In this document: one piece after another, positions 1 to 64,000 of the stretch
Layout: each line of letters starts with the position of its first letter
How positions within the stretch are numbered: the first letter of the stretch is position 1
Source: Noviherbaspirillum cavernae
Lineage (GTDB): Bacteria; Pseudomonadota; Gammaproteobacteria; Burkholderiales; Burkholderiaceae_D
DNA: 64,000 nt
Direction: 5' to 3'
Assembly: GCF_003590875.1 (NCBI RefSeq)
Contig: NZ_QYUN01000002.1
Location: forward strand, 1,116,001-1,180,000
Translations under genes and position numbers: made by a program
Notes under the pieces: model-generated
What the model was told of the DNA's origin: nothing
Database searches by the model: none
Seen by the model: the letters and a program-made list of their open reading frames with translations, nothing else

Positions 1-285
<285 letters not shown>

Positions 286-493
286 AAGGCTGCTACGCAG
301 GCGCAAAGCATGCTTTGCGAATTCCCTGCTTCGCCCTTGCCGTACAGTTTGTACTGTCCGCGGCGGCGCCCTTGCAGGGCGCGCACAGGCTTGCATGCCA
401 GTGCCGTTTGGCAGGCGGGCAGCAGGCTGCCCGAATTCCCTGCTCAACCCTACTCAGAACCGCTTCGCTTCATTTTGTTAGACGCTCTTAACC
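286..493 (+). repeat. Dispersed palindromic element, copy truncated by IS3
   Basis: The stretch after the IS end is very similar to 17280-17437. Shared blocks include CTTGCAGGGCGCGCAC, CCCGAATTCCCTGCT and the right terminus CTTCATTTTGTTAG followed by A/G-CGCTCT. The left terminus seen in the copy at 17246 is missing here, as if removed by the IS3 insertion. I see no coding capacity in it. Confidence 0.65.
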
Positions 494-530
494 ATTTACC
501 CCCCTCAACTACATAAAACAGGAGACAACA

Positions 531-1499
531 ATGAATCTTTCCAGAATGAGCCGCCGCGCTTTCACCGTCCTCGGCCTCGCGCTGCCGCTTGCCGCTTTCG
601 CCTTCCCCAACCAGACTATCGAGTGGGTTGTGCCTTATGCGGCCGGCGGCGGATCCGATGTCGTGGCGCGCGTGATTGCGGCGGAAATGAGCAAGACGCT
701 CGGCCAGCAGATCATCATCAACAACAAGCCGGGTGCGGCCACCAATATCGGTGCGGATTACGCGGCGAAGGCGAAGGCGGATGGTCACGTGGTATTGACC
801 GCCGACACGGCCACGCTCGCGGCCAATCCTTTTCTTTACAGCAAGCTGGGATACAACGCGGAAAAGGACTTCGCGCCCGTCGGCTTGATGGCGCGCTTTC
901 CGATGATTCTGGTAGTCAATCCCCAGGTACCGGCGAAAGACCTCAAGGAATTCATCGCCTGGGCCAAGGCGCAGCCCAATCCGGTCAACTACGGCACGCC
1001 TGGCGCAGGCAGCCCGCACCATCTCGCGACCGAGCTGTTCAGCCAGGTCAGCGGCCTGAAATTGAGCCATGTGCCTTACCGCGGCGCAGCGCCGGCGGTG
1101 CAGGACGTGATCGGCGGACAGGTGCCTTTCATGTTCGTCGACAGCGCCACCGGCGCTCCGCACATCACTGCGGGCAAGCTGCGTGCGATCGGCATCGCCA
1201 GTGCGGCGCGCGTCAAGAACTTCGACGCCATCCCGACGCTCTCCGAGCAAGGCATCAAGGGCTTTGAAGCCTATGCATGGCAGGGCATGGTTGTGCCGGT
1301 GAAGACGCCGCAGGACATCGTGAACACACTGAACAAGGCATTGGTCAAGGCAATCGAGTCGGACACGGTGAAGGCGCGTTTCCAGACGCTCGGCCTGGAA
1401 GCCATCCCCAGCACGCCGCAGCAGATGGCCGACTATGCGAAGGCCGAGCGCGAGAAGTGGGGCAAGGTCATTCGCGCCAGCGGCATCACGCTCGACTGA
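531..1499 (+). CDS. Bug-family periplasmic solute-binding protein
   Basis: A 322-residue tripartite tricarboxylate transporter (TctC/Bug) receptor. The N-terminus has Arg residues followed by a hydrophobic stretch, consistent with a signal peptide ending near AFA. The Bug hallmarks follow: a VPYAAGGGSDVVAR ligand loop near residues 35-48, NNKPGAATNIG near 65-75 and a YGTPGAGSPHHLATELF segment near 150-166. Proteins of this family capture small carboxylates or aromatic acids in the periplasm, but the ligand cannot be read from sequence. A good Shine-Dalgarno (CAGGAGACA) precedes the ATG. No membrane components (TctA/TctB) are adjacent, which is common for orphan Bug receptors. The neighbouring homogentisate genes hint at an aromatic ligand; that is inference. 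Confidence 0.88.
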   Translation: MNLSRMSRRAFTVLGLALPLAAFAFPNQTIEWVVPYAAGGGSDVVARVIAAEMSKTLGQQIIINNKPGAATNIGADYAAKAKADGHVVLTADTATLAANPFLYSKLGYNAEKDFAPVGLMARFPMILVVNPQVPAKDLKEFIAWAKAQPNPVNYGTPGAGSPHHLATELFSQVSGLKLSHVPYRGAAPAVQDVIGGQVPFMFVDSATGAPHITAGKLRAIGIASAARVKNFDAIPTLSEQGIKGFEAYAWQGMVVPVKTPQDIVNTLNKALVKAIESDTVKARFQTLGLEAIPSTPQQMADYAKAEREKWGKVIRASGITLD

Positions 1500-1502
1500 A
1501 CG

Positions 1503-2018
1503 ATGGGCGCGAGCAACGCATCCTCGAAGCGGGCCGTGGCGGCCACCGCCGCCGGCAGCGGCATGCGGCTCGACCGCACCATGACGTACCGGCTGCACCT
1601 GCTGCACAAGCTGAGCGACCGCGAGAGCCAGCGCGCCTATCTTGAGGATGCCGGCCTGCCGATGAGCGAAGGACGCTGCCTGTCGGCGATTGGCTCGTTC
1701 GCGCCCTTGTCGATCAATGATCTCGCGCAACGCGCAAACCTCAACAAGGGACAGGCAAGCCGCGCCGCCCAAACCCTGGTCGAAAAGGCGCTGGTGCAGA
1801 AAGAGGCCAGCGAGACGGACGGGCGCGGCGTCGTGTTGACGCTGACCCGCAAGGGCGCGCAAGTGTGGGAACGCGTGATGCAGGTGGTCGCACGGCGCAA
1901 TGCGGAGATTTTCGGTTGCCTGAGCACAACCGAACAGAAGCAACTCAGCGAAATGTTCGACCGCATGATCGCGTACGCGCAGGCAGGCACGGGCGAAGCG
2001 ATCGACGACAGTGAATGA
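1503..2018 (+). CDS. MarR-family transcriptional regulator
   Basis: A 171-residue winged-helix regulator. The MarR fold is seen from about residue 55: a helix-turn-helix (LSINDLAQRANLNKGQASRAAQTLVEKALV) followed by a wing with DGRGVVLTLTRKG, the typical MarR D-x-R-(x)-L-T-x-G pattern. It begins 3 bases after the Bug receptor stop, so the two are probably cotranscribed. No strong ribosome-binding site precedes the first ATG, and internal ATGs at codons 21 and 27 are alternative starts. It lies just upstream of hmgA-fahA, separated by a repeat, and may control those genes or the Bug receptor by sensing an aromatic acid; this is inference from position. Confidence 0.85.
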   Translation: MGASNASSKRAVAATAAGSGMRLDRTMTYRLHLLHKLSDRESQRAYLEDAGLPMSEGRCLSAIGSFAPLSINDLAQRANLNKGQASRAAQTLVEKALVQKEASETDGRGVVLTLTRKGAQVWERVMQVVARRNAEIFGCLSTTEQKQLSEMFDRMIAYAQAGTGEAIDDSE

Positions 2019-2082
2019 GATACGGAACAAAAGCGGAATAAACACGGAAGTCGGTAACCTGGGCTGCGAAGTACTTTCATGT

Positions 2083-2334
2083 TCCCTCCCCTTCAAGGGG
2101 AGGGTTAGGGGTGACACAGGGGTTTCGAGGAGCATGCTCCTCGCCTGCGGAACAACAGAGGCTTGCAAGCCTCTGTGCGCCCTGCAAGGGGGGATGGGTT
2201 GAAAGCCGGAGCATGAAACCCATCCCCCTCCCCCTTGCAGGGCGCACCTGCGCTGGTAAGCGCAGCTCGTTCCGCAGGTGGACGGCATGCCGTCCGAATT
2301 CCCTGCTACACCCTCCCCCTTGAAGGGGGAGGAG
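2083..2334. repeat. Composite intergenic palindromic repeat
   Basis: The 386-base gap between the MarR gene and hmgA is mostly repeat. It starts with CCCTCCCCTTCAAGGGGAGG and ends with CCCTCCCCCTTGAAGGGGGA. In between are nested palindromes (AGGAGCATGCTCCT, AGAGGCTTGCAAGCCTCT, GACGGCATGCCGTC) and blocks shared with the elements at 286 and 17246. It could fold into several hairpins and may act as a transcription or mRNA-processing boundary. The last 65 bases before hmgA are unique sequence and should carry its promoter. Confidence 0.75.
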
Positions 2335-2404
2335 ACGGCGCGATCGTCGTCTTGATTTCTGACTTCCGAGCAATACGGAACAACACACGAACAGGAGTAA
2401 TCCG

Positions 2405-3703
2405 GTGAGTAATCCAAATCTGAACTATCAGTCCGGCTTCGGCAACCAGTTCGCCAGCGAGGCGGTCGAGGGCGCATTACCGATCGGTCGCAACAGCCCG
2501 CAGCGCGTCGCACATGGTCTGTACGCCGAGCTGCTGTCCGGCACCGCCTTCACCGCGCCACGCGCCGAGAACCTGCGCACCTGGATGTACCGCCGCCAGC
2601 CCTCCGTGGTAATCGGCGCTTACCAGCCGCTGCCGCAGCCATATCTGAAGACGGGCGCGAAAGACGGTGTGGCAACGCCGCCCGATCCCTTGCGCTGGCA
2701 CCCGGTCGACGTGCCGGAACAAGAGACCGACTTCGTGCAGGGCTTGCGCACCGTCGTCGTCAATGGCGACCCCGATGCGCAAACCGGCATGGCCGCGCAT
2801 CTGTACCTCGCCAATCGCTCGATGACCGACAGTGCCTTCGTCAATGCCGACGGCGAAATGCTGCTGGTGCCGCAGCAGGGCACGCTCACCATCACGACGG
2901 AACTTGGCATGCTGGAAGTCGCGCCCGGCGAGATTGCACTGCTGCCGCGCGGCATGGCGTTCAAGGTGGCGGTCGATGGACCGTCGCGTGGTTATGTATG
3001 CGAAAACTATGGCGCGCATTTCCGACTGCCGGAACTCGGACCGATCGGCAGCAATGGCCTGGCGAACGCGCGAGACTTCCTCGCCCCCGTAGCGGCCCAT
3101 GAAAAGGAAGGGACGCCATACCGTCTCATCAAGAAATACAACGGCGCGCTGTGGAGCGCGCCGGCAAAGAGTTCGCCCTTCAATGTCGTCGCGTGGCACG
3201 GCAACCTGGTGCCGTTCAAATACGACACCAAACATTTCATGACCATCGGTTCGATCAGTTTCGATCATCCGGACCCGTCGATCTTCACGGTGCTGACCTC
3301 GCCGAGCGACACGGCAGGCACCGCGAACTGCGACTTCGTGATCTTCCCGCCGCGCTGGATGGTGGCCGAGGATACCTTCCGTCCGCCCTGGTACCACCGC
3401 AACGTGATGAGCGAATTCATGGGCCTGGTGCAAGGCCAGTACGACGCCAAGCCGGAGGGATTCAAGCCGGGCGGCATGAGCCTGCACAACTGCATGGTGC
3501 CGCACGGACCCGATGCCGAAGCGTTCGATGCCGCGAGCAGTGCCGCACTGGCGCCGCGCAAGCTCGACGACACACTGGCCTTCATGTTCGAAAGCCGCTG
3601 GCGTTTCCACGCGACGGAATTTGCACTGAACGGCGGTGCGCTGGACAGCGGTTACGCGAGCTGCTGGGCCAACCTCAAAGACAATTTCAAGGAGCAGGCA
3701 TGA
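2405..3703 (+). CDS. hmgA: Homogentisate 1,2-dioxygenase
   Basis: This Fe(II) enzyme opens the ring of homogentisate to maleylacetoacetate in tyrosine/phenylalanine catabolism. The 432 residues match the family length. The start is GTG at 2405, preceded by ACAGGAGTAA. The N-terminal signature YQSGFGNQFASEAVEGALP is at residues 6-24. The C-terminal metal site is recognisable: His in PPWYHRN, Glu in VMSEFMG and His in MVPHGPD correspond to the His/Glu/His iron ligands of the family. The stop codon overlaps the fahA start by 4 bases, so the two are translationally coupled. No maleylacetoacetate isomerase gene is seen in the window. Confidence 0.97.
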   Translation: MSNPNLNYQSGFGNQFASEAVEGALPIGRNSPQRVAHGLYAELLSGTAFTAPRAENLRTWMYRRQPSVVIGAYQPLPQPYLKTGAKDGVATPPDPLRWHPVDVPEQETDFVQGLRTVVVNGDPDAQTGMAAHLYLANRSMTDSAFVNADGEMLLVPQQGTLTITTELGMLEVAPGEIALLPRGMAFKVAVDGPSRGYVCENYGAHFRLPELGPIGSNGLANARDFLAPVAAHEKEGTPYRLIKKYNGALWSAPAKSSPFNVVAWHGNLVPFKYDTKHFMTIGSISFDHPDPSIFTVLTSPSDTAGTANCDFVIFPPRWMVAEDTFRPPWYHRNVMSEFMGLVQGQYDAKPEGFKPGGMSLHNCMVPHGPDAEAFDAASSAALAPRKLDDTLAFMFESRWRFHATEFALNGGALDSGYASCWANLKDNFKEQA

Positions 3704-5001
3704 ACAACCCAACCAATGATCCCGACCTGCGCAGCTGGGTCGCATCGGCGAACGCAGCCGGCACCGATTTCCCGATACAGAACCTGCCCTACGGCCGCTT
3801 CCGCCGTGCGGGCACGCAGGAAAGCTGGCGCATCGGCATCGCGATCGGCGACCAGATACTCGACCTGAAACTCGCCTTCGGGAAGACGGTATGGGAAGCG
3901 GCAGTGCAGTCATCGCTCGCATCGCTGACGGCCGGCGACCTGAATGCCTTCATGGCGCAAGGTCCGTCGGTCTGGCGCGGACTGCGTGCGGCGCTGTCGC
4001 AGGCATTGCGTGAAGGCAGCAAGGCGCAGGCGCAGCTTGAAGCCTGTCTGCTGCCGCAAGCGCAGGCCGAGTTCTCGGTCCCCTGCGAGATCGGCGACTA
4101 CACCGATTTCTACGCCGGCATCCACCACGCGACCACAGTCGGCAAGCTGTTCCGTCCCGACAACCCGCTGCTGCCCAACTACAAATGGGTACCGATCGGC
4201 TATCACGGCCGCAGTTCCTCCATCGGCGTGAGCGGCCAGTCGTTCCGCCGCCCGCGCGGCCAGATCAAGGGCGAGGGCGACACACCGCTGTTCGGCTCCA
4301 GCAAGCGGCTCGACTATGAACTCGAACTTGGCATCTTTGTAGGCCAGGGCAATGCGCCCGGCGAATCCGTGGGCATGGAGCAGGCGGAGCAGCATCTGTT
4401 CGGCATCGGCCTGCTGAATGACTGGTCGGCACGCGATGTGCAGGCATGGGAATATCAGCCGCTCGGCCCCTTCCTTGCAAAGAATTTCGCGACGACGATT
4501 TCCCCCTGGATCGTGACGATGGAAGCACTCGAACCCTTCCGTTGCGAATTCACGCGCGAGGCAGGCGAGCCGCAGCCTTTACCTTATCTCGATTCACAAC
4601 AAAACCGCGACCGCGGCGCCGTCAACATCACGCTCGAAGCATGGCTGCAAACCGCTGCCATGCGCAAGGCCGGGCAGGCGCCGGTCCGGCTGTCGCAAGC
4701 GAATTTCCGCGAAAGCGCGTACTGGACGCTGGCACAGCTGCTTGCGCACCACACGGTCAACGGCTGCAACCTGCGGCCCGGCGATTTGTTCGGCTCGGGA
4801 ACCATGTCGGGCCCGCAAGCGGATCAGGCCGGCTCGCTGCTGGAACTCACCCAGGGCGGCAAGCAGGCAATCCAGCTTCCCAATGGTGAAAGCCGTACCT
4901 TCCTCGCGGACGGCGACACGGTCATCCTGCGCGGCTACTGCGAAGCTGCCGGTGCAGCCCGCATTGGCCTGGGTGAAGTGGCCGGGACGGTGGTGGCATA
5001 G
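3700..5001 (+). CDS. fahA: Fumarylacetoacetase
   Basis: This enzyme hydrolyses fumarylacetoacetate to fumarate and acetoacetate, the last step of homogentisate degradation. The 433 residues match full-length FAH, with an N-terminal SH3-like part (DFPIQNLPYGRF) and a C-terminal catalytic part. Metal and active-site segments are visible: DYTDFYAGIHHATTVGKLFR, GYHGRSSSI, YELELGIFVG and LLNDWSARDVQAWEYQPLGP. The ATG at 3700 overlaps the hmgA stop (ATGA) and follows AAGGAGCAGGC. The long upstream open frame reading into hmgA is only an in-frame extension. Confidence 0.97.
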   Translation: MNNPTNDPDLRSWVASANAAGTDFPIQNLPYGRFRRAGTQESWRIGIAIGDQILDLKLAFGKTVWEAAVQSSLASLTAGDLNAFMAQGPSVWRGLRAALSQALREGSKAQAQLEACLLPQAQAEFSVPCEIGDYTDFYAGIHHATTVGKLFRPDNPLLPNYKWVPIGYHGRSSSIGVSGQSFRRPRGQIKGEGDTPLFGSSKRLDYELELGIFVGQGNAPGESVGMEQAEQHLFGIGLLNDWSARDVQAWEYQPLGPFLAKNFATTISPWIVTMEALEPFRCEFTREAGEPQPLPYLDSQQNRDRGAVNITLEAWLQTAAMRKAGQAPVRLSQANFRESAYWTLAQLLAHHTVNGCNLRPGDLFGSGTMSGPQADQAGSLLELTQGGKQAIQLPNGESRTFLADGDTVILRGYCEAAGAARIGLGEVAGTVVA

Positions 5002-5014
5002 ATTTGGCGAAGGA

Positions 5015-5102
5015 TTCCCTCCCCTTCAAGGGGAGGGGTAGGGTGGGGATGGGTTTGGACCGGTGGAATCAAAACCTATCCCCATCCCGGCCGGGGAAGG
5101 GA
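5015..5102. repeat. Intergenic palindromic repeat (CCCCTTCAAGGGG family)
   Basis: Just after fahA: TCCCTCCCCTTCAAGGGGAG, then GGGTGGGGATGGGTTT, and after a short spacer the complementary CCTATCCCCATCCC. The two halves can pair into a large hairpin. It is the same family as the repeats at 2083, 19448, 23643, 34882 and 43457, and its position fits a transcription terminator for hmgA-fahA. Confidence 0.8.
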
Positions 5103-5196
5103 AAATCAGTAATGCGACCACCGGTTTCCCGATCCCCCGCCGGCCACGTCGGCTATAGTTGCGATGCAGTAACTTCACAATCCGACGGAGAACCCT

Positions 5197-5661
5197 ATGA
5201 CGACATCCCATGCCCGCATGGAGTACAACGATTTCACCCGGATCGCGCCGGCGGTCAGTGCAGCACTGAGCGAGATGGGCAAGGCCGTGTCCCAGTCAGG
5301 ACTCGACAAGGATCTGACCGAACTGATCAAAATACGCGCGTCGCAGATCAATGGTTGCGCGTTCTGCGTGCAATTCCATCTCAACATCGCGCGCAAGCTC
5401 GGTGTGGCGGCGAGCAAGCTGGACATGGTAGCGGTATGGAGAGAGGCGGGCATCTACACGGCGCGGGAACAAGCGGCGCTCAAGTGGACGGAAGTGCTAA
5501 CGGACGTGGCACGGCGAGGCAGCCCGGACGATGTGTATGGCGAAGTCCGCGAGCAATTTTCGGAAGTCGAGCTGGCGCATTTGACGGCGGCCATCGCCAA
5601 CATCAATGCATGGAACAGGATCGCGATGGGGTATCGCTTTTCTCCGCAGATACCGGCGTAA
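5197..5661 (+). CDS. Carboxymuconolactone decarboxylase/AhpD-family protein
   Basis: A 154-residue all-helical protein of the AhpD-like family. The thiol motif is intact: NGCAFCVQFH at about residues 52-61 gives the C-x-x-C-x3-H signature of the alkylhydroperoxidase-like members, preceded by LIKIRASQING. Such proteins use the Cys pair in peroxide reduction or related redox chemistry. It appears to be a single-gene unit, separated from fahA by a repeat and followed by the inverted repeat at 5690-5710. The exact substrate is unknown. Confidence 0.88.
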   Translation: MTTSHARMEYNDFTRIAPAVSAALSEMGKAVSQSGLDKDLTELIKIRASQINGCAFCVQFHLNIARKLGVAASKLDMVAVWREAGIYTAREQAALKWTEVLTDVARRGSPDDVYGEVREQFSEVELAHLTAAIANINAWNRIAMGYRFSPQIPA

Positions 5662-5689
5662 ATACCTTTAATGAATAAATCGTGATTCG

Positions 5690-5710
5690 ATCTGACAGGA
5701 TGTGTCAGAT
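5690..5710. terminator. Inverted repeat downstream of AhpD-like gene
   Basis: ATCTGACA and TGTCAGAT form a perfect 8-bp stem around the 5-base loop GGATG, 29 bases after the stop codon. There is no clear T-run, so it may be a weak terminator or a protein-binding site. Further on, 5716-5740 (GGTCCGGTTTCGACC and so on) resembles 9365-9390, a short dispersed repeat. I see no gene from 5662 to 5938. Confidence 0.4.
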
Positions 5711-5938
5711 TCGGTAGGTCCGGTTTCGACCCAAAGCGGTCTTTCTCTCCGCCCGACAGCAGTCATCCCGAATCAAATGTCGAGCCCATGATTCACCGCC
5801 GCAAAATGATATATACAAGCGTGCTCGCCAGCGGAATTGGAAGCATCTCGATGAAATGCCGCTTGAATTCTCACCAAGGAAATTGACCATAGATACTGAG
5901 CGGCTTTTCCACCCATCACGGAACTCAGGAGCTATTGC

Positions 5939-6499
5939 TCAACCGGTCGACACGTGGCCGACGCCATAGATTTGCGCCTGTCCGTCCAATGGCCGGTCTG
6001 GTATTTTGCTCCAGAGCTGGAACCGAACCAGGCTCCAGCTCGTCGGCTCGAAGCCGGCGACGGTTGCAAGAATGTCGCGGCTCGATAGCAGTTCCCTCGA
6101 ACGTTCGCTTTCGACACGACGCAATGAGGAAAGATCCGCATGCGGCGTAATCAACACCGTTTCGCGCATCGCATACTGCGCCCGTGCGACCTCTTGCGAC
6201 ATCTCCGCATGCCACACCGACCAGGTGCGCACCGATGGCCAGCCGAACGATTGAGTGAGGCCCAGAAAACCGGGGCCGCACAGGAATTCGTTCATGCCTT
6301 CGGTCGTATTCCAGAGATAGAAAGGCGCGTACAGGTTGTCAGAGGTCGAAGGCATGCCCTGTTTTCTTGCGTGCAGATAGGCCTTGAACGCCAGGCCGGG
6401 AAAGCCATCCGTCAAATGACCGCGCTCGGCGATGCGCCGGTCGATGGTGCCCATGTCGTAATCGGCCGGCAGCAAGAGACTGTATTGCATCGCGATCAT
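5939..6499 (-). CDS. DUF4865-family protein
   Basis: A 186-residue protein of the DUF4865 family. The start MIAMQYSLLLPADYDM, the HLTDGFPGLAFKAYL segment and the APFYLWNTTEGMNEFL segment are characteristic; the last two suggest a dimeric alpha-beta-barrel-like fold. No function is established. It is the third gene of a minus-strand operon, overlapping the tautomerase gene by 4 bases (ATGA at 6496-6499). The conserved context (LysR, CMD, tautomerase, DUF4865) suggests a role in handling a small aromatic or quinone-like compound; that is inference. Confidence 0.8.
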   Translation of the reverse strand: MIAMQYSLLLPADYDMGTIDRRIAERGHLTDGFPGLAFKAYLHARKQGMPSTSDNLYAPFYLWNTTEGMNEFLCGPGFLGLTQSFGWPSVRTWSVWHAEMSQEVARAQYAMRETVLITPHADLSSLRRVESERSRELLSSRDILATVAGFEPTSWSLVRFQLWSKIPDRPLDGQAQIYGVGHVSTG

Positions 6500-6897
6500 T
6501 GTGTAACCTCCTGCTGCGGGAACAGCGCCGCGACGCTGCCACTAAATGACCAGCCGTCGAAACTCGTCATGTTGATGATGACCATGACATCTTCCGGACG
6601 GATGCCAGGCGATTCGGCGAGCACTTCGGTCAGACGGCGATAGAAGGCTTCCTTCATCGACGTGCTGCGCGGCTTGCCGGCCGTAATGCAGATCAGCACA
6701 TAGTTGTCCGAGCGCGGTCCACCCATGTAATTCCTGTCGAACACGAGCTCTTCCAGTTCATGCTGATGTATGACTTGGAAGCGGTCGTCGGGCGGTACGT
6801 CGAACGCCTCGACCATCGCGCGATGGACGCCGTCCGACAATGCCTTCACGTATGACTGAGGCTTCCCCTTGAGTAGCGAAATACGAGCCATTGGCAT
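6496..6897 (-). CDS. Tautomerase-family protein
   Basis: A 133-residue protein of the tautomerase (4-oxalocrotonate tautomerase/MIF-like) superfamily. The start at 6897 is chosen because AAGGAGG lies 6 bases upstream and because it puts Pro directly after the initiator Met (MPMARISLLKGK), as needed for the catalytic N-terminal proline. Recognisable segments are YVKALSDGVHRAMVEAFDVP and the FQVI substrate-pocket strand. Such enzymes interconvert keto and enol forms of small acids. It is the middle gene of the operon, coupled to DUF4865 by overlap and following the CMD gene after 20 bases. Confidence 0.85.
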   Translation of the reverse strand: MPMARISLLKGKPQSYVKALSDGVHRAMVEAFDVPPDDRFQVIHQHELEELVFDRNYMGGPRSDNYVLICITAGKPRSTSMKEAFYRRLTEVLAESPGIRPEDVMVIINMTSFDGWSFSGSVAALFPQQEVTQ

Positions 6898-6917
6898 GTT
6901 GACCTCCTTGAAAAAGT

Positions 6918-7226
6918 TCACATTTTGTCGATCAGACTCACGGCGCTAGCGGCTGCGGGCCATCCGGCATAGAACGCGAGATGTGTGACAGCCTCGGCCA
7001 GCTCCTCGTGCGTCAACCCGTTCTCGAGCGCCTTGGCAAGGTGGAAGGGCAACTGTTCGAGCCGGTACAGCGAGACAAGCGCGGCCACCGTAATTAGGCT
7101 GCGGTCGCGCTTCGACAAACCGGGCCGCTCCCAGATATCGGCGAACAGCACGTTGTCAGTCACCTCGGCCAGCTTCGGCACAACGTGTCCGAATGCCTTC
7201 TGCCCCAGCCCCACCATTGAAGTCAT
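6918..7226 (-). CDS. Carboxymuconolactone decarboxylase-family protein (PcaC-like)
   Basis: A 102-residue CMD-domain protein. The WERPGLSKRDRSLITVAALVS segment and the C-terminal GLTHEELAEAVTHLAFYAGWPAA segment are typical of 4-carboxymuconolactone decarboxylase-like members. Unlike the AhpD-like gene at 5197 it has no Cys-x-x-Cys motif, so a redox role is unlikely. The start at 7226 follows GAGGAGAAAGC. It is the first gene of the operon and diverges from the LysR gene across a 113-base intergenic region that should contain both promoters and the LysR operator. Confidence 0.85.
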   Translation of the reverse strand: MTSMVGLGQKAFGHVVPKLAEVTDNVLFADIWERPGLSKRDRSLITVAALVSLYRLEQLPFHLAKALENGLTHEELAEAVTHLAFYAGWPAAASAVSLIDKM

Positions 7227-7339
7227 AGCGCTTTCTCCTCGTGTGAATGACTTGATTGACAATGGCAGTATATGGCGCGATGATCATTTCGAAAATCGGG
7301 ATTTTTTAAACAGACATTTCAGTTTTTCGGGATGATTAA

Positions 7340-8215
7340 ATGCGGCGAGTCAACTTCGACCTGGATGCCTTGAGGAGCTTTGCGGTCGGGATGGAGCTTG
7401 GCAGCTTCGCCAAGGCAGCGGACCGGCTTGGGCGATCGACGTCTGCGGTCAGTGCGCAATTGAAGAAGCTCGAAGACCAGGCCGGGATCGCGCTCCTGCG
7501 CAGGTCTGGCCGCGGCATGGCATTGACGGATGCCGGCGAAGTCATGCTCGGCTATGCGCGGCGGATGCTCGAACTAAACGACGAAGCAGCAATGGCTGTC
7601 GGTGTCGCCGGACTCGAAGGATCCGTGCGCCTCGGATTGCAGGAAGATTTCGGTGAGCATTTGCTGCCCGCTGTGCTTGGCCGTTTCGCGCGCAGCCACC
7701 CGGGTGTACGCATCGAGGCGAAAGTGGCACGCAATGCGGAGCTGGTGTCCGACATGATGGGCGGCCGGCTCGACCTCGCGCTGACATGGCAAGGAGCGCA
7801 GGACACGCCGCACATGGAAGAAGTGGGGCGCTACCAACTGCAGTGGATCGGGCCTGCGGACGCACGCCCCGAATCGTGGAGAGACCAAAGTATGCCACTG
7901 CCCTTGGTGGCATTCGACGCGCCCTGCCTCATGCGCACGATCGCGACCGAGGCGCTGGATCGTGCCGGCATTCCGTGGCGGCTTGCGTTCACGAGCCACA
8001 GCCTCGGGGCCGTATGGGCGGCAGTCGCCGCCGGGCTGGGCGTGACGGTGCGGACGGGATTCGGACTGAGGAACAATTTGCGCACGCTGCCGGCCGCAGA
8101 GTACGGCTTGCCGGCGTTGCCGAAGGTCGGCCTTGTACTTCATCGTTTGGAGGCGGAACCTGACGAGACATGTGCATTGCTGGCAGCCGACATCCGCGAA
8201 AGCGTTTCGGCTTGA
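7340..8215 (+). CDS. LysR-family transcriptional regulator
   Basis: A 291-residue LysR regulator. The N-terminal winged helix-turn-helix is at about residues 5-65 (LDALRSFAVGMELGSFAKAADRLGRSTSAVSAQLKKLE), and the periplasmic-binding-protein-like effector domain begins near 95 (GSVRLGLQEDFGEHLLP). It is divergent from the CMD-tautomerase-DUF4865 operon, the usual arrangement for a LysR activator and its target. The intergenic region is AT-rich (ATTTCGAAAATCGGGATTTT), consistent with an operator. The effector is unknown. Confidence 0.9.
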   Translation: MRRVNFDLDALRSFAVGMELGSFAKAADRLGRSTSAVSAQLKKLEDQAGIALLRRSGRGMALTDAGEVMLGYARRMLELNDEAAMAVGVAGLEGSVRLGLQEDFGEHLLPAVLGRFARSHPGVRIEAKVARNAELVSDMMGGRLDLALTWQGAQDTPHMEEVGRYQLQWIGPADARPESWRDQSMPLPLVAFDAPCLMRTIATEALDRAGIPWRLAFTSHSLGAVWAAVAAGLGVTVRTGFGLRNNLRTLPAAEYGLPALPKVGLVLHRLEAEPDETCALLAADIRESVSA

Positions 8216-8243
8216 TAGCGGCTCTTGGTAAAGGGCCGCTATT

Positions 8244-9169
8244 GGCCGAACCCAGACTATCGGATCATGTTGAAGTCGCAACGAACTCCGACACGACTCA
8301 TCAAGTTAAATCACATTCACTGTAGATTTACAGGACAGTAAAAAATACGTGGCGCAGCAAGTATCAGCTGCGCCCCGATTTCACTGAAAGACTATCCGAC
8401 TGCACGCAACACTTGTGTGCTTTCATGTCTCCGCACCAGCGGCAACACTTCTTCGCCGACCCGATAGGCTTCTTCCAGATGCGGCGTGCCCGCCAGGATG
8501 AAGGCATCGGCACCCAATTGCACCAGTTCATCGAGCCGTTCCGCCACCTACTGGTAGCTGCCGACGATGCCTTGCGTCTGACCGCCGTGCAGCAGGCTGA
8601 AGCCGGACCAGACGTTCGGTTCGATGATCAAATCCCTGTAGCTGTTGATCGTGGTCGGGCGGTTGGCGCGCTGACGGCTCGCGCCGACGGAATCGCCCGC
8701 GCCATTGCCGAAAAAGTTCTCCAGCGTGGCCTTGTCGATCTGTTCGAAACCGCGCCGCACTTCCGTCCATGCTTCTTCTTCCGTCGGGCGGGCGACGATA
8801 TCGACGCGCACTGCACACTTGATCTTGCGGCCCAGCACTTCGGTCCTTTCCTTCACGCGGCGGAACTTCTTGCGCAGCGCATCGAAGGGCTCCAGCCAGG
8901 TCAGGTAATGGTCGGCATGCTTCGATGCCGAGGCCAGCGCCGCGTCGGACGAGCCGGAGAAATAGATTTCCGGGAATTCCTCCAGCGACAGCGGATCGGG
9001 CAGGCCGGCATTCTCGACCTGATAGAACTTGCCTTGATAGGAGAAGGGGCCGCCGTTCCACACGTCGCGTACGACATCGAGGAATTCGGTGGTGCGGGTG
9101 TAGCGGTCGTCGTGACCCGCCGAGTCGCCCCACCAGAGCTGTGCCGGGCCGCCACCGCCGGTGATGACG
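8244..9169. repeat. 926-bp direct repeat, copy 1
   Basis: Bases 8244-9169 align without gaps, with scattered substitutions, to 15251-16176. Both start at GGCCGAACCCAGACTATCGG and lose similarity after GTGATGACG. The repeat holds the downstream region and C-terminal two thirds of an ssuD-like pseudogene. Because the copies are in the same orientation, recombination between them could delete or amplify the 7-kb unit carrying the OsmC-YcaO gene and the autotransporter. Confidence 0.92.
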
Positions 9170-9369
9170 TTGTACAGCGCACGTCCGCCGATCGCGCGTT
9201 GCAGTGTGGCGGTCATGCGCGCCGCCACCACCGGATTCAGAAAGCCCGGCTGGAACGGGATCATGAAGCGGAAGGTTTTTGTCTCGCGTGCGAGGAAGGA
9301 CGAGATTACCCATGGCTCGTCCGTCATCGGGAAGGATGGAATCAGTCCACCCTGGAAGCCGGACAGGTC
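8392..9369 (-). pseudogene. SsuD-like FMNH2-dependent monooxygenase, broken copy 1
   Basis: Reads as an alkanesulfonate monooxygenase-like luciferase-fold protein, recognisable from GGLIPSFPMTDEPWVISSFL through YNVITGGGG, EIYFSGSSDAALASASKHAD and YLTWLEP to NVWSGFSLLHGGQTQGIVGSYQ. Two lesions are visible. The first 40-50 residues (the MxxFWFxPTHGD start seen in the intact ssuD at 20730) are absent. An in-frame TAG at 8550-8548 interrupts the gene, followed by 51 more in-frame codons ([20 protein letters not shown]...) to the natural stop at 8392. Loss of function is likely. The same amber codon is in copy 2. Confidence 0.85.
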
Positions 9370-9436
9370 CGGTTTCGACCTGAAGCGGTCTGTCGACCAA
9401 GTGGAAAGCGGACGTCCGCGGTGGTGCGCAAGAAGC

Positions 9437-9667
9437 TCACGGAAGCTGATTCTCAGGGGCGAGCCTGGCCGTTGCTCGGCTTGACCAAAGCAGCGCCACT
9501 GCACCGAAAAATGAGGCCACCAAGAGAACTCCGCAAGTCACCATATTTTCAAACGTATGTGGGGAAACTGTGCCAACGACGAGAACGGATTTCTCAGGGT
9601 GATCAGGATCCACGTACACGTTGATCCAGCCATGACTCGTAACTCTAACTGGATATAGCCGCCACAT
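9437..9667 (-). pseudogene. Fragment of a small membrane protein (DUF3592-like)
   Basis: An open frame of 76 residues contains VTSHGWINVYVDPDHPEKSVLVVG followed by a hydrophobic segment (TCGVLLVASFFGAVALLW). This resembles the C-terminal half of DUF3592-type membrane proteins, with a strand containing Y-x-P-x-x-P before the last transmembrane helix. The N-terminal half is missing, and the frame begins inside the end of the OsmC-YcaO gene, so I read it as a remnant at a rearrangement junction. The family assignment is tentative. Confidence 0.4.
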
Positions 9668-11849
9668 TGGCCCGCGCCATGTGCAGTTTTTTGTAGCTGT
9701 CGAGCAGGCGCAGGTGCCTATCGAGCCCCTCCAGTTTCATACTCGCAGGGCTTAAGCCGAAGAAGCGCACGCTGCCGTCCACTGACCCGATCACCGCGTC
9801 CATCCGCGGGTTGCCAAACATCCGGCGGAAATTGACCACGTAATTGTCCAGTTCCAACTCGTCATCCAGCAGTACCTCCAGCACCACATTCAAGGCCTGA
9901 TAAAACAATCCGCGCTCGACCGTGCTGTCGTTGTACTGCAGGAAGGCGCCCACCAGTTCATGCGCCTCCTCAAATTGTTGTAACGCTAGATTAATCAGCA
10001 GCCTCAATTCCAGAACTGTGAGCTGGCCCCATTCCGTATTCTCGTCAAATTCAATGCCGATCAAGGTGGCGATGTCGCCGTACTCATCCAGCTCGTTGTT
10101 CTCCAGACGCTCAAGCAGTGCTTCCAGGGCGGCATCGTCCAGGCGATGCAGGTTCAAAATATCGGCGCGGAACAACAGCGCTTTGTTGCTGTTATCCCAG
10201 ATCAGATCTTCTACCGGATAAACTTCCGAATAACCCGGCACCAGAATCCGGCAGGCAGTGGCGCCTAACTGGTCATACACCGCCGTGTAGACCTCTTTGC
10301 CCATGTCTTCGAGAATGCCGAACAAGGTCGCGGCTTCCTCGGCATTGGAGTTTTCACCCTGGCCAGAGAAATCCCATTCAACAAAATCGTAATCAGCCTT
10401 GGCACTGAAGAAGCGCCACGACACCACACCGCTGGAATCAATGAAGTGTTCAACAAAGTTATATGGCTCAGTGACAGCCTCACTTGCAAAGGTGGGCCGA
10501 GGTAAATCGTTCAGGCCTTCAAAACTGCGACCCTGCAGCAATTCCGTCAGACTGCGTTCCAGCGCCACCTCGAAACTTGGGTGCGCGCCGAACGAGGCAA
10601 ACACACCGCCTGTCCGCGGGTTCATCAAGGTGACGCACATCACTGGGTACACTCCACCCAGCGACGCATCCTTCACCAGCACCGGAAAGCCCTGCTCTTC
10701 CAAGCCCTGAATGCCGGCCACAATGCCAGGGTATTTCGCCAGCACTTCCTGCGGCACATCAGGCAAGGCGATTTCACCTTCCAGAATTTCGCGTTTGACC
10801 GCTCGCTCGAAAATCTCCGACAGGCATTGCACCTGCGCTTCGACCAGCGTATTACCGGCACTCATGCCATTGCTGACGAATAGGTTTTCGACCAGGTTGG
10901 ACGGAAAATACACCACCTCGCCGTCCGACTGCCGCACATACGGCAGCGAACAGATACCACGCTGGACATTGCCGGAATTGGTGTCGACCAGATGCGAGCC
11001 ACGCAACTCGCCATCGGGATTGTAAATTTGCAGGCAGTACTCATCCAGAATTTCGGCCGGCAGCGCATCTTTACGGCCGGGCTTGAACCAGCGCTCGTTC
11101 GGATAATGTACAAACGCCGCGTTGGCGATGTCTTCGCCCCAAAACGTACCGGCATAGAAATGGTTGTTATTGAGCCGCTCGATATACTCTCCCAACGCCG
11201 ACGCCAACGCGCTTTCTTTGGTCGCTCCCTTGCCATTGGTAAAACACATCGGCGAGTGCGCATCGCGGATATGCAGCGACCACACATTGGGCACAATATT
11301 GCGCCACGAAGCGATTTCAATCTTGATGCCCAGGTCCGCCAAAACGCCCGTCATATTGGCGATGGTTTGCTCCAGCGGCAGATCCTTACCCGTAATATAA
11401 GTGCTCGCTTCAGAAGCCGGATTCAAGGTCAGCAACGCCTGAGCATCGGCATCTAGATTCGCTACCTCTTCAATCACAAACTCGGGCCCGGCTTGCACCA
11501 CTTTTTTCACCGTACAACGCTCGATGGAGCGCAAAATACCTTGGCGATCTGTGGCAGAGATATCCTCTGGCAACTCGACCTGAATCTTGAAAATCTGCTG
11601 GTAACGGTTTTCCGGATCAACAATATTGTTCTGCGACAGGCGGATATTCTCGGTAGGAATATTGCGAGTGTTGCAATACAGCTTGACAAAGTAAGCCGCG
11701 CACAAGGCCGATGAGGTCAGAAAGTAATCGAACGGACCAGGTGCCGAGCCATCGCCCTTATAGCGGATAGGCTGATCGGACACGACCGTGAAGTCATCGA
11801 ACTTGGCTTCCAGACGAAGCTTGTCGAGAAAGTTAACCTTGATTTCCAT
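9645..11849 (-). CDS. OsmC-YcaO fusion protein
   Basis: A 734-residue fusion. Residues 1-140 are an OsmC-like domain (GDGSAPGPFDYFLTSSALCA; Cys in SIERCTVKK). From about 180 to 560 is a YcaO domain with the ATP-binding segment KGATKESALASALGEYIERL and later YFPSNLVENLFVSNGMSAGN. The C-terminal part from about 600 is helical and TPR-like. Stand-alone YcaO acts as an accessory factor in RimO-dependent methylthiolation of ribosomal protein S12; other YcaO enzymes cyclodehydrate peptides. The OsmC fusion is known in gammaproteobacteria. Base composition looks lower in GC than the neighbours, and the gene sits between two long direct repeats, suggesting transfer. No RiPP dehydrogenase or precursor is adjacent. 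Confidence 0.88.
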   Translation of the reverse strand: MEIKVNFLDKLRLEAKFDDFTVVSDQPIRYKGDGSAPGPFDYFLTSSALCAAYFVKLYCNTRNIPTENIRLSQNNIVDPENRYQQIFKIQVELPEDISATDRQGILRSIERCTVKKVVQAGPEFVIEEVANLDADAQALLTLNPASEASTYITGKDLPLEQTIANMTGVLADLGIKIEIASWRNIVPNVWSLHIRDAHSPMCFTNGKGATKESALASALGEYIERLNNNHFYAGTFWGEDIANAAFVHYPNERWFKPGRKDALPAEILDEYCLQIYNPDGELRGSHLVDTNSGNVQRGICSLPYVRQSDGEVVYFPSNLVENLFVSNGMSAGNTLVEAQVQCLSEIFERAVKREILEGEIALPDVPQEVLAKYPGIVAGIQGLEEQGFPVLVKDASLGGVYPVMCVTLMNPRTGGVFASFGAHPSFEVALERSLTELLQGRSFEGLNDLPRPTFASEAVTEPYNFVEHFIDSSGVVSWRFFSAKADYDFVEWDFSGQGENSNAEEAATLFGILEDMGKEVYTAVYDQLGATACRILVPGYSEVYPVEDLIWDNSNKALLFRADILNLHRLDDAALEALLERLENNELDEYGDIATLIGIEFDENTEWGQLTVLELRLLINLALQQFEEAHELVGAFLQYNDSTVERGLFYQALNVVLEVLLDDELELDNYVVNFRRMFGNPRMDAVIGSVDGSVRFFGLSPASMKLEGLDRHLRLLDSYKKLHMARANVAAISS

Positions 11850-12187
11850 GCATGAATTCCAAAATAGCGAGCAAAACGATTGAGCCGCTATTATCCGATT
11901 TTTTCAGCCGGAATCCTGTGCTTCTCATGGATGGAAGAAGCCTGTGTCTAGTGCCAATCCGGAGTTCCTTTGCCAGATCCATGCTTTGATAAGCGATTTG
12001 TCATGCCCAATGAACTCGCTCGCCAAGTTGTAGCAGTCATGAGCGAGCGACCAGAGGTCATTGAGCAAGCGCGCCGAAGTGCTAATGACCGGGGTGCAAT
12101 GGCGACTTATCTCGCACTCGCAGTTACGAATAAATCGCCTATACAGATTTCTCCAAAGCGGCCGCTCGCGTCACCGGAATTCAGCTG
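11850..12187. other. Intergenic region without recognisable gene
   Basis: 338 bases between the 5' end of the OsmC-YcaO gene and the 3' end of the autotransporter. The first 100 bases are AT-rich and should hold the OsmC-YcaO promoter. A plus-strand frame (MPNELARQVVAVMSERPEVIEQ...) runs into the autotransporter 3' end antisense. It could be a remnant of a small gene, but I cannot assign it. Confidence 0.4.
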
Positions 12188-15142
12188 TCAGAACTTCCAG
12201 TTCAGGCTGGCCTTGAACCCATGGTCTTCGAGCCCGTCACCGAACTGCCCTGAGTAGGAGGCTTCCAGCGTCAGGTTCGGCCGCAGCTGCGTCTCGATGC
12301 CCGCGTCAAACGCCGCGACGTTCTTTGCCAGCGGCACGCCGGCAAGGGTGAACGGCAGGCTGCCGCTGAAGGTGTGCGTGCTTGTGGGCGCGGTATCGCC
12401 GAACGCATGGCGCCAGCCCAGCATGCCGCGCAGGCGTGTGCTTTCACCCGCCTGCATGCTCGCGCGCAGGCCGATCGTCGAGAAGGTCGCATTGGTGCTG
12501 TCGCCCTCGCCGTACATCGCAGCGGGTCCACCACGCTCCAGGAACGCGTCACTCTTCAGTCTCACATGGGCCAGCCCGGAAAAAGGTTCGAGAACAGCGC
12601 GCCCCATGTCGATCTGGTGGCCGAGTTCGCCGAACACCTGCGTCGTCGTGCTGTCGTATTCGGCGTTCAAGCCCCCGGCGAAGCCCGCGAAGGCGACGGA
12701 GCGATTCGTTTCCGTCTTGTTCCAGCTATGGCTGGCGCCCAGACGCAGCGCTGTGGCGTCCCACTGCGTGCCGCCGTACGCGCCAAGGTGATAGCTGTCG
12801 GTCTTGCTGCCGCTGTTGCGCGCGCTGGTGTCCGCGCTCGCGCGGCTGTAGCCGCCGAGCATGCCCACACGCCAACCCGCACCCACGCCGGTATCCGCGC
12901 CGACCAAGAAGCCGCCGATGTCGCGCTTGAGCTTGGCTGCATTGCCGTCGCTGTCGATGCTGCCCCAGGAGCCGAATACATGGATCCAGGCCGAGTGCTT
13001 CTGGAGGTCCTCCGGGGTGCAGCCGGCGCGCATCTGCTGCGGCGTCTGCGCTGGGCTGGCCGCCGCACTGCCCGGCGCGCAGGCCGAGCCGCGCAGCCGA
13101 TCAATCGCAGCTTCGCGCACGAAGCGGCTGTCTTCCAGCAACGCCGTCTTCGTGGATGCATGAATGTCCGCCGACAGCTGGTTCAGTGCATCGCGTGCCG
13201 CGGAGTCGTTGGGCAGCCATGTCACCTCATTGGCGAAACCGTTGCTGCCGGGCAGGCTGTCCAGTGCTCCGCCCACGGCCCCTTCGTTGGGTGTTTCTGC
13301 GGCATCGGTGATGTCGCGAAGTTTTTCTGCTGTCAGATAGACATGGTTTGCGTCATAGCTGTCAATCAACCGCGCGAAAGCGCTCTGCGTATTGCCCGCC
13401 AGGCTGTAGGTGCCTGCCACGCCACCATCGGCGCTGAGCACGGTGTAGCGGGTGCCCACGCTGTAGCTCACGGCCCCGGCTCGCACGACCTCGAGACGTG
13501 ACCCGGTCCCGATGCTGGCGCTGCCGCTTACGCGAATCAGGTCTGATGCGGTGGACGCCGGGTCGACTTCGACTTGATAGGTCGAGCCCGCCAGCTGGGC
13601 GAAATTGCCATTGACGCTGAGGATACCGATGGAATTCCCCGGTGCGACCGTGCCCGCGATGGTCGTGCTGCCCACCGAACCCGAACCCTGGAGCCGCCCC
13701 GGGGCGAGCACGTTGAGCGTGCCGCCGAGCGTGCCGTTGACGGCGAGTGTGCCGGCTTCCACGGTGGTGCCGGCCGAGGCGGCGCTGTTTCCGTTCAGCA
13801 CTATCGTGCCGCCCTTCACGGTGATCGTGTTGGCGCTGATGGTGCTGTCGATCTGCGCCAAGCCCGAGTTCATGACGATGGCGTCCATCCCGCTGATGGC
13901 ATAGGCCCCTCCATGGACGAAGCTGTTCGAGCCGAGGTTGAAGTTGAGCGCGTCGACGCCGTCGCCGGTGATGTTGCCGTTGATCGCGCCGCCGGTGACG
14001 TTGAGCGTGTCGGTGCCGCCGCCGAGCAGCACGGCGCCGTTCAGGGTGCCGGCGATGGTGATGGTCGCGTTGCCGCCGATTTCGTCGATGCCGTCGCGGT
14101 TGAAGTCGCCGTCCCGGATCGCCACGCCGGAAGAGCCCGCATTGATCACGGCACCCGTGCCGATGTTGACGATGCCGCCGGCAGCGGCCGAGGTGTGGAT
14201 CGCGGCGCCGAAGCCGCCGCCCCCGGTCACAGTGCCACCGGAGACATCCACCGCGTAAGTGCCGGTGTTGCTCGAGGCGAAGACGCCGTCGCTGTTGGTC
14301 CCGGTGGCGGCGACCGTGCCGCCGCTCATCTGCACCTGGGCCAAGCCTTTTCCGGTGTGTCGCGCCCACAAACCGGTGGCTCCTGTGGACAGAACGGAGC
14401 CGCCACTCATGGTGATGCTTGCCGTACCTGTGTGGTTGGTCCCCGAGATCGACGACGTGACGCCTGTGCCGGATGCCTGGACCGTGCCGCCGGTCATCAC
14501 GACGGTCGCGTTGCCGGTTCCGGCAACGCTGGCTGTCGACGCGACGATCCCGCCCCCTGTCCCGGTATTCAAGACCTGTCCGCCGGTCAGCGTCACCTGG
14601 GCACTGGCACCCGCACTGCCGCCGTGGGCTGACACGGTGTTGGTCGCACCGGTCGAAGTGAGCGTTCCGCTGCCGATGTTCACGGAGGCGAGCCCGCCGA
14701 CTGCTGAATTGGTGACCGTCACAGCCGAACCCGTGGCGGTGATCGACTGGATATCTGTCACATTGACCGTCAGATTGAGGCTCGGCACGGCGGGCGGAGC
14801 CTGAAGCGATACGCCTTGCGTGCCCGAAACCACCATGCTCGGGTTGGCGAGGTTGAGCGTCAATCCGTTGGACCCGGCGTAGGAGATCCCTGTCGCATAG
14901 CTCGCGCCCGAGCAGGTGAGGGTGTCCTGCCCGGCTCCATCCGCTCCACACTCCCATGCAGCACGCGAGATTGAGGGTGCTGCGGCGAGAAGCGCTACGG
15001 CGAGCGCGGTGGCCGAGACAGAAAACGCGGAAGTGTTTGTTTCAGCGGCGCTGAACGGCCCTGCTGCCGGGCGTTCCACCTTATTGACGGGGCGTTTGCC
15101 GCTCGACTTGCCATTGCACGATTTCATCAGGAAAGCTTTCAC
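12188..15142 (-). CDS. Type Va autotransporter
   Basis: A 984-residue secreted or surface protein. The N-terminus has a long basic leader, then a hydrophobic stretch (SATALAVALLAAAPSIS) ending before AWECG, as in autotransporter signal peptides. The passenger, residues about 65-600, is rich in Gly/Ser/Thr/Val repeats (V-x-M-x-G-G-x-V-x-x-x-G) that predict a right-handed beta-helix, and ends with an autochaperone-like part (GGTLNVLAPGRLQGSGSVG). The last 280 residues are an autotransporter beta-barrel ending in the terminal aromatic residue (ASLNWKF). No protease or lipase motif is seen, so an adhesin-type role is more likely. The gene lies inside the unit flanked by the 926-bp repeats. Confidence 0.9.
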   Translation of the reverse strand: MKAFLMKSCNGKSSGKRPVNKVERPAAGPFSAAETNTSAFSVSATALAVALLAAAPSISRAAWECGADGAGQDTLTCSGASYATGISYAGSNGLTLNLANPSMVVSGTQGVSLQAPPAVPSLNLTVNVTDIQSITATGSAVTVTNSAVGGLASVNIGSGTLTSTGATNTVSAHGGSAGASAQVTLTGGQVLNTGTGGGIVASTASVAGTGNATVVMTGGTVQASGTGVTSSISGTNHTGTASITMSGGSVLSTGATGLWARHTGKGLAQVQMSGGTVAATGTNSDGVFASSNTGTYAVDVSGGTVTGGGGFGAAIHTSAAAGGIVNIGTGAVINAGSSGVAIRDGDFNRDGIDEIGGNATITIAGTLNGAVLLGGGTDTLNVTGGAINGNITGDGVDALNFNLGSNSFVHGGAYAISGMDAIVMNSGLAQIDSTISANTITVKGGTIVLNGNSAASAGTTVEAGTLAVNGTLGGTLNVLAPGRLQGSGSVGSTTIAGTVAPGNSIGILSVNGNFAQLAGSTYQVEVDPASTASDLIRVSGSASIGTGSRLEVVRAGAVSYSVGTRYTVLSADGGVAGTYSLAGNTQSAFARLIDSYDANHVYLTAEKLRDITDAAETPNEGAVGGALDSLPGSNGFANEVTWLPNDSAARDALNQLSADIHASTKTALLEDSRFVREAAIDRLRGSACAPGSAAASPAQTPQQMRAGCTPEDLQKHSAWIHVFGSWGSIDSDGNAAKLKRDIGGFLVGADTGVGAGWRVGMLGGYSRASADTSARNSGSKTDSYHLGAYGGTQWDATALRLGASHSWNKTETNRSVAFAGFAGGLNAEYDSTTTQVFGELGHQIDMGRAVLEPFSGLAHVRLKSDAFLERGGPAAMYGEGDSTNATFSTIGLRASMQAGESTRLRGMLGWRHAFGDTAPTSTHTFSGSLPFTLAGVPLAKNVAAFDAGIETQLRPNLTLEASYSGQFGDGLEDHGFKASLNWKF

Positions 15143-15250
15143 AAATTGATACTTCCCGATTATCTATGCCAATGACTTCATACAACCCCCGGAATAGCAG
15201 CTGTATGTGTGCCCAATTTAAAATGCGAGAGCGGCCCAATGTTCGCAGTA

Positions 15251-16176
15251 GGCCGAACCCAGACTATCGGATCATGTTGAAGTCGCAACGAATTCCGACA
15301 CGACTCATCAAGTTAAATCACATTCACTGTAGATTTACAGGACAGTAAAAAATACATGGCGCAGCAAGTATCAGCTGCGCCCCGATTTCACTGAAAGACT
15401 ATCCGACTGCACGCAACACTTGTGTGCTTTCATGTCTCCGCACCAGCGGCAACACTTCTTCGCCGACCCGATAGGCTTCTTCCAGATGCGGCGTGCCCGC
15501 CAGGATGAAGGCATCGGCACCCAATTGCACCAGTTCATCGAGCCGTTCCGCCACCTACTGGTAGCTGCCGACGATGCCTTGCGTCTGACCGCCGTGCAGC
15601 AGGCTGAAGCCGGACCAGACGTTCGGTTCGATGATCAAATCCCTGTAGCTGTTGATCGTGGTCGGGCGGTTGGCGCGCTGGCGCCTCGCGCCGACGGAAT
15701 CGCCCGCGCCATTGCCGAAAAAGTTCTCCAGCGTGGCCTTGTCGATCTGTTCGAAACCGCGCCGCACTTCCGTCCATGCTTCTTCTTCCGTCGGGCGGGC
15801 GACGATATCGACGCGCACTGCACACTTGATCTTGCGGCCTAGCGCGTCGGTCTTTTCCTTCACGCGGCGGAACTTCTCGCGCAGCGCGTCGAAGGGCTCC
15901 AGCCAGGTCAGGTAATAATCGGCATGCTTCGATGCCGAGGCGAGCGCCGCGTCGGACGAGCCGGAAAAATAGATTTCCGGGAATTCCTCCAGCGACAGCG
16001 GATCGGGCAGGCCGGCATTCTCCACCTGATAAAACTTGCCTCGATAGGAAAAAAGGCCGCCCTTCCACACGCCGCGCACGATGTCGAGAAATTCCGTGGT
16101 GCGGGTGTAGCGGTCGTCGTGGCCCGCCGAGTCGTCCCACCAGAGCTGTGCCGGGCCGCCACCGCCGGTGATGACG
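15251..16176. repeat. 926-bp direct repeat, copy 2
   Basis: The second copy of the repeat at 8244-9169, same length and orientation. The offset is exactly 7007 bases throughout, so there are no indels. Differences are scattered substitutions, for example ACGTGG versus ACATGG near 15353 and several between 15680 and 16130. The duplication is therefore not recent enough to be identical. Confidence 0.92.
15399..16176 (-). pseudogene. SsuD-like monooxygenase, broken copy 2
   Basis: Carries the C-terminal two thirds of the gene described at 8392, from VITGGGGPAQLWW to the end. The premature TAG is at the same position (15557-15555), followed by the same in-frame tail to 15399. The 5' part is replaced by unrelated sequence beyond 16176. 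The shared amber codon shows that the nonsense mutation came before the duplication. Confidence 0.85.
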
Positions 16177-16385
16177 GCGATGCATGTGCGTGTTCGGCAA
16201 GGTGCTGCTTTCTCAGCGTCCGGCGCATTGCTCTGCTGGTCACGCAACAGTGGGTGATGATCGGCAATCAGGTGGAAGCCGGATGGATGCGGCACCGGAA
16301 CCGGCGAGGGATCATGCGAAATATGGATAAGCTACTTCGGCTTTATTCGTTCACGGCTGGATGTTTGTCACGCTAAAGTCAAAGC

Positions 16386-16715
16386 ATGGAACTTCTAGCG
16401 CACAATTTCTTGTCCGAGTTCGCGCGCAGCGTCAATGCGGAGAAGGGCGTGGATGAACAAGAAGACCCGCTGATCGCGTTTCGCGACGCGCGCAACAGTT
16501 CGCTGCAGGGCGCGTATCTCATCCTTGCCGCCCGCGCTCTTGGTCTGGATGTGGGGCTGATGTCCGGCTTCAATGCGGATCGCATCAACCAGGAGTTCTT
16601 CCCGGATGGTCGTTACCGCGTCAACTTTATCGCCAATCTCGGTTATGGCGATCCGGCATCGATTCATCCGCGCGGACCACGTCTTGAGTTCGAGACGGCG
16701 GTGCAATTGCTTTAA
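16386..16715 (+). pseudogene. Nitroreductase (RutE-like) C-terminal fragment
   Basis: The 109-residue frame matches the C-terminal half of the RutE/HadB-like nitroreductase group (malonic semialdehyde reductase): [50 protein letters not shown] and [15 protein letters not shown]. Full-length relatives have about 195 residues, and the N-terminal FMN-binding half is absent. It follows the end of repeat copy 2 and unrelated sequence (16177-16385), so it is probably a rearrangement remnant. A short expressed protein cannot be excluded. Confidence 0.65.
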
Positions 16716-16719
16716 TCGC

Positions 16720-17229
16720 ATGGAATTCGAGATTCGCACGGCGGTGTCGGAGGATGCAGCATCTGTCTGCAAGGTACTGTGCCGCTCCATCTCGGAATGC
16801 TGCATTGAAGACCATCGCAACGATGGCGCGATTCTCGCTGCATGGCTGGGCAACAAGACGCCGGGGACCGTGGGGACGTGGCTACTCGCGCCGGATCATT
16901 ATTCACTGGTCGCGGTTGCGGATCATGAGCCGGTCGGCGTCGCGATGCTGACGCGGGCAGGAAAAATTGTGCTGTGCCATGTCACGCCGGAAGTGCGTTT
17001 CACCGGGATCGGCAAATCCCTGCTGCAGGCGATCGAAGTGCAGGCCGGACAGTGGAATCTTAATGAGCTGCGAGTGGCGAGCACGGTCACCGCACGAGAC
17101 TTCTATCGCCGCAACGGCTACCGTCAAATCGGCAAGACGACATCCGTGTTCGGCATCGAAACATTCACGTTTTCGAAACGGCTGTGCGACAGCTATCAAA
17201 AGAGAGTGGTTTGCAAATGCGCCTTGTAG
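16720..17229 (+). CDS. GNAT-family N-acetyltransferase
   Basis: A 169-residue GNAT protein. The acetyl-CoA-binding core is visible: ITR-like start [15 protein letters not shown], central strand [19 protein letters not shown], motif [16 protein letters not shown] (R/Q-x-x-G-x-G/A) and C-terminal [17 protein letters not shown]. The start at 16720 lies 4 bases after the nitroreductase fragment and has no evident ribosome-binding site. The substrate is unknown. Confidence 0.75.
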
Positions 17230-17245
17230 GCACACATTGGCAGTA

Positions 17246-17437
17246 AGAGCGCCTAACAAAATGATTCTGAGGGTGTTGTGCCGCCTTGCCGTACCGGTCG
17301 TACTGTCTGCGGCGGCACCCTTGCAGGGCGCGCACTGGCTTGCATGCCAGCGCCGTTTCGCAGGCGGGCAGCATGCTGCCCGAATTCCCTGCTGCACCCT
17401 ACTCGGAACCGCTTCGCTTCATTTTGTTAGGCGCTCT
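17246..17437. repeat. attC-like palindromic element with 18-bp terminal inverted repeats
   Basis: The ends are a perfect inverted pair: AGAGCGCCTAACAAAATG at 17246-17263 and its complement at 17420-17437. They contain GCCTAAC and GTTAGGC, the RYYYAAC/GTTRRRY pattern of integron attC sites. The interior shows imperfect complementarity with an asymmetric bulge and includes blocks shared with 286-493. At 192 bases it is longer than usual attC sites, and no integron integrase is in the window, so a MITE-like mobile repeat is an alternative. Confidence 0.6.
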
Positions 17438-17586
17438 AAATTTCATGAATCTCGTGTCACCCCCGCGAAGATTGCAGCAGGGGATGAACTGTTCATCAAA
17501 TGCGCTCATGGAAGATTTTCGAATATCCATATTCGAATCATGCACAGGCATGCATGCGCATGGATATTTCTTCAATTGCTTGCCTC

Positions 17587-17670
17587 CCGGAATTGCGCCA
17601 CCGGAATTGCGCCACCGGAATTGCGCCACCGGAATTACGCCACCGGAATTACGCCACCGGAATTGCACCA
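17587..17670. repeat. 14-bp tandem repeat, six units
   Basis: Six head-to-tail units of CCGGAATTGCGCCA (17587-17670). Units 4 and 5 read CCGGAATTACGCCA and unit 6 CCGGAATTGCACCA. The array is 100 bases upstream of sbp. Each unit contains the near-palindrome CCGGAATT, so repeated binding of a regulator is possible. The rest of 17438-17770 is AT-rich unique sequence expected to hold the sbp promoter. Confidence 0.9.
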
Positions 17671-17770
17671 TATACGCAATTCAAATAAGGAACCGCAAAA
17701 CTATTCGTTCTTTTTCAAGAAGCATTTCCTTAATCTGTTGACTTCGGAAATCATCTTGAGGGAGAACGAA

Positions 17771-18778
17771 ATGTTGTTGAAGAAACTGATCCAGTCGGCA
17801 GTTGCATTGGCACTTGTCGCGCAATCCGCCTATGCGGCCGACGTCAATCTGTTGAACGTGTCCTACGATCCGACGCGCGAGTTGTACCAGGACTTCAACA
17901 AGTCGTTCTCCGCGCAGTGGAAGGCGAAGAACGGCGACAACGTGACCGTCAAGCAGTCGCACGGCGGTTCCGGCAAGCAGGCGCGTTCCGTGATCGACGG
18001 TCTCGATGCGGATATCGTGACGCTGGCGCTGGCTTACGACATCGACGAAATCGCCGATCGCGGTCTGCTGGCGAAGGATTGGCAGAAACGTCTGCCGCAC
18101 AACAGCGCACCGTACACCTCGACCATCGTGTTCCTCGTGCGCAAGGGTAATCCGAAGGGCATCAAGGACTGGAACGATCTGGTCAAGCCGGGTGTCGCGG
18201 TGATCTCGCCGAACCCGAAAACTTCCGGCGGCGCGCGCTGGAACTATCTGGCCGCATGGGGCTATGCGCTGAAACAGCCGGGCGGCAACGACGCGATTGC
18301 GAAAGAGTTTGTGGCAAAGCTGTTCAGGAATATTCCTGTGCTTGATTCCGGTGCGCGCGGTTCGACGACGACTTTCGTCGAACGCGGTATCGGCGACGTG
18401 CTGATCGCCTGGGAGAATGAAGCGATCCTTGCGATCAAGGAACTCGGTCCGGACAAGTTCGAAGTGGTTGCACCGACCATCAGCATCCTGGCCGAACCGC
18501 CGGTTGCCGTGGTGGACAAGGTCGTGGACAAGCGCGGCACGCGCAAGGTCGCGGAAGCCTATCTGCAATATCTGTACAGCGACGAAGGACAGGAAATCGC
18601 GGCGCAGAATTACTACCGTCCGATCTCGGACAAGGTGGCGAAGAAATATGCCGCGCAATTCCCGAAGGTCAATCTGTTCACGATCGACGCCGTATTCGGA
18701 GGCTGGACCAAAGCGCAGAAGGCGCACTTCTCCGACGGCGGTTCGTTCGACCAGATCTATCAGCCGGGCAGGAAGTAA
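17771..18778 (+). CDS. sbp: Sulfate ABC transporter substrate-binding protein
   Basis: The periplasmic sulfate/thiosulfate receptor that feeds CysTWA. 335 residues with a signal peptide cleaved after SAYA. Family segments: [17 protein letters not shown], the sulfate loop [39 protein letters not shown] and [22 protein letters not shown]. The start at 17771 follows GAGGGAGAACGAA. Unusually, it is not beside cysTWA (26557) but is separated from it by the sulfonate genes; it directly precedes ssuE. Confidence 0.95.
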
Positions 18779-18805
18779 TCGCGCGCCGCTTTCAGGGACA
18801 AGACA

Positions 18806-19396
18806 ATGACGATTCTTCTGCTGGCCGGCAGCCCCTCGATTCCATCGCGTTCGACCCGATTGCTGCACCACATCGGCGAGAAGCTCGCGTTGCAGGGACA
18901 CCGCTATTCCAGGCTGCACGTGCTGGACCTGCCGGCGCAGGCGCTGCTGCAAGCCGATTACAACAACGCCGACATCAAGCTGGCGAAGGCGCAGGTGGAA
19001 CAGGCCGAGGCGGTGATCGTGGCCACGCCGGTGTACAAGGCGGCGTACAGCGGCGTGCTGAAGGCCTTTCTCGATCTGCTGCCGCAGGATGGTCTGGCCG
19101 GCAAGCTGGTGCTGCCGATCGCGACCGGCGGCAGCCAGTCGCACATGCTGGCGCTGGACTATGCCTTGCGCCCCGTGCTGTCGGCGCTCGCCGCGAAGCA
19201 CATCCTGCCGAGCATCTATGCCACCGAGGCACAGGTCCAGTGGGCCGCCGACAAGGGTTTGACACTCGATCCGGCGATTGCGCAGCGCGTCGCCGACGCT
19301 GTCGAGAATCTGTCGACGAACCTGCTGACCTTGCGTTCGTCTTCCGCCACCGCTTTCACGCCGGTGCCGTTTTCCCAGGTGCGATGTAGCGTCTGA
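18806..19396 (+). CDS. ssuE: NADPH-dependent FMN reductase
   Basis: A flavodoxin-like reductase supplying FMNH2 to the alkanesulfonate monooxygenase SsuD. 196 residues with LLLAGSPSIPSRSTRLL (FMN phosphate loop), VATPVYKAAYSGVLKAFLDLLP and PIATGGSQSHMLALDYALRPVL, all typical of SsuE. It lies 27 bases after sbp and is separated from ssuA by a repeat-filled 289-base gap, so ssuA may have its own promoter. Confidence 0.93.
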   Translation: MTILLLAGSPSIPSRSTRLLHHIGEKLALQGHRYSRLHVLDLPAQALLQADYNNADIKLAKAQVEQAEAVIVATPVYKAAYSGVLKAFLDLLPQDGLAGKLVLPIATGGSQSHMLALDYALRPVLSALAAKHILPSIYATEAQVQWAADKGLTLDPAIAQRVADAVENLSTNLLTLRSSSATAFTPVPFSQVRCSV

Positions 19397-19410
19397 GCAC
19401 AAAGCCCGAC

Positions 19411-19599
19411 GGCGGGTGGGACCCGCCTACGGGAACTTGCCGGAGTATTCCCTCCCCTTCAAGGGGAGGGCAGGGTGGGGATGGGTTGTATCGCGAGGAC
19501 TTAAACCCATCCCCATCCCAACCTTCCCCTTGAAGGGGAAGGAGCAGAACCGCAAGTCGCGAAACAAGCAGGTAGCAGGTAGGGCGGGTCCCACCCGCC
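19411..19599. repeat. Nested palindromic repeats between ssuE and ssuA
   Basis: The outer pair is GGCGGGTGGGACCCGCCTAC at 19411 and its inverted complement ending at 19599, a family also seen at 40923-40975. Inside, at 19448-19543, is a full copy of the CCCCTTCAAGGGG family (CCCTCCCCTTCAAGGGGAGG ... CCTTCCCCTTGAAGGGGAAG). The nested arrangement suggests one repeat inserted into, or assembled with, the other. It could weaken readthrough from sbp-ssuE into ssuA. Confidence 0.82.
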
Positions 19600-19685
19600 A
19601 TTTCACTCCCGGTTAGACAGAAGCTGCTCCAGAGAGCGGCGGGGGACTCTCTTTCTCCAATTTCGACAAAGCACAAGGAAAACAA

Positions 19686-20666
19686 ATGACGATCTCGAAT
19701 GAAAAACGCAACGCAAAACGCCGCACCCTGAGCCTGTTATCCGCCACGGCAGCAGGTGTGCTGGCTTCCACTCTGCCAGGCTTCGCGCTGGCGCAATCCA
19801 AAGGCACGCTGCGCATCGGCTTCCAGAAGTACGGCACGCTGACCATCCTGAAGGCGCGCGGCACCTTGGAGAAACGCCTCGCTGCGCACGGCGTCGATGT
19901 GAAGTGGGTGGAATTTCCCGCCGGTCCCGTCTTGCTGGAAGGCTTGAACGTCGGCAGCATCGACTTCGGCACGGTCGGCGAAGCGCCGCCGATCTTCGCG
20001 CAGGCCGCTGGCGCCAACCTCGTGTACGTCGCCAACGAACCGCCCGCGCCATCCTCGGAAGCCATCATCGTGCCGAAGACATCGACCCTGAAAACGGTCG
20101 CGGAACTGAAGGGCAAGAAGGTGGCGCTCAACAAGGGTTCCAACGTCCACTACCTGCTGGTCAAGGCGCTGGAAAGGGCGGGCCTGCAATACAAGGACAT
20201 CGAAACCGTCTACCTCGCGCCGGCCGATGCGCGCGCTGCATTCGAGCGCGGCAGCGTCGATGCATGGGTGATATGGGATCCCTTTTTCGCGGCGGCGGAG
20301 AAGCAGCTCGGTGCGCGGATCCTCACCGACGGCAAAGGCATCGTCAGCAACCATCAGTTCTTCCTCGCGTCGCGTCCCTACGCGGAGAAAAGTCCGGACA
20401 TTCTCAAGATCGTCACCGAGGAACTCGACAGCACCGATGCCTGGGCAAAGAACAATCTGAAAGAGGCGGCGGCTATCCTGGCGACGCAGATCGGACTGGA
20501 GCCGGCGGTCGTCGAACTGGCCGCGGCGCGCTATAGCTACGGCGTCAAGCCTGTGAGCGACGCGGTGCTCAACGAGCAGCAGAAAATCGCCGACGTGTTC
20601 GCCAACCTGAAATTGATCCCGAAGAAGATCAAGGTCAAGGACGCGACCCTGGCGGCAAAGCTGTAA
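19686..20666 (+). CDS. ssuA: Aliphatic sulfonate-binding protein
   Basis: The periplasmic receptor of the sulfonate ABC transporter. 326 residues with an Arg-rich N-terminus and a signal peptide ending at ALA (the RR-x-x-L pattern may allow Tat export, but this is uncertain). SsuA segments: LRIGFQKYGTLTILKARGTLE, GSIDFGTVGEAPPIFAQAAG and RAAFERGSVDAWVIWDPFFA. It starts a probable unit with ssuD, ssuC and ssuB. Confidence 0.94.
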   Translation: MTISNEKRNAKRRTLSLLSATAAGVLASTLPGFALAQSKGTLRIGFQKYGTLTILKARGTLEKRLAAHGVDVKWVEFPAGPVLLEGLNVGSIDFGTVGEAPPIFAQAAGANLVYVANEPPAPSSEAIIVPKTSTLKTVAELKGKKVALNKGSNVHYLLVKALERAGLQYKDIETVYLAPADARAAFERGSVDAWVIWDPFFAAAEKQLGARILTDGKGIVSNHQFFLASRPYAEKSPDILKIVTEELDSTDAWAKNNLKEAAAILATQIGLEPAVVELAAARYSYGVKPVSDAVLNEQQKIADVFANLKLIPKKIKVKDATLAAKL

Positions 20667-20729
20667 CCAGTACGGTGGGTGATAGTACAAGCCAACCCGA
20701 ATCGAATCGATAACGACAGGAAAACGAGC

Positions 20730-21884
20730 ATGAGTCTCAACGTCTTCTGGTTTCTCCCCACGCATGGCGACAGCCGCTACCTCGGCACATCGCGCGGTGC
20801 GCGCCCCGTCAATTACGACTATCTGAAGCAGGTCGCGGTCGCCGCCGACACCAACGGCTATGACGGCGTGCTGATCCCGACCGGACGCTCCTGCGAGGAT
20901 CCGTGGGTGGTCGCATCGAGCCTGATCGGCGTCACGCAAAAGCTGAAGTTCCTGGTGGCGATCCGCCCTGGTCTGAGCACGCCGGGACTGGCGGTGCGCA
21001 CGGCGGCCACCTTCGATCGCCTCTCCAATGGCCGTCTGCTGGTGAACGTCGTGACCGGCGGCGATCAGGGCGAACTGGAAGCGGACGGCCTGTTCGCCGA
21101 TCACGCGGAGCGCTATGAGATTTCATCGGAATTCCTGCGCGTGTGGCGCGCCGCGCTGGCGGGCGAGGGCGGCGATGCCGGGTTCGATCTCGATGGCAAG
21201 CACATCAAGGTGAAGGGCGCGAAAACCCTGTTCCCGCCGGTCCAGAAACCGTATCCGCCGCTGTACTTCGGCGGTTCGTCGGCAGCGGCGCACGAACTCG
21301 CTGCGGAGCAGGTGGATGTGTACCTGACCTGGGGCGAGCCGCCCGCCGCCGTCGCGGAAAAGATCGCCGACATCCGGGCCCGTGCCGCGAAGCACGGACG
21401 CACGGTGCGCTTCGGCATCCGCTTGCATGTGATCGTGCGCGAGACGAACGAGGCTGCATGGAAGGCGGCGGATGAACTGATCAGCCATCTGGACGACGAT
21501 GTGATTGCGCAAGCGCAGGCCGCATTCGCGAAGATGGATTCGGAAGGCCAGCGTCGCATGGCGGCGTTGCATGGCGGGCGGCGCGACAAGCTGGAAGTGT
21601 CGCCCAATCTGTGGGCCGGTGTCGGACTGGTGCGCGGCGGCGCAGGCACGGCGCTGGTCGGCGATCCCGAAACCGTGGCGGCGCGCATGCAGGAATATGC
21701 CGCGCTCGGCATCGAGACTTTCATCCTGTCCGGTTACCCGCATCTGGAAGAGTCCTACCGCTTTGCCGAACTGGTGTTCCCGCTGATCGGCAAGGGCAGG
21801 CAGGCGGAAGTCGGTGGTTCGTTGACCGGCCCGTTCGGCGAGGTGGTTGCGAACAGCATCCTGCCGAAGGTTTCGCAAAGCTGA
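20730..21884 (+). CDS. ssuD: FMNH2-dependent alkanesulfonate monooxygenase
   Basis: Cleaves alkanesulfonates to an aldehyde and sulfite with O2 and FMNH2 from SsuE. 384 residues in a luciferase-like TIM barrel. The intact N-terminus [18 protein letters not shown] carries the conserved His, then [28 protein letters not shown] and a C-terminal [17 protein letters not shown]. The start at 20730 follows ACAGGAAAACGAGC. Two decayed paralogues are at 8392 and 15399. It is 9 bases upstream of ssuC. Confidence 0.96.
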
Positions 21885-21893
21885 GGAGGCTTC

Positions 21894-22721
21894 ATGAGCG
21901 CAACGATAGTCAGTCTCGACACCGTGGTGTCACTCGAGAAGCGCGCCGCTCCCCTGTGGCGCAGGGAAGTGCTTGCCAGGCTCGCGCCGTGGGTCGTGCC
22001 GGCCCTGCTGATCGCGGTCTGGCAACTGTCGGCGCAGGCGGGCTGGCTGTCCAGCCGCATCCTGCCCGAGCCGCTCGCCGTGCTGCGGGCCGCATGGGAA
22101 TTGACCGTCTCCGGCGAGCTGTGGCAGCACGTGCGGACCAGCGCATGGCGCGCGCTGTCGAGCTTCGCGGTCGGCGGCGGGCTGGGCCTGCTGCTCGGGC
22201 TCTTGACCGGCACCTTCAAGCAGGCCGAGACGCTGCTCGACACCACGCTGCAGATGATCCGCAACATCCCGGCACTGGCGCTGATCCCGCTGGTGATCCT
22301 GTGGTTCGGCATCGATGAAACCGCCAAGCTCTTTCTGGTGTCGGTCGGCGTGTTCTTCCCGGTGTATCTGAATACCTTTCACGGCATCCGCTCGGTGGAC
22401 AAGGGGCTGATCGAGATGGCGAAGAGCTACGGCCTGTCCGGCTGGGCGCTGTACCGCGACGTGATCCTGCCCGGCGCGCTGCCGTCGATTCTGGTCGGCG
22501 TGCGCTTTGCGCTCGGTCTGGTGTGGGTGCTGCTGATCGTGTCGGAAACGATTTCCGCGCAGTCCGGCATCGGCTACATGACGATGAATGCGCGCGAATT
22601 CCTCCAGACCGATGTGGTGCTGGTCGGCATCCTGCTGTACGCGCTGCTGGGCAAGCTGGCCGATGTGCTGGCGCGCACGGTTGAACGGTACACGCTGCGC
22701 TGGCATCCGGGCTATCGCTGA
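21894..22721 (+). CDS. ssuC: Sulfonate ABC transporter permease
   Basis: A 275-residue inner-membrane permease of the BPD type with about six membrane helices. The EAA loop that contacts SsuB is recognisable as EMAKSYGLSGWALYRDVILPGALPSILVG. The ATG follows GAGGAGGCTTC. The gene lies directly between ssuD and ssuB. Confidence 0.94.
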   Translation: MSATIVSLDTVVSLEKRAAPLWRREVLARLAPWVVPALLIAVWQLSAQAGWLSSRILPEPLAVLRAAWELTVSGELWQHVRTSAWRALSSFAVGGGLGLLLGLLTGTFKQAETLLDTTLQMIRNIPALALIPLVILWFGIDETAKLFLVSVGVFFPVYLNTFHGIRSVDKGLIEMAKSYGLSGWALYRDVILPGALPSILVGVRFALGLVWVLLIVSETISAQSGIGYMTMNAREFLQTDVVLVGILLYALLGKLADVLARTVERYTLRWHPGYR

Positions 22722-22748
22722 ATGCTGTCATCCATCAAGGAGAAAAAC

Positions 22749-23588
22749 ATGAAAAACAATCCGCTTGAAAACGCGAAGGTCGCAGCCGCTTCACGCTTGC
22801 CGGCAAAGCGCGGCGTGCGCGTGGAAGTACAGGACTTATCGAAATCCTATGCGGGGCGCGAGGTATTGAAATCCGTCGCGCTGCACATCGAAGCGGGCGA
22901 ATTCGTCGCCATCGTCGGGCGCAGCGGCTGCGGCAAGAGCACGCTGCTGCGCCTGCTGGCCGGTCTGGAACATGCCGACGGCGGACGCATCGCGTTCGGC
23001 GAAAGCACGGAGAGCAAGCCGCAGACACGCATCATGTTCCAGGACTCGCGCCTGTTGCCGTGGAAGCGTGTGCTCGACAACGTGGCGCTGGGCTTGCAGG
23101 CAGCGTCCGGCAAGGCCGTACAGGCATTGCAGAACGTCGGGCTGCAGGAGCGCGCGAAGGAATGGCCCGCGGTGCTGTCCGGCGGGCAGCGTCAGCGCGT
23201 CGCACTGGCGCGTGCGCTGGTGCATGACCCGGAGCTGCTGCTGCTGGACGAGCCGCTCGGCGCGCTCGATGCATTGACGCGCATCGAAATGCAGCAATTG
23301 ATCGAAACGCTGTGGCGCGAACGCGGCTTCACCGCCGTGCTGGTGACGCACGACGTGCAGGAAGCGATCGCCCTGGCCGACCGCGTGATCCTGATCGAGG
23401 ATGGCCGGATCACGCTGGACGAGCGCATCGACCTGCAGCGCCCGCGCAGCCGCGGCAATGCCGCGTTCGCGCAATGGGAAGAGCGCATTCTGGCGCGCGT
23501 GTTGCAGCATCCCGCGTCGGCACCGGACGAGGTGCTGGGCGATGTGTCCTTGTTGAAAACCGTGACCCAGGTTGCATGGGCGATCTGA
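22749..23588 (+). CDS. ssuB: Sulfonate ABC transporter ATPase
   Basis: A 279-residue nucleotide-binding subunit: Walker [10 protein letters not shown]-loop [17 protein letters not shown], signature LSGGQRQR, Walker [13 protein letters not shown] and switch His in VLVTHD. The start at 22749 is preferred over the ATG at 22722 because AAGGAG sits 8 bases upstream and the 27-base spacer then serves as its leader. It is last in the ssuADCB unit and is followed by a palindromic repeat. Confidence 0.95.
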
Positions 23589-23642
23589 GTTTCACATTCT
23601 GTTCCGCTACAGAGGAGGCAGTGGTTTTTCCGATAACGCAAT

Positions 23643-23739
23643 TCCCTCCCCTTCAAGGGGAGGGGTAGGGTGGGGATGGGTTACAGCAGTCGCATCAAAC
23701 CCATTCCCATCCCGACCTTCCCCTTGAAGGGGAAGGAGA
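23643..23739. repeat. Intergenic palindromic repeat (CCCCTTCAAGGGG family)
   Basis: Another full copy: TCCCTCCCCTTCAAGGGGAG, GGGTGGGGATGGGTT, spacer, then AACCCATTCCCATCCC and CCTTCCCCTTGAAGGGGAAG. The two halves are complementary and could form a long hairpin that separates ssuB from the molbindin gene. Confidence 0.82.
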
Positions 23740-23825
23740 TTGCAGGAACTGCATGACGCATCCCGATGCACCATGCACCCCCGATTTTCACCCCGTTCTC
23801 AAACCCGCTCACACAAGGAGAAATC

Positions 23826-24041
23826 ATGAGCATCCAGGCAATCAACGTTCGCAATCAGTTCAAAGGCAAGGTCAAAGCCATCATCGAAGGACCGGTCGTG
23901 TCCGAAGTCGATGTCGAAACGCCTGCCGGCATCGTAACCTCGGTCATCACCACGCGTTCCATTCGCGACCTCGGCCTCGTTCCGGGCACGGAAGTTGTCG
24001 CGCTGGTCAAGGCAACCGAAGTCTCGATCGCCAAGCTCTGA
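23826..24041 (+). CDS. ssuF: Molbindin-like (TOBE/Mop domain) protein
   Basis: A 71-residue single Mop/TOBE domain: NQFKGKVKAIIEGPVVSEVDVETPAGIVTSVITTRSI, LGLVPGTEVVALVKATEVSIA. Stand-alone molbindins of this size bind oxyanions such as molybdate as oligomers. Next to ssu genes the family is named SsuF and may bind sulfate or molybdate. The start at 23826 follows ACAAGGAGAAATC. Confidence 0.85.
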   Translation: MSIQAINVRNQFKGKVKAIIEGPVVSEVDVETPAGIVTSVITTRSIRDLGLVPGTEVVALVKATEVSIAKL

Positions 24042-24191
24042 GGCGCTGTGCGCTTTGCAGTGCTTCACGGTCGATCTCGTAGCTGATCCCGTAGTCGATG
24101 GACGCCACCGCGGTCATTCCGGTTTTTTCCTGAATGGCCGCACTTCGGCCCGTCGTTCACTCATCTGGAATGACCTGCAAGGAGAACATGC

Positions 24192-25058
24192 ATGCCGCAT
24201 CCTGCTCTGGAAGACTACATTGCCCGTCTGCATGACACCCCGCAGCCCGAAACGCGTGTGTGGAAGGATGCGGAAGGGCGGGCGCAAGGGCGCTATTTCA
24301 ATTCGACGCTGACCAGCGCGTTTCAGTCGATCCGCCGGCTTGATTCGCACATGGTGACCGGCTTCGAAGGCTTCATCCGCAGCTATTCGAGCACCGACGA
24401 CGGTCTGTCGCTGTGGAAGCTGCTGGACCTCGCCGCCAGCGACGACGAGTCGATCGAACTCGATCGCTTATGCCGCCTGCTGCACGCGATCAACTTTTTC
24501 CGCCAGCCTGCGGCTGCAGGCCGCGACCTTTACCTGAGCGTCCATGCCCGTCTGCTGGCCGCCGTGGATGGTAACCATGGCATCGCGTTCCGACGCATTC
24601 TGGACATGCTGGGCGTGCCGCAGCAAAGGGTGGTGCTGCAACTGCCCGCCATCGTCGAGCAGCAGGGCTGGCTCCTGAATTACGTGGCGGACAACTACCG
24701 CCGCAACGGCTTTCGCGTGGCGATCAATGCCGCCGATGCCGCCGAGGCGCTGGACCTGCTGCATCGCGTCCGCGCCGATGTGGTGAAGGTCGATGGCCGC
24801 GAGATTGCGGATGAGGTCGCCGCGCTGAGGCTGGCGCACGAATGCGCGAACCTGAATCTGCAGTTGATCTTCAAGCGCGTCGAGAACCGGCGGACGTCGG
24901 AGCTGATTCAATCCCTGGGCGAGCAAAGCGGCCACGTCATGCACGCACAGGGCTATTTGTGGGATATCCCGAAGGCATCGCTCGATGCGACCGATGCAGG
25001 CACGCCTGCCGCGCAACACGAGACTGTCATCCCTCGTGCAATCGCTGGAGCAGTGTGA
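24192..25058 (+). CDS. Degenerate EAL-domain protein
   Basis: 288 residues forming an EAL-type barrel but probably not a c-di-GMP phosphodiesterase. The EAL position reads TGFEGFIR (about residues 56-63), so EAL is EGF. The usual Asn-containing strand is LYLSVHARLL, and the E-G-V-E segment is FKRVE. The overall order is kept (VVKVDGREI, HAQGYLWDIP). Such proteins usually act as c-di-GMP sensors or protein-interaction modules. It sits inside the sulfur block, after the molbindin and 1 base before the hydrolase, so a regulatory role there is plausible. Confidence 0.8.
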   Translation: MPHPALEDYIARLHDTPQPETRVWKDAEGRAQGRYFNSTLTSAFQSIRRLDSHMVTGFEGFIRSYSSTDDGLSLWKLLDLAASDDESIELDRLCRLLHAINFFRQPAAAGRDLYLSVHARLLAAVDGNHGIAFRRILDMLGVPQQRVVLQLPAIVEQQGWLLNYVADNYRRNGFRVAINAADAAEALDLLHRVRADVVKVDGREIADEVAALRLAHECANLNLQLIFKRVENRRTSELIQSLGEQSGHVMHAQGYLWDIPKASLDATDAGTPAAQHETVIPRAIAGAV

Positions 25059-25059
25059 C

Positions 25060-25626
25060 ATGGCAATCTGTTCGCTCACCGATTTTCGCGTGCTGATCGT
25101 TCCCGGCCTGCACGGTAGCGGACCGGACCATTGGCAGACGCGCTGGCAGGAACTTCATCCTGCGTTCGAGCGCGTGCATCAGGAGCGCTGGGACGTGCCG
25201 GATCTGTTGGTCTGGTCGGCACGGCTGGATCAGGTGCTGCGCCGATCCGCACGGCCCACGCTGATCATCGCGCACAGTTTCGGCTGCCTGACGACCGTGC
25301 ATCGCGCCAGCCACGGTGCGACCAACCTGCATGGCGTCTTGCTGGTCGCGCCGGCCGATCCGGTGAAGTTCGGCGTGGACAGGATGTTGCAGGATGCCGC
25401 ACTGCCATGCCCGGCTATCGTGGTCGGCAGCACGAACGACCCGTGGATGGAAAGTGATCGAGCAGTGGTTTGGGCCGAAAGATGGGGCGGCGTCTTCGTG
25501 AATGGCGGTGCGCTGGGGCACATCAATGCCGAGTCGGAGCTGGGCGACTGGCCGTACGGACAGTCATTGCTGCAGCGCTTGGTGCAGCAGTCGGAGGACT
25601 TCAGCGCGGCTCGCGCGCCTGTTTGA
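25060..25626 (+). CDS. RBBP9/YdeN-family alpha/beta hydrolase
   Basis: A 188-residue serine hydrolase of the RBBP9/YdeN family. The sequence begins LIVPGLHGSGPDHWQTRW, typical of the family. The nucleophile elbow is AHSFGC, the acidic segment VGSTNDPWM and the catalytic His GALGHINAESELGDWP. The start is 1 base after the EAL gene stop, so the two are cotranscribed. Its 3' end overlaps the convergent receiver gene by 26 bases. The substrate is unknown. Confidence 0.88.
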   Translation: MAICSLTDFRVLIVPGLHGSGPDHWQTRWQELHPAFERVHQERWDVPDLLVWSARLDQVLRRSARPTLIIAHSFGCLTTVHRASHGATNLHGVLLVAPADPVKFGVDRMLQDAALPCPAIVVGSTNDPWMESDRAVVWAERWGGVFVNGGALGHINAESELGDWPYGQSLLQRLVQQSEDFSAARAPV

Positions 25627-26035
25627 CATCGGACTGGAAACTTCCGGCCACATCCGTTGTCGGGTAGGCGTGGCCTGAGACGATCTGCTTGATCGCTGCG
25701 ACGAATTGCTCTCCGGCATGTTCCTTCGCGAGCAAGCCGTTGGCACCGGCCAGGACCGCCTGGCGCACGTCGCCCTCATCTTCGTACATCGTCATCAGCA
25801 GCAATGGCAGCGTCGGCGCTTCGTGCCGGATGCGCTGAACCAGTTCGCGGCCACTCAGACCCGGCATCGACAGGTCGAGCACCAGCAAGTCGAATCCGCC
25901 TTTTCTGGCGTGGTCGAGGGCGGCAAAACCGTTGACGGCTTCGCCGACGACTTCGATGTCGGCTGCCACTTCGACGATGCGTTTCAATCCTTCACGCATC
26001 ATTGTGTGGTCGTCTGCGATTACGACTCGAATCAT
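25601..26035 (-). CDS. Receiver-only (NarL-type) response regulator
   Basis: A 144-residue CheY-like receiver resembling NarL/FixJ regulators: IRVVIADDHTMMREGLKRI (acidic pair), LLVLDLSMPGLSG (phospho-acceptor Asp), LLMTMYEDEGDV (conserved Thr/Ser) and GLLAKEHAG (Lys). The usual LuxR-type helix-turn-helix of about 65 residues is absent; the protein ends in QSDVKQAREPR after the receiver. It may be a truncated regulator or a single-domain signalling protein. The start at 26035 follows CGGAGGTCAATC. No kinase is nearby. Confidence 0.82.
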   Translation of the reverse strand: MIRVVIADDHTMMREGLKRIVEVAADIEVVGEAVNGFAALDHARKGGFDLLVLDLSMPGLSGRELVQRIRHEAPTLPLLLMTMYEDEGDVRQAVLAGANGLLAKEHAGEQFVAAIKQIVSGHAYPTTDVAGSFQSDVKQAREPR

Positions 26036-26556
26036 GATTGACCTCCGCATGTTCCATTAAAACGTATTCCGGATCGCCGGCAGGATAGGCTGGCGATCTA
26101 TGTGCAATACGAGACGGGTGATCCGGCGGGACTCTGTCGAGTCTGCATCCGCCGTAGTGGAACTTTGCCAATGCCGGGACGATGCAATCAACCCGGTATA
26201 TATGGCAGGACAAGCACCTGCATTCTGCGAATGCAATGTTCAGATGCAATGAAATCAATCGATTGTGCAGTGCACGATCGTCTGCAAGCTGCACAGTACC
26301 AGAATCGCTGCCAATTGGAATCCCATAAACGGAGTAGTCAAAACCACATTCTCTGTCTGTAACTTCCTGCTTCGATCGCGATTGCAATGCAGCAAATATC
26401 CTTTGCCCGATATTTCCTCCATCCGGCTTGCAAGGGCAACGCCCATTTCCTTATTCAAAATATTTCTAATGACATGCAAAAAAAATCGTTCTGTTTATAA
26501 CAAACGAATGCAATTATTCGACCTCGATAGCTGAAATTGTAATAAAGAGGGACTAT
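26036..26556. promoter_or_regulatory. AT-rich regulatory region upstream of cysTWA
   Basis: 521 bases without a convincing gene. The last 200 bases are clearly AT-richer than the coding surroundings (TTATTCAAAATATTTCTAA, TTTATAACAAACGAATGCAA, AATTGTAATAAAGAGG). This fits the extended AT-rich sites bound by CysB-type activators, whose gene lies downstream at 29428. The start codon of cysT is preceded by AGAGGGACTAT. Confidence 0.5.
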
Positions 26557-27423
26557 ATGGGCAGTGCCATAACAAAATCTGCAAGGAGCAAAGCGCCATC
26601 GCGGGTGATGCCCGGCTTTTCGCTGTCGCTCGGCTTCACCGTCTTCTATCTCGCGCTGATCGTGCTGATCCCGCTGTCCGCCGTGTTTCTGAAGACCTTC
26701 ACGATGACATGGGACGCGTTCTGGACAGCGGTGAGTTCCGAGCGCGTGGTGGCCTCGTACAAGTTGAGCTTCGGTGCGTCGCTGATCGGCGCCTTTCTCA
26801 ACGTCATCTTCGGCGGCATCGTGGCGTGGGTGTTGGTGCGCTACCGCTTCCCTGGCAAGAAAATCATCGACGCCTTGGTCGATTTGCCATTCGCTTTGCC
26901 GACGGCGGTCGCGGGCATTGCCTTGACTGCCCTGTATTCCTCGAACGGCTGGATCGGCCGCTACCTTGAACCGCTCGGCATCAAGGTGGCGTTCACGCCG
27001 CTGGGCGTGGTGGTGGCGCTGACCTTCATCGGCCTGCCCTTCGTGGTGCGCACCGTGCAGCCGGTGCTGGAGGAAGCGGAGCGCGAGCTGGAAGAAGCCG
27101 CCGCCAGCCTCGGTGCGACGCGCCTGCAAACCTTCTTCAAGGTGATTTTCCCGACGATCCTGCCAGCACTTTTGACCGGCTTTGCGCTTGCCTTTGCACG
27201 TGCAACCGGCGAATACGGCTCGGTGATCTTCATCGCCGGCAACATGCCGATGGTGTCGGAAATCACGCCGCTCTTCATCATCACCAAGCTGGAGCAATAC
27301 GACTACACCGGCGCGACCGCGATTGCGGTGGTCATGCTGATCGTGTCCTTCGTCCTGCTGCTTACCATCAACCTGTTGCAAGCCTGGACCCGCAATCGCG
27401 GCCGCAGGTTTGAGAAAATCTGA
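26557..27423 (+). CDS. cysT: Sulfate ABC transporter permease CysT
   Basis: One of two inner-membrane subunits of the sulfate/thiosulfate importer. 288 residues, about six membrane helices, with the EAA loop [30 protein letters not shown] and ending [11 protein letters not shown]. It is first of cysTWA-cysB and 12 bases before cysW. Sbp at 17771 is the likely receptor. Confidence 0.95.
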
Positions 27424-27434
27424 GAAAGTCTGAT

Positions 27435-28337
27435 ATGGCTGGAGCTGTTTCCACATTACCCGTCGCAACGCAGGCACGCGGAGAACCGGCTTACGCGCCG
27501 GCCGCAACGGTCGAGCCGGCATGGGTGCGTACACTGCTGATCGGCGTGGCGCTGGCGTTCCTGACGCTGTTTCTGTTCATTCCGCTGATCGCGGTGTTTA
27601 CCGAGGCGCTGAAGAAGGGCTGGGATGCGTATGTCGTGGCCATCGTCGAGCCGGATGCCGTGGCCGCCATCAAGTTGACGCTGCTGGTCGCGGTGATCGC
27701 GGTGCCACTGAATCTGGTGTTCGGTGTGGCCGCCGCCTGGAGCATCGCCAAGTTCGAGTTTCGCGGCAAAAACCTGCTGCTGACGCTGATCGATTTGCCG
27801 TTCTCGGTGTCGCCGGTGATTTCCGGCCTGATCTACGTGCTGCTGTTCGGCGCGCAAGGCTGGTTCGGCCCGTGGCTGCGCGAGCATGACATCAAGATCC
27901 TGTTCGCCGTGCCCGGCATCGTGCTGGCGACGATCTTCGTCACCTTCCCGTTCGTCGCGCGCGAATTGATTCCGCTGATGCAGGCGCAGGGCAACGAGGA
28001 GGAAGAGGCGGCGCTGGTGCTCGGCGCATCGGGCTGGAAGACCTTCTGGCATGTCACGCTGCCCAACATCAAATGGGGCCTGCTGTACGGCGTGATCCTG
28101 TGCAATGCGCGCGCGATGGGCGAGTTCGGTGCGGTGTCGGTGGTGTCCGGCCATATTCGCGGTGAGACCAACACCATGCCGCTGCAGGTGGAAATCCTCT
28201 ACAACGAATACAACTTCACGGCGGCCTTCGCCATCGCATCGCTGCTCGCCTTGCTGGCGCTGGTGACGCTGGCGATCAAGAGCTTCATCGAATGGCGCGC
28301 GCAGCATGCGCAAACACAACGGCTTGAGGACAATTAA
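27435..28337 (+). CDS. cysW: Sulfate ABC transporter permease CysW
   Basis: The second permease subunit, 300 residues, with family segments [45 protein letters not shown] and the EAA loop [26 protein letters not shown]. The gene pairs with cysT and ends 2 bases before cysA. Confidence 0.95.
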
Positions 28338-28339
28338 TC

Positions 28340-29407
28340 ATGAGTATCGAAGTCAGGAATATCAACAAACGGTTTGGCGATTTCGTCGCGCTCGATGATG
28401 TGTCGCTGAATTTTCCTCAGGGGGAACTGACCGCGTTGCTGGGACCGTCCGGCTGCGGCAAGACCACGCTGTTGCGCATCATCGCGGGACTGGAGCAGCC
28501 GGATGCCGGCCAGGTCTTCCTCGATGGCGAGGATGCGTCGGCGCATCATGTGCGCGAGCGGCAGGTCGGTTTCGTGTTCCAGCACTACGCCTTGTTCAAG
28601 CACATGAGCGTGTTCGAGAACATCGCGTTCGGATTGCGCGTCAAGCCGCGCAACGTGCGTCCGTCCGAATCCGAGATCCGCAAGAAGGTCATGCAGCTGC
28701 TGGAACTGGTGCAGCTCGATTGGCTGGCCGACCGCTATCCGCCGCAACTGTCCGGCGGTCAGCGTCAGCGCATCGCCCTGGCGCGTGCGCTCGCGGTTGA
28801 GCCGCGCGTGTTGCTGCTGGATGAGCCGTTCGGCGCGCTCGACGCGAAGGTGCGCAAGGAATTGCGCCGCTGGCTGCGTCGCCTGCATGACGAGTTGCAC
28901 GTCACCAGCATTTTCGTCACGCACGACCAGGAAGAGGCACTGGAAGTGGCCGACCAGATCGTGCTGATGAACAAGGGCAAGGTCGAGCAGATCGGCGCAC
29001 CGAACGATGTCTACAACCATCCGGCATCACCTTTCGTCTACGGCTTTCTCGGTAACGTCAACCTGTTCCACGGCCGCGTGCACGAAGGCGTGCTGGAAGC
29101 AGGCGGCGTCACCTTCGATGCGCCGGACCATGCGACCGCACAGGATGCCAAGGGCGTCGGCTTCGTCCGTCCGCACGACATCGAGATCGACCGCTATACC
29201 GCCGACGCCGAAGGCATCGTCGTCAAGCTGCGGCGCGCACACGCGATCGGCCCGCTGGCGCAGCTTGAACTGGAGCGCGTGGACAATGCGCAACTGATCG
29301 AAGCGGTGATTTCCACCGAGCGTTACAGTCACCTCGCGCTGAAGGACGGCGAAACGCTGGTTGTGCGCCCGAAACGCCTGCACGTCTTCGTCGACGAGGC
29401 GGTTTAA
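28340..29407 (+). CDS. cysA: Sulfate/thiosulfate import ATPase CysA
   Basis: A 355-residue ATPase: Walker [10 protein letters not shown]-loop [26 protein letters not shown], signature LSGGQRQR, Walker [21 protein letters not shown], switch [13 protein letters not shown] and a C-terminal TOBE-like regulatory part ([14 protein letters not shown]) from about residue 235. It is coupled to cysW with only a 2-base gap. Confidence 0.96.
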
Positions 29408-29427
29408 GCGAAAAGAAGGAGCTTGCC

Positions 29428-30354
29428 ATGAATTTTCAGCAATTGCGTTCCATCCGCGAAGCCGCCCGCCGCGGCTACAACCTGACCGAGGTTGCGAATG
29501 TCCTGTTCACTTCGCAGCCAGGTGTGAGCCGGCAGATACGCGAGCTGGAAGACGAGCTGGGCGTGGAAATCTTCGAGCGCAACGGCAAGCGCCTGACCGG
29601 CCTGACCGAACCGGGAAAGGGCATTCTGCAGATCGTCGACCGCCTCCTGCTGGAAGCGGAAAATCTGCGGCAGGCAAGCCAGGAATACACGGGCGAACAG
29701 AGCGGCACGCTGACGGTCGCCACCACGCACACGCAGGCGCGCTATGTGCTGCCGAAAGTGGTGCAGGCGTTTCGCAGCGCCTTCCCTGAAGTGCGGATTG
29801 CCTTGCAACAGAGTTCGCCCGAGCATATCGCCGAATGGGTGATGTCGGGCAAGGCCGATATCGGCATCGCCACCGAAGGTCTGAGCCAGTTCGAGGATCT
29901 GGTGTCTTTCCCGTGCTACAGCTGGAGTCACGTGATCGTCGTGCCGGAAGGTCATCCGCTGGCGGAAAAGCCCCATGTCAGCCTGGAAGATCTGGCCGCG
30001 TACCCCTTGATCACCTACGACGTCGGCTTCACCGGCCGCAGCCATATCGACGACGCATTCAAGAAGGCCGGCATCGACACTGACATTGTGCTGACCGCGA
30101 TGGATTCGGACGTGATCCAGCAATATGTGTCGCTCGGCTTGGGCGTGGGCATCGTCGCATCGATGGCGATCGAGAAGAATCGCTCCAACGGCTTGCGCGC
30201 GATTGAAGCTGCGCATCTGTTCGCGCCGAATGTCACGCGGCTGGCGGTGCGGCGCGGAGCGTACCTGCGGTCCTACACCTATGAATTCATTCTGCGGTTT
30301 GCGCCGGAACTGAAGCGTTCGGATATCGAGAATGTGTTGAATCCGGGGGCGTGA
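29428..30354 (+). CDS. cysB: CysB-family LysR transcriptional regulator
   Basis: A 308-residue LysR regulator of the CysB/Cbl group. The start MNFQQLRSIREAARRGYNLTEVANVLFTSQPGVSRQIREL is diagnostic of this group, and the effector domain has LTVATTHTQARYVLPKVV and ITYDVGFTGRSHIDDAF. CysB-type activators switch on sulfate and sulfonate uptake under sulfur limitation, sensing N-acetylserine or APS. As last gene of the operon (20 bases after cysA) it probably regulates its own unit and the ssu genes. Confidence 0.93.
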   Translation: MNFQQLRSIREAARRGYNLTEVANVLFTSQPGVSRQIRELEDELGVEIFERNGKRLTGLTEPGKGILQIVDRLLLEAENLRQASQEYTGEQSGTLTVATTHTQARYVLPKVVQAFRSAFPEVRIALQQSSPEHIAEWVMSGKADIGIATEGLSQFEDLVSFPCYSWSHVIVVPEGHPLAEKPHVSLEDLAAYPLITYDVGFTGRSHIDDAFKKAGIDTDIVLTAMDSDVIQQYVSLGLGVGIVASMAIEKNRSNGLRAIEAAHLFAPNVTRLAVRRGAYLRSYTYEFILRFAPELKRSDIENVLNPGA

Positions 30355-30621
30355 GGGTGCGAATGCGGCGGGTTACGCTGCGCTAATCCGCCCTACGAGT
30401 TCTACTTGGAAAGTATTCGAAATGGCACAAGTACGATGATGCCGACAACGATGAATATCCATGTTGCTCGTTTAAGCCAAAGTGCCTCACTGTCCCCTGT
30501 CTTTGCCAAGCGAAGAATGTCAGTGTTGTCTGTAGTCCCAATCCGCTTCATCAGCTTGATCTTTCGCGGCAACAGGACGACCAAGCCCGCGATCAACCAA
30601 ATCCCGGACGCGACTAAGAGC

Positions 30622-31092
30622 CTATCCCAGTAGGCCTATGCTTCGCCAGGTGATAATGCCGCAGGCGAGATGAAGGAACGCGAGATGGTTCTTCGCCTTC
30701 TTGGCCCAACGAATCAGCAAGCCACGAAACCGGTTCAGCCAGCTATGCGTACGCTCCACCACCCAGCGGCGGGCTCTCGTTCCCGTCTGCCGCTGCTGCG
30801 CTTCCTCCCCGCGTGACCGGATGTGCGCCCGGTAGCCCAATTCAAGCGCCAACTGCTGGATCTGCGGATAGTCATAGCCCTTGTCCAGGCACAGTCCTTG
30901 TGGCCACACCGCAAGCAATGACGGTCGCCCCACTTCCAGCGACTCCAGTGTCGGTCGCGCCAGCTTCATGTCATGGCGGTTCGCACCATCAATGACGATG
31001 GCCAGGGGAATGCCGTGTGCGTCCGTCAGCAGGCTGCGCTTGACGCCGCCTTTGCCGCGATCCGTTGGATTGGGGCCGATTTTTTTCCCCAC
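30622..31092 (-). CDS. IS5-family transposase, second frame
   Basis: The C-terminal transposase part, 156 residues: GVKRSLLTDAHGIPLAIVIDGANRHD, LCLDKGYDYPQIQQLALELGY and the R/K-x-x-V-E-R-T-H-S-W-L-N-R-F-R segment with the final catalytic Glu. It overlaps the first frame around 31080-31092, where the A-run GGGAAAAAAATCGG could permit a programmed frameshift that joins the two parts. Confidence 0.9.
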   Translation of the reverse strand: MGKKIGPNPTDRGKGGVKRSLLTDAHGIPLAIVIDGANRHDMKLARPTLESLEVGRPSLLAVWPQGLCLDKGYDYPQIQQLALELGYRAHIRSRGEEAQQRQTGTRARRWVVERTHSWLNRFRGLLIRWAKKAKNHLAFLHLACGIITWRSIGLLG

Positions 31093-31447
31093 CCAGAGGA
31101 GCCTTGGTCATCGCGCCGTCGAGTGACAGCCAGGACCAGTCGATTTCCCGCAACGCCGCTGCCGACAACAGCCCATGCATCCAGAACTCCTCGAACACGC
31201 CGGCATCAACCCATTCCTGAAAGCGCCGATGCGCCGAACTGCTGGAACAAATGCCGGTACCGTTCAATGCATTCCACTGGCAACCGGTACGCAACACGAA
31301 CAAGATCGCATCCATGGCTGCCCGGTCGCAGACACGCGGGTTATGGCAGCCCAGCGGATGTGGCTTGCGTGGCGGTAAAAGCGGCTCCATTTGCGCCCAG
31401 AGTCTGTCTGGCAAACGCCAGCCGTCGTCCTGCTTGACCATGCCCAT
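30989..31447 (-). CDS. IS5-family transposase, first frame
   Basis: The N-terminal transposase part: DRLWAQMEPLLPPRKPHPLG, AMDAILFVLRTGCQWNALN and HRRFQEWVDAGVFEEFW, then the catalytic-Asp strand WLSLDGAMTKAPLGGEKN. The remainder after the frameshift region is out-of-frame tail. The start at 31447 follows GAAGGAGGTTCGAC. Confidence 0.9.
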   Translation of the reverse strand: MGMVKQDDGWRLPDRLWAQMEPLLPPRKPHPLGCHNPRVCDRAAMDAILFVLRTGCQWNALNGTGICSSSSAHRRFQEWVDAGVFEEFWMHGLLSAAALREIDWSWLSLDGAMTKAPLGGEKNRPQSNGSRQRRRQAQPADGRTRHSPGHRH

Positions 31448-31648
31448 GTCGAACCTCCTTCGCCAACATGCGCTTGGACCACCATTTACCTCGCAATTTC
31501 CCTTGCCGACGGCCTACCGGGATAGGCTCTAAGAATAGCTGGTTAAAAGCAACTGAATACATCAACGATCCTTGATGAAGTTGTGGGTGAAGTTTGGACA
31601 CATGTATGTATCCGCGTCGAATGCTGTTTGGCAGATCAGTAGATCAGC

Positions 31649-31688
31649 TCGGTAGGGCGGAAAAGCGAAGCGCCTTCCGCCGTTTGGC
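31649..31688. repeat. Short GC-rich repeat left of IS3 (inverted copy at 33027-33066)
   Basis: GTAGGGCGGAAAAGCGAAGC followed by GCCTTCCGCCG is repeated in inverted orientation at 33027-33066 (CGGCGGAAGGCGCTGCGCTT then TTCCGCCCTACG). The pair brackets the IS3 element, so the IS appears to have inserted into the loop of a palindromic intergenic repeat. Confidence 0.6.
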
Positions 31689-31694
31689 ACATAA

Positions 31695-33010
<1,316 letters not shown>

Positions 33011-33060
33011 CCACTACAGTCTGGCAACGCATGCGGCGGAAGGCGCTGCGCTTTTCCGCC

Positions 33061-33095
33061 CTACGTGCTACGTGCTACGTGCTACGTGCTACGTG
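33061..33095. repeat. 7-bp tandem repeat (CTACGTG, five units)
   Basis: Five perfect units of CTACGTG directly beyond the right-hand palindromic repeat next to the IS3 element. The function is unknown; replication slippage would explain it. Confidence 0.9.
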
Positions 33096-33151
33096 CTGAC
33101 CGGCGCATATCGACCGTGTCGAGCGATATATTGGATACGAGATGCGTAGAA

Positions 33152-33631
33152 TTAGTACTTAAGGCCATGGTTCCGCAACACTCTCTTGATCACATCTTCA
33201 GCAGAATACCCAGAAGAATAAATTCCTTGGGCAAGAGCATCTCGCGCCGATGGCGAGTTCATAGCCTTTTGAAACTTGCGATATACCGGCTGTGAAATCA
33301 AGGAATCAAGCTGTTGGATCTCTTTGTCAGATAGCTCGCTCAGCGCAACAGCGAGATTTTCATACCCCGGACTTCCTTTGCCGATCATCGCCTTTTGTAA
33401 AGAGGACGCAAGTTCCCGAGCAATTGAATTCCACACTTCGTCCTTAATTGCTGGATTTAATGATCTCGCCAGTGTAAGTGGCTCCTGGACTATTGGAGAA
33501 TCAATCGATACTGGATCCCCAAGATATTTGGCAATAATCCGTTCGGTGCGTTTCTCTCGCTCAGCGCATTCGGCAGATGCAACGTTCCACAAAACGAGTA
33601 CACAACAAAAAAATATGGTCTTGTATTTCAT
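33152..33631 (-). CDS. Secreted hypothetical protein
   Basis: 159 residues with a clear signal peptide (MKYKTIFFCCVLVLWNVASA). The mature part is helical, and the segment ALSELSDKEIQQLDSLISQPVYRKFQKAM resembles the C-terminal pattern of DUF2059-type proteins; I would not assign the family firmly. The base composition is much lower in GC than the neighbours, suggesting recent acquisition with the adjacent insertion sequences. No operon partner. Confidence 0.65.
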   Translation of the reverse strand: MKYKTIFFCCVLVLWNVASAECAEREKRTERIIAKYLGDPVSIDSPIVQEPLTLARSLNPAIKDEVWNSIARELASSLQKAMIGKGSPGYENLAVALSELSDKEIQQLDSLISQPVYRKFQKAMNSPSARDALAQGIYSSGYSAEDVIKRVLRNHGLKY

Positions 33632-34049
33632 ATCAATATAAAACGGTCTTCTCTAGAGATACGTAGGATTCCAACTTGAATTAGATGTCGCTTCCTTTTA
33701 ACCCGACTTCGTGACATCTAACCTCGGAAGTCGAACGGGTGAAACCGTTGTCACATGGTCGTTTCAGCCATGCAATGATCAAAAGCACAGCACTAAATGA
33801 CCGTGAAAGACGGCAGTCAGTTTATACCGTCGGTTAAAAATTCTGCAAGACCGGTACGCGATGTCACGGTGGCGCGGGCGCATGTCTTTCATCAACGCAT
33901 CGTTTCAGCAAGCCAATCCAATCGCAACTTCTATCTCTGTTGCGCCAACTCCAAACTCCTGCTTCACCACCGCGAACCACAATCCTTCCCCGCACCTCTA
34001 ATCTTGTTTGCCAGACCTGCGCCAAACTCGGTGCGAAGGAGTGGACAAG
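33632..34049. other. Intergenic region upstream of the parvulin gene
   Basis: 418 bases with no convincing gene. It contains the near-palindrome TCGTGACATC...GATGTCGC around 33685-33720 and should hold the promoter of the parvulin gene and of the divergent secreted protein. I found no GG-N10-GC sigma-54 motif here. Confidence 0.4.
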
Positions 34050-34802
34050 ATGGCGGCGATTGTGCGTATTGATGACGAGAGCATCGGCATTGAGGATTTC
34101 CTGAGGGCACTGAAGCTCACGGGGCAGTTCGAAGGGCTTATCGAGCAGCTCGTGCGGGATCGGCTCACGGTGCATGCAGCGAAGAAGCACGGTATCGCCG
34201 TGTCGCCGGAAGAGATTCAGGAGCGCGCCGATCAGTTCCGGCGGGTGCAGGGGTTGCACCGCGCGACTGAGATGAACAACTATCTCGATGCGCTCGGCGT
34301 CAGTCTCGACGAGTTCGAGACCTTCATCACCGACGGCTTGTACCAGGAAAAGATGATGGAGCTGGTGTGCAACGACAAGGCGGTGGATGAGTATTTCAAG
34401 TTGCATTCACCCAGGTTCGACAGCATCGAAGTGAGCCACATCGTTGTCGATTCGGATGGCAAGGCGAAGGAATTGATTTCGTTTCTTTCCGAGGACCCGG
34501 ACAGCTTTGCGGAAATGGCCGAGGAGCATTCGCTGGCCGATACGCGAGAGCACGGCGGCATGATCGGCAAGGTGCTGCGCGGTTCGCTCAAGAGCGATGT
34601 CGAGGCGAAAGTGTTCAATGCGGCGGCGGGCGATCTGCTGGGGCCGTTTCCGTCGCCCGACAAGATGTTCTACGAGATATTCATGGTGAATGCGAAATAC
34701 CCGGCGGCGCTGGACGAGGATACGTCGGCCGAGGTGCGGCGCCTGCTGCGCGAGGAATGGCTGCTCGCGCGGGCGCAGGAACATGTGATCGAGGCGCGCT
34801 GA
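34050..34802 (+). CDS. Parvulin-type peptidyl-prolyl isomerase, cytoplasmic form
   Basis: 250 residues with a SurA/PpiC-like architecture: an N-terminal helical chaperone part (FLRALKLTGQFEGLIEQLVRDRLTVHAAKKHGIAVSPEEI) and a rotamase domain from about 130 (VSHIVVDSDGKAKELISFL, FAEMAEEHSLADTREHGGMIGKVLRG, VFNAAAGDLLGPFPS). There is no signal peptide or membrane segment, unlike SurA or PpiD, so it should be cytoplasmic. The start at 34050 follows GAAGGAGTGGACAAG. It lies upstream of, and in line with, the C39-ABC exporter; parvulins beside peptidase-containing exporters are known in cyanobacteria. I infer that it helps present the substrate for export. Confidence 0.85.
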   Translation: MAAIVRIDDESIGIEDFLRALKLTGQFEGLIEQLVRDRLTVHAAKKHGIAVSPEEIQERADQFRRVQGLHRATEMNNYLDALGVSLDEFETFITDGLYQEKMMELVCNDKAVDEYFKLHSPRFDSIEVSHIVVDSDGKAKELISFLSEDPDSFAEMAEEHSLADTREHGGMIGKVLRGSLKSDVEAKVFNAAAGDLLGPFPSPDKMFYEIFMVNAKYPAALDEDTSAEVRRLLREEWLLARAQEHVIEAR

Positions 34803-34881
34803 TGGTGCGGAGCTACGAGGTTTCTTTCCTGCGAGTAGGGCTAAGGACTGAGAAGCGCCCACAGCTTCGCGATGTGCAGGT

Positions 34882-34990
34882 GCTCCTTCCCCTTCAAGGG
34901 GAAGGTCGGGATGGGGATGGGTTTCAGTGAGGAGCAATTCTTCACTTAAAACCCATCCCCACCCCAACCCTCCCCTTGAAGGGGAGGGGC
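34882..34990. repeat. Intergenic palindromic repeat (CCCCTTCAAGGGG family)
   Basis: Fills most of the 295-base gap between the parvulin and exporter genes: CCTTCCCCTTCAAGGGGAAG, GGGATGGGGATGGGTTT, spacer, AAAACCCATCCCCACCCC and CCTCCCCTTGAAGGGGAGGG. It may terminate or process the parvulin transcript. No other promoter signal was recognised before the exporter start. Confidence 0.82.
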
Positions 34991-35097
34991 TTCAGATCAC
35001 AGGCGATTTGCGCGTAACTCTCAGCGGAGTGACGCTACGGAATTGATGAAATGACTTCGAGATAGCCCGATTTCGGACATACCCTCGTCACTGACCC

Positions 35098-38000
35098 ATG
35101 GACGCACCGGCTTCTTCCGCTCCGCAATCCGTCGCCGAGTTCCTGGCGTCCGTGGAAATATTGTCGCCTTTCACTCGTGAAGAACTGGAACGGCTGGCCG
35201 AACATGCCGAGTCGCGCTTTCATGCCTTCGGCGATACGGTGTGCAATGCCGGCGATCCGGCCGACGGCTTGTTCGTCATCAAGACCGGCTCGGTGCGCAT
35301 GTTCACCGAGGAGAGCGGCAAGGAAGTCAGCATGGGCGTGCGCAAGGCGCGCGAGGTGTTCGCGGACATCGCCATGCTGCGCGAATACCGGCACGAATCC
35401 TCGGTGCGCGCGTCGGCCAAGACCGAATTGCTGTTTATCCCGCGCAAGGTGATCCAGCCGATTGCGGCGCGCAATCCGGCGGCGCAGAACTTCATAGTCA
35501 GTTATGTCGCAATCAGTTCCGCAGGCGGCCTCGTCACCCGCTTGTTCGACCTGCGCGGCAAGGTCAACAAGAGTGAGCTGGAAGAGTTCGTGCGCAGCGT
35601 TGGCGTCAAGCGCGCTCCGGCAGGCAAGGAAATTCTGAAGCAGGATTCGAAGGAGGATCGCCGGCTGTACGTGGTGCGCCATGGCGAAGTGCGCATCGTG
35701 CGGACCGAGGAAGGCAGCGAATACACGCTGGCGACGCTGCGGCAGGGCGAGATTTTCGGGGAAAAGGCCTGCCTGTTGCGGCAGGAACAGATGGCCTCCG
35801 TCGTCGCGACCGCCGACACCACCTTGCTGGTGATTCCCGAAAAGACCGTGCACATGATTCTGGAGCGCAATACGAAGTTGCGCGAAGTGCTGGAAGACCG
35901 CATCCGCTTCATCGAACGGGAATTGCAGCGGCAGAAAAAACTGGCGGAGCGGCGCAAGAGTCCGGTCCGGCTCGACCTGTATTCGAAGCCGGAGTTCGGC
36001 GAAAAGATCATCAAGCGTTTTCCGCTGGTCGAGCAGGCGGAGGAAATGGATTGCGGCGCGGCATGTCTGGCGATGTTGTGCCGGCATTACGGCATTTCGA
36101 TGACGCTGGGCAAGCTCCGTGAACTGGCCAATGTCACGACCCAGGGTGCGACGCTCGACAGTCTGGCGCGCGCCGGCGAATCGCTCGGCTTTACCACGCG
36201 CGGCGTGCAGTGCACGTATGAGGCATTGCTTGGTTTCGAGCTGCCTTTCATCGTGCACTGGGAGGGCTACCACTATGTTGTGGTGTATGGGGTTTCGAAG
36301 CATCAGGTGTGGATGGCCGATCCGGCGGTCGGCTTCAGGAAGATGAGTGTGGAGGATTTCGAGCGCGGCTGGAGCGGCACCTGTCTCGTCTTCACGCCGG
36401 GCGAGAATCTGGTGCAACTCGCGGTGGCGCGCTCGCCGTGGATCCGCTTCGTCGCCTATCTGAAGCCGTACAAGAAGATCCTGGCGCACCTGTTCCTCGC
36501 CACCTTCGTGATCCAGATGCTGGGCGTGGTGCCGCCGCTGATCATCCAGAACATTCTGGATGGCGTGATCGTGCACCAGAACGTCAGCCTGCTGCATCTC
36601 CTGATCGTTGGCCTGATCATCTCCAGTCTGTTTACCCAGATCATGTCGACGATCCGCGCCTACCTTGCGAACTTCATGATGCGCAACATGGACTTCGCGA
36701 TGATGTCGCATTTCTTCAAGCACACGATGTCGCTGCCGTTCTCCTTCTTTGCCAAGCGCAAGACCGGCGACATTCTCGCCCGTTTCGAGGAGAACGCGAC
36801 CATCCGTGCCTTCCTGACGGAATCGACCGTCACCACCATGCTCAATCTGCTGATGGTGTTCATCTACTTCACCATCATGTTCATGTACAACGTCAAGATG
36901 ACGCTGGTGCTGATTGCCTTCGTCATTCCCATCATGGGACTGACGGTGCTGGTCACGCCGAAGCTGAAGAACTATGCGCGCGAAATGTTCACCACCGCCA
37001 CCGATGCCAAGGCCTATTTGATGGAAGCACTGGGCGGCGTCGAGACCATCAAGGGCATGGGCAGCGAGCGGCCGGTGCGATTGAAATGGGAAAAGAAATA
37101 CGCCAAGGCGCTGGACGTGCAATACCGCGCGCAATCCTTCAATATCCTCGCCGGCCTCTGCAGCCAGTTGCTCAATGCGGCCACCACCATCTCCATCCTC
37201 TGGGTCGGCGCCAACCTCGTGCTGTCGCGCGAACTCTCCATCGGACAGTTGATCGCATTCAATGCATTGATGGGCAGCGTGCTTTCGCCGCTGATGGGAC
37301 TGGTTGGATTGTGGAGTCAGCTCAACGATGCCGGCGTCGCGATGGAACGTCTTGGCGATGTGCTCGACATGGAGCCCGAGCAGAAGCCGCAGGACCTGCC
37401 GTCACGCATCGTGCTGCCCGACTTGCAGGGCGATATCCGCCTCGACGGCATTTACTTCCGCTACGGCGGCAACGACACCGCCTACGTGCTCGAAAACATC
37501 AGTCTCGAGATCAAGCCGGGCGAACTGGTCGCCATCGTCGGCCGCAGCGGCTCAGGCAAGACGACGCTGGCGAAGCTGCTGGTGGGTTTCTATCCGCCCA
37601 GTGAAGGGAAGATCATCGTGGACGGCTACGACATGAGCATGATCGACAAGGAGTACTACCGCGCCCAGGTCGGCTACGTCATGCAAAGCAATCTGCTGTT
37701 CTCCGGCACCATCGCGGAGAACATCGCCAGCGGCGACGAGAGCCCCGACCGCCGCCGCATCGAGGAGGTCGCGAAGATGGCGGATGCGCATGCCTTCATC
37801 AGCAAGCTGCCGCTGACCTACGAACAGGTCGTCGGTGAACGCGGCATGGGTTTGTCCGGCGGCCAGATCCAGCGGCTGTGCATCGCGCGCGCGCTGTATC
37901 ACGACCCGCGCCTGCTGGTGTTCGACGAAGCAACCTCCGCACTGGATACCCAATCCGAGAGCAACATCATCGGCAACATGCACGACATTCTGAAGGGCCG

Positions 38001-38163
38001 CACTGCCGTGATCATCGCGCACCGCTTGAGCACGATCATGCGCGCGGACAAGATACTCGTGCTGTACGAAGGCGCGATCGTGGAGCAGGGGCGGCATGAA
38101 GAGCTGGTGGACCGCAGGGGCATGTACTACCAGCTGGTGCAGAAACAATTGAGTGCGGCATGA
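35098..38163 (+). CDS. Double cNMP-binding/C39 peptidase/ABC exporter
   Basis: 1021 residues in one chain. There are two cyclic-nucleotide-binding domains (about 20-135 and 165-280). A C39 double-glycine peptidase domain (about 300-430) has Cys319 in EMDCGAACL, His392 in WEGYHYVVVYG and Asp408 in WMADPAVG, a complete catalytic set. A six-helix export domain (about 450-745) is followed by an ABC ATPase: Walker A GRSGSGKTT (Lys821), signature LSGGQ (919-923) and Walker B LLVFDEATSALD. Such proteins cut leader peptides after Gly-Gly and export the product. The cNMP-C39-ABC order recalls HetC of cyanobacteria and NHLM exporters. The start codon is the first ATG after an in-frame stop and has no strong ribosome-binding site. 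The gene overlaps the sigma-54 activator gene by 4 bases. No HlyD or TolC gene is nearby. Confidence 0.95.
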   Translation: MDAPASSAPQSVAEFLASVEILSPFTREELERLAEHAESRFHAFGDTVCNAGDPADGLFVIKTGSVRMFTEESGKEVSMGVRKAREVFADIAMLREYRHESSVRASAKTELLFIPRKVIQPIAARNPAAQNFIVSYVAISSAGGLVTRLFDLRGKVNKSELEEFVRSVGVKRAPAGKEILKQDSKEDRRLYVVRHGEVRIVRTEEGSEYTLATLRQGEIFGEKACLLRQEQMASVVATADTTLLVIPEKTVHMILERNTKLREVLEDRIRFIERELQRQKKLAERRKSPVRLDLYSKPEFGEKIIKRFPLVEQAEEMDCGAACLAMLCRHYGISMTLGKLRELANVTTQGATLDSLARAGESLGFTTRGVQCTYEALLGFELPFIVHWEGYHYVVVYGVSKHQVWMADPAVGFRKMSVEDFERGWSGTCLVFTPGENLVQLAVARSPWIRFVAYLKPYKKILAHLFLATFVIQMLGVVPPLIIQNILDGVIVHQNVSLLHLLIVGLIISSLFTQIMSTIRAYLANFMMRNMDFAMMSHFFKHTMSLPFSFFAKRKTGDILARFEENATIRAFLTESTVTTMLNLLMVFIYFTIMFMYNVKMTLVLIAFVIPIMGLTVLVTPKLKNYAREMFTTATDAKAYLMEALGGVETIKGMGSERPVRLKWEKKYAKALDVQYRAQSFNILAGLCSQLLNAATTISILWVGANLVLSRELSIGQLIAFNALMGSVLSPLMGLVGLWSQLNDAGVAMERLGDVLDMEPEQKPQDLPSRIVLPDLQGDIRLDGIYFRYGGNDTAYVLENISLEIKPGELVAIVGRSGSGKTTLAKLLVGFYPPSEGKIIVDGYDMSMIDKEYYRAQVGYVMQSNLLFSGTIAENIASGDESPDRRRIEEVAKMADAHAFISKLPLTYEQVVGERGMGLSGGQIQRLCIARALYHDPRLLVFDEATSALDTQSESNIIGNMHDILKGRTAVIIAHRLSTIMRADKILVLYEGAIVEQGRHEELVDRRGMYYQLVQKQLSAA

Positions 38164-39458
38164 AGATACTGAACCAGAGCCTGCAGGCGCAATCCTCGGT
38201 GTCCTATGCCGGATTGCTGGAACGGATAGAAATTCTGCGTTCGACGCTGCGCTGGTCGTCGCGGCTGGAGCGTCCGGAGATCGAGAAACTGCTGCGCCAA
38301 TCCAGCGCGCTGCGCGATGAAGTGATGCAGCTGTCGCACAAGGAGCGCTTCGTCAAGGCTGCCAGCACGGCGGCCGATGAGCCTGCGCCGGTGAACCTGT
38401 CATCCGGCGAACGGCGCCGCGCCTTGCTCGACCGCAGCTTCGTGTTCGAAGGCACCTTCGGCGACAATCCGAAATTGCTCGACGCACTGGAAGTCGCGGA
38501 GAAGGCCGCACCCACCGATCTGCCGGTGCTCATCGACGGCGAGAGCGGTACCGGCAAGGAATTGATGGCGAAAGTCATCCACGCCAACGGCGCGCGCGCC
38601 GACAAGGCCTACATCTCGGTCAACTGCGGCGCGATTCCCGAGAACCTGCTGGAGTCAGAATTGTTCGGCCACAAGCGCGGCGCATTCACCGGCGCAGCCA
38701 ATGATCGCAAGGGCAAGTTCGAGAGCGCGCACAAGGGCACCATCTTCCTCGATGAAATCGGCGAACTGCCGCTGCCGGGCCAGGTCAAGCTGCTGCGCGT
38801 TTTGCAATCGCACGAAATCCAGCGCGTCGGCTCCGACGAAATCATTTCCGTCGATACGCGCATCGTTGCCGCCACCAACAAGAACCTGCGCCGCCTGATC
38901 GAGGAGGGCGCGTTCCGCGAAGACCTGTTCTACCGTCTCTCCGTCATCCACGTCACCCTGCCGCCACTGCGCGAACGCAAGGACGAGATTCCATTGCTGC
39001 TCGCCTACTACGGCGACGAGGCGGCGGAAGCGCTGAAGCGGCGCCCCGTGAAAATGACGCCGCGGCTGCGCGACTATCTGCTGAACTATGCCTACCCCGG
39101 CAACATCCGCGAGCTGCGCAACCTGATCTACCGCCTGTCATGCCTGGCCGGCGACACGGCGGATGTAACGCATTTGCCCGAAGACATCCGCCCGAAGGCC
39201 GCTGCCGTGCAGCTCGACACGCCGGCTGCTGCCGTGGCGATCCCGCATTCACTGAGCGATGCCAAGCGCGCCGCCAGCGACGAGGCGGAACGCGCCTTCC
39301 TGGAACGCGGCTTGAAGGAAGTCGGCGGCACGGTGGCGGAACTAGCGCGCCGCTGCGACATGAACCGCTCGCATCTGCAGATGCTGTTGAAGAAACACGG
39401 GATTCATTCGAAGGATTTTCGGCATCAGGGAGACGGGCATGGCGAGAAGAGGACGTGA
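38160..39458 (+). CDS. Sigma-54-dependent enhancer-binding protein
   Basis: A 432-residue activator. Residues 1-105 are a helical region without a recognised receiver, GAF or PAS domain. The AAA+ domain has Walker A GESGTGKE (127-134), the sigma-54-contacting GAFTGA (174-179), Walker B GTIFLDEIGE and an arginine-finger region (FREDLFYRLSVIHVTLPPLRERKDEIP). The C-terminal Fis-type helix-turn-helix is ELARRCDMNRSHLQMLLKKHGI. All key residues are present, so it should drive transcription from -24/-12 promoters. It overlaps the exporter stop by ATGA, and such promoters are found before peptide genes and a kinase 7-14 kb away. How it is activated is unclear. Confidence 0.94.
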   Translation: MKILNQSLQAQSSVSYAGLLERIEILRSTLRWSSRLERPEIEKLLRQSSALRDEVMQLSHKERFVKAASTAADEPAPVNLSSGERRRALLDRSFVFEGTFGDNPKLLDALEVAEKAAPTDLPVLIDGESGTGKELMAKVIHANGARADKAYISVNCGAIPENLLESELFGHKRGAFTGAANDRKGKFESAHKGTIFLDEIGELPLPGQVKLLRVLQSHEIQRVGSDEIISVDTRIVAATNKNLRRLIEEGAFREDLFYRLSVIHVTLPPLRERKDEIPLLLAYYGDEAAEALKRRPVKMTPRLRDYLLNYAYPGNIRELRNLIYRLSCLAGDTADVTHLPEDIRPKAAAVQLDTPAAAVAIPHSLSDAKRAASDEAERAFLERGLKEVGGTVAELARRCDMNRSHLQMLLKKHGIHSKDFRHQGDGHGEKRT

Positions 39459-39549
39459 CTCGACGCGATGCTCACGGTCTCCAGGCGACCAGCCATCGCG
39501 TGGAGCAGCCGGAATGCGATTCGCGGCCGCCTTTTGTTCTCACGCCTGA

Positions 39550-39909
39550 TCAAAGATCCACCAGCATCTCGAAGCCGCCATAAATCATGCGCTTTCCATC
39601 GAAGGGCATGTTCTCCGGCTTCATCATGTCGGCCATGCGCGGATCCTTCATCACCTTGTCGTTGACCTCGTCGCGATGGGCGCGCGACTCATACACGATC
39701 CAGGAGAAAACGACGGTTTCGCCGTCTTCCAGATTGACACTCTGCGGGAACGAAGTGAGCTTGCCGGGCTTCACGTCATCGGCGACGCATTCGCGAAACT
39801 GCAATGCACCATGCTCGCGCCAGATATCGCCGCACTTCTTCGCGACGGCAAGATAGGCGTCGATGTTCTTCTTGGGAACAGGCAAAACAAAACCATCAAC
39901 ATAGGCCAT
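39550..39909 (-). CDS. DUF1428-family protein
   Basis: 119 residues of the DUF1428 family, a small dimeric alpha-beta-barrel fold of unknown role. Characteristic segments are MAYVDGFVLPVPKKNIDAY, FSWIVYESRAHRDEVNDKVM and PFDGKRMIYGGFE. The ATG follows CAAGGAGAGTGTC. It is a single gene, convergent with the sigma-54 activator. Confidence 0.88.
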   Translation of the reverse strand: MAYVDGFVLPVPKKNIDAYLAVAKKCGDIWREHGALQFRECVADDVKPGKLTSFPQSVNLEDGETVVFSWIVYESRAHRDEVNDKVMKDPRMADMMKPENMPFDGKRMIYGGFEMLVDL

Positions 39910-40425
39910 GACACTCTCCTTGAGGAAATGAGTTTCTCGGGCATGCGGCGCATGCCGTGATCGGAAATTACAGACTAGTCGCAGCTTGGCTCATGGACAA
40001 GGTCAGGTGGCCAGCGTGGGAATGAGCAGGTACGGCGCAGCAAAGCGTGCCGAGTGTCACGATAAGCTCGGTGCAGCACATGACGCTTGAATTTTTCCGA
40101 CAACGCACGCAAGAAGCATGGATGCCTTCGCAGAACAATCGACATGCGGGATGGAGCGTATGCTTCTCGCCTAGCTCGTTACTGACGGGAAAGCAGTGAT
40201 CCACGCTTCGAATTTGCCCGATGAGAGATCACAGGGAATAAATTTCGAAAGGCCTGCTCAACGGGCTCTTCGCAGGAACTTCACCCCTTCCGCTATCTCA
40301 AAAATTCAGGGACCCTGCATTGCAAAGGTCAGGGTGTTTTTCGTCCCGATGCGTGCCGCTCTGCTCGGCACGCAAAATGGTTTTCGTGCAGGGATTTGAT
40401 TGCATTGCATAAAAGGAGAAATATC
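39910..40425. other. Intergenic region without recognisable gene
   Basis: 516 bases between the divergent DUF1428 and CBS genes. Several short frames exist in all readings but none has a ribosome-binding site or a recognisable protein. The last 30 bases carry a strong ribosome-binding site (AAAAGGAGAAATATC) for the CBS gene. Confidence 0.45.
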
Positions 40426-40869
40426 ATGCGAGTAGCCGAAGCAATGACGCGCGATGCGCGTATAGCAAATCCGGACCAAAGCATTGTCGAGGCCGCGAAG
40501 ATGATGGCCGACTGTGATTGCGGTGTGTTGCCGGTGGGAGAAAACGACCGGCTGGTGGGGATGGTTACCGATCGCGATATCGTGATCCGTGCGCTGGCCA
40601 AGGGAAAGGGCGACGCGAAAGTGCGCGATGTGATGAGCAAGGACGTGAAGTATTGTTTCGAGGAAGACGATGTGGACGATGTCGCCAAAAACATGGGCGA
40701 TCTGCAAGTGCGGCGTCTGCCGGTCCTCGACAAGAGCAAGCGCTTGACCGGCATCGTGTCGCTTGGCGATATTGCGACGACCGAAGAAGTCGATGCGGCA
40801 GGAGAAGCCTTGTCCTGCATTTCCGAGCCGGCATCCAAACATGTCAGCACCGGACAGCGTCCGCATTGA
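40426..40869 (+). CDS. CBS-pair protein
   Basis: 147 residues made almost entirely of two CBS motifs (about 7-60 and 72-125): MTRDARIANPDQSIVEAAKMMADCDCGVLPVGENDRLVGMVTDRDI and MSKDVKYCFEEDDVDDVAKNMGDLQVRRLPVLDKSKRLTGIVSLGDI (quoted with their conserved VLPV, GMVTDRDI and GIVSLGDI cores). Such stand-alone pairs bind adenine nucleotides and regulate partner proteins. It is a single gene; its partner is unknown. Confidence 0.9.
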   Translation: MRVAEAMTRDARIANPDQSIVEAAKMMADCDCGVLPVGENDRLVGMVTDRDIVIRALAKGKGDAKVRDVMSKDVKYCFEEDDVDDVAKNMGDLQVRRLPVLDKSKRLTGIVSLGDIATTEEVDAAGEALSCISEPASKHVSTGQRPH

Positions 40870-40922
40870 GCGGGGCTTGTGCAATGTTCAATATCAACAT
40901 GCAGTTGTAGAGCAGATGCGTC

Positions 40923-40975
40923 GGCGGGTGGGACCCGCCCTACGGACAATCAGGGTAGGGCGGGTTCCACCCGCC
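40923..40975. repeat. GC-rich palindrome
   Basis: GGCGGGTGGGACCCGCCCTA and, after a 10-base loop, the inverted GTAGGGCGGGTTCCACCCGCC core (one mismatch). It is the same family as the outer repeat between ssuE and ssuA. It lies between the convergent CBS and P-type ATPase genes and probably acts as a two-way terminator. Confidence 0.8.
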
Positions 40976-41060
40976 AAGCGCTCGCATTGAATCTTGACAG
41001 CCCATGGAGACGCTCTCTGCATGGCGCTTGCCGGAAGGCACGGCAACGCCATGAGCCCCT

Positions 41061-43412
41061 TCAAATCTCCGCGTGCCGCAGCCGCAGGGCATTGGTGATC
41101 ACCGACACCGAACTCAGGCTCATCGCCAGCGCCGCAATCATCGGCGACAGAAACTGCCCGGTGAAGGGATACAGCAGGCCGGCGGCGAGCGGGATTCCGA
41201 GCGAGTTGTAGACGAACGCAAAGCCGAGGTTCTGCCGCATGTTGCGCACCGTCGCCACCGACAGCGCACGTGCACGCGCGATTGCGCGCAGGTCGCCCTT
41301 GACCAGCGTGACGTGCGCGCTGTGGATCGCGACATCGGTGCCGGTGCCCATCGCGATCCCGACGTCGGCCCGCGCCAGTGCCGGCGCATCGTTGATGCCG
41401 TCGCCCGCCATCGCCACGACCTTGCCTTGTGCCTGCAGGCTTTCCACCAGGTGCAGCTTGTCGTGCGGCGTGACTTCGCCGTGCACTTCCGCGATGCCGA
41501 GTTTCGACGCCACCGAGCGCGCGGTCGTCAGGCCGTCGCCGGTCGCCATCACCACGTTCAGCCCGGCGGCGCGCAATCCTGCGATGGCGTCGGGCGTGCC
41601 CGGCTTGATCGGATCGGACACTGCCGCCAGGCCGACCAGCTTTCCATCGGATGCGAGATACATCACGCTCGCGCCTTCCTTGCGCAGCGCCTCGCTTTGT
41701 TCGGCCAGCGGCTGCCAATCAACCTTCTCCGACTCCATCAGCGCGGTATTGCCGAGCGCGATGCGATGGCCGGCGACGTCACCGCGCACGCCGATGCCGC
41801 TGGATGATTCGAAGCTGTCGGGCTTCGTCAACGCCAGCCCGCGCCGCCGTGCCTCGGCCACGATTGCATGCGCCAGCGGATGCTCGCTGCCCTGGTCGAT
41901 GCTGGCCGCAAGTTGCAGCACCTCCTGTTCGCTGAAGCCGGGGGCGGCAATCACGCGGTCGAACGCGGGCTTGCCCTCGGTCAGCGTGCCGGTCTTGTCC
42001 ACGATCAGCGTGTCCACCTTGCGCATCGCCTCGATGGCCGCCGCGTCGCGGAACAGGATGCCCCTGGTCGCGGCGAGGCCGGTGGCTGCCATGATCGACA
42101 TCGGCGTGGCCAGTCCCAGCGCGCAGGGGCAGGCGATGATCAGCACCGCCACCGCGTTGACGAAGCCGTACACCCAGCTCGGCTGCGGCCCGAACAGGCC
42201 CCAGCCCAACAGCGTCAGCACGGCGACTGCCGCCACCGCGACGACGAACCAGCCGGCGACGGAATCGGCGAGCCGCTGCATGGGCGCGCGCGAGCGTTGC
42301 GCCTGCGCCACCAGTTGCACGATCTGCGACAGCATGGTTTGCGCACCGACCTTTTCGGAACGCATGACCAGGCTGCCGCTGGTGTTGATCGTGGCGCCGA
42401 TGAGTTTGTCGCCGGGACGCTTGGTGACCGGCAGCGGTTCGCCGGTGAGCATGGATTCATCGACCGCGCTTTCGCCCTCCGTCACCACGCCGTCGACCGG
42501 CACCTTTTCGCCGGGACGCACGCGCAGCGTGTCGCCGATATGCACATGGTTGAGCGGGATGTCTTCCTCGCTGCCGTCATCGTGGATGCGGCGCGCCGTT
42601 TTCGGCGCAAGCCCAAGCAGTGACTTGATCGCCGCCGAGGTTTGCGAGCGCGCGCGCAACTCCATGATCTGGCCCAGCAGCGTCAGCGACACGATCACGG
42701 CCGCCGCTTCGTAATACACGCCGACGCGGCCATGCATGGAGAAGGCCGCCGGAAAGACTTCGGGCGCGAAGGTCGCGACCAGGCTGTAGCCGTAGGCGGC
42801 ACTGACGCCCAGCCCGATCAGCGTCCACATGTTGGGACTGCGATGCGTGATCGAGTGGACGCAGCGTTGCAGGAAGGGCAGGCCGGCCCACAACACCACC
42901 GGTGTGCTGAGGGCGAGCTCGATCCAGTTCTGGTACGGAATGCCGGCCGGGAAGAAGCGGTGGCTGCCCATCGCCAGCAACATGACCACGACCGAAAGCG
43001 GCAGGGTCCACCAGAAGCGGCGGCGAAAGTCGGTCAGCTCGGGATTCTCGCCTTCGTCGAGGCTGGGCATCTCCGGTTCCAGCGCCATGCCGCAGATCGG
43101 GCAGCTGCCGGGAGCCGGCTGGCGGATTTGCGGATGCATCGGGCAGGTGTAGATCGTTCCTGCCGGGGCCGCCACCGGCTCGCGTGGTTCCGGCTTCAGC
43201 CAGCGTTGCGGATCCGCGCGGAACCTGGTCATGCAGCCTGTGCTGCAAAAGTGATAGTCCGTGCCGTTGTGCGCGATGGTGCGTTGCGGGTCGGCAGCCA
43301 CCTTCATGCCGCACACCGGATCGGTGAACGGCTTGTCCGGTGCTGCTGTCACGGCAGCGTGATGGTGGGCGTGGTGATCGTTGTGTTCGTGCGAGGAATG
43401 ACGATTGTCCAT
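41061..43412 (-). CDS. Copper/silver-type P1B ATPase with YHS domain
   Basis: A 783-residue heavy-metal-exporting ATPase. The N-terminus is His-rich ([15 protein letters not shown]), followed by a YHS domain ([12 protein letters not shown] ... [12 protein letters not shown]) and a zinc-ribbon-like metal-binding segment ([26 protein letters not shown]). The core has the metal-site CPC in [13 protein letters not shown] (about residue 427), the phosphorylation site DKTGT (about 471) and [10 protein letters not shown] (about 667). The CPC motif and YHS domain point to export of Cu(I)/Ag(I). No copper regulator is adjacent. Confidence 0.93.
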
Positions 43413-43456
43413 ACGCTCCTTTGGAATTGTCGCAAGGCGGTGGCCATATTACGCTT

Positions 43457-43483
43457 GCGCTCCCCTTGAAGGGGATGGGGAAA
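43457..43483. repeat. Half copy of the CCCCTTCAAGGGG repeat
   Basis: GCTCCCCTTGAAGGGGATGG just upstream of the P-type ATPase, a single palindromic half of the dispersed family. It may be a decayed copy. Confidence 0.6.
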
Positions 43484-43558
43484 GAATCAATGTGACGATC
43501 CGCGCCCGCGTCGCAATGTTCCTTCGGGGGAACGACTCATGCATGCAATGAACCTCCG

Positions 43559-46216
43559 TCATTGCGCGGGCTTTCCCTCCGCTTCCTTCTCGGCCGCCGG
43601 CTGCGGTGCTGGCTTCGCCTCGCTCATGGACGATGTCGAACCGCTGGAGCCGGATGTGCGATCCGGCCTTACCATCGTGCCGTTTTCGGTGCGCTTGTCG
43701 TCCTTGAATTCGCCTTCCCAGTAGCCGCCGTTGGCCCAGGTGTAGCGGCCTTGGCCCTCGCTCTTGCCCCTGTCCCACGCACCGGAATACCTGTCGCCGT
43801 CCTTGAAGTGGATCACGCCCTGGCCGTGCGGGATGCCGTCCTTCACGTCGCCGGTATAACGGCTGCCATTCGGGAAAGTGATCGTGCCTTTGCCGTTGGG
43901 CATGTCCCGCGCCCAGTCGCCGCTGTAGCGCTGGCCGTTGTTCCATGCGAACTGTCCCTTGCCTTCCTTGCTGCCGCGCACCAGCGTGCCTTCGAAGCGG
44001 TTGCCGTTACTCCACACGATCTTGCCCGTGCCGGACACGATGCCGCTGACCGGATCAAGCGTGAAGTCGCCGGTCATGGTCTGGTCAGCCAGTTTGAAGG
44101 TCTTGCTGCCGGTGGCTGCCGGCGCTTCGGCTGCGGGCCTGGATGGCGGTTCCGGCTGTACTTTCTGGTCCGGTTCGGGCGTGCTCCTGGACGGCACTTC
44201 CGGCGGCGCTGCCGGGGCAGTCGGGGTGGCCGGTATCTTCTGCGCCTGATCCGTTGGCATTGCCGGCGTTGACGGCTGTTTGCTCAAGGCCGCTTGCGGC
44301 GCCGGTTCCGGTTGCGCGGCCTGTTCCGATGGCTTCGGTTGCACCGGCTTGAGAGTCGTCAGCCTGTCCTTCGCTACCGCCGCGTAGCGGCCCTTCGGAT
44401 ATTTCTTCAGATACGTCTCGTAGGCGGTGGGCTGGTTGAGCGTCTTGGCGGTATTCCAGAGCGCATCCTCCGGCGACGGCACGGGTGGAGTCTGCGCTGC
44501 CTTCGGTTTCGTGTCCGGTGGCGGCAGGGACGGGATTGCGGCCAGCGGCGCAGAAGGAGGCGTAGAAGGAGGCGTAGAAGGAGGCGTAGAAGGAGGCGTA
44601 GAAGGAGGCAGGGCCGCCGTCTTCGGCTGCCGGTCTTCCAGCCGCAGTCTCGCCGCCGCGGCATACAGCCCGTTCGGATAGGCCTTCAGATAATTCTCGT
44701 ACGCGTCCGCCGTGTCGGCGGCGCTGGCCTTGCGCCACGACTCCTCGTCCGCCGATGGGCGCGGAACGGATGGGGGCGGCGAGACTTGCGGGCTGGCCGC
44801 TTCCTCCTTCGGCGGCTCTGCGGGGGCGGCCGGCTTTTGCGCGGCAGGCGCGGACGGCGGCGTTGCCATGCCTGGCGGCGCGGCGGCAATGACCGGCGGT
44901 TCCGGACGTTCTTCCTCCGCCGTGCCGCTGGCGCCGGAGGATCCCGGTACCGGCTTGCTTCCGGTCACGGCCAGCAAGGGTTCGCCCAAGGACTTCAAGG
45001 AGTTGTGCGAACCCCAGTAGACGCCGGTCACGATGCCGGCCGTCAGCAGCAGGCCGAGGCCGATCCACGCCGCCTTGCCCAATCGGCGCGCGCCGAAGGC
45101 CGCAGTGTCCGTTCCCGCCTCTGGCTGCCATTCGCGCTGCGACGCTTGCGCTCGCTGCCGTTGCGCGGAGCGTTCAACCGTGTGCCGCGGCTCCGCGATG
45201 CGGGTCATCGGCTCGTCGCCTTCTCCCCAGCGCAGGTTGGTGTGCGGCAGCGTGCGTGGCACGGTTTCCATGATGTCGAGCGCGCGGCGCAACTCGTCGA
45301 TCGACGCATATCGCTGTTCCGGCTTCACCGACAGCGCCTTGTCCAGTACCGTGAGGAATGCATTGCTGTAGCGGCCCTTGCCGGCCTCGCGCGCCGGCAC
45401 CATTTCGTCGTGTACCATGCGCGCCACTGCCGGCGGCGGGGCCTTGCCGGCGACGAGGTAATACACCACCGCCGCCAATGCGTAGATGTCGGTCCACGGT
45501 CCTTGGCGCAGGCCGGCGATGTCCGCATACTGTTCGATCGGCGCGAATCCCGGCTTCAGGATCACGGTCAGGCATTGCGTCAGATCGCCGATCACGCGTC
45601 GCGCCGCGCCGAAATCGAGCAGCAGCGGACGGCCGTCGCGCAGCAGCAGAATATTGTCAGGTGCGATGTCGCGATGAAAACATTGCGCGTGGTGAATGGT
45701 TTCGATCGCATCGAACAGATCGGCCAGCAGCAGCCGGATCCAGCTCTCGGTCGGCGTGATGCGACGCTCCTTCAAGGCTTGCTTGAGCGTGACGCCCTCG
45801 TAGTAAGGCATCACCATGTAGGCGGTGCCGTTGCCTTCCCAGAAACGATGCACCTTCACCAGGGACGGCGAATCGAACTGCGCCAGCATCTTGGCCTCGT
45901 TGATGAAGCTGCGCAGGCCGGCGGAGAAGGTCGCGGCATTGTTTTGCGAGCGCACCGTCACCGCCATCCTGGTCGTGCGCGTCGCGAGTCCCGAGGGCAT
46001 GTATTCCTTCAGCGCCACATGCCGCTCCAGCGAGTGGTCGTACGCGAGATACACGATGCCGAATCCGCCTTCGCCGATCAGCCCCACGATCTCGAACTCC
46101 CCGAGATGCGTGCCAATGGGGAGAACGTTCATGCTCTGTTCCGCGTCGTTGCCCGGGTCTGCCTTGAACGGCATTCTCCGGGTGCGCACTGCGGTCTTCT
46201 CGTTGTACTGGTTCAT
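43559..46216 (-). CDS. Membrane Ser/Thr protein kinase with MORN repeats
   Basis: 885 residues. Residues about 38-310 are a protein kinase: Gly loop IGEGGFG, Lys70 in VALKEY, catalytic HRDIAPDN (181-188; HRDLKPEN in the usual form) and DFGAARR (201-207), so it should be active. One membrane helix is at about 382-404 (AAWIGLGLLLTAGIVTGVYW), giving a long periplasmic part. That part has Pro-rich linkers including TPPS repeats (coded by 12-bp DNA repeats near 44553-44609) and two YP-x-G-x-YA-x-x-A-x-x-RL repeats (about 505-545 and 600-640). The end, about 735-850, has six or so MORN repeats (GKGTITFPNGSRYTGDV type). A sigma-54-type promoter lies 104 bases upstream. Confidence 0.9.
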   Translation of the reverse strand: MNQYNEKTAVRTRRMPFKADPGNDAEQSMNVLPIGTHLGEFEIVGLIGEGGFGIVYLAYDHSLERHVALKEYMPSGLATRTTRMAVTVRSQNNAATFSAGLRSFINEAKMLAQFDSPSLVKVHRFWEGNGTAYMVMPYYEGVTLKQALKERRITPTESWIRLLLADLFDAIETIHHAQCFHRDIAPDNILLLRDGRPLLLDFGAARRVIGDLTQCLTVILKPGFAPIEQYADIAGLRQGPWTDIYALAAVVYYLVAGKAPPPAVARMVHDEMVPAREAGKGRYSNAFLTVLDKALSVKPEQRYASIDELRRALDIMETVPRTLPHTNLRWGEGDEPMTRIAEPRHTVERSAQRQRAQASQREWQPEAGTDTAAFGARRLGKAAWIGLGLLLTAGIVTGVYWGSHNSLKSLGEPLLAVTGSKPVPGSSGASGTAEEERPEPPVIAAAPPGMATPPSAPAAQKPAAPAEPPKEEAASPQVSPPPSVPRPSADEESWRKASAADTADAYENYLKAYPNGLYAAAARLRLEDRQPKTAALPPSTPPSTPPSTPPSTPPSAPLAAIPSLPPPDTKPKAAQTPPVPSPEDALWNTAKTLNQPTAYETYLKKYPKGRYAAVAKDRLTTLKPVQPKPSEQAAQPEPAPQAALSKQPSTPAMPTDQAQKIPATPTAPAAPPEVPSRSTPEPDQKVQPEPPSRPAAEAPAATGSKTFKLADQTMTGDFTLDPVSGIVSGTGKIVWSNGNRFEGTLVRGSKEGKGQFAWNNGQRYSGDWARDMPNGKGTITFPNGSRYTGDVKDGIPHGQGVIHFKDGDRYSGAWDRGKSEGQGRYTWANGGYWEGEFKDDKRTENGTMVRPDRTSGSSGSTSSMSEAKPAPQPAAEKEAEGKPAQ

Positions 46217-46319
46217 CGTCGAATTCCATCGGGTCAGTCAAGACATCGCAGCGTGCAGCGCAGGTAGCAGCGCAGGTAGCAGGGAAGGCGGCGCGCTTCG
46301 CCGTGGTCTGTCTTCACTA

Positions 46320-46334
46320 GCACCTTTAGTGCCA
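46320..46334 (-). promoter_or_regulatory. Sigma-54-type promoter upstream of the MORN kinase
   Basis: On the minus strand TGGCACTAAAGGTGC: a perfect -24 element (TGGCAC), the invariant GG-N10-GC spacing and a GTGC -12 element (TTGC in the consensus). It is 104 bases before the kinase ATG and predicts a leader of about 90 bases. The rest of 46217-46881 (665 bases between kinase and phosphatase genes) contains no gene I can recognise. Confidence 0.65.
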
Positions 46335-46881
46335 GCGGCACGCATGGCTGCCGGTGCGTGGGACGAACCGATGTCCACCAGTCCTGCGTCGGGTACCGGG
46401 AATCGGGACCCGACGTTCGCGGGCCGTTCTGACCGTTCACGAACCGGCAGGGAAGGGCGTGATATGGCGTGGTTCCGGACATCTTCCCGGCACAGGCCGG
46501 AGTCCCCGGTCACCGCCGGCTTGCTGCTGACAAACAGATCGATGACGCGGCCCCACAAGCCATGTGAAGAAAGTGCCGGCCGGACGCGAATGAATGTCGG
46601 ATGTCACACAACATCTCAACTTCCGATTTTGCAGAAAAGTCGTGGAACAAACGACACATCGCGTCACGGAAACTTCTTGCAACCACCTTGCGGCAGCCCG
46701 CCGCTCTACGCATGCACTGCCTGCTTTCATCTTCGTCGCGGGCCGCGCAAAGAGCTTGATCTGCATCGCAATGTGGTCGATTTGTACGGCCGCAGACACG
46801 CATCTTCCTGCATCGCGGCAACAGTGGCGCAATGCCGATGGCGGCAAAGAAGGGAGTTGGAGGAAGCGGCTTGAACGTGGA

Positions 46882-47652
46882 TTACAGCGTGGGATTCAGG
46901 ACCGTCTGCTCGATGGAGGACAGGTCTTCCGCGCGCACCAAAACCACCGAGATGTTGTCGCGCCCGCCTTGTTGCAGCGCCATGTCGATCAGTGCCTGCG
47001 CCGCGTACCGGCAGTCACCCGCAGGCAGCACGCTGCACATGTCCTGCTCGCTGACTTCGTTGCTCAGACCGTCGCTGCACAATAGAAAGATATCGCCGTC
47101 CTCGACCACGATCGTGTCTGCGTCGATATCCAGCGTCTCGGCTGCGCCGACCGCCCGCGTGATCAGATTGCGGGCAGGGTAAAAGGCGGCGTCTTCGGGG
47201 CTGATGCTGCCGCTGGAAACGAGTTCCTCGATCTGGCTGTGGTCGCGCGTGAGCCGCCTTAGGCGGGCGTCGCGGTACAGGTAGATGCGGCTGTCGCCCG
47301 CCCACAGGTAGCCGCACTGGTCATCCCACGCGACGAGGACCACCACCGTGCTGCCGATGATGTGCGCGCCGCGCGCCGCTGCTTCTTCGCGCAACTGCTG
47401 ATTCACCGCGAGCAGCCGGTCGCGCGCATCGGCCATGAAGGTGGCGAGGCTGTCGGGCGCGGGTATGGCGTCGAGCGCGTCCACCACCATGCGGCTGGCG
47501 ACGTCGCCCAGCGCGTGACCACCCATGCCGTCGGCCACGGCCCACAGCCCGCGCTCGGGCCGGTCGAGGCAGGCGTCCTCATTGATCCGCCGCACCAGTC
47601 CGACGTCGGTGCAGGCGGCCGATGACCATTGAATTTGCGTGGCGTCCGTCAC
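46882..47652 (-). CDS. PP2C-type Ser/Thr phosphatase
   Basis: A 256-residue soluble phosphatase with metal-binding motifs in order: RRINEDACLD, WAVADGMGGHALGDVAS, LWAGDSRIYLYRD, FLLCSDGLSNEV and GGRDNISVVLV. It would reverse phosphorylation by the kinases in this window. The order PP2C then kinase on the same strand resembles the PppA/PpkA pairs, but no type VI secretion gene is present. There is no sigma-54 motif directly upstream. Confidence 0.92.
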   Translation of the reverse strand: MTDATQIQWSSAACTDVGLVRRINEDACLDRPERGLWAVADGMGGHALGDVASRMVVDALDAIPAPDSLATFMADARDRLLAVNQQLREEAAARGAHIIGSTVVVLVAWDDQCGYLWAGDSRIYLYRDARLRRLTRDHSQIEELVSSGSISPEDAAFYPARNLITRAVGAAETLDIDADTIVVEDGDIFLLCSDGLSNEVSEQDMCSVLPAGDCRYAAQALIDMALQQGGRDNISVVLVRAEDLSSIEQTVLNPTL

Positions 47653-47852
47653 AAATACCTCTGAGTTCTCCGCGTGCAGTGGATCGGATTTGCTTGTCTA
47701 TGATGAGTATATAACCTGTTGCACAAACCGCAGCCGCAATGCGGTTGAGGAAAACCGACAAAACCGCTGTTCACTGCCATGCCCCATGCCCGCCGCGCGG
47801 GAGTCCTGACCGCCGGCCAGGAGGGCCGAGGCCGGAATCACGGAGCGACCTC

Positions 47853-48146
47853 TTAATGCTTGAAATTCGCCGCCTGCTGATTCGCGGCCAGGCTGATGTT
47901 CGAGTTGGCCGCCGTATTGTTCACGTTGATCGACTGAAACTGGTTGTTCATCTGGTCGGCATAGAAGTTGTTGATCTCATAGACATTCACGATCTGGCCG
48001 AAGCTGGCGTTGGCCGGCACCGACGGCCTGTAGGGAGCGAAGGCGCCGAACACCCACGGCGCACCGCCCGCGCCACGGATCGCGGACATTGCCTTGCGGT
48101 CGAGCGTGCGATCCGAGTGCAGATCATTGATGACAATTGCGGCCAT
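47853..48146 (-). CDS. Double-glycine leader peptide, P1
   Basis: 97 residues. The leader MAAIVINDLHSDRTLDRKAM is followed by SAIRGAGG. Hydrophobic residues fall at the classic leader positions (Leu15, Met20, Ile23), and cleavage is expected after GA (25-26) or GG (27-28). The predicted core is Asn/Gln-rich (NNFYADQMNNQFQSINVNNT, SLAANQQAANF) like P3, P6 and P7. The start at 48146 is chosen for the ribosome-binding site CGGAGACACC and for alignment with the other leaders. A sigma-54-type promoter lies 155 bases upstream. The product is probably exported by a C39 transporter. Confidence 0.8.
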   Translation of the reverse strand: MAAIVINDLHSDRTLDRKAMSAIRGAGGAPWVFGAFAPYRPSVPANASFGQIVNVYEINNFYADQMNNQFQSINVNNTAANSNISLAANQQAANFKH

Positions 48147-48299
48147 GGTGTGTCTCCGAATAATGGGTGGTGGTGAATGCCTGAAAGCCTCTGAAAAAAT
48201 CAAGAATCGCGATCGATCTGCTGTCGTTCCTTGCTGCGACGCGCTGTTAAACAAGCTGTCGGTTCACCGCATACACATGACACGAAACGCTTCACATGC

Positions 48300-48316
48300 T
48301 GCAAGTGCCATGCCAG
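48300..48316 (-). promoter_or_regulatory. Sigma-54-type promoter upstream of P1
   Basis: Minus strand CTGGCATGGCACTTGCA. It matches the YTGGCACG-N4-TTGCW consensus except for one T in the -24 element, with exact GG-N10-GC spacing. It overlaps the 3' end of the P2 gene (its stop codon begins at 48319), so P1 can be transcribed separately. The predicted leader is about 145 bases. Confidence 0.65.
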
Positions 48317-48493
48317 TCATCGCACCGTCGGCATCGACTGTTCAATCGTCACTGCCGGAAGTATCGGATCGCCGGGAGCCATCGGTTGCGGGAAGGCCTG
48401 CACGAATCTGTACTGCGCGAAGCTGCCGATGGCCATGCCGCCACCCACCGTGCACATCGCCTCGCGGTCGAGTTCCTTGGATGACAAGTTCAT
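48317..48493 (-). CDS. Double-glycine leader peptide, P2 (short leader)
   Basis: 58 residues from the ATG at 48493: a shortened leader MNLSSKELDREAMCTVGGG that aligns with the second half of the other leaders (ELDRxAMxxVxGG), then a 39-residue core MAIGSFAQYRFVQAFPQPMA onward. The core start MAIGS recalls TAMGS in P5 and TSYGS in P3. A longer frame to 48553 exists but includes the stem-loop at 48517, so the short form is preferred. The ribosome-binding site is weak (GCAGGCAACC). Confidence 0.6.
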   Translation of the reverse strand: MNLSSKELDREAMCTVGGGMAIGSFAQYRFVQAFPQPMAPGDPILPAVTIEQSMPTVR

Positions 48494-48516
48494 GCGGGTT
48501 GCCTGCGTCACATCAA

Positions 48517-48542
48517 GGAGCGCCGCTTCATTGCGGCGCTCC
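48517..48542 (-). terminator. Stem-loop after P3
   Basis: GGAGCGCCGC and GCGGCGCTCC form a perfect 10-bp stem with loop TTCATT, 27 bases past the P3 stop on the minus strand. There is no clear T-run, so it may act as an attenuator or RNA-stabilising structure between P3 and P2. Confidence 0.6.
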
Positions 48543-48568
48543 CTGGTGCGCATCAGAAGAACCCGCTA

Positions 48569-48868
48569 TCAGACCGGAACCGGAATGCCGTAGCCACCGA
48601 ATCCGCCGACCGAATTGAACCCTTGCTGGTTGTTCCATGCCGAGATGCCGCCGCCGAACACAGCCGAGCCGTTGCCGGTCGGGTTGCTTTGCACCTGGTT
48701 GTTCTGCTGCGAGATCTTGACGTCGGTGGTCGATGAATAGGATGAATAGGAGGGCAGAAGATGGCTCTTGGTCCAGCTGCCGTAGCTCGTGCCGCCGCGC
48801 ACCGCGCTCATGGTCTTGCCGTCGAGTTCCGCAGCGATGATGAGGTCTTTGATGATCAGTGTTTGCAT
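48569..48868 (-). CDS. Double-glycine leader peptide, P3
   Basis: 99 residues: leader MQTLIIKDLIIAAELDGKTM then SAVRGG, with Gly-Gly at 25-26, Leu15, Met20 and Val23 at the -12, -7 and -4 positions. The 73-residue core begins TSYGSW. It contains the block NNQVQSNPTGNGSAVFGGGI followed by SAWNNQQGFNSVGGFGGYG, which is nearly the same in P6 and P7. There are no Cys, so lanthionine or disulfide maturation is unlikely. The start at 48868 follows AAGGAGAACTACC. A sigma-54-type promoter lies 75 bases upstream. Confidence 0.85.
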   Translation of the reverse strand: MQTLIIKDLIIAAELDGKTMSAVRGGTSYGSWTKSHLLPSYSSYSSTTDVKISQQNNQVQSNPTGNGSAVFGGGISAWNNQQGFNSVGGFGGYGIPVPV

Positions 48869-48942
48869 GGTAGTTCTCCTTGAATGGAAGTCGTGAGGTT
48901 TGGGTTTGAGTCGAACATTCTGTCGCGCTCGACAGACATATT

Positions 48943-48957
48943 GCAGGGAGCATGCCA
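48943..48957 (-). promoter_or_regulatory. Sigma-54-type promoter upstream of P3
   Basis: Minus strand TGGCATGCTCCCTGC, with GG-N10-GC spacing. The 90 bases from the ribosome-binding site to this motif are nearly identical to the region before P7 (52049-52140), so the promoter region was duplicated with the gene. Confidence 0.7.
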
Positions 48958-48995
48958 GCCCGCTCCGGTCGCTGAGGATGATGCGCAAGTCATTG

Positions 48996-49013
48996 AAAAA
49001 TATGGATATTTTT
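48996..49013. promoter_or_regulatory. Candidate upstream activator site (AT palindrome)
   Basis: AAAAATAT-GG-ATATTTTT, an 8-bp perfect inverted repeat about 40 bases beyond the -24 element of P3. A related but imperfect sequence (AAAAACAAGGAGTATTTT) lies at the same distance before P7 (about 52175). This is a candidate binding site for the Fis-type helix-turn-helix of the sigma-54 activator. The rest of 48869-49269 has no recognised gene. Confidence 0.4.
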
Positions 49014-49269
49014 CGTTATGGCAGATTCTTGTGCAGGTGTGCCGAGATTGCTGCCGGGAAGGGTGGCGGGTCCGGCCAAACAGTTCACAGGCAGCCTGTT
49101 CGGAAAACTGAAACACCTGTTGTCCTTCGGTGCGGGACTGTTGCGTTCAGACGGAGGCCCCGCATCCTGAATACGGGATACACCGTATTGCGAAGTGGAT
49201 ATTGTGACTGCTAGTATGTTACGTAAAAATCATTGCAGGTCCCGTACCGGGCCTGCCGGGGACGCAGAC

Positions 49270-50442
49270 ATGTTCGGTACCAAAGAAGTTTTCCTGATAG
49301 CAGCCTTGCTTTGCTTCATCACGTTTCTCGTACTGTTTTCAATGAATGAAAGCCGTGTGAACGGGGTCAGGCCGCTGTTGCTGTCCAGCGTGCTGGGGAT
49401 GGCGGGCAACGTTCTGTATGCCTTCGGCAAGGAGCTGCCGCCCCTCATTGCCTACGAAGGGGCCAATGCGGTCTATGCCGCCGCCTCCGCCGCCACATTG
49501 GTTGGATACCGGCAGCTCTTCAACACCAGGCCATTCATATCGCTTCTGGCAGCCGCAGTCGCGCTGCTGACGTGCCTGGTCGCCTATTTTCACTACTTCG
49601 TGGATTCGTTCATCGGCCGCACCTGCGTAGCGTCGCTATTCCAGGTCGGCATCGCGGCTGGAATCGGATGCACGGTGCTCCAGGCACGCGATGAAGGCGA
49701 GCAGTCCCGATACGCAAGAATGTTCATTCTGGCGATGTGCGGCCTTGTCGCCGGCGGCCATCTATTGCGGGTGGTAAGGCAATGCATCGTATCCGACGCG
49801 CCGAAGTCCTTGCTGGAGCCTTCCGGATGGAACGTGTTTTTGCTGTCCGGCGGGGCCTTCGTATTGCCGGTGCTGATCCTGGGCGGCCTGCTCCTTGCGC
49901 ACCGCAGGTTGATCTCGGATGTGCAGCATGCGGCGAATCATGATTTCCTGACCGGAGCATGGTCGCGGCGGGCATTCTTCGATGCCGGCGAACGCGAAGC
50001 CGTCCGTGCGAAACGGCATGGCAAACGATTGGCATTGCTCCTCATCGACCTCGATAACCTGAAGCCGGTCAATGATACTTACGGCCACGCGGCCGGCGAT
50101 GAAGCACTCATTGCCTTTGTCCGCACGGCGCAAACCACCCTGCGCTCCATTGATTGCCTGGCGCGCCTGGGCGGGGATGAATTTGCCATCTTGATGCCGG
50201 AAACAGACCTGTCCGGCGCAGTCAGTGCTGCTGAACGGCTCAAGAGCCGGTGGAAATCCGCAGGTGGCGCCAGTCAGGCGGCAAGCGTCACGTTCAGCAT
50301 CGGCGTTGCAGTCTTGCGGGACGATGACAGCTTCAATACACTGATCAGCCGCGCCGACAAGGCCTTGTATGAAGCAAAGGGCGAAGGCCGCGACCGGGTC
50401 ATGGCACAACGCGATGTTGATCTTGCCCCCGCGATGATCTGA
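49270..50442 (+). CDS. Membrane diguanylate cyclase (GGDEF)
   Basis: 390 residues. The N-terminal 215 residues contain six to seven hydrophobic helices (FLIAALLCFITFLVLF first), a membrane sensor without a named motif. The GGDEF domain from about 225 is intact: HDFLTGAWSRRAFFD, DLDNLKPVNDTYGHAAGDEAL and RLGGDEFAILMPE. An inhibitory-site RSID lies five residues before GGDEF. It should make c-di-GMP. The ATG at 49270 is chosen over the upstream GTG at 49195 because membrane segment 1 begins right after it. It lies on the opposite strand, between peptide genes. Confidence 0.88.
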   Translation: MFGTKEVFLIAALLCFITFLVLFSMNESRVNGVRPLLLSSVLGMAGNVLYAFGKELPPLIAYEGANAVYAAASAATLVGYRQLFNTRPFISLLAAAVALLTCLVAYFHYFVDSFIGRTCVASLFQVGIAAGIGCTVLQARDEGEQSRYARMFILAMCGLVAGGHLLRVVRQCIVSDAPKSLLEPSGWNVFLLSGGAFVLPVLILGGLLLAHRRLISDVQHAANHDFLTGAWSRRAFFDAGEREAVRAKRHGKRLALLLIDLDNLKPVNDTYGHAAGDEALIAFVRTAQTTLRSIDCLARLGGDEFAILMPETDLSGAVSAAERLKSRWKSAGGASQAASVTFSIGVAVLRDDDSFNTLISRADKALYEAKGEGRDRVMAQRDVDLAPAMI

Positions 50443-50630
50443 ACGCGATGCTGGCGCTTGTGCAGCTGCACGGGGGCATGAAATGCATTCTACGCACGCA
50501 CGGACGACAGACAGGGCGCACCATGTGCGCCCGTGCCTTCAAACCGGCTATCCGACTGATTGACCGGCTTTCTCTCACGTGACTTCGTGAGTCCTGGCCG
50601 GGAGAAAAACGCCCGACTCAAACGGCTTTT

Positions 50631-50849
50631 CTATTTGCGGGACTTGCTTCCCGCGGCTTGCTTTCCAGCATCCGTCTGCGAAGGCGAAACAAATCCCTTC
50701 GGGAAATTGACGATGCGGTTGTCACGCGCGACCATGCGTCCCGCGAAGGGACGATGCATGCCGGATCGTGCGCCTCCGGTGACCGCAAGCATGGCATCGC
50801 GGTCGAGATCGATGCTGTCCGGCAAATCCTTGATGACGATGTGAGACAT
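50631..50849 (-). CDS. Double-glycine leader peptide, P4 (basic core)
   Basis: 72 residues: leader MSHIVIKDLPDSIDLDRDAM then LAVTGG with Gly-Gly at 25-26. The 46-residue core ARSGMHRPFAGRMVARDNRI and onward is rich in Arg/Lys and lacks the Asn/Gln block, so it is the most different family member. The start at 50849 follows CTGAGGAGCAGCAT. An imperfect motif TGGAATGCTCATGC (GG-N9-GC, one base short) lies about 60-75 bases upstream. Confidence 0.78.
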   Translation of the reverse strand: MSHIVIKDLPDSIDLDRDAMLAVTGGARSGMHRPFAGRMVARDNRIVNFPKGFVSPSQTDAGKQAAGSKSRK

Positions 50850-50994
50850 ATGCTGCTCCTCAGGATGAAAATCGAAGTGGTGTGATCCGATGGTTAGCAT
50901 GAGCATTCCAGGAGTCAGAGTGCCCGCGCGTCCGGAGATTCAATAAAAATGCCTCCCCTTGAAAGCAGAAACATCGAAGCGGAAACAAGGGCAA

Positions 50995-51052
50995 GACGCA
51001 TCGGGATGCGCCGGACGGTTGTCTCAATCCATCCGGCGCATCCCGATGCGTC
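50995..51052 (-). terminator. Long perfect stem-loop after P5
   Basis: A 21-bp perfect inverted repeat (50995-51015 and 51032-51052, beginning GACGCATCGGGATGCGCC) with a 16-base loop, starting 25 bases past the P5 stop on the minus strand. It probably ends or stabilises the P7-P6-P5 transcript. Confidence 0.75.
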
Positions 51053-51076
51053 CTGCGGCGGCCGCGCATTGCTGAA

Positions 51077-51352
51077 TCAGGCGAAATGCGTGGGCAACGA
51101 CGACAGTTGCAGGTAGTTCATTCCCACTTGTGTCGGGCTGACCTTCAGGCCGGGCAGGTAGGCACCGGCACCGATGGCGCTGCCATTGAGGACGTTGGTG
51201 TTCTGAACCATATAGTTTTGCTGGTTCACGCTGACCGGCACGTTGATGTTGATGCTCGGGCTGCCCATGGCGGTGCCCCCGTGGACGACGGACATGGCCT
51301 TGCGGTCAAGTTCCGTGCTGTGGGACAAGTTGCGAATCATGATGGTGGACAT
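51077..51352 (-). CDS. Double-glycine leader peptide, P5
   Basis: 91 residues: leader MSTIMIRNLSHSTELDRKAM then SVVHGG with Gly-Gly at 25-26. The 65-residue core starts TAMGSPSININVPVSVNQQN and continues with VQNTNVLNGSAIGAGAYLPG, a diverged version of the NNQxQSNxTGNxSAV block of P3/P6/P7. The start at 51352 follows CAAAGGAAACAGCC. It is the last of three genes transcribed together from the promoter at 52121. A 7-bp stem-loop (51392-51413) separates it from P6. Confidence 0.8.
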   Translation of the reverse strand: MSTIMIRNLSHSTELDRKAMSVVHGGTAMGSPSININVPVSVNQQNYMVQNTNVLNGSAIGAGAYLPGLKVSPTQVGMNYLQLSSLPTHFA

Positions 51353-51391
51353 GGCTGTTTCCTTTGATGAAGTTGAGTGCTTGAGGGTTGT

Positions 51392-51413
51392 GGGGGAGTC
51401 TTGCCGCTCCCCC
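51392..51413 (-). terminator. Stem-loop between P6 and P5
   Basis: GGGGGAG and CTCCCCC pair across TCTTGCCG. There is no T-run. It may lower P5 expression relative to P6 and P7 or protect the mRNA. Confidence 0.5.
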
Positions 51414-51426
51414 GATTCGTGAGCGA

Positions 51427-51708
51427 TTACTTGACGCCGTAGCCGAAGCCGCCGATCGAGTTGCTGCCCTGCTGGTTGTTCCATGCTTCGATGTTGCCGC
51501 AGAACACAGCCGAGTTGTTGCCGGTCGGGTTGCTTTGCGCCTGGTTGTTGACCTGGTCGATCGAAATGTTCGTGGTCGATGTGGATCCATACGAATCCGG
51601 TAAGTAAGGCATCTTCGGCATTTTGTAGGTGCCGCCGCGCACGGCGCTCATGCCTTCGGCGTCGAGTTCTTCGGCAATGGCGAGGTCTTTGATGGACAGG
51701 GTTTTCAT
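51427..51708 (-). CDS. Double-glycine leader peptide, P6
   Basis: 93 residues: leader MKTLSIKDLAIAEELDAEGM then SAVRGG with Gly-Gly at 25-26. The 67-residue core TYKMPKMPYLPDSYGSTSTT leads into NNQAQSNPTGNNSAVFCGNI and EAWNNQQGSNSIGGFGYGVK, closely similar to P3 and P7, with a single Cys. The start at 51708 follows TAGGAGAACCGAC. It is 55 bases after P7 and in the same transcript. Confidence 0.85.
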   Translation of the reverse strand: MKTLSIKDLAIAEELDAEGMSAVRGGTYKMPKMPYLPDSYGSTSTTNISIDQVNNQAQSNPTGNNSAVFCGNIEAWNNQQGSNSIGGFGYGVK

Positions 51709-51763
51709 GTCGGTTCTCCTAAGGAATTGGATAAGTCGATATTCAGGGCAAGGCGGTCGACGA

Positions 51764-52048
51764 TCAGCCGATCGAGTTGAAGCCTTGCTGGTTGTTGAAG
51801 GCGAAAATGCCGCCACCGAATACTGCAGAGCCGTTGCCGGTGGCGTTGCTCTGGAACTGGTTGTTGGCTTGATCGATCGAAACGTTCGTCGTGGTCGTGG
51901 ACGACGGGTAGGAGGGGGTGGACGGTTGCTTGTAAGAGCCGGGGTGAGGCATCTTCACGCCGCCGTAGCAGCCGCCGCGCACGGCGCTCATGCCTTTGAC
52001 GTCGAGTTCTTCAGTGATGGACAGGTCTTTGATGGTCAGTGCTTTCAT
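51764..52048 (-). CDS. Double-glycine leader peptide, P7
   Basis: 94 residues: leader MKALTIKDLSITEELDVKGM then SAVRGG with Gly-Gly at 25-26. The 68-residue core starts CYGGVKMPHPGSYKQPSTPS and ends with NNQFQSNATGNGSAVFGGGI and FAFNNQQGFNSIG. It stops where P3 and P6 continue with GFGYG-type tails. The start at 52048 follows CAGGAGAACTACC. It is the first gene of the P7-P6-P5 unit, with a sigma-54-type promoter 73 bases upstream. Confidence 0.85.
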   Translation of the reverse strand: MKALTIKDLSITEELDVKGMSAVRGGCYGGVKMPHPGSYKQPSTPSYPSSTTTTNVSIDQANNQFQSNATGNGSAVFGGGIFAFNNQQGFNSIG

Positions 52049-52120
52049 GGTAGTTCTCCTGGATGGAAGTATGAGGTTTGGGTTTGAGTCGAACATTTTG
52101 TCGCGCTCGGCAGACATATC

Positions 52121-52135
52121 GCATGGAGTGTGCCA
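52121..52135 (-). promoter_or_regulatory. Sigma-54-type promoter upstream of P7-P6-P5
   Basis: Minus strand TGGCACACTCCATGC: a perfect TGGCAC -24 element, GG-N10-GC spacing and an ATGC -12 element. It lies at the same distance from the start codon as the P3 motif. The rest of 52049-52452 (404 bases) shows the duplicated leader (similar to 48869-48960) and otherwise no gene I can support. Confidence 0.7.
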
Positions 52136-52452
52136 GCATGGTCCATGCATGCCGAAATGCGACGCAAGTCATTGAAAAACAAGGAGTATTTTCTCGTTCG
52201 CCGGAGTGGTGGCGAATGTGGCGGGGTGTCTGAAAAAGCCGGGTGACGGCTTTCACCAAACATCTGTACGGGGCGCTGTTGGGAGCTGCGCGACACTTCG
52301 CGCTTCGTTCAGTGGAGAGGGGCGGCGACACGTGCCGGATGATCAACGCCAGCCATGCAGTGGTTTGCGACGTGCCTGCGCGTCCTGTCCTTGCGTCAGT
52401 TGCCCTTGCGTCAGCTGCCGCTGCATGAGGAGTGATGGCCGATCATGCCAAG

Positions 52453-52839
52453 TCAGGCATCGTCGTAGGGCAGCGCATCAGGATGAACGTCCACGTAATC
52501 CGGCGCCGGCGTCTCCTCAAAGCGCACGGCCATGATGTGCGAGTGACCGAGCAGCACGGCCTTGGCAACCCGATGCATGCCATCCATGACACGCATGTCG
52601 GCGGAGAGAATAATCGGATAGGCAAGTTCTGCCGCCTCGATCAGACGCATATGCTCGATCACGTTTCGGCACGTCGGCGGCGGACCGCCATGATCGAACC
52701 AGTAGGCTTCATCCACTTCACGAATATCGGCTAGCGGAATTTCCTGCGCCACAAGATGGCGGGAGAGTGCAATCAGACGATGAACGTCCCATGCCAGCAA
52801 GCCCATCCCGCTTTTGCGAAAGTGATATTGCTTACGCAT
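52453..52839 (-). CDS. Hypothetical protein with ParB-like DGxHR motif
   Basis: 128 residues. MDGMHRVAKAVLLG near residues 85-98 resembles the D-G-x-H-R core of ParB/sulfiredoxin-like nucleotide-binding folds; EAYWFDHGGPPPTCRNVIEHMRL and RFEETPAPDY are also distinctive. I know of no established function. It starts MRKQYHFRKSGMGLLAW with no strong ribosome-binding site. No operon partner is clear. Confidence 0.65.
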   Translation of the reverse strand: MRKQYHFRKSGMGLLAWDVHRLIALSRHLVAQEIPLADIREVDEAYWFDHGGPPPTCRNVIEHMRLIEAAELAYPIILSADMRVMDGMHRVAKAVLLGHSHIMAVRFEETPAPDYVDVHPDALPYDDA

Positions 52840-52929
52840 GGAACGATGTCCATCGCTGCGACAGCGGACGCGGTCTTGCGTCCCGGTTCTTCATGTCAGG
52901 TGCCGGTTTCGACAGGTTTTCCGCGTGCA

Positions 52930-53307
52930 CTACCTGTGTCCTTTCAAATCCTCACTCCGACGCCTGGTATGACGTTCCATGCACGAGAAATACGCCAGCG
53001 GCCAGATTGAACCGGATTCTTCCCTCGGCCCGGCCTCATACAGACAGTCTTTATCCCGGAACGCCAGCCACGCGCGCTGCGCGGCCCGCAATCGCTCCCT
53101 GGCCCCGGAAGCATCGAGTCGATCCCTACGCTGTTTGAAAAGACTGTTCAACTCCTTGTCGGCCAGATCAAACCTGTGCCGCGCGCAAAAATTCATCGCA
53201 AGCTGATTTTTGTCGCAATCCTTCAGCGATTCTTCCAGCAGATCGGCTTCCGCGGCAAAGGCATCCAGGAAGACAAAAAGAAAGGCAAATGCCAGAATCG
53301 CTCGCAT
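52930..53307 (-). CDS. Secreted LprI-like (DUF1311) protein
   Basis: 125 residues with a signal peptide (MRAILAFAFLFVFLDAFAAEA). The mature part has the LprI pattern: DCDKNQLAMNFCARHRFDLADKELNSLFKQ and LRAAQRAWLAFRDKDCLYEA, with four Cys able to form two disulfides. LprI-type proteins can inhibit lysozyme in the periplasm; that role is inferred from the family. The start at 53307 is chosen because the signal peptide begins there. Confidence 0.82.
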   Translation of the reverse strand: MRAILAFAFLFVFLDAFAAEADLLEESLKDCDKNQLAMNFCARHRFDLADKELNSLFKQRRDRLDASGARERLRAAQRAWLAFRDKDCLYEAGPREESGSIWPLAYFSCMERHTRRRSEDLKGHR

Positions 53308-53332
53308 GGATATGCCTGATGCTATTTTGCGT

Positions 53333-53743
53333 TCATGAAAACGGCGGGAGCTCGGGGTGACGAGGCAAATTGTCCGAGAATTCCACCCAGGACAGATGGT
53401 TGCTGTGCCAGTAATGCAATGTCGGCTGGACGGATTCCGGGTCATCAAGGCTGCCGATAGTGACGTCGATCAACTCAGGCAGAAATGTCGCCGTGAAGCT
53501 GATTTGCGTTCCGCAGCGCTCACAGAAGCCACGCTGCGCTTCCGATGAGGAGGCGTAGGTTTTCACTTCTCCCTTGCTGAAACGAAGCTGGCTCTCATGG
53601 AACATCGCCCAAGCGACGGCGGGTGCCGCGTTTGCGCGACGACACATGCTGCAATGGCAGATCGCGGCGAAGATTGGCTCACCGCTGATCTCATAGCGCA
53701 CCTCACCGCACTGGCAACCGCCTTCACGTTTTTTCTCTGTCAT
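53333..53743 (-). CDS. GFA-family (CENP-V/GFA domain) protein
   Basis: 136 residues with the zinc-site cysteines of the GFA family: GGCQCGEVRYE, AICHCSMCRRANAAP and FCERCGTQISF. Originally named after a glutathione-dependent formaldehyde-activating enzyme, most members have no proven activity. It stands just upstream of the LprI-like gene on the same strand (26-base gap), so cotranscription is possible. Confidence 0.9.
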   Translation of the reverse strand: MTEKKREGGCQCGEVRYEISGEPIFAAICHCSMCRRANAAPAVAWAMFHESQLRFSKGEVKTYASSSEAQRGFCERCGTQISFTATFLPELIDVTIGSLDDPESVQPTLHYWHSNHLSWVEFSDNLPRHPELPPFS

Positions 53744-54019
53744 TTTTCATGCACTCCAAGAGGTCAGGGAATCGGGTTTATCTTGTGCTTCAACGAACTT
53801 GACGAAGACCGCCATCGCGCAGCGACAGACAAGCGCCGCCGGAAGAAACAAACTCGCAGATGGTGGTTGTCGAAATTGTAAGCCCGACGAGGGCCGTGCG
53901 GGGAAGTCCTGTTTGGGCGGCATCAATTGGACCTCTCGGCGCATTGCGTGCCTTGCGAATGACAGGCGCGCATTCAAGCATGCCGCGCTGGTCATCACGG
54001 AAACCTGTGATTCCGCGCA

Positions 54020-54430
54020 TCATCGCGTGTGTCGATGGAGCCGTGGCGGAAAGTACCACCAGGCGGCGACGACGGCCAGCCCGAACAGGGAATAGCCCAT
54101 GGTGAAAACCCAGGCGGGAGCCTCGTAGTAGAGAAGGCTTTGCAGCCAATGATCAATGAAGCTGCCTTCGTAGACGCTGGCGCCAGCGCGGTCCCGGAGC
54201 CACATTTCAAGCGTGGTGAGCGGACACACTGCGCCGAGCCAGGCTTCCGCGACGACCACGGCGATGGCGGCCAGATGCGCGAGACGGAACCACAATGCAT
54301 TGACCCAGTGCCAGGCGCGCAGATTGCCGACAAGGATGAGGACAAGGCCGCCGACGACGAACAAGACGATGGCAACATGCACCGACAGCACCAGATCGGC
54401 GAGGGATTGATATGGAAGCTGGGGGCTCAT
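54020..54430 (-). CDS. DUF2784-family membrane protein
   Basis: 136 residues with four hydrophobic helices. DUF2784 hallmarks: LADLVLSVHVAIVLFVVGGL, LGAVCPLTTLEMWLR and FIDHWLQSLLYYEAPAWVFT. The function is unknown. The gap 53744-54019 upstream of GFA contains no gene I can support. Confidence 0.88.
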   Translation of the reverse strand: MSPQLPYQSLADLVLSVHVAIVLFVVGGLVLILVGNLRAWHWVNALWFRLAHLAAIAVVVAEAWLGAVCPLTTLEMWLRDRAGASVYEGSFIDHWLQSLLYYEAPAWVFTMGYSLFGLAVVAAWWYFPPRLHRHTR

Positions 54431-54580
54431 GCTGATGCACGTTGGTGTTGGTTAGTCAGTCAGGATTGACGGACAAGGTGGAATCTACGGGCGGGCTCGA
54501 GTTGGCCGATATTGCGTGCGAGAAATGGCTGCACACGGAGCTGACTTGCGCGGCTTGGCAAGCGCAGCCAGCTCATCTCA

Positions 54581-55063
54581 TCACCCCTTCTCAATGGACT
54601 TCACTTCCGCGCCGGCAGCCCAGATCCGGTAGCGCACTTCAACGCCTTCGGGCGCATAGACCACGATGGGAAGACGGCTGTTGTAGCGGATGAAATAGGG
54701 ATCGCCGCCAAGCGTGACAAACCGGGCGACTTTCGGCGCGTTTGGATCTACCGCCATGAGTGTGCCTGCCATCGGCCCGAGTTGGCTGACCTTGTATCGT
54801 GTGTATCCCCAGCCACTGATGATGTCTTCTTCAATCTTGCCGCCGAAGAAGTAGGTGTTTCGCGCGTCAACCTGCACCGTCTTGCCGACAAGCAGTTCCA
54901 CCTTGAAGGCATATTCATCCGTTTGTTCCGGGAGTTGCAGAACGTATCGAACCATTCCCGCTTCGGCCGGCGGAAATGCCCGCATGTTGTCCGCGGCCTG
55001 GCTGGCTGGTGCTGCAAACAGAAACAGCAGGGCTGTGATTGCCCATATCCATGGCGTTCTCAT
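54581..55063 (-). CDS. eco: Ecotin-like serine protease inhibitor, cysteine-free
   Basis: 160 residues with a signal peptide ending at SQAA. It aligns over its length with ecotin, a periplasmic inhibitor of trypsin-fold proteases: VELLVGKTVQVDA, ISGWGYTRYKV, RYNSRLPIVVYAPEGVEVRYRIW. The reactive loop reads GTLMAV where E. coli ecotin has STMMAC, so P1 is probably Leu. Both cysteines of the E. coli disulfide are replaced (VDC to VDA, MAC to MAV). A single gene after a 150-base gap. Confidence 0.9.
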   Translation of the reverse strand: MRTPWIWAITALLFLFAAPASQAADNMRAFPPAEAGMVRYVLQLPEQTDEYAFKVELLVGKTVQVDARNTYFFGGKIEEDIISGWGYTRYKVSQLGPMAGTLMAVDPNAPKVARFVTLGGDPYFIRYNSRLPIVVYAPEGVEVRYRIWAAGAEVKSIEKG

Positions 55064-55409
55064 GTTTCTCCTTATGTCGAAATCTGTGTGTGCAAAAACA
55101 CGGTACTACATAAGCACGAAAAACATCATCGGATTTACATCTTGAATTGATGGCGCTGCAATGCCGGGCAGGTGCCAGAACTGACTGCCAAAGTGGCCGG
55201 CACTTCAGCTGCTCACGCCGGATTTTCGCCGCATTCCATTCTTCAATATCCGTTGCTTGTTGTTGCTTGTTGCGACGATGGCACATCGCAACATACCTCT
55301 CCGCATTGTTTGAATTTACAGAGACAGTTCGTGTCTGAAACCATGTATTCCGGCATGAGGCGGAGTTTGTTGCATGCCTGCGTGAAACACACTCACTCAA
55401 TGACAAGCC
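55064..55409. other. Intergenic region between ecotin and kinase genes
   Basis: 346 bases between divergent genes, with no supported gene. It should hold both promoters. Near matches to a sigma-54 promoter (TGGCGCTGCAATGC, TGGCACATCGC) do not have the required GG-N10-GC spacing. Confidence 0.4.
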
Positions 55410-57560
55410 ATGGCCAATCTTGCGCATGCAATTCATTCCTTGCAAAGCGGTGCCTTGTCGCACCATGAGTTTCTGGCGCAGGTGGATCGTGCGCTGGTGA
55501 CGGATGAGGCCAATACAGTGCGCTTGCTGGAGATTCTCGGCGATGAGCATACGCGGATTCAGCTGCCGCCTGATGTGTATCTGGAATTGCGCCGCCGTGT
55601 CGAGCATGTGCTGGCTTCGCGGCAAGGATTCGGCGGCGATGAGACGCGCGTGCAGACCAATCCGCGCGACCGCTGGCCTTCGCACACGATGCCGCCGCAG
55701 GTGATCATGCCGAACGACACGGCAGGTTCCGACCCGGAGCGGATGAAGGGCGTGGGTGATACCTTGAACGGGCGCTTCGTGCTGGAGGAGTGCATCGGCT
55801 TCGGCGGCATGGGCACGGTGTACAAGGCGCTCGACCTGCGCAAGCTGGAGGCGTCCGACCGCAAGCCCTACATCGCGATCAAGGTCTTGAACGTGCAGTT
55901 TCGCGGCCACCCGAAGTCGCTCATCGCCTTGCAGCGCGAGGCAAGGAAGGCGCAGTCGCTGGCGCATCCGAACATCGTGGCGGTATACGACTTCGACCGC
56001 GACGGTTCGATGGTCTATCTGACGATGGAGTATCTGTCGGGCAAACCCTTGAGCCAGACGCTGCGCACGCGCGGGTTCACGGGCATGCCGCATGCCGACG
56101 CGATGCGTATTGTCGGCGGTATCGGCAAGGCGCTGGCCTATGCGCATGAACGTGGTTTCGTCCATTGCGATCTCAAGCCGGCCAATGTGTTCGTGACCGA
56201 TGCGGGCGAGATCAAGGTGATCGATTTCGGCATCGCGCGCGTGTTCCGCAAGCCGGAAGAGGATGCCGAAGCGACGGTGTTCGATCCGGGCAGCCTCGGC
56301 GCGCTGACGCCGGCGTACGCGAGCCCGGAAATGATGGAGCATCTGGAGCCGGACCCGCGCGATGATGTCTACGCGCTGGCCTGCATTACGTACGAGCTGC
56401 TGACGGGCAAGCATCCCTTCGACCGCTTATCCGCCTTGCAGGCGCGCGGCGCGCAGATGAAGGTGCAGCGGCCGAAGATGCTGGGGCACAAGCAATGGCG
56501 CGCGCTGAAGCACGCGCTGTCGTTCGACCGCGAATCGCGCACGCCCGACGTGGCGCATTTTCTGCAGGAGATGAGCGGAGACAGCCGGACCAGGAGGTTT
56601 GCCGCGCTGGCCGCATCGCTGGTGGTTCTGACGGGGGGCGTGGCCGCAGGACTTTATTACTATCAGCAGTCCCGCAGCGGCGATGCCGAGCGCGAGGAGG
56701 TGGCGAGCGCCGAGCCGCCGGCGAAAGCCGCGCCTGCCACTCCGGAAGCCGCGCCTGCCACTCCGGAAGCTGCGCCGCCGGCGACTCCGCAAAGCGTACC
56801 GCAAACCCCGCCGCAAACCGCCGCGCCGGCACCACCACAGGCCGCGCCAACGTCGCCGCCTGCGCTGTCGCTGGCTGCGGTCGCACCGATTCTTGCCCGC
56901 GTGCCGTGTTCGGCTCTTCTGCCCACGGTGCGCGAGCGTGAATTGCAGGTGAAGGGATATCTGCCCGCGAGTTTCGGCGTGCCGCGGCTGAAGGAAATGC
57001 TGGGCAAGGTGCCCGGCATGAACAGCCTGAACCTTGAGGTGCAGGAGGTCGGTGACGACAAATGCAACGTGATCCAGGCATTCGCGCCGTACTGGTTGAA
57101 GAACCGGCAGGCCGCAACCGCCACGTCCGCAACGTCCGCCGCATCCGCCGCGTCGGTCCGTGCGCGCTCGCCGGACGCGGTCTTGACCGAAGGCGAGCCG
57201 CTGATCGTTGATATCACGACCCCCGCATACGCGTCGCACGTCTATGTCGATTACTACGTCCTCGATGGCAGCGTCGCGCACCTGGTGCCGAATCCGCGCG
57301 CGCGCGCCAACCAGGCGCCCGCCAATTACAAGGCCGCCATCGGCAGCCTCGGCAACTGGGTCATATCAAAACCGTTCGGAACGGAATTGATCGTCTTGCT
57401 CGCCACGCCGGCACCTTTGTTCGACAGCATTCGCCCGGAGTCGGAGTCGGGAGCGGCATATCTGAAGGCGGTGGAAAAACAGCTGCAACAAATGGCCGCA
57501 AAGCACGGGGCGGAAAAGATTGCCGTGGATTTCCTGCAGATCACGACGAAGGCGAAATAA
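55410..57560 (+). CDS. Membrane Ser/Thr protein kinase with DUF4384 domain
   Basis: 716 residues. An N-terminal helical part (1-115) precedes a kinase domain (about 122-385) with Gly loop IGFGGMG, Lys158 in AIKVL, catalytic HCDLKPAN (252-259; HRD is HCD, as in many bacterial kinases) and DFGIARV (272-278). A membrane helix is at about 398-417 (FAALAASLVVLTGGVAAGLYY), followed by a Pro/Ala linker with APATPE repeats. The C-terminal periplasmic DUF4384-like domain (about 590-700) includes EGEPLIVDITTPAYASHVYVDYY and VAHLVPNP. It probably signals envelope state. Single gene; the ATG at 55410 lies after a long AT-richer leader. Confidence 0.9.
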   Translation: MANLAHAIHSLQSGALSHHEFLAQVDRALVTDEANTVRLLEILGDEHTRIQLPPDVYLELRRRVEHVLASRQGFGGDETRVQTNPRDRWPSHTMPPQVIMPNDTAGSDPERMKGVGDTLNGRFVLEECIGFGGMGTVYKALDLRKLEASDRKPYIAIKVLNVQFRGHPKSLIALQREARKAQSLAHPNIVAVYDFDRDGSMVYLTMEYLSGKPLSQTLRTRGFTGMPHADAMRIVGGIGKALAYAHERGFVHCDLKPANVFVTDAGEIKVIDFGIARVFRKPEEDAEATVFDPGSLGALTPAYASPEMMEHLEPDPRDDVYALACITYELLTGKHPFDRLSALQARGAQMKVQRPKMLGHKQWRALKHALSFDRESRTPDVAHFLQEMSGDSRTRRFAALAASLVVLTGGVAAGLYYYQQSRSGDAEREEVASAEPPAKAAPATPEAAPATPEAAPPATPQSVPQTPPQTAAPAPPQAAPTSPPALSLAAVAPILARVPCSALLPTVRERELQVKGYLPASFGVPRLKEMLGKVPGMNSLNLEVQEVGDDKCNVIQAFAPYWLKNRQAATATSATSAASAASVRARSPDAVLTEGEPLIVDITTPAYASHVYVDYYVLDGSVAHLVPNPRARANQAPANYKAAIGSLGNWVISKPFGTELIVLLATPAPLFDSIRPESESGAAYLKAVEKQLQQMAAKHGAEKIAVDFLQITTKAK

Positions 57561-57647
57561 GCCTGGGCGATCGGGCGTGCCGGATTGTCCGGGCATGCGG
57601 CGGGTTAGGGCTGGGGCTGCACCTGACCCGCCCGGCGGCTTCGCTCC

Positions 57648-58553
57648 TCAGCTCTTCCCATCCGGCCGCGCCGGCAAGGACTTCAAGAACAGGTGCAGCG
57701 CGCCGACATCCGTATCGTCCAGTTCCTTCAAGCTGTTGAACGGCATCACCTTGCTGACCGCGCTACCGTCGGGGCGCTTGCCGGTGCGGATCATGACGGT
57801 GAACTTGTCGGCGCTGTCGTAGCGGACCATCGCTCCCCTGGGGCCGGGCGTGAGGTCGGTGGCAGGCGGCCAGTCGGGCGGGGAGCCGGGGATCTTGCCG
57901 CCGGTGAGTCCATCGCCGTGGCAGCCGATGCACATGTTGGCGACATACGCGCCATGCTCGACCGTGACAGCCTTCGCGACCGGCCGGGATGGCGGCAGCG
58001 CGTGGTTGATCTTTTCCGCCGCGTCCCTGACTTCGCCGACCGCATACAGCGCCCGCACGATGAGCGGCAGACGTACTTCGCCTGCATCACCCGTAGCCGG
58101 TGGCATGCTGCGCAGGTAGGCGATCAGGGAGGCCATGTCGGCATCGGTCATGCGGTTGTAGTCCTCGGACGGCATGATCAAGGCAGGTTTGCCGTTCGGC
58201 TTCACGCCGTGGCGCACCGTGCGCACCCAGTCGCGCTCGGCATAGGCGGCGACCACGCTGTCGGGCGCGGGCGTGATGTCGGGCGCTTTCACATACAGAC
58301 CGTTCGGGTCGTCGATGAAGACGCTGCCCTGGCCGCTCGCGCCGTGGCAATCCGCGCAGCCGCGCGACTGGAACAGATAGCGGCCGCGCTCGACCGTCGC
58401 CGCGCCCGCTGCATGGGCCAGCGGTGCGATCTCGACTTGCACCACGCGGTGCATTTTTTTGTCGCTGACGATTTTGGCGGCAGCCGCCGCGATCCCGACC
58501 AGCAAGGCGATCGATGCGACGGCGATGATCGGTATGCGATAGCGTTTTTTCAT
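57648..58553 (-). CDS. Dihaem cytochrome c, membrane-anchored
   Basis: 301 residues. The N-terminus MKKRYRIPIIAVASIALLVG is an uncleaved anchor or signal peptide. Two c-type haem sites are visible, RGCADCHGASGQG and NMCIGCHGDGLTG, each followed by a distal Met candidate (LIMPSEDYNRMTDADM and KVMPFNSLKELDDTD). This tandem class I arrangement is like the cytochrome subunits that take electrons from periplasmic dehydrogenases. The start at 58553 follows CAGGGAGACTCACAC. No dehydrogenase gene is adjacent. Confidence 0.9.
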   Translation of the reverse strand: MKKRYRIPIIAVASIALLVGIAAAAAKIVSDKKMHRVVQVEIAPLAHAAGAATVERGRYLFQSRGCADCHGASGQGSVFIDDPNGLYVKAPDITPAPDSVVAAYAERDWVRTVRHGVKPNGKPALIMPSEDYNRMTDADMASLIAYLRSMPPATGDAGEVRLPLIVRALYAVGEVRDAAEKINHALPPSRPVAKAVTVEHGAYVANMCIGCHGDGLTGGKIPGSPPDWPPATDLTPGPRGAMVRYDSADKFTVMIRTGKRPDGSAVSKVMPFNSLKELDDTDVGALHLFLKSLPARPDGKS

Positions 58554-58730
58554 GTGTGAGTCTCCCTGACTGATGGAACGGCAATGAACGGGTGCTGCAG
58601 TACACGCCACTTGCATTGCAAGTGCCACGATGGGTATTGCAAATATTACCCACGATGATTACGTACTTCGATGAACGCACGGCGCGGCTTCCCGCTGCCG
58701 ATGTTGCGCAGACATGATGGCTGTTCTTTG

Positions 58731-60608
58731 TTATTTCATGTCGCGTGCGACGCGAAAGCCGTTCTGCGACTGGCGCACGTTCGCGTCGTACTTGAAGCGC
58801 GTCGAGGACGGCATGTAGCTTGCGCCTTCGCGCCACGATCCGCCGCGTATCACGCGAATCCGGCAGTTCGGATCGTCCCACGCGCGGGCGTCGGCGGGAG
58901 CGCCCTTGTAGGAGTTGTGCCAGCAGTCGCTGACCCATTCCCAGACGCTGCCGTTCATGTCGTACAGGCCGAACGGGTTGGGAGCGAAGGAGCCGACCGG
59001 CGCTGGGCTGTCCTGCTGCCACGGCTCGCCGCAGTCCTTGCAGTTGGCGGTGCCCTTGCGCATCTGCTCGCCCCACCAGTATTGGGTCGAGGTGCCGCCC
59101 CTGGCCGCGTATTCCCATTCCGCTTCGGTTGGCAGCCGGTAGCTGTGGCCGCTGGTCTTGCTCAGCCACTTCACGTATTTTTGCGCGTCGTCCCAGCTCA
59201 CGTCGCGCACCGGCGTGTTCTTCGGTTGGCTGTTCGGGTTGCCCCCATTGCGCGGGCATTCGCCGGCTTCGATGCAGGCATTCCATTGCTCGACCGTCAC
59301 TTCGTATTTCCCGATGGCGAAGGGGGTACTGATTGTCACGCGGCGCGGCGGCTTTTCCGACGGGTCGCCGGTGGTGCTCCCCATCGTGAACGTGCCGCCC
59401 GGCAGCGCGACCATGGCGGGGCAGCCGGCGCAATCGTTGAGTTCGCTGACGCGCGCGCTTGCGGCCGCCGGCTTGTCGGGCGGCGGCGCTGCCTTCGGCG
59501 CGGGGCTCGCCTGTTCAGGCGCTGGCTTCGGAGTTGGGCGTGCCTGTTCGGGCGGCGGCTGGATCGCGGGTGCCGGACGCGGTCGCTCGGGTGGCGGCTT
59601 GGCGACCGGCGCATCCTTGGGCGCGGCGGCGCGCAGACGCTCGATGCGCGCACGCGCGAGCGAGGCGAAACGACCGTTCGGATACGCCTGCAGATAGGCC
59701 TCGTAGTCGCTCACATGCGTGCTGTTCTTGATCGACTCCCAGAAACTCAGTTCGTACTGCTCGTCGCTGTCCTTCGGCAGCACGCCGCGGCTTTGCAATA
59801 CCGCGACCGTTTCAGGTTGCGGCGCCAGCGCCAAGGCCGGTGCCGGTGCGTCTTGCCCAGCCGGGATGAAGCGGAACGACTGCCGCAGCGACGACAGCAG
59901 CAGCGGAGTCTGACGGCCCTCGCTGGTGTGCCGCACCGCAGAGGCCGTGCGCCGGAACATTTCCTCGACGCTCAGGCCGGGGACCGGCATGGCATTGAGC
60001 AAGGCTGAGGTAAATACGCCGTGACGCTTGCCATCCGCCGCAAACGATCCCGGTGCGGCGGCAGTGGCGATGATGGTGTCGGCAGCGGCCGGCAGCGGTC
60101 CCGCGGCAGTCGGGGATGGCGCGGCGAGGCAGGTGTCGAGGATGACGATATTCAATTTGCCGGGGCGTGACACCGACATCGCGTCCAGCACCGTGCGCAG
60201 GTCGATGGCTTCGGCTTGCATCACCGCGGCAGCGCGGTTGTCCGCATCCACCGGGAGCAGCAATGTCTTGCCTGCAAGCTGCACGCCATGCCCGGCGAAA
60301 TACACCAACCCGACACCGCCCGCGTCGAGGTGTTGGCTGAATGCAAGCAGCGCATCCAGCATTTGCCGGCGCGTCGCGTTTTCGTGATGCATCACATCGA
60401 AGCCGAGCGCATCGAGCATGATGCTCATGGCGCGTGCATCGCCGGGAGGATTGGCAAGCGGATCGTGCTGGTAGCCGCCGTTGCCGATGATGAGTGCGAC
60501 GCGCCTGTCGGCTGGTTCCGCGTCGTTGCGAGGTGCAGGCTGCGCCGCCGCAGCCGTGATCCAGCCGAAGGCTCCCAGCAAGCAGGCAATCAACAGTTTT
60601 CGCCACAT
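58731..60608 (-). CDS. Secreted caspase-like/FGE-like fusion protein
   Basis: 625 residues with a signal peptide (KLLIACLLGAFGWITAAAA). Residues about 35-250 are a peptidase C14 caspase-like domain: RVALIIGNGGYQ, catalytic His in VYFAGHGVQL and Cys in IVILDTCLAA. A repeat SFWESIKNSTHVSDYEAYLQ plus AYPNGRFASLARARI follows (about 305-345), then a Pro-rich linker. The FGE/sulfatase-modifying-factor-like domain (about 410-625) includes FTMGSTTGDPSEKPPRRV, YRLPTEAEWEYAARGG and YDMNGSVWEWVSDCW. The copper-binding Cys pair of true FGE is absent (TRFKYDANVRQSQNGFR), so it is probably a binding domain. The start at 60608 is where the signal peptide begins. Confidence 0.9.
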   Translation of the reverse strand: MWRKLLIACLLGAFGWITAAAAQPAPRNDAEPADRRVALIIGNGGYQHDPLANPPGDARAMSIMLDALGFDVMHHENATRRQMLDALLAFSQHLDAGGVGLVYFAGHGVQLAGKTLLLPVDADNRAAAVMQAEAIDLRTVLDAMSVSRPGKLNIVILDTCLAAPSPTAAGPLPAAADTIIATAAAPGSFAADGKRHGVFTSALLNAMPVPGLSVEEMFRRTASAVRHTSEGRQTPLLLSSLRQSFRFIPAGQDAPAPALALAPQPETVAVLQSRGVLPKDSDEQYELSFWESIKNSTHVSDYEAYLQAYPNGRFASLARARIERLRAAAPKDAPVAKPPPERPRPAPAIQPPPEQARPTPKPAPEQASPAPKAAPPPDKPAAASARVSELNDCAGCPAMVALPGGTFTMGSTTGDPSEKPPRRVTISTPFAIGKYEVTVEQWNACIEAGECPRNGGNPNSQPKNTPVRDVSWDDAQKYVKWLSKTSGHSYRLPTEAEWEYAARGGTSTQYWWGEQMRKGTANCKDCGEPWQQDSPAPVGSFAPNPFGLYDMNGSVWEWVSDCWHNSYKGAPADARAWDDPNCRIRVIRGGSWREGASYMPSSTRFKYDANVRQSQNGFRVARDMK

Positions 60609-60898
60609 GGACTGACCTTTGCTTTTGCATTCAAGGACGGCATCGGCGGGGTGCGCCATCCCTGCTGCATCACGACGATGCCAGCGATCCTGCGGATATG
60701 TTGCAGATGGCGACGGCGCATCCAACCGCCATGCATTGCGGTTTACGCTCTTTGTTCATCTTTGAGCGCTTGAGCATATTTATCTCTGTTCGATATCAAG
60801 GATAGGTGCCTTTCCGACCCGCTGCCGAAAAATTCTGCTCTAACCTGAACGTGGCACCGCCACTATAAAAAACGCAACAATCCTGTGGAAGGCACGGT
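60609..60898. promoter_or_regulatory. Divergent promoter region
   Basis: 290 bases between the caspase-like gene and the DUF4399 genes. AT-rich stretches (GAGCATATTTATCTCTG, CTATAAAAAACGCAAC) suggest ordinary promoters. GTGGCACCGCCACTATAA near 60845 resembles a -24 element but lacks the -12 GC. Confidence 0.4.
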
Positions 60899-61324
60899 AT
60901 GCAAAAAGCTATCGTCTCCGCCGCTCTGGCAGCAGCGGCCTTGGGTTTCGTCCCCGCGCATGCCGCCGGCACGCCATCGCCGAAGGATGCGCTTGTCTAT
61001 TTCATCTGGCCGTCCGACGGCACCGTCATTACCGGCGGCAAGTTCTGGGTGCGGATGGGATTGCGCAACATGGGTGTGTGTCCCAAGGGAGTGAACCTGC
61101 CCAACGTGGGCCACCATCACTTGCTGATCAACACGGCGCTGCCTGCCATGGACCAGCAGATTCCTTCCGACAGGAATCATCTGCATTTCGGCGCGGGCGA
61201 AACCGAGGCGCGCATCGAACTGCCGCCCGGAAAGCACACACTGCAACTGCTGCTTGGGGACCACGACCACAAGCCGCACGACCCTCCCGTGTATTCGACG
61301 AAGATTTCGATCATCGTGAAATGA
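60899..61324 (+). CDS. DUF4399 protein, copy 1
   Basis: 141 residues with a signal peptide (MQKAIVSAALAAAALGFVPAHA). The DUF4399 core is clear: VYFIWPSDGTVITGGKFWVRMGLRNMGV, GHHHLLINT, RNHLHFGAGETEARIELPPG and HTLQLLLGD. It is a periplasmic beta-sandwich of unknown role. A His-rich cluster (GHHHLL, GDHDHKPHD) could bind metal. It is followed after 45 bases by a paralogue. Confidence 0.88.
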   Translation: MQKAIVSAALAAAALGFVPAHAAGTPSPKDALVYFIWPSDGTVITGGKFWVRMGLRNMGVCPKGVNLPNVGHHHLLINTALPAMDQQIPSDRNHLHFGAGETEARIELPPGKHTLQLLLGDHDHKPHDPPVYSTKISIIVK

Positions 61325-61369
61325 ATCGCGGGCAGATGTCTTGCATCGGAACAACGCGGAGCACATGCC

Positions 61370-61789
61370 ATGTTCAAGTCTTTCGCCGCTGTCGCTGTCT
61401 TGCTGCTGGCCAACGCCGCTTTCGCAGGCGACACGCCGGCTCCCGCCAATGCCTATCTCTACATCGGCTGGCCCAATGATGGGCAGGTGATTGCGGCGGG
61501 CAAGCCGTTCCGCGTGTGGTTCGGATTGCGCAGCATGGGCGTTGCCCCGAAAGACGTCACGTTTCCGAACACCGGTCATCACCATCTGCTGATCGACACC
61601 GAACTGCCGGCAGCGGACCGCGAGATTCCGTCGGACCGGAACCACCTGCATTTCGGCGCAGGCGAAACGGAAACCATGGTGGAACTCCCGCCGGGCAAGC
61701 ACACCTTGCAGTTGATCATGGGCGATGCCAAGCATATTCCACACAACCCGCCCGTCTATTCGAAAAAGATCACGATCTTCGTCAAGTAA
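61370..61789 (+). CDS. DUF4399 protein, copy 2
   Basis: 139 residues with a signal peptide (MFKSFAAVAVLLLANAAFAG) and the same core as copy 1: YLYIGWPNDGQVIAAGKPFRVWFGLRSMGV, GHHHLLIDTELP, RNHLHFGAGETETMVELPPG. It arose by tandem duplication and has since diverged. The ATG is 45 bases after copy 1, so the two are cotranscribed. Confidence 0.88.
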   Translation: MFKSFAAVAVLLLANAAFAGDTPAPANAYLYIGWPNDGQVIAAGKPFRVWFGLRSMGVAPKDVTFPNTGHHHLLIDTELPAADREIPSDRNHLHFGAGETETMVELPPGKHTLQLIMGDAKHIPHNPPVYSKKITIFVK

Positions 61790-61959
61790 TGCACCCGGGC
61801 GCGCCCGGCCTGCCGCCGCATTGAAGCCCGCCGGATGTTGTCATCTGCTCCGGCGGCGCATCCCGGTCTGCCGGAACTGCCGTATTGCCTCAAGGTCGAA
61901 CAGTCCACGGCAATGGCGAATTGACCTTCCTCATCCGGCAGCGGGGTGAATGCAGCAAG

Positions 61960-63906
61960 ATGGACAACACGACAACATTTGCGGAATCGGTGGGCGGGGT
62001 GACGGCGTATCTGGAAGTCACCGGGGACGGCTCGGCCAGACCGGTGGTATTCCCGATCCACGACGAGGTGGTCATCGGCCGCGATCCGCAGGACTCGCTG
62101 GCATCCGACAAGTTTCTCTGCATACCGGAACACACCGTGAGCCGCCGCCATGCGCGCATCCGGCGGCGCGGCGACGGCTATTTCGTGGAGGACCTGCATT
62201 CGTTCAACGGCACCTTCGTGCTCGGCGAAAGGCTCACCCCAGGCAGCTGGCATCCGCTGCATGATGGCGACGAGTTCAGCGTCGCCTCTGCCCAGATCGT
62301 GTTCCATTCGCTGGTGGTGCCGGCGCAGGACAGCATGCCGACCATCATTGCCAAGGCGGTCGATGCGACCGAGTTCACGCGCATGATCGGCACGCCGCCG
62401 GTGGCGACGCACGGCGACGTGCAGCGCACCGTGCAGAAGCTGCATGCGATGGCGCAGGTAAGCATCGCGCTCGGCGCGGTGAAGGATCGCGACACGCTGA
62501 TCGAAAAGATCATGAACTTCATCTTCGACCTGTTTCCGCTGGCCGAACGCGCTTTCATTCTCCTGCGCAAGAACGAGGGCGAAGCGCCGGTGCCGGTGGC
62601 CGCGCGCAGGCGCGACGGCACGATAGAGGATCCGGATCACGTCAAGATATCGCGCACCATCGTGGGCGAAGTGCTCGACCGGAAGCAGTCGATCCTGTCG
62701 GTCGATACGCTGTCCGACCGCCACTTTTCGTCGCAGGTCTCGATCATTTCGCAAGCCATACGCAGCGCCATGTGCGTCCCGCTCGTCATCGGCGGCGAGT
62801 GTCTCGGCCTGATCCAGGTGGACACCTCGTCGGACCCGCATGCGTTCAAGGAGCAGGACCTGGAAATGCTGACCGGCGTGTGCGCGGAAGCCGCCGTCGC
62901 GCTGAAGAACTTCCAGCTGTACTCGGAAATCGAGAACCTGCTGGACGGCTTCGTGCGGGCGTCGGTGCAGGCGATCGAGGAACGCGACCCGGTGACCGCC
63001 GGCCATTCATTCCGCGTGGCCGGCTATGCGGAGCATCTGGCGATGGCGGTGGATCGCGACAGCGGCGCGGCGCTGCGGCATGTCAATTTCACGCACGACC
63101 AGCTGCGCGAGATTCGCTATGCCGCGCTGCTGCATGACTTCGGCAAGGTCGGCGTGCGCGAACACGTGCTGCGCAAGGAGAAGAAGCTGCATCACGCCGA
63201 CATGCGCATGCTGGAGCAGCGCTTCCTGTATGCGCGTGCGTGCCTGGAGCGGGAGGCCTACCGGCAACTGGCGGAGCTGCATGGCGAGCATGAATTGAGC
63301 ATGGCGGAATTTCGCGACGTCAAGCGGCAGGTGGAACAAGACTTGCACGAGGAATTCAGCCGGCTGGACGGCTTCCTTGCCTCCATCCGGCACGCGAACG
63401 AACCGGCGATTTCGTTCACGGAGTGCCCGCCCGATTTGCAGAAGGTGCTGGATTACGCGTATCCCGCGCTGGACGATCCGGCGGCGCCGCTGCTCAACGA
63501 GTTCGAGTTTTCCGCACTGTGCATTGCCAAGGGCTGCCTGACGGCGGATGAGCGCAGACAGATCGAGGCGCATGTGGCGGATTCGTATTCCTTCCTGATC
63601 CTGATCCCGTGGACGCGCGACCTCGGCGGCGTGCCCGCGATTGCGCACGGCCATCACGAGAAGCTGGACGGCTCCGGTTACCCGATGGGCCTGCACGGCA
63701 ATCAGATCAGCATGCAGACCCGCATCCTGACGATCTGCGATATCTACGACGCGCTCACCGCCGGCGATCGTCCCTACAAGAAAGCGCTGCCCTTGGAGCG
63801 GGCGCTGGATCTGATCGCGATGGAATGCCGGGCGGGACATCTCGATCAGCGGTTGTTCGATGTGTTTGTCGCGTCCAAGAGCTGGCTGGTGGCCGAGCAT
63901 CCCTGA
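61960..63906 (+). CDS. FHA-GAF-HD-GYP protein
   Basis: 648 residues. The N-terminal FHA domain (about 20-115) has EVVIGRDP, HTVSRRHARIRRR and LHSFNGTFV, the phosphothreonine-binding pattern G-R ... S-R-x-H ... N-G. A GAF domain (about 165-315) covers LIEKIMNFIFDLFPLAERAF to CVPLVIGGECLGLIQVD. The HD-GYP domain (about 325-640) has LLHDFGKVGVREHVL (HD) and GHHEKLDGSGYPMGL (GYP), with an extra insert of about 120 residues between them. It should bind phosphorylated partners of the nearby kinases and hydrolyse c-di-GMP. The ATG at 61960 is preferred over the TTG at 61885. Confidence 0.92.
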   Translation: MDNTTTFAESVGGVTAYLEVTGDGSARPVVFPIHDEVVIGRDPQDSLASDKFLCIPEHTVSRRHARIRRRGDGYFVEDLHSFNGTFVLGERLTPGSWHPLHDGDEFSVASAQIVFHSLVVPAQDSMPTIIAKAVDATEFTRMIGTPPVATHGDVQRTVQKLHAMAQVSIALGAVKDRDTLIEKIMNFIFDLFPLAERAFILLRKNEGEAPVPVAARRRDGTIEDPDHVKISRTIVGEVLDRKQSILSVDTLSDRHFSSQVSIISQAIRSAMCVPLVIGGECLGLIQVDTSSDPHAFKEQDLEMLTGVCAEAAVALKNFQLYSEIENLLDGFVRASVQAIEERDPVTAGHSFRVAGYAEHLAMAVDRDSGAALRHVNFTHDQLREIRYAALLHDFGKVGVREHVLRKEKKLHHADMRMLEQRFLYARACLEREAYRQLAELHGEHELSMAEFRDVKRQVEQDLHEEFSRLDGFLASIRHANEPAISFTECPPDLQKVLDYAYPALDDPAAPLLNEFEFSALCIAKGCLTADERRQIEAHVADSYSFLILIPWTRDLGGVPAIAHGHHEKLDGSGYPMGLHGNQISMQTRILTICDIYDALTAGDRPYKKALPLERALDLIAMECRAGHLDQRLFDVFVASKSWLVAEHP

Positions 63907-64000
63907 CGGCGGATGATGGTGATGACATGGATGGTGTTCATTTTCTTGCAAATCCCGGTCGCGGCGCATCAGGGCAGCTGCCCGCATTGCGCAGCGGAGC
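63907..64000. other. Window end, no feature
   Basis: The last 94 bases follow the HD-GYP stop. I see no start codon with a ribosome-binding site or other signal. Confidence 0.4.

What the first reader, a model, noticed from the sequence alone, without database searches (positions are those of the whole stretch)
47853..52048. A family of seven paralogous double-glycine leader peptides
Seven short minus-strand genes share a leader of the form M-x3-I-[KRN]-[DN]-L-x5-LDxxxM-x-x-[VI]-x-GG. Five have Gly-Gly at exactly residues 25-26, P1 has GA/GG at 25-28 and P2 has a shortened leader. Hydrophobic residues lie at -4, -7 and -12, as in class II bacteriocin/microcin leaders cut by C39 peptidases. 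Cores differ in length (39-73) and sequence. I recognise no named bacteriocin among them.
Basis: partly seen in the sequence, partly recalled or inferred. Interest (0 to 1): 0.9.

Follow-up and report, generated by a model that had tools for sequence, protein, structure and literature searches.

The report
Secreted mini-protein family with own exporter
A cluster of small proteins with export signals in a betaproteobacterium belongs to a large unnamed family that travels with its own export machine and gene switch in many relatives, and looks more like building material for the cell's surroundings than like an antibiotic, which remains to be shown.

Summary
A profile of the precursors finds only these seven places in the genome. 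The family is large (930 database relatives). Of 294 genomes of its family, 29 carry the window's cNMP-C39-ABC exporter, and all 29 are among the 34 with these peptides. Linked in relatives: TolC, HlyD, FHA protein, parvulin, σ54 activator, PP2C. Sub-arrays start with σ54 -24/-12 promoters preceded by dyads TGTYG-N9-CRACA (166 of 181 promoters; 6% of random stretches). The bacteriocin reading is weaker: five peptides belong to core classes sharing an Asn/Gln-rich C-terminal domain, P1-type cores are conserved between distant genera, selection is purifying, and I saw no immunity gene, though none was systematically sought. Most likely: a σ54-regulated type I secretion system exporting adhesive or matrix-forming proteins, working like EbfG/PteB of Synechococcus. 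Cleavage, secretion and matrix role are inferred, not shown.

The parts
51764..52048 (-). P7, class A peptide precursor, 94 aa, GG at 25-26, Asn/Gln-rich core; first gene of a sub-array
51427..51708 (-). P6, class A precursor, 93 aa
51077..51352 (-). P5, class C precursor, 91 aa
50631..50849 (-). P4, class E precursor, 72 aa, cationic core (net +8)
48569..48868 (-). P3, class A precursor, 99 aa; first gene of a sub-array
48317..48493 (-). P2, probable decayed precursor (58 aa, or 78 aa from 48553), no visible ribosome site, truncated leader
47853..48146 (-). P1, class B (WVFG/WVYG type) precursor, 97 aa, next to PP2C as in relatives
52120..52135 (-). sigma-54 -24/-12 site TGGCACACTCCATGCG, 87 bp before P7
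52277..52295 (-). upstream dyad TGTCG-N9-CAACA (0 mismatches) before P7; a weaker one (2 mismatches) at 52244-52262
52165..52175 (-). IHF-like TCAANNNNTTR between dyads and sigma-54 site of P7
48942..48957 (-). sigma-54 -24/-12 site TGGCATGCTCCCTGCA, 89 bp before P3
49064..49115 (-). two weak upstream dyads (2 mismatches each) before P3; IHF-like site at 48986-48996
48300..48315 (-). sigma-54-like site TGGCATGGCACTTGCA, 169 bp before P1 (atypical distance; same letters as before several Paraburkholderia P1-type genes)
34041..34802 (+). parvulin/SurA-like PPIase, 253 aa, in front of the exporter
   Evidence: linked in 80 of 80 named loci
35098..38163 (+). cNMP-cNMP-C39-ABC peptidase exporter, 1021 aa
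38160..39458 (+). sigma-54 activator (AAA+; DNA-binding end presumed), overlaps the exporter gene by 4 bases
   Evidence: linked in 80 of 80 named loci
46882..47652 (-). PP2C-type phosphatase, directly downstream of P1
43559..46216 (-). Ser/Thr kinase with MORN repeats
55410..57560 (+). Ser/Thr kinase with DUF4384 flanking the array on the other side (start codon not settled)
61960..63906 (+). FHA-GAF-HD protein; TolC-type OMF, double-FHA protein and HlyD follow across and past the window's end (window-equivalent 63990-65453, 65477-68044, 68010-69383)

Best explanation
The array encodes a family of secreted mini-proteins that are substrates of a dedicated type I secretion system. Transcription: the sigma-54 activator encoded with the exporter binds two upstream dyads (TGTYG-N9-CRACA) and, with IHF-like bending, fires sigma-54 promoters in front of each sub-array. 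Export: the 26-residue leader docks as a helix on the C39 domain of the cNMP-C39-ABC exporter, is cut after Gly-Gly (Gly-Ala in P1), and the mostly unfolded core leaves through HlyD and the TolC-type channel, helped by the parvulin. Gating: FHA proteins, PP2C and Ser/Thr kinases suggest control by threonine phosphorylation, and the two cNMP domains control by a nucleotide. Function: Asn/Gln/Ser/Thr-rich, little-charged cores that share one C-terminal domain accumulate outside as adhesive or matrix, perhaps amyloid-like, material, with the P1 type as an invariant partner and the cationic P4 type as a possible anchor. Shown here: gene family, linkage, promoter architecture, homology and selection of cores. 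Inferred: activator binding, cleavage, secretion, phospho-control, matrix function.
For: Linkage: exporter in 29 of 294 family genomes, all 29 among the 34 peptide-bearing ones (Fisher p 3e-35, not corrected for kinship); 74 of 80 named exporter loci hold at least one leader ORF in flanks of up to 10 kb. In those 80 loci, chosen by the exporter: parvulin 80, sigma-54 activator 80, PP2C 70, HlyD 68, double-FHA 68, OMF 67. In the window's genome OMF, FHA and HlyD lie at the window's right end and beyond. Promoters: 133 of 185 peptides in named loci have a -24/-12 site 55-175 bp upstream, against 1.9% of 20,000 random positions; of the 52 without, 48 follow another peptide gene within 500 bp. Dyads with at most 1 mismatch: 166 of 181 promoters, 243 of 4000 random stretches, spacer 9 (next best spacer 56 of 181). 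Contigs not used to find the motif: sigma-54 site on 8 of 9, dyad at 6 of 9 sites. Cores: N+Q 20%, S+T 16%, KRDE 8% (317 cores, repeats not removed); classes A, B, C align to D with hhalign probability 97, 95, 95%; beta-type periodicity above shuffles by about 5, 8, 3 and 2 sd for A-D. Selection: median dN/dS 0.157 (P1-type core), 0.507 (D-type core). Precedent: EbfG/PteB (abstract and passages of PMC4997328, PMC9981879).
Against: No secretion or matrix data. AlphaFold models are poor (mean pLDDT 57 for P7, 47 for P1; only a leader helix), so no fold supports fibres. Class D cores show helical periodicity (about 5 sd above shuffles) more clearly than beta periodicity (2 sd). D-type cores evolve faster than their leaders (0.507 against 0.380), as a weapon might. 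Of the 5 peptide genomes without this exporter, three have another exporter-sized C39 frame, but G062 and G071 have only C39 frames of 271-385 aa. 6 of 80 named loci show no peptide in the flank. Kinases are near the exporter in only 3 (KIN) and 2 (KIN2) of 80 named loci. In the window the dyads of P3 carry 2 mismatches each, P1 has none better than 2, and P1's sigma-54 site is 169 bp away. On the held-out contigs 3 of 9 sites lack a dyad and L157 has no site.
Confidence: 0.6

Rival explanations
1. The peptides are class II bacteriocins/microcins: secreted, pore-forming or receptor-targeted antibacterials used against relatives.
For: Double-glycine leader and C39 exporter are the hallmark of class II microcins; class E (P4) has a cationic core (net +4 to +9); D-type cores vary fairly fast (dN/dS 0.51).
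Against: No immunity-type gene seen in the array (by eye, not a systematic screen); up to 18 members per genome; P1-type cores alike from Oxalobacteraceae to Paraburkholderia and Aromatoleum; mean core charge -0.9 for 317 longer cores; no hit to a bacteriocin family.
Confidence: 0.22
2. The peptides are cell-cell signals that control development or biofilm through the Ser/Thr kinases.
For: Kinases, PP2C and FHA proteins at the locus; double-glycine peptides serve as pheromones in other bacteria (recalled); HetC, of similar architecture, might export a signalling peptide (abstract and passages of PMC10986499).
Against: Several copies of 65-73-residue cores with a shared little-charged domain are unlike short pheromones; no receptor was seen, but none was searched for.
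Confidence: 0.1
3. The genes are RiPP precursors whose cores are chemically modified before export.
For: Weak TIGR04149 leader similarity of P7; a caspase plus FGE-sulfatase protein lies at 58731-60659.
Against: No typical RiPP-modifying enzyme among the linked genes that I identified (not every gene of the locus was scanned); Cys only 0.5% of core residues.
Confidence: 0.05

Closest known systems
EbfG1-4 / PteB of Synechococcus elongatus PCC 7942 (PMC4997328, PMC9981879; abstract and passages seen)
   Same: Tandem small proteins of about 9-10 kDa with a double-glycine (or Gly-Ala) motif, secreted with the help of a C39 peptidase transporter; EbfG1-3 form amyloid and EbfG4 is a surface/matrix protein.
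   Different: No sequence relation tested; the present family has a shared core domain, sigma-54 promoters with a linked activator, parvulin, FHA/PP2C genes and double cNMP domains on the exporter.
HetC of Nostoc PCC 7120 (PMC10986499; abstract and passages seen)
   Same: C39-ABC exporter with an N-terminal cyclic-nucleotide-binding domain; that domain binds ppGpp in vitro and is needed in vivo.
   Different: Substrate unknown, role in heterocyst differentiation; here two cNMP domains and linked candidate substrates.
Cyanobacterial bacteriocin gene clusters of groups I, II and VI (PMC3140520; passages seen)
   Same: Long C39-ABC transporter with HlyD and a SurA-type rotamase next to double-glycine precursors.
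   Different: Other phylum; the word sigma does not occur in the main text; cores are called bacteriocins by prediction.
Class II microcins (PMC9746304, PMC10233263; search listing and start of abstract only)
   Same: Double-glycine leader, C39 exporter, HlyD and TolC (general features recalled).
   Different: No immunity gene seen, repeated related cores, Asn/Gln-rich little-charged core.
Fap functional amyloid system of Pseudomonas (PMC5557850; listing and start of abstract only)
   Same: Extracellular matrix fibres; a C39-type protein takes part (recalled).
   Different: Dedicated outer-membrane amyloid channel; no double-glycine leader (recalled).

Membership tests
Double-glycine (C39-processed) secreted peptides | Leader ending in GG/GA with hydrophobic residues at -4, -7, -12 | tested here: met
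   six of seven window peptides; 119 of 120 listed relatives fit the pattern, which itself asks for these residues; P2 does not fit fully
Double-glycine (C39-processed) secreted peptides | Linked C39-ABC exporter | tested here: met
Double-glycine (C39-processed) secreted peptides | Cleavage after GG and export | not testable with these tools
   needs secretome mass spectrometry
Class II microcin / class II bacteriocin | Adjacent immunity gene | tested here: inconclusive
   none seen among ORFs of the array; small unrelated ORFs not screened systematically
Class II microcin / class II bacteriocin | Match to a described bacteriocin family | tested here: not met
   Pfam none, NCBIfam none above cut-off
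Class II microcin / class II bacteriocin | Antibacterial activity | not testable with these tools
   needs assay
EbfG-type matrix proteins | Multi-copy GG-motif genes with C39 exporter | tested here: met
EbfG-type matrix proteins | Sequence homology to EbfG | not tested
   EbfG sequences were not fetched; this is an analogy only
EbfG-type matrix proteins | Role in biofilm, amyloid formation | not testable with these tools
   composition and periodicity only
Curli / known amyloid repeats | Match to a Pfam family such as the curlin repeat | tested here: not met
   no Pfam family at E up to 1 for the seven (HMMER filters drop weak matches)
sigma-54-dependent promoter | -24/-12 GG-N10-GC element at a fixed place | tested here: met
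   held-out
sigma-54-dependent promoter | Upstream enhancer dyads for an activator | tested here: met
   166 of 181 promoters, spacer-specific; in the window clear only for P7
RiPP TIGR04149 (rSAM-modified) | Score above cut-off | tested here: not met
   14.5 of 25 bits

The most novel reading that the evidence does not exclude
A previously unnamed betaproteobacterial matrix system: a sigma-54-controlled, phosphothreonine- and nucleotide-gated type I secretion machine that extrudes a defined mixture of Asn/Gln-rich mini-proteins (an invariant P1-type nucleator or anchor, variable fibre subunits, a cationic linker) which assemble outside the cell, a functional counterpart of curli built on double-glycine export.
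Probability: 0.33. Interest if true: 0.85.

Novelty: new variant of a known kind. Interest (0 to 1): 0.68.

Why it matters
Wherever a source names one of the 120 listed relatives of either search it says hypothetical or uncharacterized protein, and no Pfam domain is shown. Yet the family comes with a complete, conserved export and control kit in Paraburkholderia, Caballeronia, Noviherbaspirillum, Aromatoleum and Cupriavidus. If the proteins build a matrix, this is a widespread unnoticed way for betaproteobacteria to make surface material and a second clear case, far from cyanobacteria, where double-glycine export serves structure rather than killing. The promoter code makes the regulon predictable and testable in harmless laboratory strains.

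Tried and rejected
Rejected: (1) ORF 54915-56414 minus as an array gene: it is the antisense of the kinase 55410-57560 plus. (2) The GGDEF gene 49195-50442 between P3 and P4 as a system part: only partial, low-identity hits at other places in relatives. (3) An RNA hairpin in the 5' leader (GAGC...GCTC just after the presumed start of transcription): I aligned 54 of the 151 unique leaders, leaving out P1-type ones; they show no covariation above shuffles (cells paired 75.6% against 76.2% shuffled, slid controls 21-39%), and folds of five leaders have z from +0.4 to -1.8; it may be a DNA site. (4) Structure-based assignment: models too poor to search; profile hits in the PDB are marginal (best E 0.0014 to WD-40 repeat fragments, and 0.16) and not believed. 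(5) A first test of P1-type next to PP2C (46 of 93) used stop-to-stop ends of PP2C and was wrong; redone. (6) PMC5979394 (P. phymatum sigma-54 transcriptome) was searched for exporter terms: HlyD, cyclic nucleotide and peptidase do not occur in the main text; supplements not read. (7) PADLOC hits are generic kinase, ABC and cNMP matches.

The dyad was found and counted on the same set; the spacer control and the held-out contigs are the checks. Core classes rest on crude text rules; at least one class C member printed there looks D-like.

Full report
WHAT WAS CHECKED. The seven reading frames are present at the stated places. Six (P1, P3-P7) have a full leader, and I see a purine-rich ribosome site 6-7 bases before each start (by eye). 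P2 has a cut-down leader, no such site before either possible start, and nothing alike beyond leader-level similarity in the 34 stretches and 80 named loci fetched by then; I treat it as a decayed copy. A profile of the seven, searched against the whole 4.66 Mb genome at E up to 10, gives these seven places and no other. Pfam has no family for any of them at E up to 1; NCBIfam gives one sub-threshold leader hit.

THE FAMILY. A search of 5.8 billion proteins with the alignment gives 930 relatives at E up to 1e-3, the best 120 listed; the P1-type alignment gives 563, the best 120 listed. Names shown by sources say hypothetical, conserved hypothetical or uncharacterized protein; organisms shown are Noviherbaspirillum, Herminiimonas, Oxalobacteraceae, Paraburkholderia, Burkholderia, Caballeronia, Cupriavidus and one metagenome bin called Bacillota. 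The leader consensus in the listed relatives is M-K-x-L-x-I-K-D-L-x5-L-D-x-K-A-M-x-A-V-R-G-G. The window's genus is that of Noviherbaspirillum autotrophicum TSA66: the 'same genus' genome G184 has a contig of the same length, 5,132,512, as that strain's record.

EXPORTER AND KIT. The window holds a parvulin (34041-34802), a 1021-residue cNMP-cNMP-C39-ABC exporter (35098-38163) and a sigma-54 activator (38160-39458) on one strand. The exporter is the only exporter-sized PF03412 match of the genome. Among 294 genomes of the family, 34 carry the peptides (10 of 44 genera, up to 18 copies) and 29 carry this exporter; the 29 are a subset of the 34. In 369 genomes of the class, 3 carry the exporter, the window's own included; the two others also carry peptides, one of them only weakly (best E 2e-4). 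Of the five peptide genomes without it, G021, G222 and G230 have other C39 frames of 719-1151 aa, while G062 and G071 have only frames of 271-385 aa. A scan of 84,980 species genomes with residues 1-440 of the exporter confirmed 230 relatives, of which the best 80 were kept; the other 150 were not seen. In those 80 loci, which hold the exporter by construction: parvulin 80, activator 80, PP2C 70, HlyD 68, double-FHA protein 68, TolC-type protein 67, KIN 3, KIN2 2, within flanks of up to 10 kb, some cut short by contig ends; 74 hold at least one leader ORF. In P. xenovorans LB400 (L093) the order is peptide, OMF, FHA, HlyD, parvulin, exporter, activator, then convergent PP2C and a P1-type peptide. 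In the window's genome OMF, FHA and HlyD lie on the other side of the array, at and past the window's right end, as in L058, L059 and L062. So the secretion system is complete although the window alone seems to lack HlyD.

PROMOTERS. A GG-N10-GC element of sigma-54 type sits 87 bp before P7, 89 bp before P3 and 169 bp before P1. In relatives it lies mostly 76-92 bp before the first peptide of a sub-array, and within 55-175 bp of 133 of 185 peptides in the named loci, against 1.9% of 20,000 random positions; 48 of the 52 without one follow another peptide gene within 500 bp on the same strand. Upstream of it a dyad TGTYG-N9-CRACA is found with at most one mismatch in 46 of 57 Oxalobacteraceae-type and 120 of 124 other promoters, against 243 of 4000 random stretches, most often about 110-130 and 150-170 bases before the sigma-54 site. 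Spacer 9 stands out (166 of 181; next best 56). An IHF-like TCAANNNNTTR lies 20-70 bases upstream in 34 of 58 and 31 of 124, and in 1 of 58 and 1 of 124 in the next 50-base bin. On nine contigs with peptides that were not used for this, eight have a sigma-54 site (nine sites among 25 leader ORFs), six of the nine sites have a dyad and five the IHF-like element. That the activator of the exporter operon binds the dyad is inference from linkage. No sigma-54 element was found in the 500 bp before the parvulin frame in 27 of 29 loci examined, the window among them.

CORES. After removal of leaders, 400 unique cores from fetched loci and listed relatives fall by crude text rules into classes A (96), B (84), C (38), D (101) and E (24), with 57 left over. 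Profiles of A, B and C each align with D at 97, 95 and 95% probability over about 50 C-terminal columns; direct A-B, A-C and B-C comparisons are weaker (64, 68, 54%), and E is unrelated (0.1%). P3, P6, P7 are class A, P1 class B, P5 class C, P4 class E. The 317 cores from precursors of at least 77 residues (repeats included) have 20% Asn+Gln, 16% Ser+Thr, 8% charged residues and 0.5% Cys. Beta-type periodicity exceeds shuffles clearly for A and B (about 5 and 8 sd) and weakly for C and D (3 and 2 sd); helical periodicity is below shuffles for A and C, near them for B, but about 5 sd above for D. Selection is purifying: median dN/dS 0.157 for P1-type cores (44 sequences), 0.507 for D-type cores (45), 0.041 for the exporter C39 domain (44), on Paraburkholderia/Burkholderia loci. 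The nearest upstream co-directional peptide of PP2C is of P1 type in 87 of 92 loci; two of the five exceptions (L034 and L069, one contig) are P1-like but missed by the pattern. AlphaFold gives a helical leader and an unstructured core with low confidence, which fits an unfolded export substrate but proves nothing.

HOW IT LIKELY WORKS. Leader and C39 exporter say that the cores are cut and exported; sigma-54 promoters and an activator gene in the exporter operon suggest a common switch. In L093 and similar loci the first peptide with its sigma-54 promoter is directly upstream of OMF-FHA-HlyD-parvulin-exporter-activator on the same strand, so read-through could give positive feedback (inference). 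FHA proteins and PP2C in most loci suggest phosphothreonine control, as known for type VI secretion (recalled); kinases are close by only in part of the loci. What the cores do is the open point. Repetition, conservation between distant genera, low charge, Asn/Gln richness, purifying selection and the lack of a visible immunity gene favour extracellular structural material; EbfG1-4 of S. elongatus, secreted with the help of the C39 protein PteB, are the experimental precedent (abstract and passages of PMC4997328 and PMC9981879). I give this reading about 0.6 overall: export and sigma-54 control above 0.9, matrix or adhesive function about 0.55.

LITERATURE. Searches for this system: 'double-glycine leader' with Noviherbaspirillum (0 papers); four C39/double-glycine/cNMP/microcin terms, three needed (14 listed, none on this system by title or start of abstract); Paraburkholderia/sigma-54/regulon/type I secretion/bacteriocin, four needed; FHA/HlyD/C39/peptidyl-prolyl/Burkholderia, four needed; double-glycine/RiPP/Burkholderiales/C39; threonine phosphorylation/FHA/type I secretion/PP2C; double-glycine/sigma54/Burkholderia/secretion, three needed (195 papers, 15 listed, none on this system by title). 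Within that open-access library I found no description; subscription papers were not searchable. Dirix et al. 2004, a genome-wide screen for double-glycine peptides in Gram-negatives, was seen only as a citation.

Noticed in passing
window 58731-60659 minus: A caspase-domain (Peptidase_C14) protein with an FGE-sulfatase domain lies between the second kinase and the FHA-GAF-HD gene; whether it is conserved with the system was not tested.
   Followed up: partly
window 60899-61324 and 61370-61789 plus; L093:1969-2736: Two tandem DUF4399 proteins; a DUF4399 gene also sits beside the peptide gene in P. xenovorans LB400, so this unknown domain may be a further member of the kit.
   Followed up: partly
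window 61960-63906 plus: FHA-GAF-HD protein, a link of phosphothreonine binding to an HD (perhaps c-di-GMP) domain at the edge of the system.
   Followed up: partly
5' leaders of sub-array first genes, e.g. window 52085-52119, L093:2945-2979: Conserved GAGC...GCTC motif just after the presumed transcription start in Oxalobacteraceae, Burkholderiaceae and Aromatoleum loci; no covariation, function unknown.
   Followed up: yes
L053:3918-4067 plus, L054:3488-3640 plus: An extra leader-like ORF with a stretched leader and its own sigma-54-like site lies in front of the parvulin gene in two genomes.
   Followed up: no
L042:7404, L046:5848, L048:4986, L057:6561, L127:19772: A short precursor class with core RMKLPFQRA...YVDGVLVNSV, nearly identical, seen among fetched loci only in genomes of one genus (g30, that of Paucimonas lemoignei) (L127 and L046 are one contig).
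   Followed up: no
window 30622-31447 minus and 31737-33010 plus: Two transposase-like gene sets (recognised by eye, no family search) upstream of the parvulin-exporter operon.
   Followed up: no
window 48869-49008 and 52049-52188: The 140 bases before P3 and P7 are alike (116 of 143 aligned columns; 68 of 77 for the last 75), a duplicated promoter and leader.
   Followed up: yes
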